Made by a program: the position numbers and the translations under genes. From Zobellia uliginosa (GTDB lineage: Bacteria; Bacteroidota; Bacteroidia; Flavobacteriales; Flavobacteriaceae): a DNA stretch of 64,000 nt. This document shows positions 1 to 64,000 of the stretch, piece after piece. The stretch is from assembly GCF_018860745.1 (NCBI RefSeq), contig NZ_JAHKPY010000002.1, positions 558,001-622,000 on the forward strand, written 5' to 3'. Every line of letters starts with the position of its first letter. The stretch's first letter is position 1. The notes beneath the pieces were generated by a model. The model had not been told where the DNA came from. It did not search any database and was given only the letters and a program-made list of their open reading frames with translations.

Positions 1-300
<300 letters not shown>

Positions 301-322
301 TTTTTTAGAATATTACTAATGG

Positions 323-371
323 TAATCCTGAGAGTGGGCAATATTTTGCTTATTTTCAGGATTATTTTTTT
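323..371 (+). terminator. Rho-independent terminator after gapA
   Basis: The arms TAATCCTGA (323-331) and TCAGGATTA (356-364) are perfectly complementary and are followed by a run of seven T. The loop is long and can form a smaller inner GCAA/TTGC stem. It sits 22 bases after the gapA stop and ends just before the next gene. Confidence 0.7.
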
Positions 372-382
372 AAACGAACATT

Positions 383-1234
383 ATGATTTTAATTGTAGAT
401 AGTGGTGCCACAAAATCTGATTGGATTGCCTTGGACGAAAAGGGCGAGCAGTTATTTATGACCCAAACCTTAGGTTTAAGTCCTGAAGTGTTGACAAGGG
501 AAGTAATCGAAGACAGATTGGCCAATAATTTTGAGCTTTCAAAAAATAAAGAAAAGGTTTCTAGATTGCATTTTTACGGTGCGGGTTGCGGAACGGAGCG
601 TATGAAAACTTTTTTAAGAGAGATTTTCAAAGAGTTTTTTCCCAATGCAAAAGCAGACGTGAAAGAAGATACTTATGCGGCTATATTCGCGACTACAAAA
701 ATTGGTCACCAAGGTATAGTCTGTATTTTGGGTACTGGTTCTAACTGTAGTTATTATGATGGTCACCAATTGTTTCAGAAAGTAACCTCTTTAGGTTATA
801 TACCTATGGATGATGGTAGTGGTAACTTTTTTGGAAGAAAATTGATTAGAGACTATTATTTTCATAAAATGCCACAAGACTTGGGTATTAAATTCAATAA
901 AGAATACGATTTAGATGCAGATGTTATAAAAGAGAATTTATACAAGCAACCAAATCCAAATACATATCTAGCTACTTTTGCTCGCTTTTTAGTCGAAAAC
1001 AAGGAGCACCCGTATTGCAAAGGTGTTATAGATAAGGGATTTCAGCAATTTGTAAATAATTATATCATGCAGTTTGAGTTGGCCACAAAAGTGCCAATTA
1101 ACTTTGTAGGTAGTATTGCGCATTATTTACGTGATGAACTTATAGAAGTATTGAAGCGTAATGATCTAATTGTTGGCGTCATAAGACAAAGACCTATAGA
1201 AGGTTTAATGGAGTTCCATTCAGAGACTATCTAA
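383..1234 (+). CDS. BadF/BadG/BcrA/BcrD-type ATPase, N-acetylglucosamine kinase-like
   Basis: The product is a 283-residue ASKHA-fold sugar kinase of the eukaryote-like N-acetylglucosamine kinase group, predicted to be cytosolic and to phosphorylate an amino sugar. Visible motifs are the phosphate-1 loop DSGATKSDW near residues 6-14, the phosphate-2 loop ILGTGSNCSYY near residue 115, a DDGSGNFFGR motif, and the adenosine-type motif FVGSIAHYL near 241. The length is usual for the family. It follows gapA with its own terminator between them, so it is probably transcribed separately. The substrate is inferred from the family; glucosamine or N-acetylglucosamine is most likely, possibly in cell-wall recycling. 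Confidence 0.8.
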   Translation: MILIVDSGATKSDWIALDEKGEQLFMTQTLGLSPEVLTREVIEDRLANNFELSKNKEKVSRLHFYGAGCGTERMKTFLREIFKEFFPNAKADVKEDTYAAIFATTKIGHQGIVCILGTGSNCSYYDGHQLFQKVTSLGYIPMDDGSGNFFGRKLIRDYYFHKMPQDLGIKFNKEYDLDADVIKENLYKQPNPNTYLATFARFLVENKEHPYCKGVIDKGFQQFVNNYIMQFELATKVPINFVGSIAHYLRDELIEVLKRNDLIVGVIRQRPIEGLMEFHSETI

Positions 1235-1256
1235 ACTTTAGGAGATTTCGTAATCT

Positions 1257-1294
1257 AATCAGGACTTGATGAATAATCAAGCCCTGATTTTTTG
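1257..1294. terminator. Bidirectional terminator between kinase and ridA
   Basis: The arms 1257-1270 and 1276-1289 pair over 14 bp with one A-C mismatch (AATCAGGACTTGAT against ATCAAGCCCTGATT). T-rich sequence flanks the plus side. It lies between two convergent genes and touches the ridA stop codon, so it could serve both. Confidence 0.75.
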
Positions 1295-1675
1295 TTAACG
1301 TACGGCAATCATTGAAATTTCCACATTTACAAACTTTGGTAAATTCGCAACTTCAACCGTTTCTCTAGCGGGAGCAGTTTCGCTATTAAAATAAGAAGCA
1401 TAAACTTCGTTTACATGAGCAAATTGATTCATATCGCTTAAGAAAATTGAACTTTTCACTACATTCTCAAAAGTCATATCGGCTTCTGTAAGTATCGCTT
1501 TTAAATTTTCCATAGATTGGCGTGCCTCCTTTTTAATATCACCTGCAATGATCTCACCTGTTTTGGGGTCTAACGGTATTTGACCGGAAATATACAGCGT
1601 GTCTCCGCTTAGGACAGCTTGGTTATAGGGACCTATAGGGGCTGGGGCGTTCGAAGTGTTAATTATCTTTTTCAT
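1295..1675 (-). CDS. ridA: RidA family enamine/imine deaminase
   Basis: The product is a 126-residue protein of the RidA/YjgF/UK114 family. These are small trimeric cytosolic enzymes that hydrolyse reactive 2-aminoacrylate and related imines formed by PLP enzymes. The family hallmarks are seen: N-terminal APAPIGPYNQAV, LYISGQIPLDPKTGEI in the middle, and the C-terminal PARETVEVANLPK segment with the substrate-binding arginine. The length is normal. It is on the same strand as lptD, 90 bases downstream of it, and could be co-transcribed. The molecular call is confident; the physiological substrate is not known. Confidence 0.93.
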   Translation of the reverse strand: MKKIINTSNAPAPIGPYNQAVLSGDTLYISGQIPLDPKTGEIIAGDIKKEARQSMENLKAILTEADMTFENVVKSSIFLSDMNQFAHVNEVYASYFNSETAPARETVEVANLPKFVNVEISMIAVR

Positions 1676-1765
1676 GATTTTATAGTTTTCTATTTATTGA
1701 AAAATATTAAAATAGCATCTTTTCTTCGTCAATTAAAAACCAGTATTATAAATGGCTCTATTAAC

Positions 1766-4513
1766 TTAACGCTGACTTCGGTTTTCCCACTTCAAGTCAC
1801 TAAGAATAGAACTTTTTATACCAATAAAGAAATACCACCTGGAGTACTGTCCAAAAGGTGTCCAATTAAAGTTCATTCTAAAACTTTTTAAGTCCCTTTC
1901 AAAACGTAATTGGGTTAGGGTAAAGCCTTTGTTCTTAAAATCATAACCACTTGAACCACCTACCTTCCAGCGAGGTGAAAGTTCAATATCACCGGAAAAC
2001 ATTAAAGAATGACTACTAAATTCGTTCTGTCTGGCAGAGTTAAAGTAGCTAGCGGAATAAGCCAAACGGAAATTCCATGGAATCTTAGTGCCATAACGCG
2101 GGTTTTCAAGATCTCCATCTTTTTCTTTATCGTAATCGTCTCCACTACGGCGATCATCAAAATTATCAGCTCTACCAAAGAGGTCATCATCCCTACCACC
2201 ACTTTGTGCTACATAGTCATATGCACCGGTTTCTTCATCTTCTTCCTCTTCGTCCTTTTTCCTTCGCCCAAAGGTTTCACTATCTATGGAATATCCAATG
2301 TTTATGTTCGCTTGGGTCAATCTAAAAAGGCTTCCTCCGTTATCTATATTGAACTTTTCAATTCTTCTGCCGTTGTTATCAATAGCATAGGGGTCTAAAC
2401 CCGCTGAAAAGTTGATTGACATTTTATTGTCCAAAATATTAGTACCACCATTTATTCTAAGTGGGCTTAATTTTAAAGAATCGGATTCAAAATTATATCC
2501 TGTAGAAACGTTAAAGTTACTTAGGATAGGGACTTTTTTAGCTTCTGTTGCTGTTGAATCTTTATCTCTTACCTTGGCTTCTAAAGTGTTTGCAAGAGAG
2601 AAGCTAAGACTATTGCTTTTTCCTAAGCTTGGCGCACCGTTCAATGTACCTTCAAAACGGCTGTATTGTACAATTTCGCCAGTATCATTGTTTAGATATT
2701 CGTCATAAAACTGGTCAAAAGAAGGGGAGTAGCCATAGCTTAGAGATGGTCTCATAACGTGCCGTAAAGCTTGTATTTTTTTATCTTCCCCAAAATCGAA
2801 AGTACCATAAACCGTTGTACCTATACTGGCACTCATATTGTATTTGTTGTAACGGTCAAAACCAGAAATAGTATCTCTTACTACTGAGCCTATTGCGCCA
2901 TCTTCACCTAATTCATAACGTTGCGTATAAGTTTCCAATGCCCATACATCTTCATAACTACCACCCATAGTAACGCTAAAGAATTTAGCTACTTTAAAGT
3001 TGGTGCTTATAGGAATTCTGTGTTTAGCTCCCACTAAAGCATTGTCGAACATGGCAGCTTTTAGGAAATCTTCATCATTTGTAGTAAGGGAGTTACGGGC
3101 GTTTACATCATATTGAAAATTAATGTTCTGAATCACTCCTTTTTTTATACCGTCTTTTTTTGCAAATGGAAATATACGTTCCATACTAGCCTGAAAAGTT
3201 GGTAGCGTCATTTGTATATTGTCTATAGTAGGGTCTTCCCGTGCCGCAGGACTCGTATTTTGAGAATGGCTGGCAGTAAGGCTCATGTTAACTGACGGAT
3301 ACGAGGGAAATGTCTTTGAGTATGAAATGGATGATGACAGGTTGTTGTTTTGCGTGAGTGGCAGGTTTACCTGGTTCAATGAGTTTTGATAATATGAACT
3401 ACTTCCCAGGTTCACCGATGCCGAAAATCTAGAGTTAGGGCTTGCTTTAGTATCTTGTGAATGAGATATCTGTATATTCCAGACCTTACTGTTGCTATAG
3501 TCATCAAATCCTTTTTGACTTGTTACCAGGTTCTCATACCTAAAATTAACGTTACCACGGTAACGATAGCGCTTAGTATACACACTTTGTGTTCTAAAGC
3601 CATAACTTCCGTTGGTATAGAAATCGCCCGTTAGAGTAATATCCGCATACTCGGAAAATGGTACGTAATACCCTCCGTTCTGCAAAAAGTAACCCCTATC
3701 CGGGTCGTTGCCAAAAGTAGGCATCATTACACCTGCTGACCGTCCTACGGTTAATGGAAAATAAGCAAAAGGTAATGCAATGGGTGTTGGGACATCTGCA
3801 ATGTAAAGGTTACTGAATCCAGCAATTACTTTCTTTTTAGGGACAAATTTGGCTTTTCTGATTCTAATATAATAATCCGGGTTAATGGTATCTGCGGAGG
3901 TTGTTAGTTTTCCCTCATGTAAAAAATAAACCGAATCATTCTCTTTTTTTGTGATTTCGGCATAAACTTTCATTGCGTCACTTCCCAATTGACCCAAACC
4001 GGCCTGTTGCTCTGTTCTGGAGTTCCAAATCAGTGCTTTTTGAGTGTCAAAATTAAAACGAATACTATCCGGTCTTACTTCGTTATCACCTTGTTTAAAA
4101 TAAGGAAGCTGGGTATAATTTCCTAAGGAGTCTTTAATTCTACCGGCATAAACTTCATTTTTAATGTAGTCCATGATAATAATACCAGCCTTCAATTCAG
4201 TATCTTGATAATATATCTCGGCTTCGTTATACAAGTATATCTTCTGGTCTTTTTGGCTCAACCTTACATGATCTTTGGCCTTATATTTAATTTTGTCTAG
4301 AAGAAGAGGTTTCTTTCCGTTCTTGGTTTTTAAAGCGGAGGAATCGCCCACAATACTGTCTTTAATAGCAGGGTCGGGAAAGAGTGGCGCAATAATTGTA
4401 TCCTTTTCTGCTTTAATGGGTAGAGGTATTAAACCATCTTCTTGAGCAAGTGAGGAGAATGTGCCAACTAATAGCAATGCCAGTAAAAGAAAAAAATGTT
4501 TATTTGATTGCAA
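1766..4513 (-). CDS. lptD: LptD-like LPS assembly outer-membrane protein
   Basis: The product is a 915-residue outer-membrane beta-barrel protein of the Bacteroidetes LptD/OstA type, which inserts lipopolysaccharide into the outer leaflet. A signal peptide (HFFLLLALLLVGTFSSLAQ) is followed by an OstA-like periplasmic beta-jellyroll (about residues 70-200, with SQKDQKIYLYNEAEIYY and later EVYAGRIKDS). A long barrel with alternating strands and aromatic girdles follows. An unusual acidic insertion rich in D, E and R (around residues 745-800) looks like a long loop. It is divergent from the amidase gene, and their 5' ends share a control region. The C-terminal strand is non-classical, but the overall match is good. 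Confidence 0.88.
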   Translation of the reverse strand: MQSNKHFFLLLALLLVGTFSSLAQEDGLIPLPIKAEKDTIIAPLFPDPAIKDSIVGDSSALKTKNGKKPLLLDKIKYKAKDHVRLSQKDQKIYLYNEAEIYYQDTELKAGIIIMDYIKNEVYAGRIKDSLGNYTQLPYFKQGDNEVRPDSIRFNFDTQKALIWNSRTEQQAGLGQLGSDAMKVYAEITKKENDSVYFLHEGKLTTSADTINPDYYIRIRKAKFVPKKKVIAGFSNLYIADVPTPIALPFAYFPLTVGRSAGVMMPTFGNDPDRGYFLQNGGYYVPFSEYADITLTGDFYTNGSYGFRTQSVYTKRYRYRGNVNFRYENLVTSQKGFDDYSNSKVWNIQISHSQDTKASPNSRFSASVNLGSSSYYQNSLNQVNLPLTQNNNLSSSISYSKTFPSYPSVNMSLTASHSQNTSPAAREDPTIDNIQMTLPTFQASMERIFPFAKKDGIKKGVIQNINFQYDVNARNSLTTNDEDFLKAAMFDNALVGAKHRIPISTNFKVAKFFSVTMGGSYEDVWALETYTQRYELGEDGAIGSVVRDTISGFDRYNKYNMSASIGTTVYGTFDFGEDKKIQALRHVMRPSLSYGYSPSFDQFYDEYLNNDTGEIVQYSRFEGTLNGAPSLGKSNSLSFSLANTLEAKVRDKDSTATEAKKVPILSNFNVSTGYNFESDSLKLSPLRINGGTNILDNKMSINFSAGLDPYAIDNNGRRIEKFNIDNGGSLFRLTQANINIGYSIDSETFGRRKKDEEEEDEETGAYDYVAQSGGRDDDLFGRADNFDDRRSGDDYDKEKDGDLENPRYGTKIPWNFRLAYSASYFNSARQNEFSSHSLMFSGDIELSPRWKVGGSSGYDFKNKGFTLTQLRFERDLKSFRMNFNWTPFGQYSRWYFFIGIKSSILSDLKWENRSQR

Positions 4514-4533
4514 GGCTATATATCCTATTTTTG
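4503..4533 (+). promoter_or_regulatory. Putative Bacteroidetes promoter for the amidase gene
   Basis: TTTG at 4503-4506 and TATTTTTG at 4526-4533 fit the -33 TTTG and -7 TANNTTTG pattern known for this phylum, with a 19-base spacer. It overlaps the first codons of the divergent lptD and is about 85 bases before the amidase start. Confidence 0.5.
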
Positions 4534-4560
4534 TAACCGTTTGGCTTTATTTTCGGAGTT

Positions 4561-4568
4561 CAAACTTA
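4561..4568 (-). promoter_or_regulatory. Putative -7 element for lptD
   Basis: CAAACTTA reads TAAGTTTG on the minus strand and matches TANNTTTG. It is about 48 bases upstream of the lptD start. No good -33 element is seen, so this is a weak call. Confidence 0.3.
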
Positions 4569-4618
4569 CATATATTTTTCGTTCCCTATACAGGGAGTTA
4601 CCATAAATTTAACCATTA

Positions 4619-5944
4619 ATGAAGGCTAATAAATACAGTGTGAATATGCGCGTAAGACGGTTTCTTTTATTTCCTATAGTTTTTTTAACACTAATTTTAT
4701 CCTCTTTCCACAAAAATAATACCGAAGATAGTGATGATGGTAGGTTCACTGTTGTACTAGATGCTGGGCATGGTGGCCATGACCCAGGGAATATGGGAAA
4801 TGGGTATTTAGAGAAAAAAATAGCTCTTAATATTGTTTTGAAAACTGGAGCTCTACTAGAAAAGAATCCGGATATTAAAGTTATATATACTCGTGACGAT
4901 GATACATTTGTAGACCTCTATGAGCGCGGGCAAATAGCGAACAAGGCTAATGCAGATCTTTTTGTTTCGGTACATTGTGATTCACATACTTCCAATGCCC
5001 ATGGTGCGGGAACCTTTGTTTTGGGGCTTCATGCCAATAAACAGAACTTTGAAATAGCCAAGAAAGAAAACTCGGTTATTTACTTAGAGGATAATTACAA
5101 GTCTAAATATGCCGGTTATGATATTAATTCTCCAGAATCTGTTATAGGGCTTACTATAATGCAAGAAGAGTTTTTAGATCAGAGTATTGCACTTGCGAAA
5201 GCTATTCAGGATAATTTTTCGAATAAATTAAAGCGAACCGATAGAAAGGTAAAGCAAGCAGGTTTCATTGTTTTGCACCAAACGGTTATGCCAAGTGTCT
5301 TGGTGGAGACTGGTTTTTTGACGAACAAAGATGAGGGTGCGTATCTAAATTCTAAAAAAGGACAAAATGATATGGCAACATCTATTGCCGATGCCATTCT
5401 AACCTATAAAAAAAGCGTTAGGGCCAATGTTGCGGATTTTTCTGCGAATTCCATACCGGAAGCTCCAGAACCCGAGGTAGTTAAAAAGGAGGTTATAGAA
5501 CCGAAGAACGAAACAGTTACTGAAAAAATCAAAGATCAGCCTGCAGTTGCAAAAACCACAGAAGTTCCTGTGGTTGAAGAAAAGAAAAAGGCAACACAAA
5601 TTATAGAAGAAGCAAATAAAAAGGAGGTCGTTTCCACAAAAGAAAAACCCAAAAGACGTGATGAGGCTACCGTACGCAGAGAGGCCAAACCCAACGTAGT
5701 ATATAAGGTTCAGATTATGGCCAGTGCCAAGAATATTCCATTACGCCCATCTTCTTTCAACGGGTTAAATGGTGTTGAAAAGGAACCTTTTAAAGGTTTG
5801 TTTAGATATGTTTACGGCAGTGCTAGCTCAGTAGATGAGGCAAAAACGCTAAAATCCAAAGCGGATTCAAAAGGGTATACAACGTCATATATTGTAGCCT
5901 ATAGAGACGGCAAAAGAATACCTTTTAAAGATAGTCTTAAGTAG
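4619..5944 (+). CDS. N-acetylmuramoyl-L-alanine amidase with C-terminal SPOR-like domain
   Basis: The product is a 441-residue exported cell-wall hydrolase of the Amidase_3 (AmiC-type) family, which cleaves the lactyl-amide bond between glycan and stem peptide. It has an N-terminal hydrophobic signal segment (about residues 13-30), then VVLDAGHGGHDPG with the first zinc ligand, a SVHCDSH segment, and VETGFLTNKDE carrying the catalytic glutamate near residue 230. A Lys/Glu/Pro-rich linker (about 275-360) leads to a C-terminal SPOR-like repeat (about 363-435, VYKVQIMASA start) that would bind denuded septal glycan. A second start at Met10 is possible. This suggests a role in daughter-cell separation. 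Confidence 0.9.
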   Translation: MKANKYSVNMRVRRFLLFPIVFLTLILSSFHKNNTEDSDDGRFTVVLDAGHGGHDPGNMGNGYLEKKIALNIVLKTGALLEKNPDIKVIYTRDDDTFVDLYERGQIANKANADLFVSVHCDSHTSNAHGAGTFVLGLHANKQNFEIAKKENSVIYLEDNYKSKYAGYDINSPESVIGLTIMQEEFLDQSIALAKAIQDNFSNKLKRTDRKVKQAGFIVLHQTVMPSVLVETGFLTNKDEGAYLNSKKGQNDMATSIADAILTYKKSVRANVADFSANSIPEAPEPEVVKKEVIEPKNETVTEKIKDQPAVAKTTEVPVVEEKKKATQIIEEANKKEVVSTKEKPKRRDEATVRREAKPNVVYKVQIMASAKNIPLRPSSFNGLNGVEKEPFKGLFRYVYGSASSVDEAKTLKSKADSKGYTTSYIVAYRDGKRIPFKDSLK

Positions 5945-6044
5945 GTTTCGTCTTAATAAGTAACTACCTTCCATATTTTATTTCTAATTTTGTTAGAGAC
6001 CTATGTTTTAAACAAAGTCTCTTATTAACCCAAAATCGATCCTT

Positions 6045-7028
6045 TTGAAACTATCCAGGGAAATCAAAACAGGAATCATCGTAATAGGCGGTATACTGTT
6101 GTTCATCTTAGGCTTTAGCTATTTAAAATCATCCCCGTTATTTGAAGATGGAAAGACCGTATACGCTGTTTATAATGAAGTTGGAGGTCTACAGGTGGGA
6201 ACTCCGGTAACCATAAACGGGTTCATTGTAGGTAATGTTACTGGCGTTAAATTCAAGGACAATAGTGGAAGCCTCTTGGTAGAACTTTTTATAAAGAGTG
6301 ATTTTGACTTTTCAAAAAACAGTCCGGCAGAATTATATGACACAGGTATTATCGGCGGTAAGGGAATACAGGTGAAACCTGTTTTTGATGGGTCTCCAAT
6401 GGCAAAATCGGGTGATACTTTACCAAGTAAGGTGCAATTGGGATTGACTCAATTGGTTCAAAAACAATTAACACCGTTACAGCGTAAAGTAGAGGGTGCA
6501 GTTACTAATGCAGATAGTCTGCTAATGAACGTAAATGAAGTTCTGGATGAAAAGGCCAAATTGGATTTAAGGCAAACCCTTAGTGGGCTTAATACTACGG
6601 TTGCAAGTTTTCAGAAAAGTGCCGATGTCCTTAATAGAATTTTGAGTAGTAATGAAAATAGGCTAAACGAGTCTCTGAACAATTTTCAGGAATTGACATC
6701 AAATTTCGCTAAATTATCCGATTCTTTAAATAATGCTGGTTTAGGCCGCACTTTAGCAAATCTAGAATCTACTATGGGTAATTTAAATTCTTTAATGGCC
6801 AATATAGAAAACGGAAACGGAACGCTTGGTAAACTTGTAAAAGATGAAGAGCTCTATGAAAACTTAAATAATGCTTCTAGAGAATTGGATCTTTTGTTAC
6901 AAGATTTTCGTTTGAATCCAAAACGCTACGTTAATGTATCGGTTTTCGGTAAAAAACAGAAGGAATATGAACTTCCTGAAGAAGACCCTGCTAACCAAAT
7001 GCTTCCACAACCACAACCGCAACAATAA
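6045..7028 (+). CDS. MlaD/MCE-domain protein
   Basis: The product is a 327-residue membrane-anchored protein with one N-terminal transmembrane helix (IKTGIIVIGGILLFILGFSY) and an MCE domain (about residues 38-120, with YNEVGGLQVGTPVTINGF). A long, helical, Asn/Leu-rich C-terminal part follows. MCE proteins bind lipids and form rings in inner-to-outer membrane phospholipid transport. The start is TTG; no ATG fits the conserved N-terminus. The tail ends in a Pro-Gln run. The stop codon abuts the ATG of the next gene, so the two are translationally linked. No MlaE/MlaF partner is visible here. Confidence 0.85.
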   Translation: MKLSREIKTGIIVIGGILLFILGFSYLKSSPLFEDGKTVYAVYNEVGGLQVGTPVTINGFIVGNVTGVKFKDNSGSLLVELFIKSDFDFSKNSPAELYDTGIIGGKGIQVKPVFDGSPMAKSGDTLPSKVQLGLTQLVQKQLTPLQRKVEGAVTNADSLLMNVNEVLDEKAKLDLRQTLSGLNTTVASFQKSADVLNRILSSNENRLNESLNNFQELTSNFAKLSDSLNNAGLGRTLANLESTMGNLNSLMANIENGNGTLGKLVKDEELYENLNNASRELDLLLQDFRLNPKRYVNVSVFGKKQKEYELPEEDPANQMLPQPQPQQ

Positions 7029-8357
7029 ATGGAATACCTACCAAATATTATTTTTGTAGTCGTACTCACAGCTGGTATCGGCTTTTTTGCTAAAAATGTA
7101 AAACGCCTGTCAAGGAACATTAAACTAGGCAGGGATGTTGATGTTTCCGATAATACGGGTCAGCGATGGAAGAATATGGCTAGAATAGCCTTGGGCCAGA
7201 GTAAAATGGTCGTTCGCCCTATTGCTGGTTTTTTGCATATTATCGTTTATGTGGGCTTTATCATTATCAACATTGAAGTAGTAGAAATTATTTTAGACGG
7301 AATCTTAGGAACGCACCGCCTTTTTGCTCCATTGGGAATAGTTTATGACGGCTTGATCGGTTCTTTTGAAATTTTGGCATTATTGGTAATTGTAGCGGTA
7401 ACTATCTTTTGGGTGCGAAGAAACATCATACGCATTAAAAGGTTTATTAAGCCCGAAATGGCGGGTTGGCCCAAAAAGGATGGTAATCTGATCCTTTATA
7501 TAGAGTTGGTGTTGATGACCCTGTTTTTGACTATGAACGGTGCTGATTATCAATTACAGCAAATGGGTGCTGCACATTATACAGAAGCAGGTATGTTTCC
7601 TGTAAGCCAGTTTATAGCTCCACTTTTTCAGGGTATGTCTATGAGTTCCTTAATTCTTTTGGAACGTACTGCTTGGTGGTTACATATCATTGGTATACTG
7701 TGTTTCTTGAACTATCTGTACTATTCAAAACACTTACACATACTTTTGGCTTTCCCAAACACCTATTATGGGAAATTGGCACCTAAGGGTCAGTTTAAAA
7801 ACTTAGATGCCGTAACTGCAGAGGTTAAATTAATGATGGATCCATCTGCAGATCCTTTTGCCGCCCCTGCAGAAGATGATACCGCTGAACCGGCAAAATT
7901 TGGTGCTTCGGATGTTACGGATTTGAGTTGGGTTCAACTTTTAAATTCGTATACCTGTACCGAATGTGGGCGTTGTACGGATGAATGTCCGGCTAACCAA
8001 ACAGGCAAAAAACTATCTCCCAGAAAAATCATGATGGATACCAGGGATAGATTGGAAGAGGTAGGAAAAAATATAGATGCCAATAAAGGGCAATTTGTTG
8101 ACGATGGAAAACAGTTGTTGGACGGGTATATAAGTAGAGAGGAACTTTGGGCATGTACTACTTGTAATGCATGTGTTCAGGCCTGTCCCGTAAGTATTGA
8201 TCCCCTCTCCATTATTATGGATATGCGTCAATATTTGGTGATGGAAGAATCTGCGGCACCTACGGATTTAAACAATATGATGGGTAATGTGGAGAACAAT
8301 GGTGCTCCATGGCCTTTTAATCAAATGGACCGATTGAATTGGGCCAAAGAAGAATAA
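7029..8357 (+). CDS. Membrane-bound (Fe-S)-binding protein, HdrC/NarI-like
   Basis: The product is a 442-residue integral membrane oxidoreductase subunit. Several transmembrane helices in residues 1-240 resemble a respiratory nitrate reductase gamma/HdrE-type cytochrome region. They are followed by a soluble ferredoxin-like domain with two four-cysteine motifs, CTECGRCTDECP from residue 310 and CTTCNACVQACP from residue 376, each expected to hold a [4Fe-4S] cluster. It starts at the base after the mlaD-like stop and is followed by the HdrB-like gene. Together they probably form a quinone-linked electron-transfer complex. The physiological donor and acceptor are unknown. Confidence 0.85.
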   Translation: MEYLPNIIFVVVLTAGIGFFAKNVKRLSRNIKLGRDVDVSDNTGQRWKNMARIALGQSKMVVRPIAGFLHIIVYVGFIIINIEVVEIILDGILGTHRLFAPLGIVYDGLIGSFEILALLVIVAVTIFWVRRNIIRIKRFIKPEMAGWPKKDGNLILYIELVLMTLFLTMNGADYQLQQMGAAHYTEAGMFPVSQFIAPLFQGMSMSSLILLERTAWWLHIIGILCFLNYLYYSKHLHILLAFPNTYYGKLAPKGQFKNLDAVTAEVKLMMDPSADPFAAPAEDDTAEPAKFGASDVTDLSWVQLLNSYTCTECGRCTDECPANQTGKKLSPRKIMMDTRDRLEEVGKNIDANKGQFVDDGKQLLDGYISREELWACTTCNACVQACPVSIDPLSIIMDMRQYLVMEESAAPTDLNNMMGNVENNGAPWPFNQMDRLNWAKEE

Positions 8358-8408
8358 GCGAACTGTAGAGTTTACTCAAATAATTTTTTAGAACTAGAAT
8401 ATTTTATA

Positions 8409-9200
8409 ATGGCGAACGAATTAAAAGTTCCAACAATGGCAGAACTCTTTGCTGCAGGACAAAAACCAGAAGTGTTGTTTTGGGTTGGCTGTGCAGGAAG
8501 TTTTGATGATAGGGCAAAAAAAATCACCAAAGCATTTGTTCAATTATTGAACAAGGCAAATGTTTCCTTTGCCGTATTGGGAACAGAGGAAAGCTGTACG
8601 GGAGATCCAGCAAAAAGATCTGGAAACGAATTTTTATTCCAAATGCAGGCAGTTACCAATATTGAGGTAATGAATGCCTACGGAATTAATAAAATTGTTA
8701 CGGCTTGTCCGCATTGTTTCAATACTATTAAAAATGAATACCCTGGTTTAGGTGGTCATTATGAAGTAGTTCACCACACACAATTCTTGAAAACGCTTTT
8801 TGATGATAATAGAATTACGTTGGAAGGCGGTAAATTTAAAGGGAAGCGTATAACCTATCATGACCCTTGCTATTTAGGTAGGGCAAATAATGTTTATGAA
8901 GCACCCAGGGATTTGATTCGTAAGTTGGATGCTGAGCTTATTGAAATGAAGAGTTGTAAGGAAAAGGGACTTTGTTGTGGTGCTGGTGGAGCTCAGATGT
9001 TTAAGGAACCTGAAAAAGGAGACAAGGACATTAATATTGAGCGTACAGAACAGGCAATGGAGACCAAGCCAGAAATCATTGCTGCCGGATGTCCTTTTTG
9101 CAACACAATGATGACCGATGGAGTAAAGAATAAAGAAAAGGAAGGTGATATTGCAGTAATGGATATAGCTGAGCTTATGGCTTCGGCAGAAGATTTGTAA
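8409..9200 (+). CDS. (Fe-S)-binding protein, HdrB-like with CCG motifs
   Basis: The product is a 263-residue cytosolic protein of the cysteine-rich (CCG, DUF224) family found in heterodisulfide reductase HdrB, glycolate oxidase GlcF and LutA. Two cysteine-rich domains are visible. The first has GCAGSFD near residue 27 and CPHCFNT near residue 100. The second has CCGAGGAQMF, with Cys189-Cys190, and then CPFCNTMM. Such motifs ligate a non-cubane or [4Fe-4S] cluster. It lies 51 bases after the membrane Fe-S gene and is almost certainly its partner subunit. This pair is common in Bacteroidetes, but I know of no assigned function. Confidence 0.87.
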   Translation: MANELKVPTMAELFAAGQKPEVLFWVGCAGSFDDRAKKITKAFVQLLNKANVSFAVLGTEESCTGDPAKRSGNEFLFQMQAVTNIEVMNAYGINKIVTACPHCFNTIKNEYPGLGGHYEVVHHTQFLKTLFDDNRITLEGGKFKGKRITYHDPCYLGRANNVYEAPRDLIRKLDAELIEMKSCKEKGLCCGAGGAQMFKEPEKGDKDINIERTEQAMETKPEIIAAGCPFCNTMMTDGVKNKEKEGDIAVMDIAELMASAEDL

Positions 9201-9238
9201 TGCCCTAATTTAACAACCCCAAGTTAGAACACTTAGAA

Positions 9239-9721
9239 ATGCTAGTAGAATTTAACTCATTACCTAATGCTTCGCGCATTTGGATCTATCAATGTAACCG
9301 TAGCTTTACGGATGCAGAGTTAGAGGAAATACAAAAAGAACTCAATGATTTTATAACCGAATGGACTGCTCATGGAAGTCAGTTAAAAGCAGGTTATGAA
9401 ATTAGATACAGACGCTTTGTTATTTTGGCTTTGGATCAGAGCGCAACAGCTGCTTCTGGTTGTTCAATTGATGCATCTGTACATTTTATTCAACATTTAG
9501 AAAAAAAGTATAATGTAGAGCTATTGGATAAGATGAACGTATCTTATAAGCAAGGCGAACATGTTGCTTACAAATCGTTGATAGATTTTAAAAAGATGGC
9601 CAAACAGAAAGCAGTTTCAAAAAATACTATTGTTTTCAATAATTTAGTTACTAATAAACAGGAGTACCAGGAACATTGGGAAGTACCTGCTTCTGAGAGC
9701 TGGCACTCCCGTTTCATGTAA
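9239..9721 (+). CDS. Small conserved Bacteroidetes protein of unknown function
   Basis: The product is a 160-residue soluble protein that begins MLVEFNSLPNASRIWIYQ. Homologs in flavobacteria are often labelled 'ABC transporter ATPase', but no Walker A, ABC signature or Walker B motif is present, so that label is not supported. The CSIDASVHFIQHLE segment and the small acidic N-terminal half look like a conserved fold of the phylum. It follows the Fe-S pair by 38 bases on the same strand and probably belongs to the same operon. I do not assign a function. Confidence 0.7.
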   Translation: MLVEFNSLPNASRIWIYQCNRSFTDAELEEIQKELNDFITEWTAHGSQLKAGYEIRYRRFVILALDQSATAASGCSIDASVHFIQHLEKKYNVELLDKMNVSYKQGEHVAYKSLIDFKKMAKQKAVSKNTIVFNNLVTNKQEYQEHWEVPASESWHSRFM

Positions 9722-9826
9722 AATGAAATATAGTTTCAATTCCTGAAGTATTGATTTTATTATATATATCGGATGAAATGCAATATTCCCTTTAGTTTTT
9801 AGTTATTGCCATAGATCAATCTAGTA

Positions 9827-12739
9827 ATGCGGTTTTTTCCTTTTTTTTCCTTACTTTTTTTTGTATTTCTGAGTGCAAGTGCGCAACAACATCCTTTGGT
9901 TACCAAAGATAGTTTGGCACAAAGCAAATGGGTAGATGCACGCTATAATGAAATGTCCCTTGATGAGAAGTTGGGACAGCTTTTTATGGTGATGGTCGTT
10001 TCCGACCAAGCAAAATCCAGTACGGATAAAGTAAAAACGCTTATCAAAGAGCAACAAATAGGAGGGGTCATTTTTTCTACGGGAGGCCCTATAAGACAAG
10101 CAAAATTAACAAACGAGTTTCAGTCAGCTTCCAAAATACCACTTATGGTTGGTATGGACGCGGAGTGGGGGCTTGCCATGCGTTTGGACTCCACTTATGC
10201 TTTTCCTTGGAATATGACCTTAGGGGCAATAACTGATAATGCTATAGTTCAGAAGGTAGGAAAAAGAATTGGAGAACATGCAAAGCGTTTAGGAGTGCAT
10301 ATTAATTTCGCACCCGATGTAGACATCAATACCAATCCTCAAAACCCTATTATAGGTAATCGTTCATTTGGGGAAGACCGTGAAATTGTTGCCGAAAAAG
10401 GTATTGCTTTCATGAAAGGTATGGAAAGCGCTGGAGTACTTTCCAGCGGTAAGCATTTTCCTGGCCACGGAGATACGGCAACAGACTCGCATAAAGCCTT
10501 ACCAATCATAAATTTTACCAAAGAGCGATTGGATAGTGTTGAACTATATCCTTTTAGGAGATTAATAGAGGCTGGGTTGAGCAGTGTCATGGTGGCTCAC
10601 TTGGAGGTTCCTGCACTAGAATTGAAAAAAGAACTTCCCTCTTCATTATCCGAACAAATTATATCTGGTTTGTTAAAAGAACAGATGTGCTTTGAAGGAT
10701 TGGTGTTTACTGATGCTTTGAATATGAAAGGAGTAACCAACCATGGAAAAGACGGGGATGCTGAAGTGGCAGCCTTTATGGCAGGTAATGATATTTTATT
10801 GATGCCTACCGAGGTCGAAAAGGCTAAGGAAAAATTGACAAAAGCTTTTAATAAGGGAAAGATTTCCGAAGAAAGACTGGCGAATTCTGTAAAGAAAATT
10901 CTAATGGCCAAGTATAAGGCGGGTCTTCATACATACAATCCAATAGATTTAGAGAATTTATATGAAGACTTGAATTCTAGAACTGATGATTTGGTTTACG
11001 AAGAAGCTATTGAAAATGCATTAACCGTTGTTAAGAACAATTTCTACCTGATGGGTATCAAAAGGATAGAAAATAAGAAAATTGCCTACGTAAAATTTGG
11101 TGATGCCGATAGTGACCCATTTGTTGATGAGTTGAATAAATATGCTTCGGTAACACAAGTAAACGGGAGCGATATTACTACATTAAAAGATAAACTTAAA
11201 GACTATAACCTAGTCATCATAGGGCACCATAAAAGTAATAAGAGTCCGTGGAAAGCCTACAAATTTTCAAAGAAAGAGTTACAGTGGCTACAGGATATAG
11301 CAGATGAAAGAACATCAAACGTTATACTTTCTGTTTTTGCTAAGCCTTATGCGCTTTTGGATGTACCTTCATTTAAAAGTATAGATGGCGTTCTGGTTGC
11401 GTATCAAAACAGTGAGTTAGCACAGCGTAAAGCTGCACAGTTAATTTTTGGAGCCATTCCTGCAGAAGGTAGACTTCCCGTAACTGCACACAAAGATTTT
11501 CCTGTTAATACACAGATCAAATTAAAAACATTACTTCGGTTAGGATATAGTTTCCCGGAAAGAGTTGGGTTTAATGCCGCGAAATTAGCGGAGGTGGATA
11601 CTTTGGTTCAACATGGATTAGATTCTCTTATGTTTCCTGGAGCGCAAGTTTTAATTGCCAGAAGGGGAAAAGTTATCTATAATAAAGGTTTTGGAAAACC
11701 AACTTATGACTCAAAAGATAGCATAACCACCACATCTATTTATGATTTAGCCTCCATTACCAAAATATTGGGTACCCTGCCTATGATAATGAAAATGGAG
11801 GAGGAAGGGGATATTAAACTGAACAACACCTTCCAAGAGTTAATTCCTGAATATGCGGATACAGAGTTAAAGAACGTTACCGTTCTAAAGGCTTTATCCC
11901 ATTATGGAAGACTTCCTGCATGGATCGCTTTTTATGTTGATACGCTGGATAAGAACAGAAAGCCATCAAAGGAATTTTACAGGACAGAACCCACTGATGG
12001 ATTCTCTTACAAGGTTACGGATAAGCTCTATTTAGCCGATGCATACAACGATTCAATCTATAACAGAATTGGCCGTCAAGATTTAAAATCCAATCGCTAC
12101 AGGTATAGCGATGTGGGATACTATGTAATGAAGAAATATATAGAAAAGGTTGGGAAAAAACGTATAGACGAACAAGTTGATAAATTTCTCTACCAACCAA
12201 TTGGCGCAACAAATACCAGTTACAACCCGTTAGAAAAGTTTCCAAAGAACAGAATTGTACCATCGGAAGAAGATAAATACTATCGCTACGAAACCGTTCA
12301 GGGCTACGTTCATGATATGGGTGCCGCAATGCAGGGGGGTGTTGGTGGTCATGCTGGACTTTTTAGTAATGCCGGTGATGTGGCTAAGATTATGCAAATG
12401 TACTTGCAGAACGGGTTTTACGGCGGAACACGATTTTTAGATACACGGACCGTTAAAAAATTCAATACCTGTTATTTTTGTGATAAGAAAGTGAGACGCG
12501 GTGTCGGTTTTGATAAACCGCAATTAAAGGATAGTGGTCCAACCTGTGGATGTGTTTCACGAAAAAGTTTTGGGCATAGTGGTTTTACAGGTACTTATAC
12601 CTGGGCTGATCCAGAAGAAGAGATTGTCTATGTATTTTTATCCAATAGAACTTATCCATCATCTTCTAACACCCTTTTAATTAAATCTGGTTTGCGAACC
12701 CGAATCCAGCAAGTTATCTACGATGCTATCCTAAATTAA
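9827..12739 (+). CDS. Glycoside hydrolase family 3 fused to a class C beta-lactamase-fold domain
   Basis: The product is a 970-residue exported two-enzyme fusion. After a signal peptide (residues 1-19) comes a GH3 beta-N-acetylglucosaminidase-type domain with KHFPGHGDTATDSH (from 209) and the predicted nucleophile Asp296 in TDALNMKG. A GH3 second domain runs to about residue 580. The C-terminal third (about 600-970) is a serine hydrolase of the beta-lactamase/PBP4-esterase fold, with SITK (Ser643, Lys646), YSD (Tyr760) and a late HSG motif in place of KTG. Such fusions are known in Bacteroidetes. A role in peptidoglycan turnover (muropeptide hexosaminidase plus an esterase or peptidase) is likely but inferred. 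Confidence 0.9.
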   Translation: MRFFPFFSLLFFVFLSASAQQHPLVTKDSLAQSKWVDARYNEMSLDEKLGQLFMVMVVSDQAKSSTDKVKTLIKEQQIGGVIFSTGGPIRQAKLTNEFQSASKIPLMVGMDAEWGLAMRLDSTYAFPWNMTLGAITDNAIVQKVGKRIGEHAKRLGVHINFAPDVDINTNPQNPIIGNRSFGEDREIVAEKGIAFMKGMESAGVLSSGKHFPGHGDTATDSHKALPIINFTKERLDSVELYPFRRLIEAGLSSVMVAHLEVPALELKKELPSSLSEQIISGLLKEQMCFEGLVFTDALNMKGVTNHGKDGDAEVAAFMAGNDILLMPTEVEKAKEKLTKAFNKGKISEERLANSVKKILMAKYKAGLHTYNPIDLENLYEDLNSRTDDLVYEEAIENALTVVKNNFYLMGIKRIENKKIAYVKFGDADSDPFVDELNKYASVTQVNGSDITTLKDKLKDYNLVIIGHHKSNKSPWKAYKFSKKELQWLQDIADERTSNVILSVFAKPYALLDVPSFKSIDGVLVAYQNSELAQRKAAQLIFGAIPAEGRLPVTAHKDFPVNTQIKLKTLLRLGYSFPERVGFNAAKLAEVDTLVQHGLDSLMFPGAQVLIARRGKVIYNKGFGKPTYDSKDSITTTSIYDLASITKILGTLPMIMKMEEEGDIKLNNTFQELIPEYADTELKNVTVLKALSHYGRLPAWIAFYVDTLDKNRKPSKEFYRTEPTDGFSYKVTDKLYLADAYNDSIYNRIGRQDLKSNRYRYSDVGYYVMKKYIEKVGKKRIDEQVDKFLYQPIGATNTSYNPLEKFPKNRIVPSEEDKYYRYETVQGYVHDMGAAMQGGVGGHAGLFSNAGDVAKIMQMYLQNGFYGGTRFLDTRTVKKFNTCYFCDKKVRRGVGFDKPQLKDSGPTCGCVSRKSFGHSGFTGTYTWADPEEEIVYVFLSNRTYPSSSNTLLIKSGLRTRIQQVIYDAILN

Positions 12740-12869
12740 GTTCTACTTTCTAATTGAGCATATGGTACGCTAGAGAGTAATATCAATTATATATGATTAT
12801 CTAGAACCTGTTTTGAAATTAAAAAGAGGTTTTACCGACTTACTTTATAGATTTAGCTAAATTTGATTA

Positions 12870-14015
12870 ATGAAAATAGCAATTGTTTGTTACCCCACCT
12901 TTGGTGGAAGCGGTGTAGTAGCCACAGAACTTGGTATAGCTTTGGCCAACAGAGGTCACGAAGTACATTTTGTAACCTATAAACAACCGGTCCGCTTAGA
13001 GTTGTTGGGTAATAAAATTTATTTCCATGAAGTTCATGTGCCGGAATATCCCTTGTTTAAATATCAACCCTATGAATTGGCTTTATCCAGTAAGTTGGTA
13101 GATACTATTAAACTGTATGACATAGATTTGCTTCATGTTCATTATGCCATACCACACGCATATGCTGGTTATATGGCTAAAAAGATGTTAGAGGAAGAAG
13201 GTATTTATGTGCCAATGATTACAACATTGCACGGTACTGATATCACTTTAGTGGGAAAACACCCTTTTTATAAGCCGGCAGTTACTTTTAGCATCAACCA
13301 ATCGGACGTGGTTACTTCAGTTTCAGAAAATCTTAAACAACATACTATGGAGGTTTTCGATATTAAAAAGGAAATTGAGGTTGTACCTAACTTTATAGAT
13401 AAGTCTAATTATAGCACTTCATTTACGGACTGCCAACGGTCATTAATGGCAGAGGATAATGAAAAGATAGTTACGCATATAAGTAATTTTAGAAAGGTAA
13501 AACGTATTCCGGATGTAATCGAAATTTTTGATCGTATTCAAAAAGAGCTTCCTGCTAAATTGGTCATGGTGGGCGAGGGGCCTGAAAAAGAAAATGCCGA
13601 AAGGTTATGTGAGGAAAAAGGTATTTCGGATAAGGTGATATTTTTAGGAAACAGTAATGAAATAGATAGAATCCTTTGTTTTTCAGACCTGTTCTTACTC
13701 CCATCTGAGTCAGAAAGTTTTGGTCTGGCCGCTCTAGAGGCAATGATCAATAAAGTACCTGTAATTTCAAGTAATGCAGGTGGAATACCAGAGGTGAATG
13801 AACACGGTATTACAGGTTTTTTAAGTGATGTAGGTGATGTTAAGGATATGGCTAAGAATGCGGTTCGCATTTTAGAGGATGACGGTACATTGGAGAAATT
13901 CAAGAAAAATGCTGTAATATCGGCAGAACGTTTTGATATTATGAAAGTTCTTCCGCTCTATGAGGCACTTTATGAAAAAGCCTATAAAGCTAGGTTTGAT
14001 AAATCTTATAGTTAA
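12870..14015 (+). CDS. bshA: N-acetyl-alpha-D-glucosaminyl L-malate synthase (bacillithiol step 1)
   Basis: The product is a 381-residue GT4 retaining glycosyltransferase that joins UDP-GlcNAc to L-malate in bacillithiol synthesis. The N-terminus MKIAIVCYPTFGGSGVVATE, the HVHYAIPHAYAGYMAK segment, TTLHGTDITLVGKHP, and the donor-site ESESFGLAALEAM signature match BshA closely, including its diagnostic glycine-rich start. The length is typical. A TAAATTTG -7-like element lies only 4 bases before the ATG, which could give a leaderless or nearly leaderless transcript if it is used. The next gene starts one base after the stop. Presence of bshA implies bacillithiol as the thiol buffer. Confidence 0.93.
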   Translation: MKIAIVCYPTFGGSGVVATELGIALANRGHEVHFVTYKQPVRLELLGNKIYFHEVHVPEYPLFKYQPYELALSSKLVDTIKLYDIDLLHVHYAIPHAYAGYMAKKMLEEEGIYVPMITTLHGTDITLVGKHPFYKPAVTFSINQSDVVTSVSENLKQHTMEVFDIKKEIEVVPNFIDKSNYSTSFTDCQRSLMAEDNEKIVTHISNFRKVKRIPDVIEIFDRIQKELPAKLVMVGEGPEKENAERLCEEKGISDKVIFLGNSNEIDRILCFSDLFLLPSESESFGLAALEAMINKVPVISSNAGGIPEVNEHGITGFLSDVGDVKDMAKNAVRILEDDGTLEKFKKNAVISAERFDIMKVLPLYEALYEKAYKARFDKSYS

Positions 14016-14016
14016 T

Positions 14017-14460
14017 ATGAAATCTATTCTCTTGATTTTAGTTTTACTTTTTTCATCCTGTAAAGGGCAGGAAAAAGGTGTTACTAAAGACAGGAAATCT
14101 AAATTTGCAGACCAATTGGAACTTATAGAAAGCGATAATTATAGTGGTTCTGATGAAGAGGAATTAATAGTGGTTACGGATATGAAGACCCTGCAAAAAT
14201 TTTATTCTAATTTAAATAGAACAAGAAAACCAGGTTTGCCCGTTCCTCAAATAGATTTTAGCAAAGAATTACTTATCATTTACTGCGCGGGAAAACGTCA
14301 AAATTTCTTTGAACCAAAGTTGTTCATAGAGAAAGAGACAGAAAGTAATCTTGTCGTTCGAGTCATAGATAAAGGGCATGATAAGACCTCTACATCTATT
14401 ATCACTCCATTTTCTGTATATAAATTACCACTTACCCAAAAAGAAATTACCTTAAAATAG
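14017..14460 (+). CDS. Small lipoprotein of unknown function
   Basis: The product is a 147-residue protein starting at the ATG one base after the bshA stop. The alternative upstream start at 13960 would overlap bshA and spoil the signal peptide. MKSILLILVLLFSSCKG is a clear lipoprotein signal with Cys15. The mature part has alternating beta-strand and charged stretches (KELLIIYCAGKRQNF, and a TPFSVYKLP end). No family was recognised. It is probably translationally coupled to bshA and anchored in an outer or inner membrane leaflet. Confidence 0.75.
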   Translation: MKSILLILVLLFSSCKGQEKGVTKDRKSKFADQLELIESDNYSGSDEEELIVVTDMKTLQKFYSNLNRTRKPGLPVPQIDFSKELLIIYCAGKRQNFFEPKLFIEKETESNLVVRVIDKGHDKTSTSIITPFSVYKLPLTQKEITLK

Positions 14461-14581
14461 GACTGTTAAGGATAGCATAAAATTAACGGACTATCGATTA
14501 TTGTTACCGTTCAAAGTGTACTTTGGGGGTATTGGATTGATAGTCATTACTTTGTGGTTAGAACACCCAAATCTAATTGCT

Positions 14582-15760
14582 ATGAAATCTTTTACCTATT
14601 ATATGGTACTGTTGCTATGTACTTCATTTAATCTTTTACAAGCTCAAGAAGAGTTACAGCTTTCCGAAAAAGATAGCATCGTTAAAAGCTCATGGATGTT
14701 TGGTGTTGGATACAATATCGTAGACGATTCCGGTGATGTATTCGATGAATTGTTTTCTTTTGGTAAACAGTGGAATGCGCTATCTTATCCGTCTAGGGTG
14801 AGTATTGGCCGTTATTTTAAAAGTGGTATTGGTATAGAGGCGATAGCTAGTTACAACAAATATAAGGTTGGAAAATTTATAGATGGTGTTACTAATCTTG
14901 AAGAAACCCAGTATTATGGATTAGACGCAAGGTTGACTTATGATTTAAATAAACTAATTGGGGAAACTGCTTGGTTTGATCCCTATTTGGGTGTGGGTGC
15001 GGGTTATACTGATGCAAATAATCAATCCAGAGCTACTTACAATGCTGTAGTTGGCTTTAGAACTTGGTTTTCAGATAGAATTGGGATGGATTTTAGTTCA
15101 TCTGGCAAATGGGCTGCAAACAATGATGATGCCACCAATCATTTGCAACATGCAGCAGGTATAGTGTATCAATTCGGTATAGAAAAAGGACTATCGAAAA
15201 AGGGAGAGAAAAAATTGGCATTGATTGAGGAGATGGCTGAAAAACGTCAAAAAGAACAGGATTCAATAGCTGCAGCCCAAATAGAGAAGGAACAGGCCGC
15301 TTTAGCTGCGAGATTAGCCAAGGAGAGGGAGCAAGCCCGTTTGGCATCCATAGAGAAAGCTAAGGTAGACGAGGAGGAACAGCGAAAGCTAGATATTAAA
15401 AAGGAAATTGATGATTTAGGCCTGGCTTATTTTGACCTTAATTCTTCTTATTTAAATTCAAAATCGAAAAAGGTTCTAGACGGATTGGCCGTTGTTTTAC
15501 AAAAACATCCTGAGTTAGAATTGAAAATCAGTTCACACACAGATTCCAGAGGAACCTCTAAATACAACAATTGGTTGTCTCAGCGGAGGGTAGATAGAAC
15601 CAAAGCATATCTTATAAAAAAAGGAGTAGACATCAATCGTCTTGATACTGAGGCGTATGGAGAGACTAATTTACTAAATGAATGTGATGACACTGTCTAT
15701 TGTGGCGAAGAAAAACACCAAGTAAACAGGCGTTCAGAGTTTGTAATCACTAAATACTAA
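14582..15760 (+). CDS. OmpA-family outer-membrane protein
   Basis: The product is a 392-residue protein starting at the internal ATG at 14582, which gives a proper signal peptide (MKSFTYYMVLLLCTSFNLLQAQ); the longer frame from 14501 lacks one. An N-terminal eight-strand-like barrel (about 25-200) is followed by an Ala/Glu/Lys-rich helical linker (about 210-275) and an OmpA peptidoglycan-binding domain (about 280-392). The last contains SSHTDSRG and a QRRVDRTKAYL segment, with the Asp and Arg that contact diaminopimelate. It would tether the outer membrane to the wall. It ends 5 bases before the convergent HAD gene and marks the border of the polysaccharide locus. Confidence 0.87.
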   Translation: MKSFTYYMVLLLCTSFNLLQAQEELQLSEKDSIVKSSWMFGVGYNIVDDSGDVFDELFSFGKQWNALSYPSRVSIGRYFKSGIGIEAIASYNKYKVGKFIDGVTNLEETQYYGLDARLTYDLNKLIGETAWFDPYLGVGAGYTDANNQSRATYNAVVGFRTWFSDRIGMDFSSSGKWAANNDDATNHLQHAAGIVYQFGIEKGLSKKGEKKLALIEEMAEKRQKEQDSIAAAQIEKEQAALAARLAKEREQARLASIEKAKVDEEEQRKLDIKKEIDDLGLAYFDLNSSYLNSKSKKVLDGLAVVLQKHPELELKISSHTDSRGTSKYNNWLSQRRVDRTKAYLIKKGVDINRLDTEAYGETNLLNECDDTVYCGEEKHQVNRRSEFVITKY

Positions 15761-15765
15761 TGAAA

Positions 15766-17817
15766 TTAAGAGAGCAAACCTTTTTTAAGCCACTTTCTTT
15801 TTGCCCAAAAGTTAAGCCTAATATAGTAATAGGATAGGTTTACTGGCCAGGAAAGCCAATAGAAGCCCTTGTAGAATAAGAATGGCTTTATTTTAACTAA
15901 ATACCGAAAAACTTTCTCGGGAGATTTAATAAAGGTTTTTATGAGACCAACTTTGGAAATACTAATACTATTGGGGTTATACTCCAATCCAACTTTGTTT
16001 TCCCCAACATTTTGGTAAAACCCTTTTGTAATTTGCCGGATAAAATTAAGTTTTTTTCTAGTGGTAAATATGCCTGTTCTTAGAGCCATATCTGTAAGAT
16101 ATTCTTGTACTACTTCTTGAGAATAATCTATAGCTCGTAATTCTGCAAAAAGAGTTTTGAATTCGGTGAACATATATTCCTGAATAGAGCCAATGTATTT
16201 GTCGTAAACCATTTTTTCATTAGGTTCATGATATTCAACAGTTGGCGATTCGCCTTCTTGCGCAAATTTATACGATAACGTGCTGCCATGAGGAGCTGCT
16301 AATAGCTGTTCATAAAGTTGTCCGTTGGCCATTAGAATATCATCAGAAAAGTCGTGGTTAGGATAAATCGAAAAATTGAGACCATATCTTTTGGTATCTT
16401 TTTCAATATTATAGATTTCCTTGAGGCCTAGGTAATAACCGGTAACAGGAATTTTCTTTTTGAAAAACTTATAAATACTTTCCTGCATAGTACCACCCCA
16501 GCCAACATCTACTAGAGCAAGACCATTTTCTTGATAATTGGCCCCAAAAGAATTCAAATATTCTAAAAATGCGCCCTTCTGAGTCTCTCGATTCTTAGCG
16601 TAAGCGTCTTGAAAAATTAAGTTATTCCGAAGGTAATCCATAGTCTCAGACTTAAAGAAATCTGGGATAATCTCATCTTTAGGGAATGGAATATCACTGG
16701 TAATCGTAATCTTGGTATCATCAGAAAACGGAAACCAATCTAGAAAATGCTGCAAAGACATGTCTCCAAATTTTCTCAGTAACTTTTCAAAGCCTTCTTT
16801 AGGTAGAGGACGTAAAGCTAATTGCGTAGCAGACTGTCTGGAGGCTTTTAAATAATGTGTGTTAATTTTTTCTTCGCTTTTGAACAAGTTCATTTCTTGA
16901 TAGCAATCAAATAATTGCTTTAAAAAATGGCCCTCTCTAGCTAAAAAGAAAAGATCTTTAGTGCCATTTCTTTTGGCACTTATATACAATCGTTCAGTGA
17001 AAAAGTAAAAGTGTAGTATGTATTCACTAAACTGATATTCGCTCTCTAAACACCTGGTTTTTATGGTGTGGCAAACTTTTTTAAAATCGTTTTTATCAGA
17101 ACCCAAAAGATTTTTTTTGTTTCTGAATTTATGAGAAAAATGCTTAAGGTGATAAGATTCAATAGCATACTTGGAAGCATTGGTATCATCACTTTTCTTG
17201 TTATCTCCGATCATTAATACAGACTTTGGGTCTGTATTTGTTTTATCAAGAACATAACGGTATAAGCCTCCTTTGGCCTTACTCTGCCCAACCGTACTTG
17301 AAATGAAAACATCAGTAAAGAGATGCGCCATTTTATGGTGTTCTAAAATTTTTACGATTACGTTTTTAGAAAGGTAAAAATCTGATAATAAGTAAATTTG
17401 ATATCCTTTGTCTTTGTAATCAGAAAGAATGTCTATTAATTCATCATTCTTGAATTGAACAGAAATTTCGGCAATATAGTCAGCTTTTTCAAAGAGTTTT
17501 TTAAATCTGTCAAAAGGAACGTCATGCAGATTTTCCGTATTGACCAACCTATTGTAAACCTCTTTAATAACGTCTTTGTACTTTACTTCTAAAGTAGGCC
17601 GTTGTTGCTTTTTTCCAAGATAGGTTAAAGACTCATTCCTTATGGTAAAAAGTCTTTCGGAAGAGAAACTCATTCCAAGCTCTCTAACCATGAACTTCCC
17701 CCACAATCGCATAGCGTAGTTAGGGTGGACATTGCGGTGAACTAAGGTGTCAAAAAAATCTGTAAAAAGAATTTTTCGATTAGGAAACCGCGCAATTCTA
17801 CGCTTCAGGTTTATCAA
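15766..17817 (-). CDS. Large HAD-superfamily protein of the COG5610 type in a polysaccharide locus
   Basis: The product is a 683-residue cytosolic protein. The N-terminal half is a HAD hydrolase domain with the nucleophile motif DFFDT (Asp20, Asp23), a Ser/Lys motif in SSTVGQSKAKGG near residue 180, and the acidic motif GDNKKSD near residue 205. The second half (about 270-683) has FLAREGHFLKQL and LVDVGWGGTMQ and no assigned fold; this two-part layout recurs in capsule clusters. It may act as a phosphatase or a modifying transferase on the glycan, but this is not established. It is the last gene of the minus-strand arm and has its own 309-base upstream gap. Confidence 0.7.
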   Translation of the reverse strand: MINLKRRIARFPNRKILFTDFFDTLVHRNVHPNYAMRLWGKFMVRELGMSFSSERLFTIRNESLTYLGKKQQRPTLEVKYKDVIKEVYNRLVNTENLHDVPFDRFKKLFEKADYIAEISVQFKNDELIDILSDYKDKGYQIYLLSDFYLSKNVIVKILEHHKMAHLFTDVFISSTVGQSKAKGGLYRYVLDKTNTDPKSVLMIGDNKKSDDTNASKYAIESYHLKHFSHKFRNKKNLLGSDKNDFKKVCHTIKTRCLESEYQFSEYILHFYFFTERLYISAKRNGTKDLFFLAREGHFLKQLFDCYQEMNLFKSEEKINTHYLKASRQSATQLALRPLPKEGFEKLLRKFGDMSLQHFLDWFPFSDDTKITITSDIPFPKDEIIPDFFKSETMDYLRNNLIFQDAYAKNRETQKGAFLEYLNSFGANYQENGLALVDVGWGGTMQESIYKFFKKKIPVTGYYLGLKEIYNIEKDTKRYGLNFSIYPNHDFSDDILMANGQLYEQLLAAPHGSTLSYKFAQEGESPTVEYHEPNEKMVYDKYIGSIQEYMFTEFKTLFAELRAIDYSQEVVQEYLTDMALRTGIFTTRKKLNFIRQITKGFYQNVGENKVGLEYNPNSISISKVGLIKTFIKSPEKVFRYLVKIKPFLFYKGFYWLSWPVNLSYYYIRLNFWAKRKWLKKGLLS

Positions 17818-18126
17818 TGGGACTGATTAGATAAAATTAAAAAAACTTTTAATTAAGAAGACTAACGGATAAATAGAAGAAATATGATTGGTGAGCGATG
17901 ATAAATAGAAAGAATTATATCTTCTTTTAGTTCTGCGAACCATAATTTCAAATTCAATTTTAGGGACTTACTTTTTGACTGCGCCACGATGTTCTCTTTA
18001 CGGGGTTTAACTGCGAATATATACGACGAAGTGCAGTTTACGGACGTTTTTTAAGAAAAAATTAAGAAAAAAATCGATAAACAGTAATAACATGTTAAAA
18101 TTGATGACCGTTTAACGGATTTAGTT
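17818..18126. other. 309-base intergenic region upstream of the HAD gene
   Basis: This gap between two minus-strand genes holds no credible ORF. It contains an 11-base palindrome CCGTTTAACGG at 18108-18118, and a degenerate copy (ACGACGAAGTGCA, 18023-18035) of the TCGATGAARTG motif found upstream of the lipoprotein genes. I did not find a convincing TANNTTTG element. Likely a promoter region for the gene ending at 15766. Confidence 0.4.
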
Positions 18127-19308
18127 CTAAAAAGATGTAGTAAAGGAAGTACTAGAAAGCAAAGCTTTACTCTTTTTTCCTATAAATAAGTAAGACTCCG
18201 GTTGGTATAAAATTGAGTAAATGGCAATATCAGCCTGTTTTTCATCACTTTCATAAAGAAAATCATAAATTCTTCGACGTAAAAAACCAAATTTCTTAAT
18301 TCGGTAATCTATCAATTCAATATTTGAAAATTCCGTTTCAAATGGTATTCGGTTAAATTTCAAGGTATCTGAAAGAGGTGAGGTTTTCTTTGAATTAGCG
18401 TATTTGGTCCTATTAGCGTTATATTTTTCAATAATCCCCTTTTCACGTGCATACTGTTTCAATGCTTTGGATAAATAATAAAGTTTCGCCTTTATTCTGG
18501 CGCCTAAATCCTTCTTTTTGAAAAAAATATGATAATCGTAATTATAAACCGTATTACACCAGCGCCTTTTCCAATAAAAATCGCCTTTAGAGAAGGTAAT
18601 GAGTTTTATTTGGTTGGCAATACACCATTCTATTTGCTTCATTAAATCAGTATAACCAGTATTGAATTTGGAATAATCAATATCATACGTTCGGATATAT
18701 TGAAAAATAACATTTTTCATGTGGAAGTTCAAACAAATATCAATAGGCATATTTCCGTTGTAAATAATATAGAAGGAAGCTTTCTTATCAATAATCATTT
18801 GGTAGACATTTTCCCTGTAAAATTTTTGTGTAGTCAGGTTTATATTGTCTTTTATTCCTTTCTCCAGTGAACGTAACGCTAGTAAACGGTAGAATTCGTC
18901 CATAATAAAATCGTACACGTCCTTATCAATTGCCCCAAAATACATTTCATATCTAATGTCAAAACATTGTTCCAATTTTTTTTGTTCTCGGCGTAGTTTA
19001 TAGCGACTAGACTTACCGAAACGGTCATTTAGATAATCATTTAATGAAGGAACATTTTTAAAATCAATGAGAAATCCAGGATATTGTTTTATCGTGTGGA
19101 ATCCCACATTTTCAGGAAGGTTTCTTGTTGTTAGCTTAAAATAGCCGGGTACGTCGTGTACTACGAAAGTTGAATGTAGTAGTTGAAATTCCTTATCGTT
19201 AGTATTGCTAAATAAAAGTTCATTGGTGTATCTATTGTGCAATTGCCTATAGTGGGTAGGAAGTTCTTCCTTGGTGTAAGCATCGAAAAAAAAATTTGTA
19301 GAATTCAT
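18127..19308 (-). CDS. GNAT/FemAB-like acyltransferase (CelD/BioF2-type), copy 1
   Basis: The product is a 393-residue soluble protein of the double-GNAT 'Acetyltransf_6' kind found in exopolysaccharide loci. The basic segment GKSSRYKLRREQKK (about 98-111), a substrate-strand NMPIDICLNFH, and the late FSKGDFYWKRRW followed by YNYDYHIFF are typical. It is clearly paralogous to the gene at 21827, which has matching SSRYKL and FSKGYFDYKTRW segments. The two copies bracket an SGNH + MBOAT pair. The most likely job is N- or O-acylation of a nucleotide-linked or lipid-linked sugar in the cytosol. The acyl donor is unknown, and aminoacyl transfer is also possible. Confidence 0.65.
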   Translation of the reverse strand: MNSTNFFFDAYTKEELPTHYRQLHNRYTNELLFSNTNDKEFQLLHSTFVVHDVPGYFKLTTRNLPENVGFHTIKQYPGFLIDFKNVPSLNDYLNDRFGKSSRYKLRREQKKLEQCFDIRYEMYFGAIDKDVYDFIMDEFYRLLALRSLEKGIKDNINLTTQKFYRENVYQMIIDKKASFYIIYNGNMPIDICLNFHMKNVIFQYIRTYDIDYSKFNTGYTDLMKQIEWCIANQIKLITFSKGDFYWKRRWCNTVYNYDYHIFFKKKDLGARIKAKLYYLSKALKQYAREKGIIEKYNANRTKYANSKKTSPLSDTLKFNRIPFETEFSNIELIDYRIKKFGFLRRRIYDFLYESDEKQADIAIYSILYQPESYLFIGKKSKALLSSTSFTTSF

Positions 19309-19360
19309 ATAGTGGTTAAGGTCACCAATACAAAAATCGATATTTTGATTGACCGTTATA

Positions 19361-20326
19361 CTATTTTTTTTGCTCTTTTAAATAATCCGCTAATTCTTTT
19401 GCTATAAGTGATCGGCCATATGCGTTCCAATGATGGTCGTATATAAGCGTAGTTGGTTTTTTGGAGTTCTCAAATTTAGGAGCGAAATCTATATACTTAA
19501 TTCCATTGTTCCTACAAAAATCTAAGAACCGATCGCTTGTTTTTCTACTATCTAGGAGTAGGCTTGTTTTGCTTTTATCAAACCCGTATAACTCAATCAA
19601 ATTTTTAAAATTAGCAATTCGTTGTTTGTCAATTTTGAGCTTTTCCGCTTCACTATCCTTTAACTCGTTTGTTTTATACGCCTTATCTGTCTCATTAAAA
19701 GCTATACCGCCTTGCGCAAGTTTCTTTAGAGGTTCTACAATACCTATTTTACTCCCATAAGCCAACAGTTTTATATTATCCCTTATTTTAAAAACAGTGG
19801 AAGACAACATTTTTATCCGTCCTTTATTCGGCTCATATTCCGCACGTCCCAAATCATTCTCGTAATTTAGGTATAACACGATTTTATCTATTAGCTGAAA
19901 GTCTTTGTGGTAGGCATAAACTAAATGCATCTGGTTGGCAAAGTCATATCCGGCATACCCATATTCATATACTTCAACATCTTTTACCTTGTTTTCAATT
20001 TGCTTACCAATGGAATTTGAAAAATCTTGATGAAACCCTTCAATGAAGGAATCCCCAATTAAGGCCATTTCAAATTTATCTGCGGACGGATTAAACTCTC
20101 TAAACGAATTAAAGCCGGCTTTGTTGATGTGAAATTTGGAAAAGTTTTGATTTCTATTACCCGTAACAGCATAGCCATCGTGGTCAGGTATACGTTTTTC
20201 AACGCCATATTTATCAATAAACCTTGGCGGGTCTTCTGTATACAAATGAAACACTCTAACGATTACTTCTAGTAAAAGAAGGATTAAGAGTATGTATAAG
20301 ACCGATTTTAGAATAAATTTTCTCAT
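19361..20326 (-). CDS. SGNH-fold AlgX/AlgJ-like O-acyltransferase partner (pair A)
   Basis: The product is a 321-residue protein with one N-terminal signal anchor (LKSVLYILLILLLLEVIVRV) and a periplasmic SGNH domain. Block I is ALIGDSFIEG with the nucleophilic Ser near residue 94. The C-terminal Asp-His pair is in YDHHWNAYG near residue 300. It is encoded 5 bases downstream of an MBOAT gene. By analogy with AlgI-AlgJ/AlgX and PatA-PatB systems, the MBOAT would pass an acyl group across the membrane and this protein would transfer it to the polymer. Which sugar is modified is unknown. Confidence 0.8.
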   Translation of the reverse strand: MRKFILKSVLYILLILLLLEVIVRVFHLYTEDPPRFIDKYGVEKRIPDHDGYAVTGNRNQNFSKFHINKAGFNSFREFNPSADKFEMALIGDSFIEGFHQDFSNSIGKQIENKVKDVEVYEYGYAGYDFANQMHLVYAYHKDFQLIDKIVLYLNYENDLGRAEYEPNKGRIKMLSSTVFKIRDNIKLLAYGSKIGIVEPLKKLAQGGIAFNETDKAYKTNELKDSEAEKLKIDKQRIANFKNLIELYGFDKSKTSLLLDSRKTSDRFLDFCRNNGIKYIDFAPKFENSKKPTTLIYDHHWNAYGRSLIAKELADYLKEQKK

Positions 20327-20331
20327 CCAGA

Positions 20332-21786
20332 TTAAAATTGAAAGTAAATAAATGAGCGGTTTACACCATCGTCATAGAATAATAAGATACTTAAAATAAC
20401 TAACGTATATAAAAGAAACCGGACTAGTGGCGATCCAAATTTAAACGGATTTCGCTCATCTTTTCTAATTAGATATTCATAGACGGTGAATAATGCCACT
20501 AGCAAATAAAAGTCGAACATTCTATACCCCATAGGGTGCATATAAGGTTCGTAGCTAAAATTATTTCCTATTTGCTTGATGAAATCAAATGATGAGGAAA
20601 GGGAAGGAGACCTAAAGAATATTCTTGAAAAAGTAACAAGAAAGAATGTTAGGAGCACCTGTAGTATTTCGGTGATGCTGGGAAACCATGTTTTTTCCGC
20701 AATTACATTATTGGCGTAGACCCTATTTCTGCCCATTAGAAACACTGGAATATAAAGAAGCGCGTGAATTGCGCCCCAAAAGACAAATGTCCAATTGGCT
20801 CCGTGCCATAGACCACTAACTAGGAAAATAACAGCAATATTCCGCAATGATTTTAGTTTACTTACCCTTGAGCCGCCCATAGGTATGTAAAGGTAGTGTC
20901 TAAACCAAGTACTTAGGGAAATGTGCCATCTCTGCCAATATTCCGCAATGTTTCGCGAGAAGTTGGGAAATTTAAAGTTGGACATCAGTTCCACCCCAAA
21001 CAGCTTAGCCGTTCCTATGGCAATATCCGTATATCCGCTAAAATCTCCATATACTTGAAAACTAAACAGGGATACTCCTAAAATTAGGGTAGAGGCAGGG
21101 TAGTCTGCGTAATTGGTAAAAATATCATCTACTATGGGAGCTAAAGAATCTGCGATAACCAGTTTCTTAAAAAAGCCCCAGAGAATTAGCTTTAGACCAC
21201 TAGTTGCTTGCTCATATCTAAAAATCCGCCTAGTATTAATTTGATCTAATAAGTTGGATGCGCGTTCAATAGGACCTGCTACCAACTGTGGGAAAAATGC
21301 AACGAAAGCAGCAAACGAAATAAAATTTTTAGTAGGTTTTAGTTTTTTATAATAAATGTCAAATGAATAGGACATGGTTTGAAATGTGTAGAAAGAAATA
21401 CCTACCGGTAGAATAATGCGGAGTGTCCAGACGCTCTTAATATTATAACCAAGCGCATTTACGGATTCTATAAATGAGTCAACAAAAAAATTGAAATACT
21501 TAAAGAAACCTAGAAGTCCCAAATTGAAGCCTACACTTACCCATAGCCAATATCTAGCTTTCTGTTTGTTATCTTGATTTTTAAAAATTTGTTGACCAAC
21601 AAAGAAATCTAGAACTGTGCTGAAAAAGATAAGAACAAGGAAGCGCCAGTCCCACCAGCCATAAAAAACATAACTAGCAACAATAACCAATAAATTTTGA
21701 ATCTTCAGGCTTTTCTTAAATACAAACCAGTAGAGTATAAACACTACTGGAAGAAAAATCAAAAAATCAAGAGAATTAAAAAGCAC
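20332..21786 (-). CDS. MBOAT-family O-acyltransferase, AlgI-like (pair A)
   Basis: The product is a 484-residue polytopic inner-membrane protein of the AlgI/DltB type. It opens MLFNSLDFLIFLPVVFILYW, usual for the family. It has the STWFRHYLYIPMGGSR motif (about 290-307) and the SGLWHGANWTF motif (about 320-330), which carries the invariant histidine. It moves an acyl group, normally acetyl, from the cytosol to the periplasm. It overlaps nothing and is followed after 5 bases by its SGNH partner. A second full pair lies at 42540-44752, and the two MBOATs are recognisably similar along their length. Confidence 0.9.
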   Translation of the reverse strand: MLFNSLDFLIFLPVVFILYWFVFKKSLKIQNLLVIVASYVFYGWWDWRFLVLIFFSTVLDFFVGQQIFKNQDNKQKARYWLWVSVGFNLGLLGFFKYFNFFVDSFIESVNALGYNIKSVWTLRIILPVGISFYTFQTMSYSFDIYYKKLKPTKNFISFAAFVAFFPQLVAGPIERASNLLDQINTRRIFRYEQATSGLKLILWGFFKKLVIADSLAPIVDDIFTNYADYPASTLILGVSLFSFQVYGDFSGYTDIAIGTAKLFGVELMSNFKFPNFSRNIAEYWQRWHISLSTWFRHYLYIPMGGSRVSKLKSLRNIAVIFLVSGLWHGANWTFVFWGAIHALLYIPVFLMGRNRVYANNVIAEKTWFPSITEILQVLLTFFLVTFSRIFFRSPSLSSSFDFIKQIGNNFSYEPYMHPMGYRMFDFYLLVALFTVYEYLIRKDERNPFKFGSPLVRFLLYTLVILSILLFYDDGVNRSFIYFQF

Positions 21787-21826
21787 TGTTATTTAAATTT
21801 TAGTTTGATAATGATTTGAAATAGAA

Positions 21827-23071
21827 TTATATAGGAGACACTTTCACCTGTTTGGCATTTCCAATAAAATAGTATTGGCCAGCAGTATTGGCAAAAGCCT
21901 TGAGGTTTTTAAAATATTCATTATTAAGATATAAGAACTCAAATGCTTGTGTTTTTATTTTATGGTTTTCAGATAAGTTTAAATCTATTTCTGTCAGCCC
22001 TGCTGGTAAAGGCTCGGAAGAAATATCTTCAAACTTGTACCGGGCTTCTGAAGTAACAACCTCTGTTTTCCTATTTTTAAGTTTATAGGTTAACTTATGT
22101 AATCTTTCGTTAACGTTTTTATCCCGTAATTTCTGTTTAAAATCAAAGAAAGACTTGATTGCAAATGCCAAAGTTTTGGCTGTTAAAGAAGCGGAGTCGT
22201 ATAAAATATGATAATTAAAATCATAGGTTTTGTTGGACCACCGGGTTTTGTAATCAAAATACCCTTTAGAAAAATCAAAGATTTCAATTTTTTCGGAAAT
22301 GCAGTATTCTACTAACTTCATAATAGTAACAGAGCCTAAATGAAATTTGCCGTAATCGATATCAAAAACAGTAATAGCATCAAAAAGAACGGCGTCCGAG
22401 TGGTAGTTAAGCGTTACTCCAATTGGATTGTCGCCGTCATAAATAACGAAAAGGGAGGCTTTTTTTTCCAGTATTAAGGGGTAGGCAACATCATAATAAA
22501 ATTCCCATTCTTCAGGATTGAGATTGTTATTGGTAATCTGTTTATCATCAAAACGCTTGATGAGCAAGTTTTTAAATGATTCAAAAATAAAATCATATTG
22601 AACTTTTGTAATCTCACCACAGTACACTTTGTACGAAACATCAAAACAAGCTTCAAACCGTTTTTTATACTTATTCAATTTGTACCTACTACTCTTGCTA
22701 AACGTTGAGAGCATGTACTCATTTAAGTTATTATATTTACCTAATTCAATGGCAAAACCAGGGTATTGCTTGGAATAATGAATTTTTAATGGATGGTCAG
22801 AAGCAATAGTAGTATCTCTATTGAAATATGCGGGCACATCATAAATAAGAAATACCTTTTTTTTATAATCTCTGGCAAGCTCAGGCGTAATGTTGTAGTC
22901 CATACCCTTGGTAAGGGTTTTTCCGTAATTAGTGTATAAGGGCAAGCTAGCATGTTTGTAAAAGCCAACGTCTGCAAGGAAATCAAACCTTATAGGCTCT
23001 TCTCCTTGGTCAAAATGTTTTGCCCAAATAGAAGTATAGGTGTCCGATAGGAATGGGTTGTTCTTTACCAA
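21827..23071 (-). CDS. GNAT/FemAB-like acyltransferase (CelD/BioF2-type), copy 2
   Basis: The product is a 414-residue paralog of the gene at 18127. Shared landmarks are KSSRYKLNKYKKRFEACFDV (about 125-144), KASLFVIYDGDNPIGVTLNYH (matching KASFYIIYNGNMPIDICLNFH), and FSKGYFDYKTRWSN with YDFNYHILY. The extra C-terminal 30-40 residues differ. It lies between the third acyltransferase (12 bases upstream) and the MBOAT gene (40 bases downstream), so all are likely one transcript. A cytosolic acyl- or aminoacyl-transferase acting on a sugar precursor is inferred. Divergence between the copies suggests different acceptors. Confidence 0.65.
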   Translation of the reverse strand: MVKNNPFLSDTYTSIWAKHFDQGEEPIRFDFLADVGFYKHASLPLYTNYGKTLTKGMDYNITPELARDYKKKVFLIYDVPAYFNRDTTIASDHPLKIHYSKQYPGFAIELGKYNNLNEYMLSTFSKSSRYKLNKYKKRFEACFDVSYKVYCGEITKVQYDFIFESFKNLLIKRFDDKQITNNNLNPEEWEFYYDVAYPLILEKKASLFVIYDGDNPIGVTLNYHSDAVLFDAITVFDIDYGKFHLGSVTIMKLVEYCISEKIEIFDFSKGYFDYKTRWSNKTYDFNYHILYDSASLTAKTLAFAIKSFFDFKQKLRDKNVNERLHKLTYKLKNRKTEVVTSEARYKFEDISSEPLPAGLTEIDLNLSENHKIKTQAFEFLYLNNEYFKNLKAFANTAGQYYFIGNAKQVKVSPI

Positions 23072-23083
23072 AACAGGTTAGTA

Positions 23084-24133
23084 TTAATGTGATTTGGGTA
23101 TTTGGCGGTATGCAGGAAAAAAGTTGCTCTCTCCGTCATTGGTTTTTTCACTTAGCTGCTCTCCACGCTTTTTTACCAAATCTTTATAAACTTTAGGATT
23201 TACAATGTACTTCCAAAACTTGGCAGGTCTGTGATTTTTTGAAAAAGTAGATTTAAAGGCATAAAGGGAATCATTCTTAACCCCTTTACCACCACCTAGA
23301 TTAAAATACTTATAACCTTCTTCGGAGGCATCAATACGCATGGTATCAATTATAAGTTTTATGGCATTTAGATTTAAATATTTTTCTTTGTAGCCTGACA
23401 AATGATATTGGACAATATCATCCATTTTAATGAACATTGCCCCCCCTATAATTTCATCTGTTTCATTTATTACGCATAATAAAAGTTCTGTTTTAAAAAA
23501 GGAACTGAGCATAAATTGATAGAAGTACCGATCGTTAAAAAAATAGCTATCATCTGCATGAACCCTACGCATATTTTCATAGTAAATATCAATAAAAGCG
23601 CGGATGTCTTGTTCAGACGTCCCTTTTCTTACCGAGCAAACCTTTCTAGATTTGTTTATATATGTTTTTAAACGACTACTATATTGCTGCCTTTGAAGGT
23701 CAAGAGGTAATGTGAGGTCTATATAAACTACTTCGCCAGGGCTTGAAATTTCGCCAATATCGGCAAGAATCTCTTCTTGATGCTCAATATAGGGGTGAAG
23801 CCTGGAAAAAACGGAAACAATTTTTTGCTCTATAAATAACTTTTGAAGTTCACTTTTAAAGTTGGTGTTTTCAAAATTGAGTTTTTTTGTGCTACACAGA
23901 GGTCCGGCATAGCCATAAACAGAAGTTACATCTTTATAGCTCGTGCCTTCAATATCCCTAATCATTAAAGGTAGAATGATGCTAGCGCCCTCTTCTTCAT
24001 AATGGATAAGTATAGGCGTTTCGTCCTCCCCCTTGGAGAGATAGTGGTAGTGGTAGGTATGGTAGAAGTCACAGTGGTCAACAGTTTTTAAAATGTCGTT
24101 CCAATCACTTCTTTCCGTTATGATTTCAATCAT
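23084..24133 (-). CDS. GNAT/FemAB-like acyltransferase, third family member
   Basis: The product is a 349-residue protein resembling lipid II:glycine glycyltransferase/FemAB-type double-GNAT proteins found in polysaccharide clusters. Landmarks are SVYGYAGPLCS near residue 73, YINKSRKVCSVRKG near 157, IIGGAMFIKMDDIVQYHLSG in the second half, and FNLGGGKGVKNDSLYAFKST near 296. The last two are typical of the second GNAT repeat of this group. It is more distant from the two CelD-like copies nearby than they are from each other. Role inferred as acyl or aminoacyl transfer to an amino sugar; the substrate is unknown. Confidence 0.65.
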   Translation of the reverse strand: MIEIITERSDWNDILKTVDHCDFYHTYHYHYLSKGEDETPILIHYEEEGASIILPLMIRDIEGTSYKDVTSVYGYAGPLCSTKKLNFENTNFKSELQKLFIEQKIVSVFSRLHPYIEHQEEILADIGEISSPGEVVYIDLTLPLDLQRQQYSSRLKTYINKSRKVCSVRKGTSEQDIRAFIDIYYENMRRVHADDSYFFNDRYFYQFMLSSFFKTELLLCVINETDEIIGGAMFIKMDDIVQYHLSGYKEKYLNLNAIKLIIDTMRIDASEEGYKYFNLGGGKGVKNDSLYAFKSTFSKNHRPAKFWKYIVNPKVYKDLVKKRGEQLSEKTNDGESNFFPAYRQIPKSH

Positions 24134-24409
24134 TTATTTTGACTAAATATCAGAAGAGACAATCGTGCCTACTTCATGGGTTTTGGTATAGGTTTGATTT
24201 TGATGACAAACAAATATTACCCATAATGGAAACTTCTGATATCAGCACTTAATAAAACACCATTGGTTAAGGCCATTTGATTAAGAATTAATTAAAAATC
24301 AGTTTATTCAATTACTATTTAAATCCATTTTAGATAAAGGATTTAAGTTTAAAATCTTTAATATAAATTTACAACTTCACTAAGTATTATCAAAAAAACG
24401 AGCGCTATT

Positions 24410-25066
24410 CTAATATATTTTAATATCCCCTAAACTTTTAACAAAGCTCTGTGGTAAGTTCTCTTTGGTAAAGTAAAGAAATGAATCACTATGAATATTG
24501 AGGCCATTATCAATTAAGCCAATAGAATTCCAATTTAGTTGATTGGGAGCTATAAAATCTTTTCTTACATTATCTGCCACATAACAGTATGTATGGTCTT
24601 TAAAACTGTTCTCTATGGCTAAGTAGTTATTTTCATTTGGTTTCTCCGTACCCAGCTCTTCAGAAATAACAATTTTATCAAAATAATGTTCAATACGTAA
24701 TGCATTGAGTTTTGCTCTTTGTGTTTTACTTCGGCCATCGGTAATTATAGCAAGTTTCCCTTTATTTTCTTTAATGGTCTCTAATAAAGGAATAACGCCC
24801 TGAAACGGGCTTATTGATGGTGTATGATTTCGATAAGAGGTTATTAATGTCTTTTTTTCAACGGAAAAAGTAGTTGTTAAATACTCAAATACATTTTCCT
24901 TATTACGGTACATCGAAAACATTTTAACAAAAAGATGTTCCCATTGGTTAGGATTTAATTCTTTGGCGATGGCACAATAAGCCGATCTTAAATAATCTAC
25001 TTCATTATAGAGTGTGTCGTCCAAATCAAAAACGATGACCGAATTTTCATTAACCTTTATATCCAT
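24410..25066 (-). CDS. HAD-IA family phosphatase
   Basis: The product is a 218-residue cytosolic HAD hydrolase. The nucleophile motif is VIVFDLDDTLYNEV (Asp14, Asp16), motif II is IITDGRSKTQ near residue 110, the lysine is in GTEKPNENNY, and the acidic motif is CYVADNVRKDF near 165. The start codon overlaps the upstream ATP-grasp gene by 17 bases, which suggests tight coupling. The pair could make a small modifying group (ATP-dependent ligation followed by dephosphorylation). This is inference from the arrangement only. The 276 bases between this gene's stop and 24133 hold nothing I can name. Confidence 0.8.
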   Translation of the reverse strand: MDIKVNENSVIVFDLDDTLYNEVDYLRSAYCAIAKELNPNQWEHLFVKMFSMYRNKENVFEYLTTTFSVEKKTLITSYRNHTPSISPFQGVIPLLETIKENKGKLAIITDGRSKTQRAKLNALRIEHYFDKIVISEELGTEKPNENNYLAIENSFKDHTYCYVADNVRKDFIAPNQLNWNSIGLIDNGLNIHSDSFLYFTKENLPQSFVKSLGDIKIY

Positions 25067-26018
25067 GGACTAAAATTTCATCATCATATCTAATCATGAG
25101 AAGGTCTTTTTCCCAACAGTCAAAATTTTCTTCTATTTGCTTGCCTAATATAAATTCCTCTAAAACCCATTTTGGATAATTGGCACCGGCCAAGTAGGAT
25201 AGGGGGTAACCACCACCAAACCGGGGGTTGATTTCAATTGCTCTTATTTTATCTTCTGTACCATGAACAAAAAACTGAGCTGTTAAACAGCCTACGGCTC
25301 CTTCAACTTTTGCTAAGTTCTTCTTGATATAATCAACCAAGAGGTTCTTTACGGTCAAGGCTTTATATACTTCCCCATCTCTTACTTCAATTCTTTTGCG
25401 GGGCACTACGCATTTTAGCATGTTGTCTTTTCCGTAGTAAAGGTCACACGTAAACTCATTATAAACATCATGGTCAAGATATTCCAAGAACATTAGTTTT
25501 TCATTTTCAAAATGATAATCAGTCAAATCTTTTTGGTCCTTTATAAGATAGGTGTCAACACTTCTACTACCATCTATGGGTTTAATGAATAGAGGTAAAG
25601 TGTAGTCTTCTTTGGTAAATTCTTTGGCTACAGAAACATTGTGTTCTTCAAAGAACTTATGAATTTGTCTTTTGTCTCTACATTTACCAACAAATTCCGT
25701 TGAAGCTACAATAGGAGTAATGCCATTTTGCTCTAGCAATGTTCTATTTTGCGCCAGGGGTAACAGTTCCGTATCAATTGTAGGGATTAACAAGCTTATG
25801 TCACGACTATTGCATTCTTTGACCAAAACATTAAAATAATCTGGATGGGTAACGAATGGCACTTTAAAATAGCCGTCAGCTACCTGACAAGCACCTGAGA
25901 GTGTTGGGTTTGCATCTGATGCATAAACTTTAGCTTCAGGATATAGCTTTTTAAGTTCCTTTTGAAATGCTCTGACCAGTGACACGCGTCTACCTGCGGA
26001 AGATATAAGAATATTCAT
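25050..26018 (-). CDS. ATP-grasp ligase (carbamoyl-phosphate synthase-like)
   Basis: The product is a 322-residue ATP-grasp enzyme. The N-terminal pre-ATP domain starts [18 protein letters not shown] and includes YASDANPTLSGACQVAD. The ATP-binding part (about 110-300) has PLFIKPIDGSRSVDTYL, and the Mg-binding motif is RAIEINPRFGGGYPLSY. Such stand-alone ligases form an amide or thioester bond between a carboxylate and an amine at the expense of ATP. Next to a HAD gene in a capsule locus it may attach an amino acid or amide to a sugar. It overlaps the upstream GT2 by 4 bases (ATGA). Confidence 0.8.
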   Translation of the reverse strand: MNILISSAGRRVSLVRAFQKELKKLYPEAKVYASDANPTLSGACQVADGYFKVPFVTHPDYFNVLVKECNSRDISLLIPTIDTELLPLAQNRTLLEQNGITPIVASTEFVGKCRDKRQIHKFFEEHNVSVAKEFTKEDYTLPLFIKPIDGSRSVDTYLIKDQKDLTDYHFENEKLMFLEYLDHDVYNEFTCDLYYGKDNMLKCVVPRKRIEVRDGEVYKALTVKNLLVDYIKKNLAKVEGAVGCLTAQFFVHGTEDKIRAIEINPRFGGGYPLSYLAGANYPKWVLEEFILGKQIEENFDCWEKDLLMIRYDDEILVHGYKG

Positions 26019-27034
26019 TGTTTTAAAGTATAAAAAGATCGGAACATCTTTATGAACGGATTTATCAAAGGTTTTCTATTAAATACGAAAACCAAGCAAG
26101 AATAGCCTATTCCGTGATAATCTTCACCTATGAATTTCTTTAAGGGGTAAGCATCTATTTTTTCAAAATCCGATAACATGGCAGGAATTTCCGAAACCGA
26201 GATATCTGACTTCATCAAACGAACCATTAAGAAGAAAACAAACGACTGTTGTCTTGTTTTTAATCTTTTAATACAGGCTTCTGCATTTGGATGGTTACTT
26301 GGTATTGTTAATATCAATTTATCAAATACATGTGCGGCATTTGCGTTGTCATATATGACTTTATTGTAATGCTCAGGACTCTTGTTGCGCATTGCCGATG
26401 TTGGCAGAATACGATATCTATGCACGTCCAGGTTTGTATGTGCCATTCTTTTGGCCTTACAGAATAGTTCAGCCGTAAGTATGGCATCTTCCATCCATTT
26501 ACCTTCTATAAACCGAATACCGGTATTTTTTATAAAGTCCCTTTTAATTAGATACCACCAGATTTCGTTTTGATGTTTTCTATGCGCCACATAAGAAATT
26601 CCATCCTCTATAGTTAGGGAATCTAGTTTATCACCTAAGTTATCTGAAATAGGATATCTCTTTTCTACAACAGATTTTGTTTTGAAAGTGAGTATGTCTA
26701 AACTATTTTCTATTGCTAAGTTCAATAGAATGGGTAAGGTGTCCTTGGCAATGTAATCATCAGGGTCTAAGAAATAAATATATTCGCCTTGCGCTAAATC
26801 AAAACCTGAATTACGAGCAGCTCCAACACCGGCATTTTTTTTATCGATTACTTTTATATGGTCATTTTGCTTGGAGTAATCAATAGCAATTTTAAGGGTA
26901 TTATCTTTAGACTCGTCGTTAACGATGATGATTTCGTATTCGTCAGGATTTAATCTTTGGTTCAATAGGCTATCTACACATTCTTGTAGATATAATTCCA
27001 TATTGTAGCAGGGAATGATTATACTTAACTTCAT
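26015..27034 (-). CDS. GT2 family glycosyltransferase
   Basis: The product is a 339-residue GT-A fold, inverting-type glycosyltransferase. The N-terminal [32 protein letters not shown] and the DxD-type metal motif YFLDPDDYI (about 89-97) are clear, followed by a WMEDAI catalytic-region motif near residue 178. It is predicted cytosolic or membrane-associated and adds one sugar to the undecaprenyl-linked repeat unit. Four-base ATGA overlaps link it to the initiating transferase upstream and the ATP-grasp gene downstream. The sugar is not predictable. Confidence 0.9.
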
Positions 27035-27642
27035 ACTTTACTATTTCCTGTAAAAACTTCCATTGTAGCACTTGAATCTGAACTGATACCGTCACTTTTA
27101 AGAACTTTCTGAATCGTTAGAAATATTATTTTCAAATCTAATAAAAAAGATAGGTTTTCAACATACCACACGTCATACTCAAATTTTTTATCCCATGATA
27201 TGGCATTTCTACCATTAACCTGCGCCCATCCTGTTATACCTGGTCTAACTAAATGCCTTTTCTTTTGTGTTTCACTGTATAGGGGTAGGTAGGATACTAA
27301 AAGCGGTCTAGGTCCTATCAAACTCATTTCTCCTTTTAAAACATTCAGTAATTGCGGTAGTTCATCAAGAGACGTTTTTCGTATAAATTTCCCTATAGGT
27401 GTAAGTCTAATTTCATCAGGCAGTAAATTTCCATTCTCATCTTTCCTATCATTCATGGTTTTAAACTTAAGAATTTTAAAAACCACCTCATTTTTACCTG
27501 GTCTTTTTTGTACAAAGAAAACATTACCCTTATTAGATATAGCCAGAAAAAGAATAACAAATACCATCAGCGGTCCCGCAACTATTAATCCAAATAGCGC
27601 GACAAGAAAATCAATTAATCTTTTAAGTATAGCTTTATACAT
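27031..27642 (-). CDS. Initiating phosphosugar transferase, PglC-like small membrane transferase
   Basis: The product is a 203-residue monotopic phosphoglycosyl transferase that puts the first sugar-1-phosphate onto undecaprenyl phosphate. It has a single re-entrant N-terminal helix ([21 protein letters not shown]), the conserved [14 protein letters not shown] segment, the catalytic Asp-Glu dyad in [16 protein letters not shown], and IGPRPLL. It is the short PglC/WecP type, not the long WbaP/WcaJ type. The locus also encodes PglF- and PglE-like enzymes, so a 4-amino-4,6-dideoxy-HexNAc is a reasonable guess for the first sugar. Confidence 0.9.
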
Positions 27643-27780
27643 TGGTATAACTAAGGATATAACAAATTAACTATAATATTTTCATTTTTATTGATGACAA
27701 TAGACCAAGTACAATTTTAATGGCTGTAGGGGCTTATACAGAATTTTCTGTCAAAACTTTATCACAGCAGTATTTGTATT

Positions 27781-28923
27781 TTACAATTGGTCTGAGATAA
27801 TATCCAATATATTCTTATTTATTAAATGAACATCAAATTTATTTTCTGCTAATTTTCTGCTTTCATGCCCCATGGCCTCAATATCTTCTGGGTGGTCTAA
27901 GAAATACTTTAAAGCTTCTACTAAAGGTTCTTCTTCTTTAGGAGGAATTAAAAATCCATTTCTTCCTTCTAGAACAGTTTCTCTGCAACCAGGTTGCATT
28001 GTAGTAATAATTGGCATTCCACACGAAAGTGCCTCTAAAATTGAACGAGGAACACCTTCACGATAGTACGTGGGTAGAACAAATATATCCAGCTCGGAAA
28101 TAGCTTTAGCAACGTTGTTAGACTTACCATGATAAACAATTACTCCTTTTTCATTAAGTGCTTCCAATTCTTTTTTGGACACGGCAGAACTACTATTTTC
28201 TGGAGGTTCACCAATGATATGAAATTCTGAATTGGGATATTTAGGTTTTAATTGTCTAGCTGCATTCATAAGCAGTTCAACACCTTTTTCTTTCATTAAC
28301 CTGGCTACAAGAACAAACTTTACAGCACTGTTTAATGAACGCTCTCTTGGTTTAAAAGCAAATTTCTCTAGATTGATGCCAGAACCGTTTACAACATGTA
28401 ACGATTGATTTTCAGCAACAATTTTATGGTTTTTAAAAAGCTGAAGATCATCTGAGTTTTGGAAAATAACGGCCTTATTACTCTTTAAAGCTTTACGATA
28501 TAAGAATTCAGTTATTGATTGTAATACTTTTGCCTTTGTGGTGACTCTACTAAAAGTAAAACCAAGACCTGTAATAAGCGAAATAACCGGTATATTCAAT
28601 TTTTTAGCAGCAAAAGAACCGTATATGACTGGTTTAATAGTGTATGGGAACAGAATATCAATCTTATATTCGTCCATTAAAGATCTTAATTCTTTAATTG
28701 TATTGTAATCACTTATTGGGTTTAAACCGGTTCTCTGTAAATGAAAAGGAACAGGTACACCTCCCAATTCTTCAACCAAGCTTAACGTATTTTCGTTGAA
28801 ATCAGGGCCACCACAGTACACCTTAAAACCTTTGCCTAACAAGTGTTTAATTAGGTCCCCCCTAAAATTACTCAAAGAAAACGAGGCGGAGCAGAGGATG
28901 AGTATATTTTTGTTGGTATTCAT
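27781..28923 (-). CDS. GT4 family glycosyltransferase, PglA-like
   Basis: The product is a 380-residue GT-B fold retaining glycosyltransferase. The N-terminal ILCSASFSLSNFRGDLIKHL and IDILFPYTIKPVIYGSFAAK with SLITGLGFTF recall the PglA/WbpX-type group, which adds the second sugar to an undecaprenyl-linked bacillosamine-like sugar. The donor-site motif YREGVPRSILEALSCG is near residue 287. The gene is 138 bases upstream of the PglC-like transferase. Assignment as the second-step enzyme is inferred from this similarity and place. Confidence 0.85.
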   Translation of the reverse strand: MNTNKNILILCSASFSLSNFRGDLIKHLLGKGFKVYCGGPDFNENTLSLVEELGGVPVPFHLQRTGLNPISDYNTIKELRSLMDEYKIDILFPYTIKPVIYGSFAAKKLNIPVISLITGLGFTFSRVTTKAKVLQSITEFLYRKALKSNKAVIFQNSDDLQLFKNHKIVAENQSLHVVNGSGINLEKFAFKPRERSLNSAVKFVLVARLMKEKGVELLMNAARQLKPKYPNSEFHIIGEPPENSSSAVSKKELEALNEKGVIVYHGKSNNVAKAISELDIFVLPTYYREGVPRSILEALSCGMPIITTMQPGCRETVLEGRNGFLIPPKEEEPLVEALKYFLDHPEDIEAMGHESRKLAENKFDVHLINKNILDIISDQL

Positions 28924-28945
28924 AAATCAATTTATCTGGAATAAA

Positions 28946-30085
28946 TTATTTAACAGATTCCATTATTTGAGCATAGAATGAAGACTGTGTTCTTGACTTT
29001 AAGAACGAATCAAATATAGGTTTATTGGCTTTGGTATCACTTTGGAGTACATTAATTATACTACTTTTTAGTTTTTCCGTATTTTCAGTAGGGCATGTTT
29101 GGATGTTTGGAATGTCTTCAATACCACCAGCACTTAAGGTTGCAACTATTGCTGTGTTTTGAGACATCATCTGTAAAAGTACGTTTGGGAACCCTTCAAT
29201 ACGAGAAGATAACACACACACCTCGGCTCTTTTAAAGTACGCATATACGTTTTTTACATAACCGGGCATATGAATCCTTTCTTTCAAACCTAATTCTTCA
29301 ATTTTTTTATTAAGATTATTCCTTTCCGCACCTTCACCAAGAATAATTAAGTCTAAGTCGTTGTTGATTACAGCTATATCTTTGAACGCTTCTATAAGAA
29401 TATCAAAACCTTTTGCGGGAGCCAACCTTCCGGCGGCAACAATGAACTTTTTAGTTTCATATTCTTTGTCTATCGCTCCGGTTCTTGAGTTTATATCATC
29501 AAAATTGAAGGGGTTAGAAATGGTTTTGATGTTCAGCTTTTTTGTTAAAGAAGGGAGTGCTTCCATAAGCTGCTTTTTCATATAGTCGGTTTGTGTAATT
29601 ACCAATGATGAGCCTTTATAACCCAGAGCATAAAAGAGAGAATAAATTTTTAGTTTATAACCGCTTAAAAGCTGAAATATAGAATTGGATTCCCTTAGAA
29701 TAACTTTAGCTTTGATAAAGCCTAATCTTTTGGCTAAGCCTAAGGTACCGTTTATTATGGTCTGAGATGAGAACGTAAAGGATACATCTCCATAACTTTT
29801 AAAGAATAGATAGGGTAGGAGGTAGATCGCACCAACAAAATATGAATTGAAGGGAAGATAAACAATATCAAAGTTTTCTTCTAGATCGCTCCAGCCATTA
29901 CTAGTTTTTTTTGATAATATAATGACACGACATTTCTGTCTGCACCCCGATACATAGAGCGCCATACTTTTTACAATATGTTCTGAGCCTTGTACGCTAT
30001 CTGTGGGGAGAACAAAGAGCCAAGTATTTTTTTTGTTTGGTTTCAGATTTATGATTTTGTTACCTGTTCTATAAGTTCTGTCCAC
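28946..30085 (-). CDS. GT4 family glycosyltransferase
   Basis: The product is a 379-residue GT-B fold enzyme with the donor-domain start KKFIVAAGRLAPAKGFDIL and the phosphate-binding motif SSRIEGFPNVLLQMMSQ near residue 297. The first Rossmann strand (NTWLFVLPTDSVQGSEH) begins about residue 20, so the start at 30085 adds a short polar leader and overlaps the upstream gene by 37 bases. A non-ATG internal start cannot be excluded. LLQMM replaces the usual LLEAM, so the family glutamate is a Gln here. Linkage and sugar are unknown. Confidence 0.83.
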   Translation of the reverse strand: MDRTYRTGNKIINLKPNKKNTWLFVLPTDSVQGSEHIVKSMALYVSGCRQKCRVIILSKKTSNGWSDLEENFDIVYLPFNSYFVGAIYLLPYLFFKSYGDVSFTFSSQTIINGTLGLAKRLGFIKAKVILRESNSIFQLLSGYKLKIYSLFYALGYKGSSLVITQTDYMKKQLMEALPSLTKKLNIKTISNPFNFDDINSRTGAIDKEYETKKFIVAAGRLAPAKGFDILIEAFKDIAVINNDLDLIILGEGAERNNLNKKIEELGLKERIHMPGYVKNVYAYFKRAEVCVLSSRIEGFPNVLLQMMSQNTAIVATLSAGGIEDIPNIQTCPTENTEKLKSSIINVLQSDTKANKPIFDSFLKSRTQSSFYAQIMESVK

Positions 30086-31128
30086 TTATGACCAACGTTT
30101 TCAATTGAAAATTTATCTAATGCTTTTGAGGCATTTAATTTAAACTGTTTACGTTTTTCAGGACTACTTATTAACTCGTTTAATTTTAGTACCATGTCAT
30201 CAATATTTTGATTTTCAACTAAAGAACCATTTTCACCATGAGTTATTATATCCGAAGGGCCAGAAATACAATCAAAAGCAATACAACAAACACCTTGAGA
30301 CATGGCTTCTAATAAAGTCATAGGAAGTCCTTCATAACGAGATGGTAAGACAAATATTTCAGTATTTAAAAGTAAATTTTTTATATCGGTTCTATAACCT
30401 GTAAAAACAATGTTGTCTTTAATACCAAGTTCTTCACTTAATTTTTTTAGATAAGTAATACCATCATCACCTTTTCCAACTATCTTAAATGTCCAATCAG
30501 GATGTTTGGTTAGAACGGATTTTGCTATATAGATAAGATTATCAAAACCTTTATGGTCATAACGGTTGACGTCGCCTATGGCTAATATCTCTTTCGAATC
30601 ACTAAATTTTATATCATTCTCTTTTACGGTTTGAAAAGTGCATGGATTTGGCATTAACCAAACATTTTTGTTACGCTTAGAGAAGTACTCTTGGTCAAAT
30701 TGAGTAAGTATGGTAACGGCACTAGCTAATGGGTACAGATTATTCCATAAAATCTTTTTAGCGAAAGTGCTTTTAGTATAATGATTGTTGTGTTCTGAAA
30801 CAATTAGTTTTAAATTATAAATCCTTGCAATTGGTATAGTTAGATATCCTAATAAATTAATATGTGAACTAATTATATCTGGTCTGTTATTTTTATTTTT
30901 ATAAAAGGATAGTAAGCTGAAAAACCCATTTATTACTACTGAATGAAATAAAGGATGGCTGTGTAATTTTATTCTCTTGATTCGAGAATCAAGTTCATAA
31001 TTATCATCTCCTGTAAAGGTAATTATTCTAATACTAAGTCCTTTTTGTACAAGATAATTGGCCAAAAGGCTAACCACCCTTTCTGCACCACCTCCACTCA
31101 TCTTGTTTATTAGAAAATCTACCTTCAT
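30049..31128 (-). CDS. GT4 family glycosyltransferase
   Basis: The product is a 359-residue GT-B fold enzyme of the 'GGGAERVV' group (KMSGGGAERVVSLLANYL at the N-terminus). The donor motif is PSRYEGLPMTLLEAMSQG near residue 262, followed by DCISGPSDII. This subgroup includes GalNAc- and galactose-type transferases such as PglH/PglJ, but the sugar cannot be fixed from sequence alone. Its start base is shared with the stop of the TupA-like gene, and its end overlaps the next GT4. Confidence 0.88.
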   Translation of the reverse strand: MKVDFLINKMSGGGAERVVSLLANYLVQKGLSIRIITFTGDDNYELDSRIKRIKLHSHPLFHSVVINGFFSLLSFYKNKNNRPDIISSHINLLGYLTIPIARIYNLKLIVSEHNNHYTKSTFAKKILWNNLYPLASAVTILTQFDQEYFSKRNKNVWLMPNPCTFQTVKENDIKFSDSKEILAIGDVNRYDHKGFDNLIYIAKSVLTKHPDWTFKIVGKGDDGITYLKKLSEELGIKDNIVFTGYRTDIKNLLLNTEIFVLPSRYEGLPMTLLEAMSQGVCCIAFDCISGPSDIITHGENGSLVENQNIDDMVLKLNELISSPEKRKQFKLNASKALDKFSIENVGHKWTELIEQVTKS

Positions 31129-32087
31129 TATTGACTTTGTGTTTTTGCGAGTAAAAGTTCACTTCCTAAAGCTAAATCCCATTCAGATGGTAATATAGGA
31201 GCAAATCCGCTATCGTGATGAAAGGTAAGTTCTCCGAAGTACAGTTTTCCGTCAACATCGTACCAATCTACTCGAACGTAACAAAAAGGTTTTGCTAGGA
31301 CTTTGGAAAGCTCTATCATTTTGGTTAAAGTTTTAGGGGCTGGAACTTCAAAATTGGCAGGGTCAGTATATTTACCATTTTCTTTTTTGGAAGACCATTT
31401 ATAAGGTTCTCTCTTCCAGTCAATGCTATACCAGTTTCTATAATGATCTTTAGTGCCTCTACCAATGTCTACTTGAATCATTCTAACCTTACCATTAAAA
31501 CAATGAAGTTTATAGTCCATAGGAATATCACCTTCCCTGGTTTGTAACAAAGATTCAACAATAATCAAGGGCGGAATATTTTTGTATTGCCACTCTCTCG
31601 TAATGTTATGGGCATAATTTTTTTCCAACCTTATTTTTAAATCGGATTGAATTTTAAAAATATCAATTTCCTCTTTATTTATAACAAAGTACCCGCCCCC
31701 ACTATCATGGTTTGTTTTTATGATACAAGGGCTGTCAGGAAGATTTTTTTTGGTGATTTTGGTAGGGTCTTGCGTATGGATTAAGAGTGGCACAAGGTAT
31801 TCAGATCCAATATTTTTTTCAATATACGCACGAACTGCATATTTATCAGCGCACATAGTATGCAGAGAGGTTCTGTCATTAAGTTTGAGCCAATTAATTT
31901 TTTCATTGAGTGTTTTAGGATGTTCCAAATCGATAGGACGCCCAAAAGATTCTTTGTAAACTCTCTTAATTACCCTTTGGTCGGCTGCTATACGAGTCCA
32001 ATAAAAAACATTTAAGTCAATAACTTTTTGAATTAGAATCCTTCCTACTGACGTTTTATTATATAATTTTTTTAATATTTTCTTCAT
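31128..32087 (-). CDS. TupA-like ATP-grasp protein
   Basis: The product is a 319-residue protein of the TupA-like ATP-grasp family, named after the teichuronopeptide synthesis protein. It has HPKTLNEKINWLKLNDRT near residue 57, CADKYAVRAYIEK, the lysine-bearing PCIIKTNHDSGGGY, IPMDYKLHCFNGKVRMIQVD, and a late VRVDWYDVDGKLYFGELTFH motif that supplies metal ligands. In other loci these proteins sit among glycosyltransferases and are thought to ligate amino acids or similar groups to uronic acids. Since the locus makes UDP-GlcA/GalA, amidation of a uronic acid is a reasonable guess. Confidence 0.8.
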   Translation of the reverse strand: MKKILKKLYNKTSVGRILIQKVIDLNVFYWTRIAADQRVIKRVYKESFGRPIDLEHPKTLNEKINWLKLNDRTSLHTMCADKYAVRAYIEKNIGSEYLVPLLIHTQDPTKITKKNLPDSPCIIKTNHDSGGGYFVINKEEIDIFKIQSDLKIRLEKNYAHNITREWQYKNIPPLIIVESLLQTREGDIPMDYKLHCFNGKVRMIQVDIGRGTKDHYRNWYSIDWKREPYKWSSKKENGKYTDPANFEVPAPKTLTKMIELSKVLAKPFCYVRVDWYDVDGKLYFGELTFHHDSGFAPILPSEWDLALGSELLLAKTQSQ

Positions 32088-32115
32088 ATATAAGTAAAAT
32101 AGAAAAATTAAATAT

Positions 32116-33267
32116 TTAAGAAGTAAAAATAGATTGCTGTTCGTTTAGTAATTTTTCTTTTACATTAATGTAAACGTACATAGAAATAAAAATATTACAG
32201 TAGTTATCAAAATAACCATGACCGGTCATAAGATATATAGATATGGTAAGACTTAAGTAGAGATATTCAGGATTCGTTTTAAAAACAAGAAGACTTCTGT
32301 ACAGAATGAATAAGTATATGCCAATCATAATTAAGAACGGCAGAATACCAGCTTCACCAATAACCATTAAATAAGAATTGTGGACACCCGGCAAACCTGG
32401 CCTATGCAACTGAAAAAAATAATAACCATTTCCAAACAAGGGCTTATCTAAAACATACTCAGTATAAAGTGCCCAAGTTTCAGTTCTACTATCCTCTCCC
32501 AACGTTTTGGTTTGAACAGCTTGTTCATTGCTGAAAATACTAGAAAATGCTGAAAAGCGTTCTTTATTCAATGATAACATACTCGAAATAGCAAAAAAGA
32601 TAACGAAGGTACCGGCTCCAATAATTGGGGTGATAATATTTTTTCTACTTCGATAAATAGCCACAAGATTTATCAGGAGCCATATAAGAATAAATGTTCT
32701 TGAAAAAGTTAATATTCCAGCAAGGGTTAAAATAAATTGCCCTAAAACTCTAAATCCTAATTTTGGAACGAGATAGCTCAAGCTATACCCAATGAGGCAA
32801 ATAGAACCGGCTAAATTTGGGTTTAAATAAAAACCACTATATCTACCGTAAGTAGGATAAAAATTAGCATTTGCCAAAGGAAAAACTAACGCATTTATGA
32901 TTATAGAACCTGCCCCGATAAGAAGAATATTGAAAATTTCTTTTTTCGAGGTTCTATGCAATACTTCTACTGAAAATACCACAATCGCCAATGAACGGAT
33001 AAACTCTTTAATTATTTCAATTTCATTAACACCGTAGAGTGCATTTACCCCACTAAAAATAAAATAGAATAAGGTTAAAAAAATAAATGGCAAGGGCATC
33101 TTGTGTTTCTTCTTGATTAGAAAAAAAAATAGAAACAATAAAAGTGTCGAGGCATAGCTAAGTAGGGAGCCCAAACTTGGGTTGAAATATGCCGTTATGT
33201 AATTAGGCAGGTTCCAAAGCAATAAGATGAGTATAAGGTATTGTATACCTTTTAAAATATTGTTCAT
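32116..33267 (-). CDS. Wzy/O-antigen ligase-family polymerase
   Basis: The product is a 383-residue polytopic inner-membrane protein with roughly ten hydrophobic segments. The large periplasmic loop contains GNGYYFFQLHRPGLPGVHNS, followed by YLMVIGEAGILPFL. The HNS-then-GE arrangement is typical of the Wzy_C/WaaL fold. With a flippase gene next to it and Wzc further on, it is best read as the repeat-unit polymerase. Ligase activity cannot be excluded. It has a separate 408-base upstream region that may carry its own promoter. Confidence 0.82.
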   Translation of the reverse strand: MNNILKGIQYLILILLLWNLPNYITAYFNPSLGSLLSYASTLLLFLFFFLIKKKHKMPLPFIFLTLFYFIFSGVNALYGVNEIEIIKEFIRSLAIVVFSVEVLHRTSKKEIFNILLIGAGSIIINALVFPLANANFYPTYGRYSGFYLNPNLAGSICLIGYSLSYLVPKLGFRVLGQFILTLAGILTFSRTFILIWLLINLVAIYRSRKNIITPIIGAGTFVIFFAISSMLSLNKERFSAFSSIFSNEQAVQTKTLGEDSRTETWALYTEYVLDKPLFGNGYYFFQLHRPGLPGVHNSYLMVIGEAGILPFLIMIGIYLFILYRSLLVFKTNPEYLYLSLTISIYLMTGHGYFDNYCNIFISMYVYINVKEKLLNEQQSIFTS

Positions 33268-33293
33268 TAGCTACGGCGATACTTCATAAACTA

Positions 33294-33301
33294 CAAAAAT
33301 A
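33294..33301 (-). promoter_or_regulatory. Putative -7 element for the polymerase gene
   Basis: CAAAAATA reads TATTTTTG on the minus strand and matches TANNTTTG, 27 bases upstream of the start at 33267. No -33 TTTG is placed correctly; the tandem repeat just upstream could instead bind an activator. Confidence 0.3.
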
Positions 33302-33331
33302 GATTTATATTTCTTATTAGAGTCATTAATT

Positions 33332-33368
33332 CATATTTGTACGTGAAAATCATGTTTGTACGTGAAAA
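33332..33368. repeat. Two tandem 18/19-base direct repeats upstream of the polymerase gene
   Basis: CATATTTGTACGTGAAAA (33332-33349) and CATGTTTGTACGTGAAAA (33351-33368) differ at one base and start 19 bases apart. That is close to two helical turns, as expected for a dimeric regulator or a pair of adjacent sites. They lie 65-101 bases before the start codon at 33267. Confidence 0.7.
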
Positions 33369-33675
33369 CCCATCTTTTTGGATTTTTATGTAAATTAAAT
33401 ATCATTAGTTCCTATTAAAAAATTGATTGGGTTGCTCGGATATTTTTTTATAACAATATGAACTTTCAAAATTTGGACTTTGCTAAAATAGCTCACCTAA
33501 TACAACTAGAAAGCTTTCCGAATGTATGTAGAAAAAGAAGACGGAAAAACTTAATTAGCTATAATGTTCCAAAAAAAAAACATAAAAAAACAAAATAGAC
33601 AGGCTTCTAACTTACGAATAACTTCTAAATATTTAATTTAAATTGTCACTAATTCCAATGTTTAGATTGAAAAAA

Positions 33676-35031
33676 TCATGTAGTAACCCCTGTCTTTTTA
33701 CTTTCCTTAAACGTAAAATAAAACATAATGACATTTTTCAATATTACAACTACGGTTGTACAAATAGCTATTCCTAGAATACCATAATACTGAATGAGAA
33801 TATAGTCCAGTATAATATTTAGAACTAAAGCTCCAAAGGAAACATAAGCCATAAATGCGTTTTTATTAATACTTGTTAAAAAATTCACATTTATCGTTCC
33901 TGCTATAGTAAAGGGAATATATACTAAAAAGATTTTTTGAATGTTCGAAACCACTTTCGTATCTTCTGCGGTAAACTCTTTTCTTTGAAAGAAAAATTCA
34001 ACAAAGAAATCAGTAAAAATAATTCCCAATATCGCAAAAACAGCACCTCCCCAAAATGTAATTTTCATCATTTTAAACACCGTTTCAAAAGATTTTCCTC
34101 GATTGTTAAGCACTAATTTCGAAAAATAGGGTAATAATACATTTGTAATAGCTATGGCCAAAAGACCGATCAAAAAGGCGGGCATTTTTTTTCCATAATT
34201 AATGGCGGCAATTGAACCTAGGACTAATTGCGCAGCAAAATATTGGTCTACAACACCATTCATTCCTGTTAGAAAACCAGATGAAATTTTAGCGGGCAAT
34301 TGTGCAAACATAAGCCTGGCGTTGGAACTCTTTAAATTTGGTTTAGATAGTTTTAGGATTTTCTTTTTCAGACAGAGTACTAGATAATACAAAAAACATA
34401 GTATGGACCCAAACAAAGTACCAAAAGCTAAGACCAAATTACCGAACACATCCCTATATAAAAACAGACAAGCTATTATAGAAATAGGCACGAACACACT
34501 ACCGTAAGAAGAATATTTGTATTCTCCATATATATTTAGCATACCACTTAGCAAAGAAGAAAACCCCCAAATCACAATACATGGAAGAAGATAGCGAAAT
34601 TGACTTTTAATCATACTATAGTATTCTTGGGTATGACCAGCGAAGAAATTTTCCACATAAGTATCGGTAAACACAAAGGCAATTATCATAAATAGAACAG
34701 ACACTAAGCCTGTTACCAAAAAACCAGTAGTTTGAAAAGAAGATATGCTATTTGTAGTTTTTAATTCTGCAACATAACTAGGTATAAAAACATTTTTAAA
34801 AGCACCCAAAAATACAGTATCGATAAACCCTGGAACAAGTGAAGCAATAAAAAATGTATCCAAAATTTCAGAAAGGCCAAAGTTTGCAGCAACCACCGAT
34901 TCTTTATAGAAACCAATGAATTTTATCAATAGAGTTGCAATACCAACAGTAAGTATATTCTTAACAACTTGATTTTGAAATAAAGCTTTTGCATTGAAAT
35001 TTTTGAAAAAGCTTTTAATTTTATTTATCAT
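33676..35031 (-). CDS. MurJ/MviN-type lipid flippase acting as Wzx
   Basis: The product is a 451-residue polytopic membrane protein of the MOP superfamily. The N-terminal GFYKESVVAANFGLSEILDT, LVPGFIDTVFLGAFKNVFIP and the later TGMNGVVDQYFAAQL segments look like MurJ rather than the usual O-antigen Wzx (PST family). It would move the undecaprenyl-linked repeat across the inner membrane. It ends at 33676, far from the polymerase, and its start is 10 bases downstream of a GT4 stop. As the only flippase in the locus it is the likely Wzx. Confidence 0.85.
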   Translation of the reverse strand: MINKIKSFFKNFNAKALFQNQVVKNILTVGIATLLIKFIGFYKESVVAANFGLSEILDTFFIASLVPGFIDTVFLGAFKNVFIPSYVAELKTTNSISSFQTTGFLVTGLVSVLFMIIAFVFTDTYVENFFAGHTQEYYSMIKSQFRYLLPCIVIWGFSSLLSGMLNIYGEYKYSSYGSVFVPISIIACLFLYRDVFGNLVLAFGTLFGSILCFLYYLVLCLKKKILKLSKPNLKSSNARLMFAQLPAKISSGFLTGMNGVVDQYFAAQLVLGSIAAINYGKKMPAFLIGLLAIAITNVLLPYFSKLVLNNRGKSFETVFKMMKITFWGGAVFAILGIIFTDFFVEFFFQRKEFTAEDTKVVSNIQKIFLVYIPFTIAGTINVNFLTSINKNAFMAYVSFGALVLNIILDYILIQYYGILGIAICTTVVVILKNVIMFYFTFKESKKTGVTT

Positions 35032-35041
35032 TACAATTTTA

Positions 35042-36136
35042 CTATTTCAGATTTTTTAAAATAATCTGCTCCCAATCGTTCGCTATATGAACGGCTTGAA
35101 ATTTTTCTACCGACATCTGTGCTTTTATCGAAAAATTTGATCTTAAAGTCGCATCATTAAATAGAACATTTAGTTTTTCTTCTAATTGTATTTGATTGTT
35201 CATTTCAATCAGAAAACCGTTTTCTCCATTTTTTATTAGTTCAGAAGGACCTGTTGGGCAGTCAGTAGCAACGCAAGGTAGTCCATAATGCATAGCTTCA
35301 ATCAAGGCATTTGGAAAACCTTCATATATAGAGGTAAAGGCAAATATAGAGCTGGAGTTGTAATGATCGCTTATGGATTTTGTAGGAGACAGAAGTTTAA
35401 TTTTCTCTTGCATCCCTAATTCACGTATTATATTCTCATATTCCTTTTGTTTTGGTCCTTTCCCAATTATGTGTAAACACCAATCTTCTTCATTTAGAGC
35501 TGAAAAGGCTCTTATTAAAAGTATTTGCGCTTTTTGTTCTGTAAAACGACCTACATTAAGAACAATTTTCTTTTTTTCGATTTCTTTATTTCTTGACAAG
35601 GTTAACTCGGTAGAAATAGGGTTAGCCAATATTTGGAGATTTTCTTCTTCAACGAAAGATTTAAAATATTGTTCAATAATTTTAGTCTGTACTACCAGAC
35701 AATTGGCCTTTGGATAAGTAAATTTCAAGAGAGTGTTCCATAAAAAGCCTAGGTTTACTTCGTATGGGTTATTTCTCTCGCTTATTATAACAGGAATTTT
35801 CAGGGTTTTTGCAGCAAGTATTCCTAAAATATTCTCTCTTGTTAAAAAACAAATAACTAGTTCTATCTTTTCGTTTCTTAAGTGCTTAGTAATTCTTTTA
35901 TAGAGTTTATAGTTTAGTTTTATAGTGTCAAAAACTGTCTTACTCGGCTTAATCTTATCATAACAATATAATTGCTTTATTCTAGGGTCCAACTTGTAAA
36001 ATGGACTTAAATTAACAAAAGTAATTACTGTTACTTTATATTTTTCAATTAGTTCATTACATAATGTACTAACTACCCTTTCAGCCCCCCCAGAGCTTAA
36101 AGACCCAATAATAAATGCAATAGATTTTTTTTTCAT
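35042..36136 (-). CDS. GT4 family glycosyltransferase
   Basis: The product is a 364-residue GT-B fold enzyme when started at the ATG at 36136 (MKKKSIAFIIGSLSSGGAER). The longer frame from 36160 only adds eight residues ahead of the usual first strand. The donor motif is YEGFPNALIEAMHYG near residue 270, then DCPTGPSELI. It resembles the neighbouring 'SGGAERVV' enzyme at 30049 in layout, so the two may have arisen by duplication. It is the first gene of its stretch, divergent from the beta-helix gene at 36503. Confidence 0.87.
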   Translation of the reverse strand: MKKKSIAFIIGSLSSGGAERVVSTLCNELIEKYKVTVITFVNLSPFYKLDPRIKQLYCYDKIKPSKTVFDTIKLNYKLYKRITKHLRNEKIELVICFLTRENILGILAAKTLKIPVIISERNNPYEVNLGFLWNTLLKFTYPKANCLVVQTKIIEQYFKSFVEEENLQILANPISTELTLSRNKEIEKKKIVLNVGRFTEQKAQILLIRAFSALNEEDWCLHIIGKGPKQKEYENIIRELGMQEKIKLLSPTKSISDHYNSSSIFAFTSIYEGFPNALIEAMHYGLPCVATDCPTGPSELIKNGENGFLIEMNNQIQLEEKLNVLFNDATLRSNFSIKAQMSVEKFQAVHIANDWEQIILKNLK

Positions 36137-36502
36137 TAAATGGATAATTATAAGGAACAAGTCTAAATCTCAATATGTTCCATCTCAGACCCATAAAGAA
36201 GAAAAACTTAAACAATACCATACGTTAACGCAGAAACTGATGTTTTCTTTCTTAAGAATGGGCAAAGATGTATAAAAGTTGATAAAACACAAATAATTAT
36301 TCAAAGATAGCTTAAACACCCATATACAGTTGTTGATAAAACTACAAATGAAAATTGATTGGTTACTAAATAGGTCACATACCATAACAACCATATGAAT
36401 AATACTAATATGACTTAATTTTAAGAAACCTAAAACTTTAGACTCATTTTAAAAACTTAGTTTTACGTCGTTAAAGGGCTATCATGTAAATAAATTTAAT
36501 TT
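36137..36502. other. 366-base divergent intergenic region
   Basis: It separates the minus-strand GT4 gene from the plus-strand beta-helix gene. It is AT-rich and contains no convincing ORF, hairpin or TANNTTTG pair. The TCGATGAARTG motif that precedes the three lipoprotein genes is not found here in either orientation. Confidence 0.4.
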
Positions 36503-37759
36503 ATGATTGAGAAACGTTTTGTTGTGATTTTGGTTTTGTTGTGTATTTTCAAGTTGTCCGGACAAACTGTAAAAATTTCAGACTTCGGTTTTGATGCTTT
36601 TGATTCTACAAAACATATTTATGATGCTATTTTATCAGAAAACGATACTGTCATTTTTGATAAGCAGCATACGCAGTGGATAACAGGCCCATTACTTTTT
36701 AATCAGTTGAAAAACAAAGTGTTGGTTTTTGAGGAAGGCGTCATGCTATGCGCTAAGGAAGGAGGTTTTGTTAAAACTACGGATGCTTTAATGGAATTTC
36801 GTAATTCACATAATGTCATAATTATAGGAAACTCCGCTATCTTGCAAATGAATAAGAAAGAATATACTGATGGGGAGTGGAGACATTGTATCAGCCTAAG
36901 AAGTTGCACCAGTATAAATATTTCCAATTTAACACTCAAAGATTCAGGGGGAGATGGTATTTATATAGCGGGAAGTAAAAAAGGCGAATTTTCGGAAAAC
37001 ATTCAAATTGAAAATATAGTATCGGATAATAATAAGAGACAGGGAATGTCGATTGTTAGTGCCAAGAATGTGACTATTAAAAATAGTATTTTCAAAAATA
37101 CCAAAGGAACCCTTCCAGAAGCTGGGGTAGATGTAGAACCAAATTCAAAACTTGATCGTATTCAGGGTATTCGCTTTTACGACTGTACATTTGTTGAGAA
37201 TAACCATGCGGGTGTTGTTCTTGCATTGCATAATTTAGAAAGTGATTCCGCTCCAGTTGATATTGAATTTGTTAATTGCGTAGTAGAAAATAATCATGAT
37301 AAAGGCAATAAATATATAGCGAGCGAATTAATCTTCAATGCCCATAAAACCAACCCTGTAAAAGGTAAGGTTGTTTTCGAGAATTGTTTGATAAAAAATT
37401 CAAAATGGGGTCTTTTCTATAGTAGGAAGACTGTTGAAGCCTACAATGTTACTTTTAAAAATTGTTCTGCTTTGAATATTTGTAAAGACGGATCATATCC
37501 ACCTATTTATTTGGAAGTGCCAGATTATTACAAGGGTAGTTATCAATTAGGAGGTTTTATTTTTGATAATTTAACACTACAATACAATGCTAATGTACCC
37601 TACATGTCAATAAGGGGCTCGACGCTACCCACGTTAAAAAATGTTTCTAGTATTTCAGGCGATATAACATTGATAAGTACCCAAGAACCTAAAGTGGAAT
37701 ATATAAAATATAGTGGTTCCAATAATATTGATGTAAATATTAATATTACCCAAGAATAA
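36503..37759 (+). CDS. Exported right-handed parallel beta-helix protein
   Basis: The product is a 418-residue periplasmic or secreted protein with a signal peptide (RFVVILVLLCIFKLSGQ) and no lipobox. The mature part is a pectate-lyase-like beta-helix with many Asn-rich turns. Landmarks are LKDSGGDGIYIAG near 150, NNKRQGMSIVSAKNVTIKN near 175 and EAGVDVEPN near 208, which together could form a catalytic groove. It matches the C-terminal 395 residues of the 1241-residue lipoprotein at 45024 from end to end. It is the only plus-strand gene in this arm. A lyase, epimerase or hydrolase of the locus polymer is inferred; no catalytic residues are proven. Confidence 0.8.
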   Translation: MIEKRFVVILVLLCIFKLSGQTVKISDFGFDAFDSTKHIYDAILSENDTVIFDKQHTQWITGPLLFNQLKNKVLVFEEGVMLCAKEGGFVKTTDALMEFRNSHNVIIIGNSAILQMNKKEYTDGEWRHCISLRSCTSINISNLTLKDSGGDGIYIAGSKKGEFSENIQIENIVSDNNKRQGMSIVSAKNVTIKNSIFKNTKGTLPEAGVDVEPNSKLDRIQGIRFYDCTFVENNHAGVVLALHNLESDSAPVDIEFVNCVVENNHDKGNKYIASELIFNAHKTNPVKGKVVFENCLIKNSKWGLFYSRKTVEAYNVTFKNCSALNICKDGSYPPIYLEVPDYYKGSYQLGGFIFDNLTLQYNANVPYMSIRGSTLPTLKNVSSISGDITLISTQEPKVEYIKYSGSNNIDVNINITQE

Positions 37760-37812
37760 AACGAGTCCTAATCTGACTTTACAACTCTAATTAGAATACT
37801 TATTTGACAGGT

Positions 37813-39423
37813 CTATTTCAGTTTAAGATATTCATTGAAATACCTGCGGCCTAATTCTCTTTGACCTGCAGCATCATAGTGAATATAATCTACCTCATCA
37901 TCACCTTGTTTCACAATAGTTGATGGATATGATGGATTTGCAAACCCTACAATGTTTACTCTGTTAACTGTGTCTGCCAATAATTGTTGATGTGTTATTC
38001 TCTCAGGTTTTGTATTGACCCAGAAAGGTACCATTCCGCCAAGAATAAAGGGTGTGCTAATTTGTTTAAGGTCGGTTCTTACATCAGAAATAAATTGGTC
38101 TAAAGTATTGGCAAAATTTTTGTTGTATACATCGTTTTCCCCTTGATGCCACAATATTACTTTTAAACTACTTGATGGATATTTCTGCAGTACATGCGTA
38201 ACTCTTTCAATCATGTCATTGTACAGGAGGTCACCCTTGTTCCAATCACCATCTTTAAAACCTGTGCTGTTTTTCCCACAAGGAATAATTAGTATTTCCC
38301 TATTGCTGTTAAGAAGTTGATTTTTATAAAGTTTAGCAAAAGTTAAACCGAAACCAATTTTACCAGTGCTTCTGGTGTGATGATCTAATGGTTCGACGGC
38401 ATCAACGATTTTATAATCATTACCGTTGTTTCTTCCAAATTGATTGATTCTATCCTCACTTGCGTCAAGAGTTGAGTTATATCCCGTTCCTCCGTGAGTA
38501 TTGGATTGCCCTGCAATTAAAATAATATCATAACCGAACTCTTCGGTTTCTGGAGTAATTTCTTCTGATGGTTCTTCATTAGTTGGCACTTGTTCGCTTA
38601 TCACATCGTCTTCAATATCTTCATCAATATCTTTTTCAGCCTCATTTTTCTGAATTTCTTCTTCTTCTTCTTCTTCTTCTTCTTCTTCTTCTTCTTTTTC
38701 TTCCTCTTTTTCTTCTTCCTCTTTTTCTTCTTCGAAATTCTCCTCAGTATCATTGTTCACCAATTCATCCTTTAATTCACCTTCATACGTCACCCACAAT
38801 TTCGGACTAGTTTCTGGCGAACTCTCTTTTGAATTTACCAGAATTTCATTTCCTTCTGAAAGAGCAAGAATAAATGTATTTTCGTTCTTATTAAGTTTTG
38901 AAACATTAAGATCAATGAATCTTTTGTTATTTTGTTGAGATATTTCCTCCGATATATTTATTATTTCTCCGATTTCTGGTAAAACTATTGAATCAAGATT
39001 AATTTCATTCCAAATAGGTGAGTCTCCTTTGATAATATTTATTTTACCATCACCGAATTCGCCAATTATGGATAATTCCAAAGTGGCCGTTAAAATGGTA
39101 TCTTTAATTCTGTCTAAATTAAACTTAATATAGCCAAGATTTTCTTGTTGTTCTAATATGATAATTGTATCATTTACTCCTTGTTTCCCGGATAAGTATA
39201 TGTCATCGGTAGGGGTAAAGGCAAACTGACTATAGATTATGGAGTCTTGTACTTCCTCAGGAGCAGATACATTATCCTCAACCGTTATCAATCCTATTGC
39301 ATCCGCTAAGTCTTCTTCTTCTTTACTACATGAAATTACAATAACTGAGACTATAGCAACAAACAATAGCCTAAAAAGTAGTTTATGCTTTTTGAAAATA
39401 TGTATTGAATGGGATGAAATCAT
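37813..39423 (-). CDS. Lipoprotein with DNRLRE-like module, Glu-rich stalk and SASA/CE6-type esterase domain
   Basis: The product is a 536-residue surface lipoprotein with the modified Cys at residue 32 (VIVISCSKEEE). Residues about 62-215 form a beta-sandwich resembling DNRLRE/CBM96 modules and match the N-terminal module of the protein at 45024. Residues 228-278 are a Glu-rich stalk, encoded in part by 13 GAA codons in a row. Residues about 297-536 are a sialate-O-acetylesterase/CE6-like SGNH domain, with IAGQSNTHGG (Ser307), WHQGEND (425-431) and DYIH (Asp512, His515). It would remove O-acetyl groups from extracellular glycan. It is transcribed toward the convergent beta-helix gene. Confidence 0.82.
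   Translation of the reverse strand: MISSHSIHIFKKHKLLFRLLFVAIVSVIVISCSKEEEDLADAIGLITVEDNVSAPEEVQDSIIYSQFAFTPTDDIYLSGKQGVNDTIIILEQQENLGYIKFNLDRIKDTILTATLELSIIGEFGDGKINIIKGDSPIWNEINLDSIVLPEIGEIINISEEISQQNNKRFIDLNVSKLNKNENTFILALSEGNEILVNSKESSPETSPKLWVTYEGELKDELVNNDTEENFEEEKEEEEKEEEKEEEEEEEEEEEEEIQKNEAEKDIDEDIEDDVISEQVPTNEEPSEEITPETEEFGYDIILIAGQSNTHGGTGYNSTLDASEDRINQFGRNNGNDYKIVDAVEPLDHHTRSTGKIGFGLTFAKLYKNQLLNSNREILIIPCGKNSTGFKDGDWNKGDLLYNDMIERVTHVLQKYPSSSLKVILWHQGENDVYNKNFANTLDQFISDVRTDLKQISTPFILGGMVPFWVNTKPERITHQQLLADTVNRVNIVGFANPSYPSTIVKQGDDEVDYIHYDAAGQRELGRRYFNEYLKLK
38656..38694. repeat. (TTC)13 trinucleotide microsatellite in the esterase stalk
   Basis: Thirteen uninterrupted TTC units (GAA on the coding strand) encode 13 Glu in a row, with further imperfect TTC/TTT units on both sides. 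Slippage in whole triplets would change stalk length without breaking the reading frame. Confidence 0.9.
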
Positions 39424-39543
39424 GAAAAGGTAGGTTAATTAAAAGAGTACCATAATTTGGAGAGGTACTTATCTTTTAATTAAACGTTCAATATGCGGTA
39501 ATTAGTCAATTTTTTCGTTAAACGGTGCCGTTAATTGTAATTT

Positions 39544-39556
39544 TCGATGAAGTGAC
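39544..39556. promoter_or_regulatory. Copy of the shared TCGATGAARTG motif upstream of the esterase lipoprotein
   Basis: TCGATGAAGTGAC lies 121 bases before the start codon at 39423. It reads on the plus strand while the gene is on the minus strand, the same arrangement as upstream of the lipoproteins at 40243 and 45024. Confidence 0.5.
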
Positions 39557-39625
39557 ATTTCTCTTAACATTAAAAGCTTTTTATAGAGTAGACATTTCGT
39601 AAAAAAAGAAGATAGAGCGTATCGA

Positions 39626-40168
39626 TTAGCCCTTTAAAATATAATTGATATAATCTTCCGTTGGATTTTCCTTCGCAATAATTTGGGCAGGATTACCAAT
39701 TACTAATGAATTTTCAGGTACATCAGAATTGACAAAAGAGTTTGGAGCAATTAGAACATTGTTACCAATTTTTATATTTCCCGCAATAACAGTACCTGTT
39801 CCAATCCATACCTCGTTACCAATAATTGGAGACCCTTTACGTTTCCCTCTATTGGTTTGCCCAATGGTAATTGAATGAGATAGATTACAGTTATTTCCTA
39901 TTACAGCTTTTTCGTTAATCACGATCATTCCAAAATGACCCAAATAAAGACCATGACCAATTTTGGTTTTAATAGGAATTTGAATACCATATTTATAACG
40001 AAGTTTTTTCAGGACATATCGGTAATATATTCCTGATATGGAGAATCTTTTTTTGGAAGCCGCTTTTCTGAAGTAATATGTAAATTTAAAACCCTCGGAT
40101 TTAAAACCTTTTCTTATACTAGATTCTCCTTTATATCTGTATAAATCGTATTTAATATGATGCTCCAT
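39626..40168 (-). CDS. Left-handed beta-helix acetyltransferase, CysE/serine acetyltransferase-like
   Basis: The product is a 180-residue hexapeptide-repeat acyltransferase. The repeats start near residue 70 (KIGHGLYLGHFGMIVINEKA) and continue through IGNNCNLSHSITIGQTNRG, IGNEVWIGTGTVIAGNIKIG and APNSFVNSDVPENS, ending in VIGNPA. The LSHSITIGQ stretch carries a conserved His of the SAT group. In polysaccharide loci this type O-acetylates sugars from acetyl-CoA in the cytosol. It lacks the N-terminal Rossmann domain of PglD, so it is not a clear bacillosamine N-acetyltransferase. It sits between two lipoprotein genes. Confidence 0.82.
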   Translation of the reverse strand: MEHHIKYDLYRYKGESSIRKGFKSEGFKFTYYFRKAASKKRFSISGIYYRYVLKKLRYKYGIQIPIKTKIGHGLYLGHFGMIVINEKAVIGNNCNLSHSITIGQTNRGKRKGSPIIGNEVWIGTGTVIAGNIKIGNNVLIAPNSFVNSDVPENSLVIGNPAQIIAKENPTEDYINYILKG

Positions 40169-40242
40169 TATGGATTTTCAAATTATTATTAAGGACTATA
40201 GCTTTCTTGTCGTTACAACTTAATTAAATATACTGGTTAATT

Positions 40243-42081
40243 TTATTCTTGGGCCAAATATTCTAAGAATATTTCTAGGTTTGTATATCCATCGTTGTTA
40301 ACATCCTTTTTGCCATCCGTAGAATCGGTAGGGTCTAAGCCAACTGAGGTTTCCCACTCATCGTCCATTCCATCTTTATCTGAATCTTGATATGCTTCAC
40401 CACTTTTTAAGTTGGGGTAGCCAACGTCGGATACATTTATAAGCATGCCTCCATTTCTATTTATTACGTTTTGTACAACTCTCTCGTCCGAAGAATCTCT
40501 ATTGGGTTTGGATGCCCCTACATTTGCTAATACAGTACTTTCGACTTCAGATGATTGCATGGGGTTAATTCCTGAATTGAAAACAGGTGTGTTCTGTAGA
40601 TAAGGGTTAATATTAGACGATATTTTTGCAGAATTACCGTCTAAAGTATTATCATGAATATAACCTTGAGTGCCTGAAATATTACCATCGGGACAGTTAT
40701 TTAATGAAGCGGTTAGTTGAATAACAGTTTCATTTACACTAACATTAGGATTTGATTTGTAAACATTACCAATAATATCAAATTGATTTTCATAAGTAGG
40801 GTAGGTAGCATCTTTAAAACCGTACACAAGGTTGTTTATCATCTCAAAGCTAGAGGTACAAGTCGAAGACCTTATGTTACGTTCCATATTATGAACAAAG
40901 AGGTTTTTATAAACACTTATATTATTTGCTCGATTCCATAGGATTAATCCGAATTTGTGACTAGTTGAAATATTCTCTCCAACAATACTATTTTGTATGG
41001 TTATATTACGAACATTGCTTGTCCCACCTATTCCACCCATTTCAACGATTTCATCTTTTCCCCAACTCAAGCTACAATGATCAATTATAACGTTTTCTGT
41101 TGTAGTATTATTGAAGGCTATGATTCTAAGAGCATCTTCATTAGAACCTGTAGTTTGCTCACCAGGTCTGATTCTAATATGTCGTACAATAACGTTAGAC
41201 GCCATTATTCTAAATTCAGCACCTTTAATGGCAATACCATCTCCTGGAGCGGTTTGTCCTGCTATGGTTACATTTCCGTTACCGTTGCTAATTTGGAGGT
41301 ATGAATTACACTCTATTGTGCCTGAGACCTTAAAAATAATGGTACGAGGTCCTTCAGCCAATAAAGCGGCTCGTAGACTTCCATTTCCAGAATCATTAAG
41401 GTTGGTAACCTCTATAATTTTTCCACCTCGTCCACCAGTTGCAAATTTACCAAATCCTTCTGCTGAAGGAAACGCTTTTAAATTTTCATATTTTTTATTG
41501 AAAAAGATGGTTACTTTGCCTTCTTCAGTTTTAATTTCTCCTTTTTCATCAGTGGTCTTCACAGTATAAGTGAATGTGTCTTCCTCTTCGTTAGTTTTGT
41601 CATCAAACGTTATCGTTTCGGTTTCTTCTTCGGCTGTTTCTGGTTCCTTAATAGTACTCTCAGTTTGCGCTGATTCCTCTTCGGTTATGTCAGTATTGTT
41701 CTCTTGTGTGGTTTCATTTTCATTGCTTTCTTCGGTATTAACCTCTTCGTTATTATTTCCGGTAGTTATGATATAGGTTAAAGTATTATCTGGGTTAATC
41801 TGTACTGTTCCATTTTTTGGTTGCGAAGTTTCTACGATTTGTACTTTATCGGTATCAATAAAAGTATCATTATCCAATACATCTAAAACAATAGAGCTGT
41901 TTCCGTTTAAATTGTAACTATCGTTAATGAGATATTCACTATAGTTATTAAGACTGCTTTCTCCATCTTGGACGACATAGCTTGCTAATAAATCTACATC
42001 TTTTGAACAAGATGCGGTTAGCAAAAAAAAAGCAAAAGATAGTAGTACTCCTTTTGAGGGAGATATGGTTGTGCAGTGCAT
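40243..42081 (-). CDS. PL1-like (pectate lyase family) lipoprotein
   Basis: The product is a 612-residue surface lipoprotein with Cys25 in FLLTASCSKD. Residues about 50-195 look like a cadherin/Ig-like (Big_9-type) module interrupted by an acidic Glu/Thr-rich insertion. Residues about 203-560 form a right-handed beta-helix of polysaccharide lyase family 1 type, opening AFPSAEGFGKFATGGRGG, with VIVRHIRIRPGE and VIIDHCSLSWGKDE. The C-terminus has two Asp/Asn-rich calcium-type loops, DSDKDGMDDEWE (566) and DVNNDGYTNLE (593). Family members cleave uronate-rich glycans by beta-elimination, which fits a locus that makes UDP-GlcA and possibly UDP-GalA. Substrate inferred. Confidence 0.8.
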   Translation of the reverse strand: MHCTTISPSKGVLLSFAFFLLTASCSKDVDLLASYVVQDGESSLNNYSEYLINDSYNLNGNSSIVLDVLDNDTFIDTDKVQIVETSQPKNGTVQINPDNTLTYIITTGNNNEEVNTEESNENETTQENNTDITEEESAQTESTIKEPETAEEETETITFDDKTNEEEDTFTYTVKTTDEKGEIKTEEGKVTIFFNKKYENLKAFPSAEGFGKFATGGRGGKIIEVTNLNDSGNGSLRAALLAEGPRTIIFKVSGTIECNSYLQISNGNGNVTIAGQTAPGDGIAIKGAEFRIMASNVIVRHIRIRPGEQTTGSNEDALRIIAFNNTTTENVIIDHCSLSWGKDEIVEMGGIGGTSNVRNITIQNSIVGENISTSHKFGLILWNRANNISVYKNLFVHNMERNIRSSTCTSSFEMINNLVYGFKDATYPTYENQFDIIGNVYKSNPNVSVNETVIQLTASLNNCPDGNISGTQGYIHDNTLDGNSAKISSNINPYLQNTPVFNSGINPMQSSEVESTVLANVGASKPNRDSSDERVVQNVINRNGGMLINVSDVGYPNLKSGEAYQDSDKDGMDDEWETSVGLDPTDSTDGKKDVNNDGYTNLEIFLEYLAQE

Positions 42082-42539
42082 AAGTAGGAGTTGTTTAGTC
42101 AGAAAAACAGCTTTGGGAACTATTTATCTAGCTTTGTTTCATCATTCTTCTCTATGAAAATTTTTGTTCATTCATCTTACTTTTGAATCAATTGAACGAA
42201 TTTTGTTTTATAACTCCATCAGAGTTTTGTTTGTTGCTTACTAAGCTCTTTTTTAGATGAACTGCACTATACCTAATTGTGATTATCGATGAAGTGTGTT
42301 AAAATAATGTTTTGAGGTAATGTAAAGCATTGATCACTTAGTGAAAATAGAAGAGTTTGGCGTTAAGTTAGTTTTTGTGTTAAGAAGATTAAAAATAGAT
42401 ACCATAGAACATGGACCTGAACTATTCAGGTGGAGTTTTAAACTATCTGTGTAGGAAAGCTTGTATTAGCAAAAATAGTTTTTCAAGAGGTTTTAGGGAG
42501 CTTATAAAATAAAATCGTAGACCTGTTATTTGTATTGAT
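42082..42539. other. 458-base intergenic region upstream of the PL1-like lipoprotein
   Basis: No gene is supported. It contains TCGATGAAGTGTG at 42286-42298 and a degenerate copy TAGATGAACTGCA at 42254-42266, both about 175-215 bases before the start at 42081. The remaining AT-rich sequence shows nothing I can name. Confidence 0.5.
42254..42298. promoter_or_regulatory. Two copies of the shared TCGATGAARTG motif upstream of the PL1-like lipoprotein
   Basis: One full copy (42286-42298) and one with two changes (42254-42266) start 32 bases apart, both reading on the plus strand opposite to the gene. Confidence 0.5.
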
Positions 42540-43322
42540 TTAATTGTGTTCGTTTAGGAATTGAAATATCTGATTAGCAATAAGCTCATTCCCTTCCTTT
42601 GTATAATGTCCATCAGAAAAACGATATTTATCTCCAATGTGTAATTCAATAATAGGCTGATTCACACCATTTTTAATAAGTGACTTTTTGGTTAGGTTGT
42701 CATGAACCAAATACACAACATTATCCAAATCAGATTCAAATAGTTCAAAGTTGGGCTGTGAATAGAATTTAGGGCCATTAAGTTTTTGGTTGATTAAATT
42801 AACGATTTTAAAAGAGGATTCCTGTTTTTTATTTACCTGTTTCTTGTAAACTAAATCGTTAGTCCCGCTTATTAGTATAAAAACTAGTTTAGCTTCTTTT
42901 AAATCATAGGTTTTATAAATGTCATTGTATGTATTTAGATTTCCGCCGCTAGCTCCAAAATTAAAAACTTTTGCATCAATTGTTTCATCTAATAAGTAAG
43001 CGATTGAATTGTATGTACCACAAATTTCTGATTTCACGAATGAATCACCAACTAATGCATAATTTTCGCTTAATTCATTAGTTTCAAAATCAATGTGAGA
43101 ATAAAAACCCAAATTATTTATATTTAATCTTATTTTCTCTCCATTTGGATTATAGCCAATAGAATCATTTTTATTTGCAATAGATGGAGTAGTAAAGACC
43201 CGCTTAATATCTGCTGTAAATTGCCTGACACTAAAAATAGGGGAGGTGAGGCCTTGAAAGCATTCAAAAACTACAATGAATAATAAGAGGAAAACAAAAC
43301 TATTGAGTATTAATTTCTTCAT
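42540..43322 (-). CDS. SGNH-fold O-acyltransferase partner (pair B)
   Basis: The product is a 260-residue protein with an N-terminal signal anchor (LILNSFVFLLLFIVVFECF) and a periplasmic SGNH hydrolase fold. Block I is ALVGDSFVKS (Ser near residue 93), block III is LISGTNDLVY, and the Asp-His pair is in FSDGHYTKEGN near residue 236. It is shorter than its pair A counterpart and not closely similar outside the motifs. It starts 2 bases after the MBOAT stop, so the two are coupled. It likely transfers an acyl group to a different position or sugar from pair A. Confidence 0.78.
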   Translation of the reverse strand: MKKLILNSFVFLLLFIVVFECFQGLTSPIFSVRQFTADIKRVFTTPSIANKNDSIGYNPNGEKIRLNINNLGFYSHIDFETNELSENYALVGDSFVKSEICGTYNSIAYLLDETIDAKVFNFGASGGNLNTYNDIYKTYDLKEAKLVFILISGTNDLVYKKQVNKKQESSFKIVNLINQKLNGPKFYSQPNFELFESDLDNVVYLVHDNLTKKSLIKNGVNQPIIELHIGDKYRFSDGHYTKEGNELIANQIFQFLNEHN

Positions 43323-43324
43323 GA

Positions 43325-44752
43325 TTAAAATTGAAAGTATATAAAATCTGTTTGAACAACACCAAAATATAGTACCACATGGAAGAGTAGAAAAATGTAA
43401 AATAAAATCCTAATAATTTTATATTTTGAAATAGTAGATAATCTTTCATCTTTTCTCAAAAACCATTCTATAATTATGAATACAAGACAGTAGCCCACAC
43501 CTTGAAGTTTTGAACTGGGTAATTGAATTTCAATAAACATTTTTTTTATGTACAAAAAAGCATTTGAAATAGTATCGCTACGAAAGAATACCCAAGCAAT
43601 AACAACAAAAAAATAAGTAACACTAATCTCAATGAACTCTTTTATAGACGGTAGAAATTTATTTTGGGCAACAATACCTCCTACATATTTTCTATTTAGA
43701 TCAAAGTAAAATAATGGAACATATAATAAAGCATGTATAAAACCCCACATTAAAAAAGTCCAATTTGCACCATGCCAAAAACCACTAACCAAGAAGATGA
43801 TAAATATATTTTTTAGAGATTGCCATTTACCCCCTTTTGACCCACCTAACGGTATATATAGGTAATCTCGAAACCAAGTTGACAGTGAGATATGCCATCT
43901 TCGCCAGAATTCACCAATATTTCTTGAGAAATAAGGAAACTTGAAATTAGACATTAGCTCAAAACCAAATAACTTAGACGTACCTATGGCAATATCTGAA
44001 TACCCACTAAAATCACAATATATCTGAAAGGAAAAATAAATAGCACCGAGCCATAGTGTTCCTCCATCATAGTCTTGATAGTTTGCAAATATATCGTTAG
44101 CCCTTGGGGCTAAAGAATCTGCGATTACAACTTTTTTAAACATTCCGTACAAGATCAACCGAAGGCCTTGAACAGATTGTTTATAATCGAATTTTCTTTT
44201 ATTTAGAATTTGAGGTAATAAGTTTGTTGCTCTCTCTATAGGACCTGCTACTAATTGGGGGAAAAATGCAACAAAAGAGGCAAAGCCTATAAAATCTGAT
44301 GTAGCTTTTAAATTCTTTCTATAGATGTCTATTGTGTATGACATTGTTTGAAAGGTATAAAATGAAATACCAACTGGTAAAATTATGTTTATAGTCCATC
44401 TATTTGCCGGGGAGAAACCTAACTCCATCAACAACTCCATTAAGGAATCAATAAAAAAATTGAAGTATTTAAATACGGCAAGAACGCCAATATTAAAAAG
44501 AATACTTACCCAAAGATAAATTTTTTGTTTAGACGGTTTGAGCTCGTTTTGGACTTTTAAACCTATAAAGAAATCAACTAAAGTGGATAGCAAGATTAAA
44601 AATAGGAAGCGATAGTCCCACCACCCATAAAACACATAAGAACTAACTAGTATCACTAAATTTTGCGCCTTTAAATTAACCTTAAAAAGAAGCCAATATA
44701 AAACGTAAACTATGGGAAGAAATATTAAAAAATCATTTGAGTTAAAAAGCAC
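43325..44752 (-). CDS. MBOAT-family O-acyltransferase, AlgI-like (pair B)
   Basis: The product is a 475-residue polytopic membrane protein similar to the MBOAT at 20332 throughout (MLFNSNDFLIFLPIVYVLYW against MLFNSLDFLIFLPVVFILYW at the start). It has STWFRDYLYIPLGGSKGG and SGFWHGANWTF with the invariant His near residue 320. It carries an acyl group across the inner membrane for its SGNH partner. The pair looks like a duplicated module whose SGNH half diverged faster. The 271 bases separating it from the stop of the next gene show only a weak hairpin. Confidence 0.9.
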   Translation of the reverse strand: MLFNSNDFLIFLPIVYVLYWLLFKVNLKAQNLVILVSSYVFYGWWDYRFLFLILLSTLVDFFIGLKVQNELKPSKQKIYLWVSILFNIGVLAVFKYFNFFIDSLMELLMELGFSPANRWTINIILPVGISFYTFQTMSYTIDIYRKNLKATSDFIGFASFVAFFPQLVAGPIERATNLLPQILNKRKFDYKQSVQGLRLILYGMFKKVVIADSLAPRANDIFANYQDYDGGTLWLGAIYFSFQIYCDFSGYSDIAIGTSKLFGFELMSNFKFPYFSRNIGEFWRRWHISLSTWFRDYLYIPLGGSKGGKWQSLKNIFIIFLVSGFWHGANWTFLMWGFIHALLYVPLFYFDLNRKYVGGIVAQNKFLPSIKEFIEISVTYFFVVIAWVFFRSDTISNAFLYIKKMFIEIQLPSSKLQGVGYCLVFIIIEWFLRKDERLSTISKYKIIRILFYIFLLFHVVLYFGVVQTDFIYFQF

Positions 44753-44944
44753 AGAATTCTAATTTTTTTAGAAATGTAAAGATATACTTTCAAAGAATAA
44801 CGAAAGGGTTTAACTTATTTATTTCCTACTTACCAATTAAATAAATGGCAATAGGGGTAGAATGCAATTTAACTTACTTTCTCATTCTTAAAATTGGCTA
44901 GGTAAATTTTTTATTTTCACCTTATTTGAAAACAAAATGCAAAT

Positions 44945-44971
44945 AACGCCTAATATAAGCCTATAGGTGTT
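44945..44971 (-). terminator. Possible weak terminator after the large PKD/beta-helix lipoprotein gene
   Basis: The arms AACGCCTA and TAGGTGTT pair over 8 bp with one G-T wobble. On the minus strand they are followed by a T-rich stretch. It lies about 50 bases past the stop at 45024. Confidence 0.3.
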
Positions 44972-45023
44972 AATTACATTTCGTTTTCGCAAGTACTATG
45001 AATTATTTGAGGGTATTTACAAT

Positions 45024-48000
45024 TTAATCGATATGATTGTAAGAAATGTTGACATTTACATTCGTACTCGATTTATAACCGTGTCCATAGGTTAATGGAT
45101 TATCATTAGGTTCTTTAACCGTAAAAGAGCCTTGAATATCCTTTACAGTATGATTTGTATTTGGAGCATTGATATTCATAAAAGGAAGGTTTACGTTATA
45201 CTCTAGGTAAAAATTATTAAATTCAAAATTACCTGTAGTTGTGTCTGCTCCTAGCGCCTCTAGTTCGATAATATAATTTGAACTAGAAATATTATAGGCG
45301 GAACAGTCTTTAAATATAACTTTAAAAGCATCAGCAGCTTTTTTTGCTTTGATTATCCGAGATTTACTTCCGTTGAATTTTAGATTGGTGAAAGTAGCCG
45401 TTCCTTTAACAGGGTTGCTATGATCTCCTTGGAGAATCATAAGTTCTGCATCACTTACTCCTGAAGAAGAAGATTTTGTATTATTACTGAACGTACAACT
45501 ACTTAAATTAACCGAAATAGGAGTTGATGAACTGGTAAGTTTGCCAACTGAAATTAGGAAGCCATGACTGTCATTGTTAGAAAATTTGCAATTACTAAAA
45601 TTTATATTTACCAGTCGTTCACTGGCGTCATTTGGTTCTAAGTCAACTCCAGACTCTGGGTCTGCACCATTAGACCCATTGAATTCTGAATTTTTAATCC
45701 AAACATCCTCTGCACTGATGATACTAAGCCCTTGTCTGCGATTATTTTCACATGTAATATTGTCTAATGTAATATTTTTTGAATAATTGGCATTATAACC
45801 GCCCGCAATATACATGCCATCGCCTCCACTGTCTTTTAGAATTAAATCCTTAACGGTAATATTGTTCCCTCCGTCGATAGAAAACGCGTGTCTGTTTTCC
45901 ATACTATTGTATTCTGATTTAATCATTTTAAGTTCTGCATTATTCCCCTCTATTTTGATATTCTCAGCGGCAACTAGTTGAAATAATATACTACTAGATG
46001 CAGAGAATGCTCCAGATTTGGCCCTCAAGGTTACTCCAGACTCAAATACTATTGTCATATCTTTAAGTCTAAACAGTTTTAAGGGTTTAACAATCCAGTC
46101 TGAGCTTTGTTTGTCAATGACCACATACGAACTTCCTGAGGTTAACGCTTTATAGACAGCATCCGTTCCATCACTAGAGTTAAATCCAAAATCAGATGCG
46201 AAAACAGCATTTGAAGGGTAGTTTCCAGAGCTTCCGCCAGTATCTCCACTTCCAGTGTCTCCTCCACCAGTGTCACCACCACCTGTATCTCCACCGCCAG
46301 TGTCACCACCACCAGTATCTCCGCCACCGTTGTCCACAGGTCTTTCATTCACTTTTACATCAATAGTTGTGGCATGGGTCAGTCCATCTTTATCTTTTAC
46401 AGAAAGTTCTACTTTGTAAGTTCCCGGATTAGCAAAATCGTGGGAAGGGTTTTTATTTGTTGTTGTAGAACCATCATTAAAATCCCAGAAATACCCTGTA
46501 ATGCCTGTATCATCAGTAGAGTTATTGGCACTAAATTGAACATTCAAGGGGGCATACCCTGTTAAAGGTGTACCAGAAGCTACCGCCACAGGAGCTTCAT
46601 TTTGGGTTTCGGTGATGGTAATGGTTATAGTTTCAGAATCTTTTAACCCTTCCTCATCAGTAACTGTCAATACCACATTGTACGTACCTTTGCTTTTGAA
46701 TGAATGCGAAGGATTTGAACTTGTAGCGGTACTACCATCCTTAAAGTCCCAAAAGTAGTTTTTTACAGCTTTATCGTCAGTAGAACCATTGCCTTTAAAT
46801 TGAATTTCCAACGGAGCTTCTCCTTCAGTAACATTTGCAGATGCATTTGCGTTAGGAGCTTCGTTTTCTGTTTCGGTAATTGTGACCGTAATAGTTTCGG
46901 AATCTTTTAGTCCCTCTTTATCTGTAACAGTTAAAACAACATTATATGTGCCTTCTGCATTAAAAGAATGGGAAGGATTGCTGCTGGTTGCAGTACTACC
47001 ATCTTTAAAGTCCCATGAATAGGATGTAATAGCCTTGTCGTCCGTAGAATCGCTGCCTTTGAACTGTATTTCCAAGGGAGCTTCCCCTTTTGTAATATTT
47101 GCAGAGGCTTTTGCATTAGGAGCAGCGTTTTCTGTTTCAGTAATTGTAATGCTAATGGTTTCAGAGTCTTTTAGTCCTTCTTCATCAGTAACCGTTAAAA
47201 TAACATTGTATGTTCCTTTTGCTTTAAAGGAATGAGAAGGGTTGCTACTGTTTGCCGTACTACCATCTTTAAAATCCCATAAATAAGATTTAATAGCTTT
47301 GTCATCCGTAGAATCGCTGCCTTTGAACTGAATTTCCAAAGGAGCTTCCCCTTTAGTAACATTTGCAGATGCATTTGCATTAGGGGCACTGTTTTTCTTA
47401 GCTTTTACTGTAATAGTAGTTTCTTCGGTATCAATTTTCCCTTGAGCATCTTGCACTGTCAGGCTTACTTTATATGTACCCGCTTTTTCAAATGTGTGAG
47501 AAGGATTTGCTTGATTGGAAGAATTACCATCGCCAAAATTCCAACCATAGTTTTTAACCTCTTGATCATCACTAGAATTATTACCCGTAAAACTAACTTT
47601 AAGTGGTGCAGTTCCCGAAGAAGGGGCAGCATCTACTGCTGCAATAGGAGATTGGTTTTCAACAGGATTGGTTACAGGGGGTTTAATTTCATCTTCCTTA
47701 GGAGTCTCTACCGGTGTTTCCTCTTCCTCCTCTTCTTTAGGAGTTTCAACTTCTTCCTCTGTCTCTTCCTTAGGAGTCTCTACTGGCGCTTCCTCTTCTT
47801 CTTTAGGAGTTTCAACCTCTTCCTCTGTTTCTTCTTTAGGAGTCTCTACTGGCACTTCCTCTTCCTCCTTAGGAGTTTCAGCTTCTTCTTCTTCTTCTTC
47901 TTCTTCTGTTTCTTCTACTTCGTTTGGAGTTTCTGTCTCTTCAGCGGTTTCATCTTGATTTTCTTCGTCGGATATAGGCTCTGGCTCAGAAGTGATTATC

Positions 48001-48749
48001 GAGATGTTTTCGTTTTCTTGAATTATAGCTTCAGCATCTTGTGGAGCACTGTAGGTAACCACAAGTTTTGGTCCTTCTTTTGTGTCATGCTCTTTTGATG
48101 CAAATGCTAAATCATTACCGTCTTCATGTTTAAGTACCAAGGTAATTACTTCTGTTCCTACCTTTTCTTCATCTAAAATGATTTCGTGAGTCTGATTGAT
48201 TTGAAAAATTTTATTTGTGGAACCTAATAATGTGTCAGATTGTGGTGCCGTAATCTCCGTAATGCTATGTTCGGACCAATCTGTAGATTCTCCTTTTAGT
48301 ATAGATATGGTTCCATGACCGTCGTCATTACTAATCGTAAATTCAAAATGAATCTCTTCTAAACTCCCACCAATAGAATCGATTTGACTTAAATCGAACA
48401 TAAGATAGCTTTCTCTATTCCCCTCTTCCAAACGAATCAAATCTTGATTGTATCCTTTGCCACTTTGTAAATGTGCGTCATGTATAGGAGTGAAGACCGT
48501 AGTTCTCGTTTCGAATATTATATCTGCAATGATTTCCTCTTCTATCAAGACTTCTTCTTCCAGAACTTCTTCTTCTGTCAATTCTTCCGAGGCATTTTTG
48601 CTATCTGCATCCTTAACTACCTTAGAAGGTTCGTTTAAGACTGCATCCTTTAGTAGTTCAGTATCTTTAGTACAGGATATTATTACAATTAGAAAAGCAA
48701 GTGCAAACCAGATAAAAGATTTGTTTGGGGTAGTGGTGCTAAACTTCAT
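45024..48749 (-). CDS. 1241-residue modular lipoprotein: DNRLRE-like module, Glu-rich repeats, five PKD domains, C-terminal beta-helix
   Basis: A large surface lipoprotein with Cys26 in IVIISCTKD. Layout: acidic segment 50-75; DNRLRE/CBM96-like beta-sandwich about 80-235, related to the esterase at 37813; Glu-rich stalk 260-355 with 22-residue ETPKEEEE-type repeats; PKD1 about 367-449; near-identical PKD2-4 at 454-539, 542-627 and 630-715; PKD5 about 718-800; GGGDT linker 808-838; right-handed beta-helix about 845-1241. The beta-helix keeps KDSGGDGMYIAG, NNRRQGLSIISAEDVW and ESGVDLEPN, shared with the free protein at 36503. It would hold a glycan-binding or glycan-active head far from the cell. 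Function inferred; enzymatic activity is unproven. Confidence 0.85.
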   Translation of the reverse strand: MKFSTTTPNKSFIWFALAFLIVIISCTKDTELLKDAVLNEPSKVVKDADSKNASEELTEEEVLEEEVLIEEEIIADIIFETRTTVFTPIHDAHLQSGKGYNQDLIRLEEGNRESYLMFDLSQIDSIGGSLEEIHFEFTISNDDGHGTISILKGESTDWSEHSITEITAPQSDTLLGSTNKIFQINQTHEIILDEEKVGTEVITLVLKHEDGNDLAFASKEHDTKEGPKLVVTYSAPQDAEAIIQENENISIITSEPEPISDEENQDETAEETETPNEVEETEEEEEEEEAETPKEEEEVPVETPKEETEEEVETPKEEEEAPVETPKEETEEEVETPKEEEEEETPVETPKEDEIKPPVTNPVENQSPIAAVDAAPSSGTAPLKVSFTGNNSSDDQEVKNYGWNFGDGNSSNQANPSHTFEKAGTYKVSLTVQDAQGKIDTEETTITVKAKKNSAPNANASANVTKGEAPLEIQFKGSDSTDDKAIKSYLWDFKDGSTANSSNPSHSFKAKGTYNVILTVTDEEGLKDSETISITITETENAAPNAKASANITKGEAPLEIQFKGSDSTDDKAITSYSWDFKDGSTATSSNPSHSFNAEGTYNVVLTVTDKEGLKDSETITVTITETENEAPNANASANVTEGEAPLEIQFKGNGSTDDKAVKNYFWDFKDGSTATSSNPSHSFKSKGTYNVVLTVTDEEGLKDSETITITITETQNEAPVAVASGTPLTGYAPLNVQFSANNSTDDTGITGYFWDFNDGSTTTNKNPSHDFANPGTYKVELSVKDKDGLTHATTIDVKVNERPVDNGGGDTGGGDTGGGDTGGGDTGGGDTGSGDTGGSSGNYPSNAVFASDFGFNSSDGTDAVYKALTSGSSYVVIDKQSSDWIVKPLKLFRLKDMTIVFESGVTLRAKSGAFSASSSILFQLVAAENIKIEGNNAELKMIKSEYNSMENRHAFSIDGGNNITVKDLILKDSGGDGMYIAGGYNANYSKNITLDNITCENNRRQGLSIISAEDVWIKNSEFNGSNGADPESGVDLEPNDASERLVNINFSNCKFSNNDSHGFLISVGKLTSSSTPISVNLSSCTFSNNTKSSSSGVSDAELMILQGDHSNPVKGTATFTNLKFNGSKSRIIKAKKAADAFKVIFKDCSAYNISSSNYIIELEALGADTTTGNFEFNNFYLEYNVNLPFMNINAPNTNHTVKDIQGSFTVKEPNDNPLTYGHGYKSSTNVNVNISYNHID
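46239..46328. repeat. 15-bp minisatellite encoding (GGGDT)5-GSGDT
   Basis: Six tandem 15-base units code for a Gly/Asp/Thr linker between PKD5 and the beta-helix. The unit is a multiple of three, so copy number could change without a frameshift. Confidence 0.85.
46605..47390. repeat. Three tandem 264-bp repeats encoding PKD2-PKD4
   Basis: The three 88-residue units differ at only a few positions (shared GEAPLEIQFKG, STDDKA, DFKDGSTA, GLKDSETI). The flanking PKD1 and PKD5 are clearly more divergent. This points to recent tandem duplication or gene conversion inside the gene. Confidence 0.9.
47691..47879. repeat. 66-bp tandem repeat encoding the Glu-rich stalk
   Basis: The 22-residue unit (ETPKEEEE-V/A-PVETPKEET-EEEV) occurs twice in full and a third time in part, as residues 291-353 of the large lipoprotein. 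Copy number could vary in frame. Confidence 0.85.
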
Positions 48750-48825
48750 AAGTGGGTTAAAAAGTTAATTTTTCTTAAATTATTGAGGCTGCTAAAAATA
48801 TAACATCGTTTAATAACATATATTA

Positions 48826-49034
48826 TCGATGAAATGCAGGCGGCCAAAAATAGAAACAAATTAATATAAATCGTTTTTTTCGATGAAAAATATTTAATAA
48901 TCGATGAAAAGCACTAAAAGTGTTAAAATCTACTGTTTATCGAACACAAGATACAGTACGTCTAAAAGCCAGACTTTAGACGTTTAAGCTTTATTTTTTT
49001 AACGTTTTGTTAAGAAATTAATCGATGAAATGCA
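48826..49034. promoter_or_regulatory. Four copies of the shared TCGATGAARTG-type motif upstream of the large lipoprotein
   Basis: TCGATGAAATGCA occurs identically at 48826-48838 and 49022-49034. TCGATGAAAAATA is at 48880-48892 and TCGATGAAAAGCA at 48901-48913. All read on the plus strand, opposite to the gene, and lie 77-285 bases before its start. Confidence 0.6.
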
Positions 49035-49189
49035 ACAAAATGTTAAGTTTTCCATGAAGTTGAAACGTTTTGAAGAGGTGTTCGGGATTTGGGCTATTTC
49101 GTTTTCCTAAAAAATATCTTAGGATTAATTTCAGATTTATTTATTCTAAAAAAGTAGGAGAGAGTCGGTTTTTTCTAAAATTAGCAACA

Positions 49190-49221
49190 AAAAAAGGTAT
49201 GACTTCTGCATCATACCTTTT
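49190..49221 (-). terminator. Rho-independent terminator after the wbpA/tviB-like gene
   Basis: On the minus strand the arms AAAAGGTATGA and TCATACCTTTT pair perfectly over 11 bp around an 8-base loop and run into a T tract. It lies 32 bases past the stop at 49253. Confidence 0.8.
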
Positions 49222-49252
49222 AAACTGAATAATTTTTTTGAAGATGGAATTG

Positions 49253-50533
49253 TTATAAGCGTCCGTCCACTTCGCCTTTTAAAATGCTTTTAACATCATA
49301 TAATATCCCTTCTGGTTTTAAAGAATCCCTAAGATTAAGCGTTAGAAACTCCTTGTGGGCAACGGTCAATACTATAACATCAAATTTTTGTTCAGGTAAA
49401 GTAGATACCATATCAAGATTCAGTTCTCTTTTCACCTCCTCCTTGGAGGCCCATGGGTCATATATAGTTAAGTTGGTACTATAACTTTTTAGGTTGTTAG
49501 CAACATCAACAGCTTTTGTATTTCTGACATCGGGACAGTTTTCTTTAAAAGTAATACCAAGAATAAGAATGTTAGCTCCTTTTATCTTGATGTCTTTTTG
49601 AACCATGAGTTTAATTACTTCGGAAGCGACATATTTGCCCATACCGTCATTCATACGACGGCCAGCTAATATAATTTCGGGGTGATAGCCAAATTCTTGG
49701 GCTTTTTGAGCTAAATAATAAGGGTCAACTCCAATACAATGACCACCAACCAAACCTGGCTTAAAAGGAAGGAAGTTCCATTTGGTGCCTGCCGCCTCCA
49801 ACACAGCAGTAGTGTCGATTTCCATTAAATTGAAAATTTTAGCCAACTCATTAACAAAAGCGATGTTAATATCTCTCTGTGAGTTTTCAATAACTTTTGC
49901 AGCTTCTGCAACTTTAATAGTAGGTGCTAAATGAGTGCCTGCTGTAATTACTGAAGCGTAGAGATCATCTACTTTTTTTCCAATAGCAGGAGTAGAGCCT
50001 GATGTTACTTTAAGAATTTTTTCTACCGTATGTTCTTTGTCCCCTGGATTGATTCGTTCTGGCGAGTATCCCACGAAAAAATCCTTATTGAATTTTAAGC
50101 CGCTAACCCGTTCTAAAACTGGGACACACTCATCTTCGGTTACACCTGGGTAAACAGTAGATTCATAAATTACCAAATCACCCTTTTTCAAAACTTTCCC
50201 AACAGTCTCACTTGACTTGTACAGTGGGGTTAAAATAGGTCTATTGGTACTGTCAACCGGTGTTGGTACGGTAACTATGTAATAATTACAATCTGAAATG
50301 TCTTCTAATTTAGAAGTGCAATATAGACCTTTATCAAAATTAGGAGTTTTTTGCAGAACAGTATTTAAATCTTCATCACTTACCTCTAAAGTAAAATCCT
50401 TACCAGATTGAAGTTCTTCAATCCTTTTTTGATTGATGTCAAAACCAATAACAGGATATTTAGTAGCAAACAAACGTGCCAAGGGAAGGCCTACGTAGCC
50501 CAGACCGATTATTGCTATTTTTTGTGTGCTCAT
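49253..50533 (-). CDS. wbpA/tviB: UDP-N-acetyl-hexosamine 6-dehydrogenase, WbpA/TviB type
   Basis: The product is a 426-residue cytosolic NAD-dependent nucleotide-sugar dehydrogenase that oxidises UDP-GlcNAc or UDP-GalNAc to the uronic acid. The N-terminal Rossmann motif is IAIIGLGYVGLPLA, the internal catalytic segments are YSPERINPGDKEH and NSQRDINIAFVNELA, and the active-site cysteine lies in GGHCIGVDPYYL near residue 260. The length and the PERINPG motif fit the WbpA/TviB/WbpO clade better than UDP-glucose dehydrogenases. It is flanked upstream by a decayed WbpP/TviC-type epimerase, the usual partner. It ends in a strong terminator. Confidence 0.87.
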   Translation of the reverse strand: MSTQKIAIIGLGYVGLPLARLFATKYPVIGFDINQKRIEELQSGKDFTLEVSDEDLNTVLQKTPNFDKGLYCTSKLEDISDCNYYIVTVPTPVDSTNRPILTPLYKSSETVGKVLKKGDLVIYESTVYPGVTEDECVPVLERVSGLKFNKDFFVGYSPERINPGDKEHTVEKILKVTSGSTPAIGKKVDDLYASVITAGTHLAPTIKVAEAAKVIENSQRDINIAFVNELAKIFNLMEIDTTAVLEAAGTKWNFLPFKPGLVGGHCIGVDPYYLAQKAQEFGYHPEIILAGRRMNDGMGKYVASEVIKLMVQKDIKIKGANILILGITFKENCPDVRNTKAVDVANNLKSYSTNLTIYDPWASKEEVKRELNLDMVSTLPEQKFDVIVLTVAHKEFLTLNLRDSLKPEGILYDVKSILKGEVDGRL

Positions 50534-50618
50534 TATTTCTTTTTAATTTTAAATTATTCCTATACCAGTCCATTGCTGATTTTTGACCGGTACTTTTACT
50601 GTATTATGGGTTGTAGCC

Positions 50619-51420
50619 CTAATTTTTACATGCTTTAATGATAGCGTTAAGATAATGAGTTACATCACCTTCTATTTCAAGGCCGTAAGTTACTTTGATA
50701 TTTTTAATTTTAGCGCTATAAGTACTTAAATATTCTTTTAAAAATTTAGTTAATTCTTTGACATTAGTAAATTCGCTGGAAGCAACATTGTAAATAGTAT
50801 TTATAGCTTTTTTAATATTTGTTGCGAGAGTTCTCAAATTCATTTCAACCACTTTATCTATATAAATGAAACCCCTGGAAAAACTATCGTCTATATTGGG
50901 ATTTTGAGGTTTTTCAAAAAGATTAAGAAACATAACTCTAATCTTCCAATTCGGTATATCAATAGTGTATTTTGTAAGATTATAAAGTAGTAGGAGTTTG
51001 CCTATTTTATCTTCAACTTCAAGCCTAGATATTCAATCTCCGTAGGTAAAAGGACCTGCAGCATAAACAAACTACTTTATTTTTGCGTTACGAGCTGCAA
51101 TTAAGATATTCAAAAAGCTAAATACATTAGCGTCATTACTTGTGACAAGATTCTTTATAGATTACGAAAGAGACTCTAATGGTTCTTGATGTAAAAAGTA
51201 GTTAATATTTTTACAAACTTCTTCGCAATCTCTAGGTCACGAATACCACCTTCAATTAGTGTAAAATTAGCATTACCTGTAAAGGAGTTTATATTTTTAC
51301 CTCTGACTGTAGCAAAATTGTCAAGGAAAATCACCTGACTGCCAATTTTTAAAAGTGATTCACATAGATTTGACCTAATAAATCTGGCATCTCACGTTTA
51401 CTGAAATTGTAAATTCTGAT
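50619..51420 (-). pseudogene. Decayed WbpP/TviC-type UDP-HexNAc 4-epimerase
   Basis: Reading 51420 down to 50619 on the minus strand gives a broken short-chain dehydrogenase/epimerase. The N-terminal nucleotide motif survives as T*DARFIRSNLCESLL, followed by SQVIFLDNFATVRGKNI, FTLIEGGIRDLEI, HQEPLESLS*SIK, FLNILIAARNAKIK*FVY, VEDKIGKLLLLYNLTKY and FLNLFEKPQNPN, and an intact 104-codon 3' end containing RGFIYIDKVVEMNLR and NTIYNVA. At least four stops, a frameshift, and loss of about 25 residues after PQNPN are seen. Several lost glycines and arginines are explained by G-to-A or C-to-T changes. The 315-base 3' ORF alone cannot make an enzyme. Confidence 0.85.
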
Positions 51421-51478
51421 AAAATTTAATTTCGTTGTGTGACATTGATCATGGTATGAAAAGTAATAAAAATAAGAA

Positions 51479-51505
51479 GACTCAAATGTTTATTGAATTT
51501 GAGCC
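51479..51505 (-). terminator. Terminator-like hairpin after the UDP-glucuronate 4-epimerase gene
   Basis: On the minus strand the arms GGCTCAAAT and ATTTGAGTC pair over 9 bp with one G-T-type wobble and are followed by a T-rich tract. It lies 27 bases past the stop at 51532 and just before the pseudogene. Confidence 0.6.
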
Positions 51506-51531
51506 TTTTTAAATTTATGGTTGATGAATCA

Positions 51532-52554
51532 TCAATTCTTCACATTGTAATATTCCCTATACCAATCAACAAATTTTTGAACACCATCGGATACAGAGGT
51601 ATTTGGTTGATAGTCGTAATCTCTAATAAGATCATCAACATCGGCCCAAGTACGTTCTACATCACCTGGTTGCATTGGCATAAGTTTCTTTTCAGCTTTT
51701 TGTCCCATGCTGTTTTCTATAGCTTCAATGAAATCTGTAAGTTTAACAGCATTGTTATTCCCTATGTTATAGATTTTATACAAATCTCTATTTTCGACCG
51801 GAGCCGTAAGCGTTCTAAAAACACCTTCAACGATATCAGCAACATAAGTGAAATCTCTTTCCATCTTACCATGGTTAAAAACCTTGATAGGTTTTCCGTT
51901 GGCAATCGCATCTGTAAAAAGGAATAATGCCATGTCCGGTCTTCCCCATGGCCCGTATACCGTAAAAAAACGAAGTCCGGTTGTTGGAATATGAAACAAA
52001 TGACTATAAGTGTGAGCCATGAGCTCATTGCTTTTTTTGCTTGCGGCGTAAAGGCTTATGGGATGATCAACGCTGTCTGTAGTTGAGAACGGTATTTTCT
52101 CATTTAAACCATATACACTAGAGCTACTAGCATACACTAAATGTTTAATCTTATTGTGTCTGCAGCATTCTAATAGATTCAGATAGCCAACGACATTACT
52201 GTCAATATAGGTTTCTGGATTTTCTATACTATAACGAACACCTGCTTGAGCTGCTAAATTACAGACCCGGTCTATTTTTTCTTCTTTAAATAGTTGAGGT
52301 AGAGCTTCTCTATCCTCTAAGTTCATGCGAACAAAGGAAAATTTATTACCATATATTGAACCGTAAGATTTCTTATGAAAAACTTTGGCATCATTTTGAT
52401 CAATGCCCAATTGTTTCAATCGCGCATATTTTAAATTTATATCATAATAATCATTAACATTATCCAGTCCTACAACTTCATATCCATTTAGAAGTAGTTT
52501 TTCGCAAAGATGATATCCTATAAAACCGGCGGCTCCGGTGACTAGAATTTTCAT
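51532..52554 (-). CDS. UDP-glucuronate 4-epimerase
   Basis: The product is a 340-residue extended SDR enzyme that interconverts UDP-GlcA and UDP-GalA in the cytosol. The N-terminal [20 protein letters not shown] motif, SSSSVYG, and the catalytic YAASK are clear. [16 protein letters not shown] is a hallmark of the Cap1J/LspL/WcvA clade of glucuronate epimerases rather than GalE. Its start overlaps the UDP-glucose dehydrogenase stop by 4 bases (ATGA), so product and enzyme are made together. It would supply galacturonic acid for the polymer, in keeping with the nearby PL1-like lyase. Confidence 0.9.
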
Positions 52555-53975
52555 GATTGTCCTATTTTGTAATATTGGAAACCTTTTGCTTCCATTTCCT
52601 CTTTTGATAATAAACGACGACCGTCAAATACAAATGCAGGTTTCAGCATTTTTTCAAAAATTGTTTCCCAAGAATAGCCCTTAAATTCATCCCATTCTGT
52701 AAGAATAGCAACGGCATGTGCATCTTTCACGGCATCCATAGGGTCTGTAACAACAGTTAAGAGCTTTCTGTTTTCTTCAGGAGTACGTGTCTCTAAATAA
52801 TCCAAATCAGCGTAAATTCTATCTGCTGAAACTTTAGGGTCATAAACTACAATTTCAGCTTTTTCTTCTAGTAAAGCATTTGCTATATCAATGGCAGCAG
52901 ACTCTCTTGTGTCATTGGTGTCCTTTTTAAAGGCCCATCCGAAGAAAACGATTTTTTTGCCAGAAACCGTGTTATATAAGGTAGAAATGATATTTTCTGC
53001 AAAACGTCTTTTTTGATAGTCGTTCATTATAATTACTTGCTCCCAATAATCAGCAACTTCTGTAAGGCCAAAACTTCTGGAGATATAGACTAGGTTCAAG
53101 ATATCCTTTTGGAAACATGATCCTCCAAAACCAACAGAGGCGTTAAGGAATTTTGAACCAATTCTACTATCTGTTCCAATAGCTCTTGAAACTTCCGCAA
53201 CATTAGCATCAGTTCGTTCACATAATGCAGAAATAGCGTTAATAGAAGAAACGCGTTGTGCTAAAAATGCGTTAGCTACTAATTTTGAAAGTTCTGAAGA
53301 CCAAACATTGGTTTGAAGAATTCTTTCTTTAGGCAACCAATGAGCATATATCGAACTCAATGTATCTTTCGCTTCTTGTCCTGATGGTGTCTCATCACCA
53401 CCAATTAACACACGGTCTGCTTCTAAAAGATCCTCAACAGCTGTTCCTTCCGCTAAAAATTCTGGATTTGAAAGTATTTCAAATTTCACTCCATTACCGG
53501 TATTTTCCAGAATACTTTTGATTGCACTTGCAGTTCTAACTGGTAATGTAGATTTTTCTACTACGATTTTATCTGTTTTGGCCACTTTGGCGATGTTACG
53601 GGCACATAGTTCAACAAATTTTAAATCTGCAGCTTGTCCTTTTCCTTTTCCGTAGGTTTTGGTAGGTGTGTTTACAGAGATAAAAATAATTTCAGCTTCA
53701 TCAATAGCTTTATCTACTTCTGTGGTGAAAAAGAGGTTTTTCCCTCTGGTTTTCTCAACGATTTCTTTAAGACCTGGTTCGTAAACGGGTAAATTATCAA
53801 GATTAGAATCATTCCATTGGTCTATTCTAGCTTGGTTGATATCTACAACGGTTACCGTAATTTCAGGGCACTGACTAGCAATTACGGACATAGTTGGTCC
53901 ACCTACATATCCTGCACCAATACAGCATATTTTATTTACTTTCTTCATGACTGGGTTCATTTTATTTGGTTGCAA
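52551..53975 (-). CDS. ugd: UDP-glucose 6-dehydrogenase of the animal-type clade
   Basis: The product is a 474-residue NAD-dependent enzyme that makes UDP-glucuronate from UDP-glucose. The segments [38 protein letters not shown] with the catalytic Cys, [14 protein letters not shown] and [19 protein letters not shown] follow the metazoan UGDH pattern more closely than the E. coli Ugd pattern. This form is also known in Bacteroidetes. Met10 at 53948 ([13 protein letters not shown]) is the more likely start, since the nine extra residues are not conserved. It is the first gene of the minus-strand arm. Confidence 0.93.
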
Positions 53976-54347
53976 AGATTACTAAATAACTCAAAACTTC
54001 CATGCATTTTATCGGTTAAAAAGATATTAATAGGATTATGTGCTAAAATTGAAAGTTTTGGAAGTGTATTAATAATCACTTTATATTAATATAATTGTTT
54101 TATTCATCTTGTATTGATACAACGCCACAAGTTGTCCGAAATTATATACGACCGTTATGTTAAATTAGATTGTTTGTCTTTCGTCCCAAATATAGGAAGT
54201 TCATAGTTTTTTGAAGAAAAATCGCCCTTTGTTTAACGCATTGTATTTATATTCGTGGAAATTATTATATCAATATTGATAAATTATTCTGGTTTTACAG
54301 CACAAACCTAAGTGGCGTGATTTGAACCTAAATATTAAAAGTAAGAA
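53976..54347. other. 372-base divergent control region of the two locus arms
   Basis: It separates ugd and the xylose-synthase gene, where the two arms diverge. It contains perfect palindromes TATCAATATTGATA (54268-54281) and TTATATTAATATAA (54081-54094) and a TATATTTG-type element on the minus strand (54187-54194). Base composition alone could give AT palindromes by chance, so these are only candidates. No NusG-like antiterminator gene is seen in the window. Confidence 0.4.
54268..54281. promoter_or_regulatory. 14-bp perfect palindrome upstream of the xylose-synthase gene
   Basis: TATCAATATTGATA is self-complementary over its full length and lies 66 bases before the start at 54348. It could be an operator for a dimeric regulator, but an AT-rich palindrome of this size can occur by chance. 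Confidence 0.3.
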
Positions 54348-55334
54348 ATGAAGAAAATACTCATCACCGGAGCAGCAGGTTTCTTAGGGTCTCATTTATG
54401 CGATCGATTTATAAAAGAAGGTTATCATGTTATAGCAATGGATAATCTTATAACCGGAGACTTACGTAATATTGAACATTTATTCAAATTGGAATATTTT
54501 GAATTTTACCATCATGACGTCACTAAATTTGTAAGTGTTCCCGGGAAGTTGGATTACATTTTACATTTTGCATCGCCTGCAAGCCCAATCGATTATCTTA
54601 AAATTCCTATTCAAACCTTAAAAGTAGGTGCACTGGGCACCCATAACCTTTTAGGTCTGGCTAAGGTCAAAAAGGCAAGAATATTAATTGCTTCGACTTC
54701 GGAAATATATGGAGACCCTTTGGTGCATCCTCAGACTGAGGAGTACTACGGTAATGTGAATACTATTGGCCCAAGAGGAGTATATGATGAGGCGAAAAGG
54801 TTTCAAGAGTCAATTACAATGGCCTATCATCGTTTTCATGGTTTGGAAACTAGAATTGTGCGTATTTTCAATACTTATGGACCTAGAATGCGTTTAAACG
54901 ACGGTAGGGTAATACCTGCATTTATAGGACAGGCATTAAGAGGTGAGGATTTGACCGTTTTTGGAGATGGAAGTCAAACACGTTCTTTTTGTTACGTAGA
55001 TGATGAAGTTGAGGGTATATACCGACTGTTGCTTAGTGATTATGCGTTGCCTGTTAATATTGGTAATCCGCATGAGATTACCATTAAGGACTTTGCAGAG
55101 GAAATAGTGAAATTAACGGGAACTGGTCAAAAAGTGATTTACAAACCATTACCACAAGATGATCCAATGCAGAGACAGCCAGATATCTCTAAGGCTAAAG
55201 AAATTTTAGGTTGGGAGCCTAAGGTTTCAAGGGCGGAGGGTATGAAAAAGACCTATGAATATTTTAAGTCTTTACCGGAAGATGAATTATATAAAAAGGA
55301 ACATAAGGATTTTAAGGATTATAATAGGATTTAA
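54348..55334 (+). CDS. UDP-glucuronate decarboxylase (UDP-xylose synthase)
   Basis: The product is a 328-residue SDR enzyme that decarboxylates UDP-GlcA to UDP-xylose. It has [17 protein letters not shown] at the N-terminus, [30 protein letters not shown], the catalytic YDEAK in [14 protein letters not shown], and [17 protein letters not shown], all signature segments of the UXS clade. The length is normal and there is no extra membrane anchor. It uses the product of the divergent ugd gene. Xylose, or a sugar derived from UDP-xylose, is therefore predicted in the polymer. Confidence 0.93.
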
Positions 55335-55730
55335 ATAAGTAATTTAGATATTCATAAATATAAAAGGAGCGGTCATTAAAATTGGTTTGCTTCTTTTTTG
55401 TAAGTATTTGATTTTTAGTTTGCAGCGTTGTGCGTTGCTTGGATAGTTTAAGTAGTTTAGTTGGTTGGCTTATCAATATCACGTCTATTAGTAGGTTTGA
55501 AACGTAACTATGTAGGAATAACTAGACTAAGAGTTAAGGCTTTTAGTGCGATTAGCCGAATTTTTAAGGCGTACAACAAGATAAATTAGAGATTTTAGAG
55601 TTAAGGTTTAGTTTTGTATTTGATAATTTAAAAGAACTTTTAGTGATTTTTAGATTATATTTATATGTTTGGCCAAGGTTTGAGATAATCTAGGCACCCC
55701 CAAATAAAGTGAACTATAAACCAATTTCAA
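55335..55730. other. 396-base intergenic region before the aminotransferase
   Basis: No ORF or recognisable gene remnant was found. A TANNTTTG-like element (TATGTTTG, 55664-55671) lies 60 bases before the TTG start. The repeated phrase AGAGTTAAGG occurs twice around 55530-55610, without clear meaning. Confidence 0.4.
55664..55671 (+). promoter_or_regulatory. Putative -7 element for the aminotransferase operon
   Basis: TATGTTTG matches TANNTTTG, with no TTTG at the usual -33 position. Together with the long gap it suggests a separate promoter for the 55731-62056 genes. Confidence 0.3.
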
Positions 55731-56861
55731 TTGAAAACTATTACTAAAGAAAAGATATGGCTGTCTTCACCACACATGGGCGGGGGCGAACAAAAATATG
55801 TTCAAGAGGCCTTTGATACCAATTGGGTAGCCCCTTTGGGTCCTAATGTAGACAACTTCGAAAAATCTATTGTTGAGTTTTTAGGTGGTAACACCAACGT
55901 GGCAGCGCTTAGCTCAGGTACTGCGGCTATTCACTTAGCATTGGAAATATTAGGCGTCACAAGTGGCGATGAAGTAATTTGTCAAAGTTTTACTTTTTCC
56001 GCTTCAGCTAATCCCATTATGTATCTTGGCGCTACGCCAATATTCGTAGATAGTGAAAAAGACACCTGGAATATCTCTCCAAAATTACTTATAGAAGCCA
56101 TAGAGGCGCGAATAGCACTTGGCAAGAAGCCTAAGGCCATTGTTGCAGTTCACTTATATGGTATGCCTTATAAAGCAGATGAAATAACGCGAATTTCCGA
56201 AAAGTACGGCATTCCTGTGGTGGAAGATAGTGCGGAAGCATTGGGAAGCTACTACAAAGATAAAAAATGTGGTACTCTTGGTGCCATAGGAATCTTGTCT
56301 TTTAACGGAAATAAAATTATAACTACATCTGGTGGCGGAGCTTTGGTTGTTAAAGATGAGGCCATAAAGAAAAAAGCAGTATTCTTAGCTACACAAGCTA
56401 GAGATGATGCGCCTCATTATCAGCATTCTTCAGTTGGTTATAATTACAGAATGAGTAATATTCTTGCGGGTATTGGTCGTGGTCAAATGGAAGTATTGCA
56501 ATCTAGAGTTGACCAAAGAAGATTTAATTATACTTTTTATAAAAAGCACCTAGCGCATCTTTCTGAAGTAGAATTTTTGGATGAGCCTAGCGGTTACTCA
56601 AGTAATAGATGGTTGACTTGTATTTTAACTCCTTCTTTTGAAATAAGGGAAGAAATCAGGTTGGCCTTATTAGAAGAAAATATAGAATCAAGACCTTTGT
56701 GGAAGCCTATGCATTTACAACCGGTTTTTATTGAATACCCAAATTATAGTGATGGTACATCTGAAGACCTTTTTAATAGAGGCCTTTGTTTACCAAGTGG
56801 CTCTAACCTTTTAGAGAGCGATCTTAAAAGAATCGTAGAGCTTATACTAACCAAAATTTAA
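55731..56861 (+). CDS. DegT/DnrJ/EryC1/StrS sugar aminotransferase, PglE-like
   Basis: The product is a 376-residue PLP-dependent sugar aminotransferase. The N-terminal IWLSSPHMGGGEQKYVQEAF and NWVAPLGPNVDNFE, SSGTAAIHLAL, the aspartate segment VVEDSAEALGS, and the Schiff-base Lys in SFNGNKIITTSGGGA place it near PglE/LegC-type enzymes that aminate UDP-4-keto-6-deoxy-HexNAc. The start is TTG; no in-frame ATG lies before the conserved N-terminus. It is 4 bases upstream of the dehydratase gene that would make its substrate. Confidence 0.9.
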   Translation: MKTITKEKIWLSSPHMGGGEQKYVQEAFDTNWVAPLGPNVDNFEKSIVEFLGGNTNVAALSSGTAAIHLALEILGVTSGDEVICQSFTFSASANPIMYLGATPIFVDSEKDTWNISPKLLIEAIEARIALGKKPKAIVAVHLYGMPYKADEITRISEKYGIPVVEDSAEALGSYYKDKKCGTLGAIGILSFNGNKIITTSGGGALVVKDEAIKKKAVFLATQARDDAPHYQHSSVGYNYRMSNILAGIGRGQMEVLQSRVDQRRFNYTFYKKHLAHLSEVEFLDEPSGYSSNRWLTCILTPSFEIREEIRLALLEENIESRPLWKPMHLQPVFIEYPNYSDGTSEDLFNRGLCLPSGSNLLESDLKRIVELILTKI

Positions 56862-56865
56862 TCTG

Positions 56866-58797
56866 ATGATAAAAAACTATGTAGTAAATAATGCCCATAA
56901 GTACGCATCTAAATGGCTTGTTTTGAGTATTGATGTCGTAATGATAGCTATCTCTTTTGTACTATCATACATCATACGATTCAACCTTACATTAGATTTT
57001 GATATAGACAAGCTTTTTGTTCAATTACCTATCATATCCTTAATTGCCTTGGCATCCTTTGTGTTTACGGGTTCTTACAAGGGTGTGGTTCGTCATACAG
57101 GTGTAAGGGACGTTTATAACATTTTCAATGCTATCTGCTTATCCAGTATACTATTGATTTCAATGGTGTTATTTAATCGTGAACTAGGTGTTTTTGAAAA
57201 CTTTACAGTTCCTTTAGGTATCATTATCATTCACAGTTTGTTAAGTTTTGTAGCCCTAACGGCTTCTCGATATGTATTTAAATCACTTTACAGCAATTTT
57301 ATGGCTCGTGATTTTAAGGTAAATAAGAACGTTTTAATATTTGGAGCAGGTGAGTCGGGAATATTAACTCAAAGCGCCCTTGTTAATCATACGAAAAGTA
57401 GGGTTAGGGTTGTAGGTTATATAGACGAGGATGACAAGAAAATAGGAAAACAAATTAATGGCGTTAAAGTATTTCATAAAGATGTACTTAACAAAGATTT
57501 TATACTTAAAAATAGTATTTCAGAAGTCATTTTTTCAATTCAAAATATCGACCCTAAAGGTCTTAAGGATTTGGTTGAGGGTCTTGTAGATTTTCCAGTA
57601 CAGGTCAAAATTGTGCCTCCAGTTGAAAAATGGATCAATGGAGAATTAAAAGTGTCCCAAATTAAACAAGTTCAAATTGAAGATCTTTTAGATAGAGCTC
57701 CAATCAATATTAAAAACTCTAAAATATCCGAAGAAGTTAAGAATAAGGTCGTTTTAGTTACCGGTGGCGCTGGATCAATAGGGAGTGAAATTGTACGTCA
57801 GGTATGTACATACGATTATAAATCACTGATTATTATTGATCAATCGGAATCTGCACTTTATGACTTGCAACAGGAACTAAAGCAAAATGGATTTCATAAT
57901 TTTATGCCTATTGTTGGTGATGTTAGGGATAAGAATCGTCTTAACAATCTTTTCCAAGAGTATAAGCCAGACATTGTATTCCATGCTGCAGCATATAAGC
58001 ATGTTCCATTAATGGAATATAACGCATATGAAGCTATTAAAATAAATGTAGCGGGTACGAAAGTAGTTGCTGATTTATCGATAAGTCATAATGTTGACAA
58101 ATTCATCTTTATATCCACGGATAAGGCCGTGAACCCAACAAATGTTATGGGTGCCACGAAACGAATTGCTGAGATGTATATTAGTTGTATGCAACAAAAA
58201 GGAAAAACGAAATTCATTACAACCCGATTTGGAAATGTTTTAGGATCAAATGGTTCAGTAATACCACTTTTCAAAAAACAAATAGATAAAGGAGGTCCGC
58301 TAACTGTGACACATGAGAATGTTACTCGGTTTTTTATGACCATACCAGAAGCTTCTCAATTGGTATTGGAAGCAGGAGCAATGGGTGATGGTGGTGAAAT
58401 ATTCATATTTGATATGGGCGAGTCTGTTAAGATATTTGACTTAGCCAAAAACATGATAAAGCTTTCTGGACTTAAATATCCGGAGGATATAGACATTAAG
58501 ATTACCGGTTTGCGCCCAGGTGAAAAATTATACGAAGAATTATTGGCAAATGGTGAAAATACTTTGCCTACCTATCATAAGAAAATCATGATCGGTAAAA
58601 CAAGGTCACTTGATTATATTTCTGTCCGATCTAGAATTGATGAACTATGTGTTTCCAACATGTTTTTCAATGAAAGTACGGTAAGTTTGATGAAAGAGAT
58701 TGTTCCTGAGTTTATTTCCAATAATTCAGAACTCTGCTCGTTGGATAAGAAGAAAGAAGTTGTGACTAAGAATCATCCACTTAAAAAAGTCTTATAA
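56866..58797 (+). CDS. UDP-HexNAc 4,6-dehydratase, WbpM/PglF-like membrane protein
   Basis: The product is a 643-residue inner-membrane enzyme. Four transmembrane helices fill residues 15-140. A first Rossmann-like domain (LIFGAGESGI near 158) follows, then the SDR dehydratase domain (from about 290) with VTGGAGSIGSEIVRQV. The catalytic region reads STDKAVNPTNVMGATKR, where Met replaces the usual YxxxK tyrosine, as known for WbpM and PglF. It converts UDP-GlcNAc to the 4-keto-6-deoxy sugar for the aminotransferase next to it. A PglD-type N-acetyltransferase, the usual third enzyme, is not found in the window. Confidence 0.92.
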   Translation: MIKNYVVNNAHKYASKWLVLSIDVVMIAISFVLSYIIRFNLTLDFDIDKLFVQLPIISLIALASFVFTGSYKGVVRHTGVRDVYNIFNAICLSSILLISMVLFNRELGVFENFTVPLGIIIIHSLLSFVALTASRYVFKSLYSNFMARDFKVNKNVLIFGAGESGILTQSALVNHTKSRVRVVGYIDEDDKKIGKQINGVKVFHKDVLNKDFILKNSISEVIFSIQNIDPKGLKDLVEGLVDFPVQVKIVPPVEKWINGELKVSQIKQVQIEDLLDRAPINIKNSKISEEVKNKVVLVTGGAGSIGSEIVRQVCTYDYKSLIIIDQSESALYDLQQELKQNGFHNFMPIVGDVRDKNRLNNLFQEYKPDIVFHAAAYKHVPLMEYNAYEAIKINVAGTKVVADLSISHNVDKFIFISTDKAVNPTNVMGATKRIAEMYISCMQQKGKTKFITTRFGNVLGSNGSVIPLFKKQIDKGGPLTVTHENVTRFFMTIPEASQLVLEAGAMGDGGEIFIFDMGESVKIFDLAKNMIKLSGLKYPEDIDIKITGLRPGEKLYEELLANGENTLPTYHKKIMIGKTRSLDYISVRSRIDELCVSNMFFNESTVSLMKEIVPEFISNNSELCSLDKKKEVVTKNHPLKKVL

Positions 58798-58819
58798 CTT
58801 TTTAATTCGTTATTATTGC

Positions 58820-59641
58820 ATGAAAATTATATACGCTATGTCCAAAAAAAGTATGATATCAACCGATATATTTAAATCATTTAAAAATGCTTTACCCATT
58901 TTAATTATATCCCTTGTTTTGCTATCTTCCTGTGCTTCAAGAAAGGAAGTTGTGTATTTTCAGAATACAGGAGATTTTGAAACTTTGGTAGATAAAAATA
59001 GTTTCACCCCAAAATTTAAGGTTGATGATTTAATTAGTATTTACGTTTCAACTTTGGATAGTGAAGCCAGTGCACCTTTTAATTTATTGCGAGGCGCATC
59101 TGAGGGAGGTATTCGAGCAGAACAGGTAGATTATTTAATTGATAAAGATGGTGAAATTGATTTTCCAGTCATAGGAAAGGTTAAAATAGCTGGACTTTCA
59201 GGGGAAGAGGTTCGTGTTTTATTACGAAATAAACTTTCTGATTATTTGAAAGACCCTATAATTAATATAAGATTACGTAATTTCAGTGTCTCTGTTTTAG
59301 GAGAGGTTAATAGACCGGGAACATATCCTGTAGATGGTGAGCGTATAACTATTTTAGAAGCTTTAGGTCTTGCAAGTGATATGACCATTAAGGGTAGGCG
59401 TGAAAATGTTATGGTAATTAGAGATTTTGACGGGACAAAAGTTTATACTCGAATCGATTTAACTAAAAAAGAGGCATTGAGTTCGCCTGTATATTATTTG
59501 ACGCAAAATGATGTGGTGTATGTAGAGCCAAATAATTCGGCAATTAAATCCTCAACACTTGATGCCAGGATGGGAATTGCTGTTTCTATAGCTTCATTAT
59601 TAATTACTTCAACAGTGCTTTTAATTACTAGAACTAACTAA
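58820..59641 (+). CDS. Wza-like polysaccharide export lipoprotein
   Basis: The product is a 273-residue outer-membrane polysaccharide-export protein. The signal ends in a lipobox (SLVLLSSCASRK, Cys near residue 38). A Poly_export domain (FKVDDLISIYVST to IINIRLRNF) and an SLBB domain (VSVLGEVNRPGTYPVDGER) follow. The last 25 residues form a hydrophobic C-terminal helix (GIAVSIASLLITSTVLLI), which in this phylum replaces the Wza barrel. A start at Met7 (58838) is also possible. It is 30 bases ahead of the Wzc-like gene, and both act at the export end of the pathway. Confidence 0.92.
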   Translation: MKIIYAMSKKSMISTDIFKSFKNALPILIISLVLLSSCASRKEVVYFQNTGDFETLVDKNSFTPKFKVDDLISIYVSTLDSEASAPFNLLRGASEGGIRAEQVDYLIDKDGEIDFPVIGKVKIAGLSGEEVRVLLRNKLSDYLKDPIINIRLRNFSVSVLGEVNRPGTYPVDGERITILEALGLASDMTIKGRRENVMVIRDFDGTKVYTRIDLTKKEALSSPVYYLTQNDVVYVEPNNSAIKSSTLDARMGIAVSIASLLITSTVLLITRTN

Positions 59642-59671
59642 AGTCTACAGTTACTCTATTAAATACATAAA

Positions 59672-62056
59672 ATGAGCGTAAATACTCAAAAATCCATGTC
59701 GGACAACTCGTTTGACTTAAAGGAGATTCTTAATACCTATACGGCACATTTAAAATGGTTTATATTGTCAGTCGCAATAGCATTGGTTATGGCTTTTGTC
59801 TACATACGATATGCTACCCCTCAATATGCTGTTCAAACGCAAATTCAAATTTTAGAAGATAAAACTTCTGGGTCAGAACTGGATGTTTTTCAAGATTTGA
59901 GTCTGTTAGGAGGAGGTAAAAATAAAATAGAAGACGAATTACAACTTATAAGTTCTCGTTCCAACTTAATACGTGTAGTTAAGGAATTAAATTTAAATAC
60001 TAAAATATTAGTACAGGGAAATATAAAGGAAACAGAACTATATAAAACTCCTCCGGTAAATTTAAGTTTTATTGCAGCCGATTCTGTTCTGAATAGGGCT
60101 AACTTGGAATTTTTTATAACGATTAGCTCATCAACAACTTTTGGTTATACAGAGGAGGAAGATAAGCCGGTAAAAATTTTTGCTTTTGGAAAGAACATCT
60201 CAACATCTATTGGAGACATTGTTATTACTCCTAATGTAGGCGTGTTCGAAAGTTTCAAGGACAAAAAACTAAGGGTTTCTATTTTGCCAATAGAGGATGT
60301 TGCACAGGGTTATCGTAAACGTATCTTAATTTCCAATCCTGGAGATTTCAGTAATATTGTTAATTTAACCTTAGAAGATCCAATTAGGGAAAAAGCGTCC
60401 AATATTCTTGACGCATTGGTCAGAATTTATAATGAAAATGCTATAGAGGATAAGCAAATTATTGCGGATCGTACGTCTAACTTTATAGATGAGCGAATTG
60501 CAAATATTTCTTCTGATTTATCAAGTGTTGATCAGTCTGCACAGGATTTTAAAACTGAAAAAGGTGTGACGGATATTGCAGCTGAAGCTAATGTAAATCT
60601 AAATGTTGGGGTCGCCAATCAACAAGAACTGGCTAATGCTCGTAATCAATTGAACATGGCGGCATCTATGCAGGATTTGGTTCAGCAGCAGAATAGCTAT
60701 GAAGTTCTGCCAACTAATATAGGACTTTCCGATCCTACCATAGCAAGTACTACAGATCGTTACAATCAATTAGTTTTGGAACGGAAAAGACTACTGAAAA
60801 GTTCTAATGAGAAAAACCCGGTGATTGTAAACCTTGATCAGCAGATAGCGGGTTTAAAGAGTAGTATGCAGTCTAGTTTGAGTAGTACGGTAAACAATTT
60901 AGGCCTTACTGTAAATTCTTTAAGCGGGCAACAGGCTCGATTTAATAGAAAGATTTATTCTTCTCCGGCTAATGAGCGAGCTTTAAGGGACATTACCAGG
61001 CAGCAACAAACTACAGAATCTTTGTATTTGTATCTTTTACAAAAACGTGAAGAAGCACAAATTTCAGCAGCTTCTAGTTCACCTAAATCCAAAATTGTAG
61101 ACCAAGCCTACAGTGTCAGCAAGTTACCAGTTTCCCCTAAAAAGTCTATAATCTATTTAGCATCTTTTATCTTAGGTTTGTTAGTTCCTTTTAGTATTAT
61201 TTATGCTAAAGATTTATTGGATAACAAAGTGCATAATATGCACACCTTAGATAAGTTGGTTAAAAATGTACCTATTTTAGGGGAATTGCCTAGATTAACC
61301 AAAAAGGATGAAAAGTTTGTAGTTAAGGAAGATAGGTCTGTACTAGCAGAGTCTTTACGAATTATACGTACCAATTTAGATTATTTGATAAAATCAAAGC
61401 GCAATAAGGTAGGTAAAAGTAATATAGTTTTTGTAACCTCCAGTGTTCCTGGTGAGGGTAAAACTTTTCTTTCCACAAATTTGTCAATGATATTAGCTAG
61501 TACAAATAAGAAGGTTCTCTTACTTGGGGCAGACATAAGAAACCCCAAGTTGTACACATTCTTCTCAAGTGGAGGAGTTGATAAAATGCAAAAGCCAACC
61601 CGAAATAAGGATGCGGGACTTACAGAGTATTTGTATGACAACACTATAGAGATTAGAGATATAGTTAATCCAATGTTAGTGCATAGAAATACGGTAGACG
61701 TTATATATTCTGGTAGAATACCACCCAATCCGGCAGAACTATTAATGAGTGATAGAATAAAAGAATTATTTACCCAAGTTTCTGAAACATACGATTATGT
61801 CATTGTGGATACAGCTCCATTAATGGTGGTTACAGATACCCTTCTTATTAGTGAGTATGCAGATCATTTGTTGTATGTGACAAGGGCAGGAGTCACAGAA
61901 ACAACTGCTGTAGAGTATCCGATAAAACTTCAGGAGGAAGGAAAGATAAAAGGGCTATCGTTTGTAGTGAATGATGTAGATTCTTCTAATTTGGGTTATG
62001 GTGGTAAATATGGCTACGGCTATGGTAAAACCCAGAAAAAGTGGTGGAAGTTTTAA
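59672..62056 (+). CDS. Wzc-like co-polymerase/tyrosine autokinase
   Basis: The product is a 794-residue inner-membrane protein. A Wzz domain with a TM helix near residue 30 leads into a long periplasmic coiled region (about 250-460), and a second TM lies near 500. The cytosolic BY-kinase has Walker A SSVPGEGKT (591-598), A' motif LLLGADIRNPK near 620 and Walker B VIVDTAPLMVV near 710. The C-terminus has a Tyr cluster (GYGGKYGYGYGK) for autophosphorylation. The A' motif has Gly where E. coli Wzc has Asp (GAD for DAD), a form also seen in other Bacteroidetes. It sets chain length with the Wza-like protein. Confidence 0.93.
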   Translation: MSVNTQKSMSDNSFDLKEILNTYTAHLKWFILSVAIALVMAFVYIRYATPQYAVQTQIQILEDKTSGSELDVFQDLSLLGGGKNKIEDELQLISSRSNLIRVVKELNLNTKILVQGNIKETELYKTPPVNLSFIAADSVLNRANLEFFITISSSTTFGYTEEEDKPVKIFAFGKNISTSIGDIVITPNVGVFESFKDKKLRVSILPIEDVAQGYRKRILISNPGDFSNIVNLTLEDPIREKASNILDALVRIYNENAIEDKQIIADRTSNFIDERIANISSDLSSVDQSAQDFKTEKGVTDIAAEANVNLNVGVANQQELANARNQLNMAASMQDLVQQQNSYEVLPTNIGLSDPTIASTTDRYNQLVLERKRLLKSSNEKNPVIVNLDQQIAGLKSSMQSSLSSTVNNLGLTVNSLSGQQARFNRKIYSSPANERALRDITRQQQTTESLYLYLLQKREEAQISAASSSPKSKIVDQAYSVSKLPVSPKKSIIYLASFILGLLVPFSIIYAKDLLDNKVHNMHTLDKLVKNVPILGELPRLTKKDEKFVVKEDRSVLAESLRIIRTNLDYLIKSKRNKVGKSNIVFVTSSVPGEGKTFLSTNLSMILASTNKKVLLLGADIRNPKLYTFFSSGGVDKMQKPTRNKDAGLTEYLYDNTIEIRDIVNPMLVHRNTVDVIYSGRIPPNPAELLMSDRIKELFTQVSETYDYVIVDTAPLMVVTDTLLISEYADHLLYVTRAGVTETTAVEYPIKLQEEGKIKGLSFVVNDVDSSNLGYGGKYGYGYGKTQKKWWKF

Positions 62057-62078
62057 AATATTTTTAATTCATAATTTT

Positions 62079-62115
62079 AGTAAAGCCCTGAAGAAATTCA
62101 GGGCTTTACTTTTTG
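62079..62115 (+). terminator. Strong rho-independent terminator at the end of the polysaccharide locus
   Basis: A perfect 14-bp stem (AGTAAAGCCCTGAA, 62079-62092, with TTCAGGGCTTTACT, 62097-62110) is closed by a GAAA tetraloop and followed by five T. It lies 22 bases after the Wzc-like stop. Confidence 0.92.
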
Positions 62116-62357
62116 TCAGAAGAACAAAAGCTCTCTTGGTAATTAGAGTTTATCAGTATTTTAGTCATATATTCATTGCAATCTTCCCCCAAAATGTCAA
62201 GTTTCTATAAACACCCTTCTATTGTTTAAGAATAGGACTACGGAACTAAAAGAAATTTCTTGACTAACTAGAGGCATAGCCTATGGTGAGTTATCGGTAT
62301 TCAATCCTATTTTAACGAAAAGAGGTAGGGTTTTAAGGTCTTAAACTGTTATTAGAT

Positions 62358-62365
62358 TATATTTG
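62358..62365 (+). promoter_or_regulatory. Putative -7 element for the sugar dehydrogenase
   Basis: TATATTTG matches TANNTTTG, 51 bases before the ATG at 62417. No TTTG stands at the expected -33 spacing. Confidence 0.3.
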
Positions 62366-62416
62366 TTAATTGTTTGAATAGCACATTTTTACAAGAAAAG
62401 CCAAATACTATTTAGT

Positions 62417-64000
62417 ATGAAACATAATTACGCTACAAGTTTATTAATACCTTGTTTTATAATCTTTTTTTTAGGGAATTTACGAATTCAAGCACAGTTA
62501 CCAACTGAGTTTGTGAAAACTGATTTAACTACGGGTTTAGCAAATGCTACAAGTTTTACATTTACTCCTGATGGTCGTGTTTTTATATTGGATCGGTTTG
62601 GTGAAATTTTAATTTATAAGCCGGATACACAGATTACTGTTTCAGGAGGTGTGCTTCCCGTTTTTCATGAATTAGAAGACGGTTTAGTGGGTATAGCGGT
62701 CGACCCGGATTTTGAATTGAACAATAAAATATACTTACATTATGCTCCTCTAGATTTTATAGGAAATAGAGTATCCAGATTTAGCGTGGTTGGAGATGCT
62801 ATAGATTTTTCTTCTGAAGAGATAATAATTCAATGGCCTACCAGTAGAACCGCAGAGTTTCACTCTGGTGGTGATATGGATTTTGATTCTCAAGGAAACT
62901 TATTTATCGCTACAGGGGATAACACCACATATGGCCCAAGGCCATATGCCCCTATAGATGAAGAAGTTTCAGATATGAGTGCTGAGAAAGCTTCGTCAAA
63001 CACAAATGATTTAAGAGGGAAAATATTACGAATTAAACCAGGTGCGGGTAGTAGTTACACAGTACCTTCGGGTAACTTATTCGCAACTTCTGCGGAAGGA
63101 AGGCCTGAAATATATGTAATGGGGGCGAGAAACCCTTATCGTATACATGTAGATGAAGAAAACGATTGGTTGTATTGGGGGGAAGTTGGTCCAGATGCAA
63201 ATGTTGACAATGTTCTTGGCCCAAAAGGGTTGGATGAAATTAATCTGACAAAGGCTCCGGGTAATTATGGGTGGCCTTATTTTTCAGGAGCGGATAATGA
63301 TCCTAGCGAAGAGTACGCGTATCAAATAGATTATGCGGACATACCATACTACAATGACCCTGCTGCTCCAGTAAACATATCTAAATGGAATACGGGCGCT
63401 ACTAATCTACCACCTGCTCAAGAAGCATGGATCGAAAAATTTCACAAATGTTATTTGGCCGGCTTTAGGTACAGGTATGATTCTGAATTGTTGGATGATC
63501 AAAGGTTGCCAATCGAGTTTGACGGTTTGTTTTTTTATTACGATTTCAACACGAGTCAAATATGGGCCGTTGAAATGGATGCCAATGGAGATATTATTAC
63601 AGAAACGCAATTAACGCAAACTGTTTTCCCTGGGACGGGTAATTCTAAAAACGGTTATATTGATATGGAAGTTGGCCCTGATGGTAAGTTATATATATTG
63701 GCCTATGGTGCAGGTTGCTGTCCAGATGATGTGGGAACCGGTCGACTTATACGAGTAGATTATACAGGAATTACAACAAATTCACCTCCATCAGTTAAGA
63801 TGCAGGCTAATGTCACCAACGGACCTTTGCCGCTAACAGTTAATTTTACTGGTGAAAATACTACTGATCCTAATGGAGATACGCCATTAACTTTTGCCTG
63901 GGATATTGATGTAGATGGCACTGTGGATTATACGACCGAAAATATTTCACATACATACACTGTTGCAGGTACATACACAGCGCAATTAAAAGTTACTGAT
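62417..64000 (+). CDS. Secreted PQQ-type glucose/sorbosone dehydrogenase with PKD domain (3' end outside window)
   Basis: The frame is open from the ATG at 62417 to the window edge (528 codons), so the gene is incomplete. A signal peptide ending LRIQAQ is followed by a six-bladed beta-propeller of the soluble sugar dehydrogenase family: LVGIAVDPDFELNNKIYLHY, FHSGGDMDFDSQGNLFIATG, VMGARNPYRIHVDEEN, LTKAPGNYGWPYF and a VGTGRLIRVDYTG end. From about residue 456 a PKD domain begins (FAWDIDVDGTVDY). Proteins of this layout are usually exported by the type IX system, but the C-terminal sorting domain lies beyond the edge. It is separated from the locus by a terminator. Confidence 0.88.
   Translation, partial: MKHNYATSLLIPCFIIFFLGNLRIQAQLPTEFVKTDLTTGLANATSFTFTPDGRVFILDRFGEILIYKPDTQITVSGGVLPVFHELEDGLVGIAVDPDFELNNKIYLHYAPLDFIGNRVSRFSVVGDAIDFSSEEIIIQWPTSRTAEFHSGGDMDFDSQGNLFIATGDNTTYGPRPYAPIDEEVSDMSAEKASSNTNDLRGKILRIKPGAGSSYTVPSGNLFATSAEGRPEIYVMGARNPYRIHVDEENDWLYWGEVGPDANVDNVLGPKGLDEINLTKAPGNYGWPYFSGADNDPSEEYAYQIDYADIPYYNDPAAPVNISKWNTGATNLPPAQEAWIEKFHKCYLAGFRYRYDSELLDDQRLPIEFDGLFFYYDFNTSQIWAVEMDANGDIITETQLTQTVFPGTGNSKNGYIDMEVGPDGKLYILAYGAGCCPDDVGTGRLIRVDYTGITTNSPPSVKMQANVTNGPLPLTVNFTGENTTDPNGDTPLTFAWDIDVDGTVDYTTENISHTYTVAGTYTAQLKVTD

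Follow-up and report, generated by a model that had tools for sequence, protein, structure and literature searches.

Tagged lipoproteins with variable heads in Zobellia capsule loci as candidate depolymerases of the cell's own capsule

Four exported proteins within a capsule locus

The window analysed here is a 64,000-nucleotide stretch of Zobellia DNA containing a Wzx/Wzy-type capsule locus, in which genes for four exported proteins are flanked by wzx and wzy on one side and by uronic-acid precursor genes on the other. A hexapeptide acetyltransferase gene, an MBOAT gene and the gene of its 260-aa partner are interspersed among them. The features, in window coordinates, are:

32116..33267 (-), wzy-like polymerase (Wzy_C E 1.3e-10)
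33676..35031 (-), wzx-like flippase of MurJ/MATE type (MurJ E 1.5e-44)
36503..37759 (+), secreted right-handed beta-helix protein, tail-fibre/tailspike-like, 418 aa (Beta_helix E 1.8e-12)
37813..39423 (-), SASA-type esterase lipoprotein, N-terminal module CBM96-like, 536 aa (SASA E 1.1e-32)
39295..39330 (-), tag-like stretch after the lipidated cysteine of the SASA protein, CSKEEEDLADAI, read from the sequence
39626..40168 (-), hexapeptide (CysE/EpsC-like) O-acetyltransferase (Hexapep E 9.6e-11; EpsC E 2.3e-31, below cut-off)
40243..42081 (-), PL1-type lyase lipoprotein, 612 aa, with tag, cadherin-like spacer and pectate-lyase-like head
40402..41490 (-), variable PL1 head, from anchor/head comparisons
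41974..42009 (-), PL1-protein tag C-S-K-D-V-D-L-L with the residues after it (pattern match 41987-42009)
42540..43322 (-), 260-aa MBOAT partner, SGNH-like by weak similarity
43325..44752 (-), MBOAT O-acyltransferase (MBOAT E 1.3e-27)
45024..48749 (-), lipoprotein of CBM96, Glu-rich linker, five PKD domains and beta-helix, 1241 aa (five PKD_4 and Beta_helix matches)
45027..46196 (-), variable head (beta-helix) of the PKD protein, from identity comparison with other Zobellia
48639..48674 (-), PKD-protein tag C-T-K-D-T-E-L-L with the residues after it (pattern match 48652-48674)
49253..53975 (-), uronic-acid precursor genes (TviB-like UDP-GlcNAc dehydrogenase, tviC remnant, epimerase, Ugd)
50534-51531, broken tviC remnant within the precursor block
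54348..62056 (+), conserved flank (epimerase/dehydratase, DegT, CapD-like, Wza-like, Wzc-like)

An earlier note on this DNA had proposed the four ORFs with their coordinates, and had placed them between the polymerase/flippase and precursor genes, amid O-acylation genes. The ORFs agree with the sequence, domain matches were found for each, and Pfam and profile annotation bears out the placement. Three of the four (SASA, PL1 and PKD proteins) have a lipobox, judged by eye in the SASA protein, and the free beta-helix protein carries a signal sequence but no lipobox. The 260-aa MBOAT partner matched no family in the Pfam search and aligns at 28% over 132 aa with homologues of the AlgX-like protein at 19361. 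A search with four proteins gave no match to the PADLOC anti-phage defence families, and no phage structural genes were recognised among the annotated genes of the window, which are capsule genes.

By sequence criteria the PL1 protein is a predicted member of pectate lyase superfamily PL1. It matches the PelZ-type pectate lyase NF041900 (E 2.1e-50) at 171.8 bits, the equivalog cut-off of 840 being far above; no lyase family was matched in the Pfam search, and the spacer matches Cadherin_4 (E 5.6e-9). PDB profile matches of the head include pectate lyase 9buj (E 5.3e-57), with which the IDHCS...DE stretch aligns, and VexL 6fi2 (E 7e-22). D334, H335 and R401, the putative pectate-lyase site residues, are invariant across eight capsule-locus members, which is what an active site would show.

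The free beta-helix protein and the PKD protein are 38% identical over 391 aa, which confirms the claim that a beta-helix is common to two of the proteins. A PDB profile match connects the free protein with crAss001 gp22 (7qoj; E 6.5e-25, 149 positions); among PHROGs the best match is phrog_14824, of unknown function (E 6e-29), and the tail spike family phrog_2234 follows at E 2e-7. GGDG, RQG and D-x-E-P are invariant across 22 beta-helix proteins from several phyla, again the pattern that an active site would give. In a scan of genome contigs a single-protein query returned 0 relatives and an alignment query 43 loci. Strong relatives, defined by E below 1e-70 with the cut set after the list was seen, lie in capsule loci in 14 of 16 family genomes. 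Two genomes (G225 and G026) have a relative outside capsule loci, which counts against a role on the cell's own capsule, and another relative is found on a viral contig (L095), adjoining a terminase gene.

As had been claimed, an N-terminal stretch is common to the SASA and PKD proteins: it is CBM96-like, aligns at 27% over 237 aa (E 2e-16) and takes in the signal region. CBM96 (PF24517) reaches 41.2 bits against a cut-off of 26 in the PKD protein (E 1.9e-10), and 17.7 bits, below cut-off, in the SASA protein (E 0.0033). SASA homologues were found in three further genomes among 397 family genomes (E 1e-30), about 50% identical and in the catalytic part only; four of the nine Zobellia genomes are inside this sample, and the other five were checked in their locus stretches.

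The lipoprotein tag and the loci that carry it

A tag that follows the lipidated cysteine, with the pattern C-[ST]-K-D-x-[DE]-L-L, is common to the PL1 and PKD lipoproteins; it is a new observation of this analysis. For the PL1 protein, shuffled sequences give an expectation of 0 matches. The corresponding stretch of the SASA protein does not match this strict pattern. The LES of Capnocytophaga canimorsus surface lipoproteins is C-X-K-(D/E)2 after the lipidated cysteine (PMC5080379). The C-S-K-E-E of the SASA protein fits it fully, while CSKDVD of the PL1 protein and CTKDTE of the PKD protein fit at +3 and +4, position +5 being not acidic.

Over nine Zobellia genomes, 16 of 17 tag matches are PL1 or PKD lipoprotein genes. 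The scan of 309 family genomes gave 59 places (32 in total for the backward control), from which 12 with a second codon other than Ser/Thr were left out of the count and 9 further ones had no in-frame tagged lipoprotein. It turned out that all tagged lipoproteins identified (38 of 38) lie in polysaccharide-biosynthesis loci, six Zobellia and ten other places being assigned to lipoproteins by position. They carry several kinds of head: PL1, tail-fibre-like beta-helix and Polysacc_lyase, and, by weak matches, chondroitinase-B-like, endosialidase/RHGA-like and six-hairpin-like heads. Two other tagged proteins, searched against PDB sequences, had only weak or irrelevant matches. The strict tag is present in 19 of 30 capsule-locus PL1s and in 0 of 31 non-capsule PL1s; G028 has a PL1 and a beta-helix protein, both without tag. 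Besides, the capsule-locus PL1s form a group of their own in a tree calculated without the G241 row (a 169-aa segment), with 5 label changes, where the shuffles averaged 21.6 and 0 of 500 were as low.

The four genes had been expected to co-occur, and this was not borne out: in the loci of the nine Zobellia genomes PL1 is found in 9, the PKD/beta-helix protein in 6, the free beta-helix protein in 4 and SASA in 1, counts that rule out a fixed four-gene system. The same lipoproteins beside SusCD, the arrangement named as evidence for ordinary utilisation loci, were looked for and not found in the stretches tested. SusC/SusD BLAST and iterated profiles gave 0 SusD matches in the capsule stretches tested; 9 of 25 non-capsule PL1 stretches contain SusD. 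Lone SusC BLAST matches occur in G004, G007, G005b and G026, none paired with SusD. The SusC profile finds TonB receptors of about 750 aa past wzc in Zobellia stretches, and receptors in the stretches of G028, G093, G399, G219 and G275, all without SusD. A utilisation locus is thus ruled out for the capsule stretches tested, which have no SusC/SusD pair.

Separate histories of anchors and heads

The anchors have one history and the heads another. Anchors track TviB, the product of tviB, a conserved gene of the genome backbone (PL1, r 0.67, n=16; PKD, r 0.89, n=8) and, with TviB held, are not correlated with Wzy (p 0.15 for PL1, 0.86 for PKD). Heads are not correlated with TviB (r 0.03, n=17 for PL1; r 0.06, n=9 for PKD), and with TviB held they correlate with Wzy: r 0.38 for the PL1 head (p 0.0036, n=15), 0.69 for the PKD head (p 0.011, n=7) and 0.80 for the free beta-helix protein (p 0.005, n=7). 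The PL1 head correlates with Wzy also when its own anchor is held (r 0.59, p 0.0002, n=14). Correlations with Wzx are not significant for the free beta-helix protein (r 0.35) and the PKD head (r 0.23), p being about 0.15. Because the heads adjoin wzy, part of the head/Wzy correlation may be block transfer.

For instance, the PL1 proteins of G006 and G008 are 99% identical in the anchor and 41% in the head, and the adjoining tviB is 99% identical. This tviB and its neighbour epimerase, 98-99% identical, lie between two separately diverged PL1 heads, and a gene of unknown function in the same interval is 83% identical. The window's PL1 protein and that of Z. barbeyronii are 89% identical in the anchor and 44% in the head. 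The PKD protein of the window is 87% identical in the anchor and 40% in the head to that of G002; compared with five other Zobellia species, its head is 40-82% and residues 1-236 are 71-87% identical. The anchor/head break points fall in different genes for different genome pairs. Within Zobellia the PL1 anchor exceeds the head by at least 10 points in 24 of 63 pairs and by at least 30 in 7, and the PKD anchor does so by at least 10 points in 14 of 15. Between genera it is often the head that shows the higher conservation (PL1, 106 of 337 pairs; PKD, 17 of 51), and on this recount a constant anchor with a variable head fails as a rule for all pairs.

Proposed role, alternatives and known systems

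The reading that we favour, and regard as probable from sequence and gene order, is a platform of tagged, tethered, head-swappable depolymerases working on the cell's own capsule. It is drawn from the association with biosynthesis loci across genera, the absence of SusD from the capsule stretches tested, the separate PL1 group, and heads that go with Wzy as anchors go with the backbone; the uronic-acid precursor genes count in its favour too, since they would supply the type of substrate that a lyase needs, and so does the likeness of the PL1 head to VexL. Where the head changes with capsule type and the anchor stays constant, trimming or remodelling of the coat is suggested rather than digestion of food. 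The tagged lipoproteins would be carried to the outer surface, where a cadherin-like spacer, or CBM96 with a Glu-rich linker and PKD stalk, would hold the head off the surface and place a polysaccharide-cleaving head within the cell's own uronic-acid-rich capsule. The heads would trim, release or reorganise the capsule, assisted in this strain by the esterase lipoprotein and the secreted beta-helix enzyme. On a switch of capsule type the head would be exchanged or diverge with Wzy, and tag and spacer would remain with the genome. What we infer here is that the proteins are exposed at the surface, that they cleave, that the native capsule is their substrate and that the tag acts in export or docking. 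The idea of the earlier note that the cell edits its own capsule at the surface therefore stands as the best reading, without its four-gene set. More tentatively, and with rather less confidence, we propose that C-[ST]-K-D-x-[DE]-L-L is a Flavobacteriaceae address, private to biosynthesis loci, that may station interchangeable glycan-cleaving heads where capsule is exported; replaced at the boundary between anchor and head as capsule type changes, these would be a cell-owned counterpart of the tailspike, with constant handle and serotype-matched head.

The heads might instead be non-enzymatic, type-specific lectin anchors that hold the capsule on the outer membrane. The CBM96 module and long stalk, and the lectin-like behaviour described for WceF itself (PMC7949094), would suit such tethers, and type-specific heads suit holding as much as cutting; the invariant residues of the putative PL1 site and of the beta-helix proteins argue against them, and we think tethering unlikely. 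Hitchhiking, in which heads travel with the variable block without functional link to the polymer, would explain the co-variation of heads and wzy, and by coordinates the heads do lie towards the variable part of the locus and the anchors towards the conserved part. It is made quite improbable by the PL1 heads of G006 and G008, which diverge separately around nearly identical tviB and epimerase genes, and by break points that differ by gene from pair to pair.

Zobellia live on algae and CBM96 is linked to alginate, and these could be foraging enzymes for algal pectin-like or alginate-like polymers that lie in a capsule locus by chance. The induction of pelA1 (zgal_3770), a PL1 of Z. galactanivorans, among other polysaccharidases on the fresh alga Ascophyllum (PMC9296495) fits a role on algal tissue too and counts against the own-capsule reading, but a GT4 gene assigned to the same locus is also induced. 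With SusD absent from the capsule stretches tested, capsule PL1s grouping apart from the untagged non-capsule PL1s, and heads co-varying with Wzy, we give foraging little credence. PL1 is included among the genus-specific Zobellia lyases of PMC8073546, the available part of which does not mention capsule. The likeness of the beta-helix to crAss001 gp22 and to the viral contig protein beside a terminase gene would allow captured or shared phage depolymerases, aimed at competing strains or phage adsorption; heads that track the cell's own Wzy, and annotated locus genes without recognised phage genes, make this extremely improbable.

If own-capsule editing by tagged lipoproteins is true, capsule type and capsule-cutting enzyme would be a matched pair, exchanged jointly, in a cellular parallel to head-swapping in phage tailspikes. 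Genomes would then be a source of depolymerases for many uncharacterised marine capsules, which the tag would find, and "pectate lyases" of alga-degrading bacteria would be re-filed as capsule-editing enzymes. The ways in which Bacteroidota regulate the length of the capsule, its shedding and their attachment to algae would likewise become open to study.

Own-capsule depolymerases in biosynthesis loci are already known (WceF, VexL). Literature word searches, with subscription journals mostly outside them, found no title or opening of an abstract on tagged or surface-tethered depolymerases of flavobacterial capsule loci. AlgL-type trimming enzymes likewise have a depolymerase gene within a biosynthesis locus, and are periplasmic, soluble and of fixed specificity. 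The beta-helix shares a core of GDG, RQG and D-x-E-P with crAss001 gp22, which is a phage virion protein, whereas the genes here are chromosomal capsule-locus genes with a signal sequence or lipoprotein stalk. WceF of Pantoea stewartii, in the available part of PMC7949094, is a tailspike-like beta-helix hydrolase of the cell's own stewartan, its gene lies in a Wzy-dependent EPS cluster, as the beta-helix genes here lie in a Wzy-dependent locus, and its mutants have longer chains. It differs in being a trimer that is exported by Tat and has a P22-like head domain, and that part describes no lipoprotein, tag or swapping heads; our PDB profile search to E 0.01, presuming the WceF entry to be included, gave 7qoj alone. 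Maribacter dokdonensis 62-1 has a PL12 lyase in an EPS cluster, for which the authors suggest a link of synthesis and degradation; according to the part available, it is single, strain-unique, without predicted signal peptide and thought intracellular (PMC8072126). PL1 lyases of Sus-like loci have a related catalytic domain, and mostly belong to the other PL1 group, untagged and in part accompanied by SusD. VexL is a PL1-like lyase of the Vi-antigen producer Achromobacter denitrificans (PMC9597891). The PL1 head is its sequence relative, and a TviB-type precursor gene is present here as well. VexL is reportedly periplasmic and part of an ABC-transporter-dependent capsule system, whereas the PL1 head of Zobellia is borne by a tagged lipoprotein with spacer, encoded in a Wzx/Wzy-type locus.

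The capsule locus and its exported proteins

In the genome carrying the window (4.86 Mb; G000:C10:558001-622000), a Wzx/Wzy-type capsule or EPS locus spans about 15.8-62 kb of the window. Below, G-numbers stand for compared genomes and L-numbers for fetched locus stretches.

Features of the locus and its flanks (window positions)
Side one: Wzc-like, Wza-like, CapD-like, DegT and precursor genes
Centre: Wzy (polymerase), Wzx (flippase) and variable glycosyltransferases
Side two: GT4/GT2, Bac_transf, ATP-grasp, FemAB/GNAT and MBOAT genes
9827-12739 (+): GH3 and beta-lactamase-like domain fusion, immediately outside the locus
18127-25066 (-): FemAB/GNAT-type transferases, HAD and a second MBOAT/AlgX-like pair, largely kept in sisters
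50534-51531 (-): TviC-type epimerase remnant, disrupted by stops and frame changes
62417-64000 (+): giant PKD-domain protein adjoining wzc (homologues 2039-2146 aa), at the same place in 8 of 8 sister genomes, even those without the PKD/beta-helix lipoprotein

Among the precursor genes are those for a TviB-type UDP-GlcNAc dehydrogenase (551 bits, slightly below the cut-off of 592) and Ugd, which likewise scores under its equivalog cut-off; on this basis the polymer of the window strain would be expected to contain uronic acids. At the position of the epimerase remnant the TviC-type frame is open in sister species (E 3.7e-113 in the sister-species locus L031, under its cut-off), and the broken gene may mean an altered uronic acid in the window strain. 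The FemAB/GNAT block, with the ATP-grasp genes of the window and the asparagine-synthase genes of sister loci, suggests amino-acid decoration of the polymer. Wzc, CapD and Ugd share 79-98% identity between the window and its sisters.

All four exported proteins described in the earlier note were found in the window. To its question whether the four genes always occur together, the loci of nine Zobellia genomes answer no: the PL1-type lyase lipoprotein is in 9 of 9 loci (two copies in G003, G006 and G008), the PKD/beta-helix lipoprotein in 6, the free beta-helix in 4 and the SASA esterase lipoprotein in only one. Beside the second PL1 of G006, in Z. galactanivorans-type loci, lies a DUF2264 protein (L057:17303-18784), which could process lyase products; genes of the same size occupy this place in G003 and G008.

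In PDB sequence searches, the PL1 head (the C-terminal, predicted glycan-cleaving part) was closest to pectate lyase 9buj (E 5.3e-57) and also matched the Vi-antigen depolymerase VexL (6fi2, E 7e-22), a sequence relative. The beta-helix profile matched one PDB entry, tail fibre gp22 of crAss001 (E 6.5e-25), which shares the conserved GDG, RQG and D-x-E-P; PHROG matches were weaker, a tail-spike family among them. The profile matched 20 of 397 family genomes at E <= 1e-20. For those with E < 1e-70, the gene lies in a capsule locus in 14 of 16 genomes (G080 being counted because glycosyltransferase genes lie there, at the end of a contig) and outside in G225 and G026; for the four weaker ones, it lies in a capsule locus in G009 and G271, among sugar genes in G093 and outside in G281. 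Named relatives with the gene in a capsule locus include Euzebyella, Pareuzebyella, Cellulophaga, Winogradskyella, Robiginitalea and a Maribacter MAG. A relative in a Saprospiraceae MAG (L107) is outside such a locus, and other phyla hold distant relatives (about 30%), the annotated ones mostly outside. Besides, one relative (L095:4977-6173) is on a viral contig, adjoining terminase and DNA methyltransferase genes, and a 626-aa copy in Pareuzebyella (L071:16355-18232) has at its C-terminus a sorting domain for type IX secretion (E 6.6e-6; 26.8 bits, cut-off 27), which points to secretion out of the cell.

When the ORFs of G006, which we take to be Z. galactanivorans DsijT, are numbered in order (minimum 130 aa), the PL1 starting at 4423665 and the GT4 at 4408188 differ by exactly 11. 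In a published study (PMC9296495), pelA1 (zgal_3770, a PL1 "outside classical PUL structures") and the GT4 zgal_3759 are both induced with macroalgae, and the authors discuss the GT4 genes in relation to type IX secretion. Since the 11-gene spacing fits this numbering, zgal_3770 and zgal_3759 probably both belong to the G006 capsule locus under our strain assignment.

Capsule loci, utilisation loci and the lipoprotein tag

An iterated SusD profile had no match in the capsule stretches searched; of 25 stretches with PL1 genes from other loci, 9 had a SusD, as did the reference. The utilisation-locus reading was therefore rejected for the capsule stretches searched. Lipoproteins beside SusCD in relatives, which the earlier note named as counter-evidence, were not seen there; SusC-like TonB receptors occur unpaired in several stretches. 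In a tree of 64 PL1 heads, those of capsule loci form two groups apart from 29 others, the larger with 28 of 33 rows from capsule loci (3 uncertain, 2 elsewhere) and the second a pair, giving 5 label changes, where shuffling gave a mean of 21.6. The window head is nearest to Euzebyella (75%), not to any Zobellia.

The PL1 and PKD lipoproteins have in common a tag after the lipidated Cys, C-[ST]-K-D-x-[DE]-L-L, and their spacers are unlike. It resembles the surface-lipoprotein signal LES, given as C-X-K-(D/E)2 in PMC5080379, and extends past it. As a DNA pattern, the tag occurs 17 times in the nine Zobellia genomes (backward control, 3), and 16 of 17 are PL1/PKD lipoprotein genes, the remaining one having no in-frame lipoprotein. 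In 309 family genomes the pattern falls at 59 places, spread over 48 genomes, against 32 for the backward control; 38 of the 59, from 29 genomes, are in-frame tagged lipoproteins. Of these 38, 36 share their stretch with one or more capsule-locus genes (a single one in five cases); the tagged L218 and L219 have as neighbours glycosyltransferase and AsnB-like genes and others that look like exosortase or WecB (named by eye). The tag is in 19 of 30 capsule-locus PL1 rows in the tree plus the dropped G241 fragment, and in none of the PL1s elsewhere (0 of 31) or from uncertain loci (0 of 3).

Tagged heads include PL1, beta-helix and PF14099 Polysacc_lyase (3) and, under the cut-off, Pect-lyase_RHGA/endosialidase-like (2) and chondroitinase-B-like (1) matches. 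Eight tagged capsule-locus lipoproteins (L208, L209, L215, L221, L222, L223, L226 and L235) have one common head that is only weakly similar to six-hairpin glycosidases and GH76, possibly a new enzyme class.

Anchors follow the genome and heads follow the polymerase

We compared anchors (N-terminal tag and spacer) with heads. The sharpest pairs have anchor and head identities of 99% and 41% (G006/G008), 87% and 38% (G001/G003) and 89% and 44% (window/G004, Z. barbeyronii) for PL1, and 87% and 40% (window/G002) and 92% and 52% (G001/G005, Z. amurskyensis) for the PKD protein. Between G006 and G008, identity per 100 aa is 98, 91, 47, 32, 26 and 61 in one PL1 and 99, 91, 98, 84, 63, 61 and 77 in the other, and between the two genes lie tviB (99%), an epimerase (98%) and a gene of unassigned function (83%). 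Within Zobellia, the PL1 anchor exceeds the head by at least 10 points in 24 of 63 pairs (at least 30 in 7) and the head exceeds the anchor in one, while the PKD anchor leads by at least 10 points in 14 of 15 pairs, with no reverse case. Across genera the head is often better kept (106 of 337 PL1 and 17 of 51 PKD pairs).

Mantel tests (17 loci listed, each test using loci with both genes; backbone measure, TviB identity; p values uncorrected for the number of tests)
PL1 anchor with TviB: r 0.67, p 0.0002, n=16
PKD anchor with TviB: r 0.89, p 0.0006, n=8
PL1 head with TviB: r 0.03, n=17
PKD head with TviB: r 0.06, n=9
PL1 anchor with Wzy: r 0.13, p 0.15, TviB held; r 0.31, p 0.01, without TviB
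PKD anchor with Wzy, TviB held: r -0.40, n=6
PL1 head with Wzy, TviB held: r 0.38, p 0.0036, n=15
Free beta-helix with Wzy, TviB held: r 0.80, p 0.005, n=7
PKD head with Wzy, TviB held: r 0.69, p 0.011, n=7
PL1 head with Wzy, own anchor held: r 0.59, p 0.0002, n=14
PL1 head with Wzx: r 0.32, p 0.049, n=12
Wzy with Wzx, as scale: r 0.46, n=11

Anchors follow the genome and heads follow the polymerase. The all-pairs recount weakens the wording of a "constant anchor", and the anchor controls strengthen the head/Wzy result. Part of that correlation can arise because heads and wzy are physically linked; the free beta-helix and the PKD head had no significant correlation with Wzx (p about 0.15).

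Proposed function and known systems

The best explanation of these sequence patterns is that tagged, tethered heads would remodel the cell's own capsule, with the exchange of heads linked to capsule type. Word searches of the literature found no precedent for the tag, the tether or the head swapping, while the kind itself is already known, since WceF and VexL are precedents of self-capsule depolymerases.
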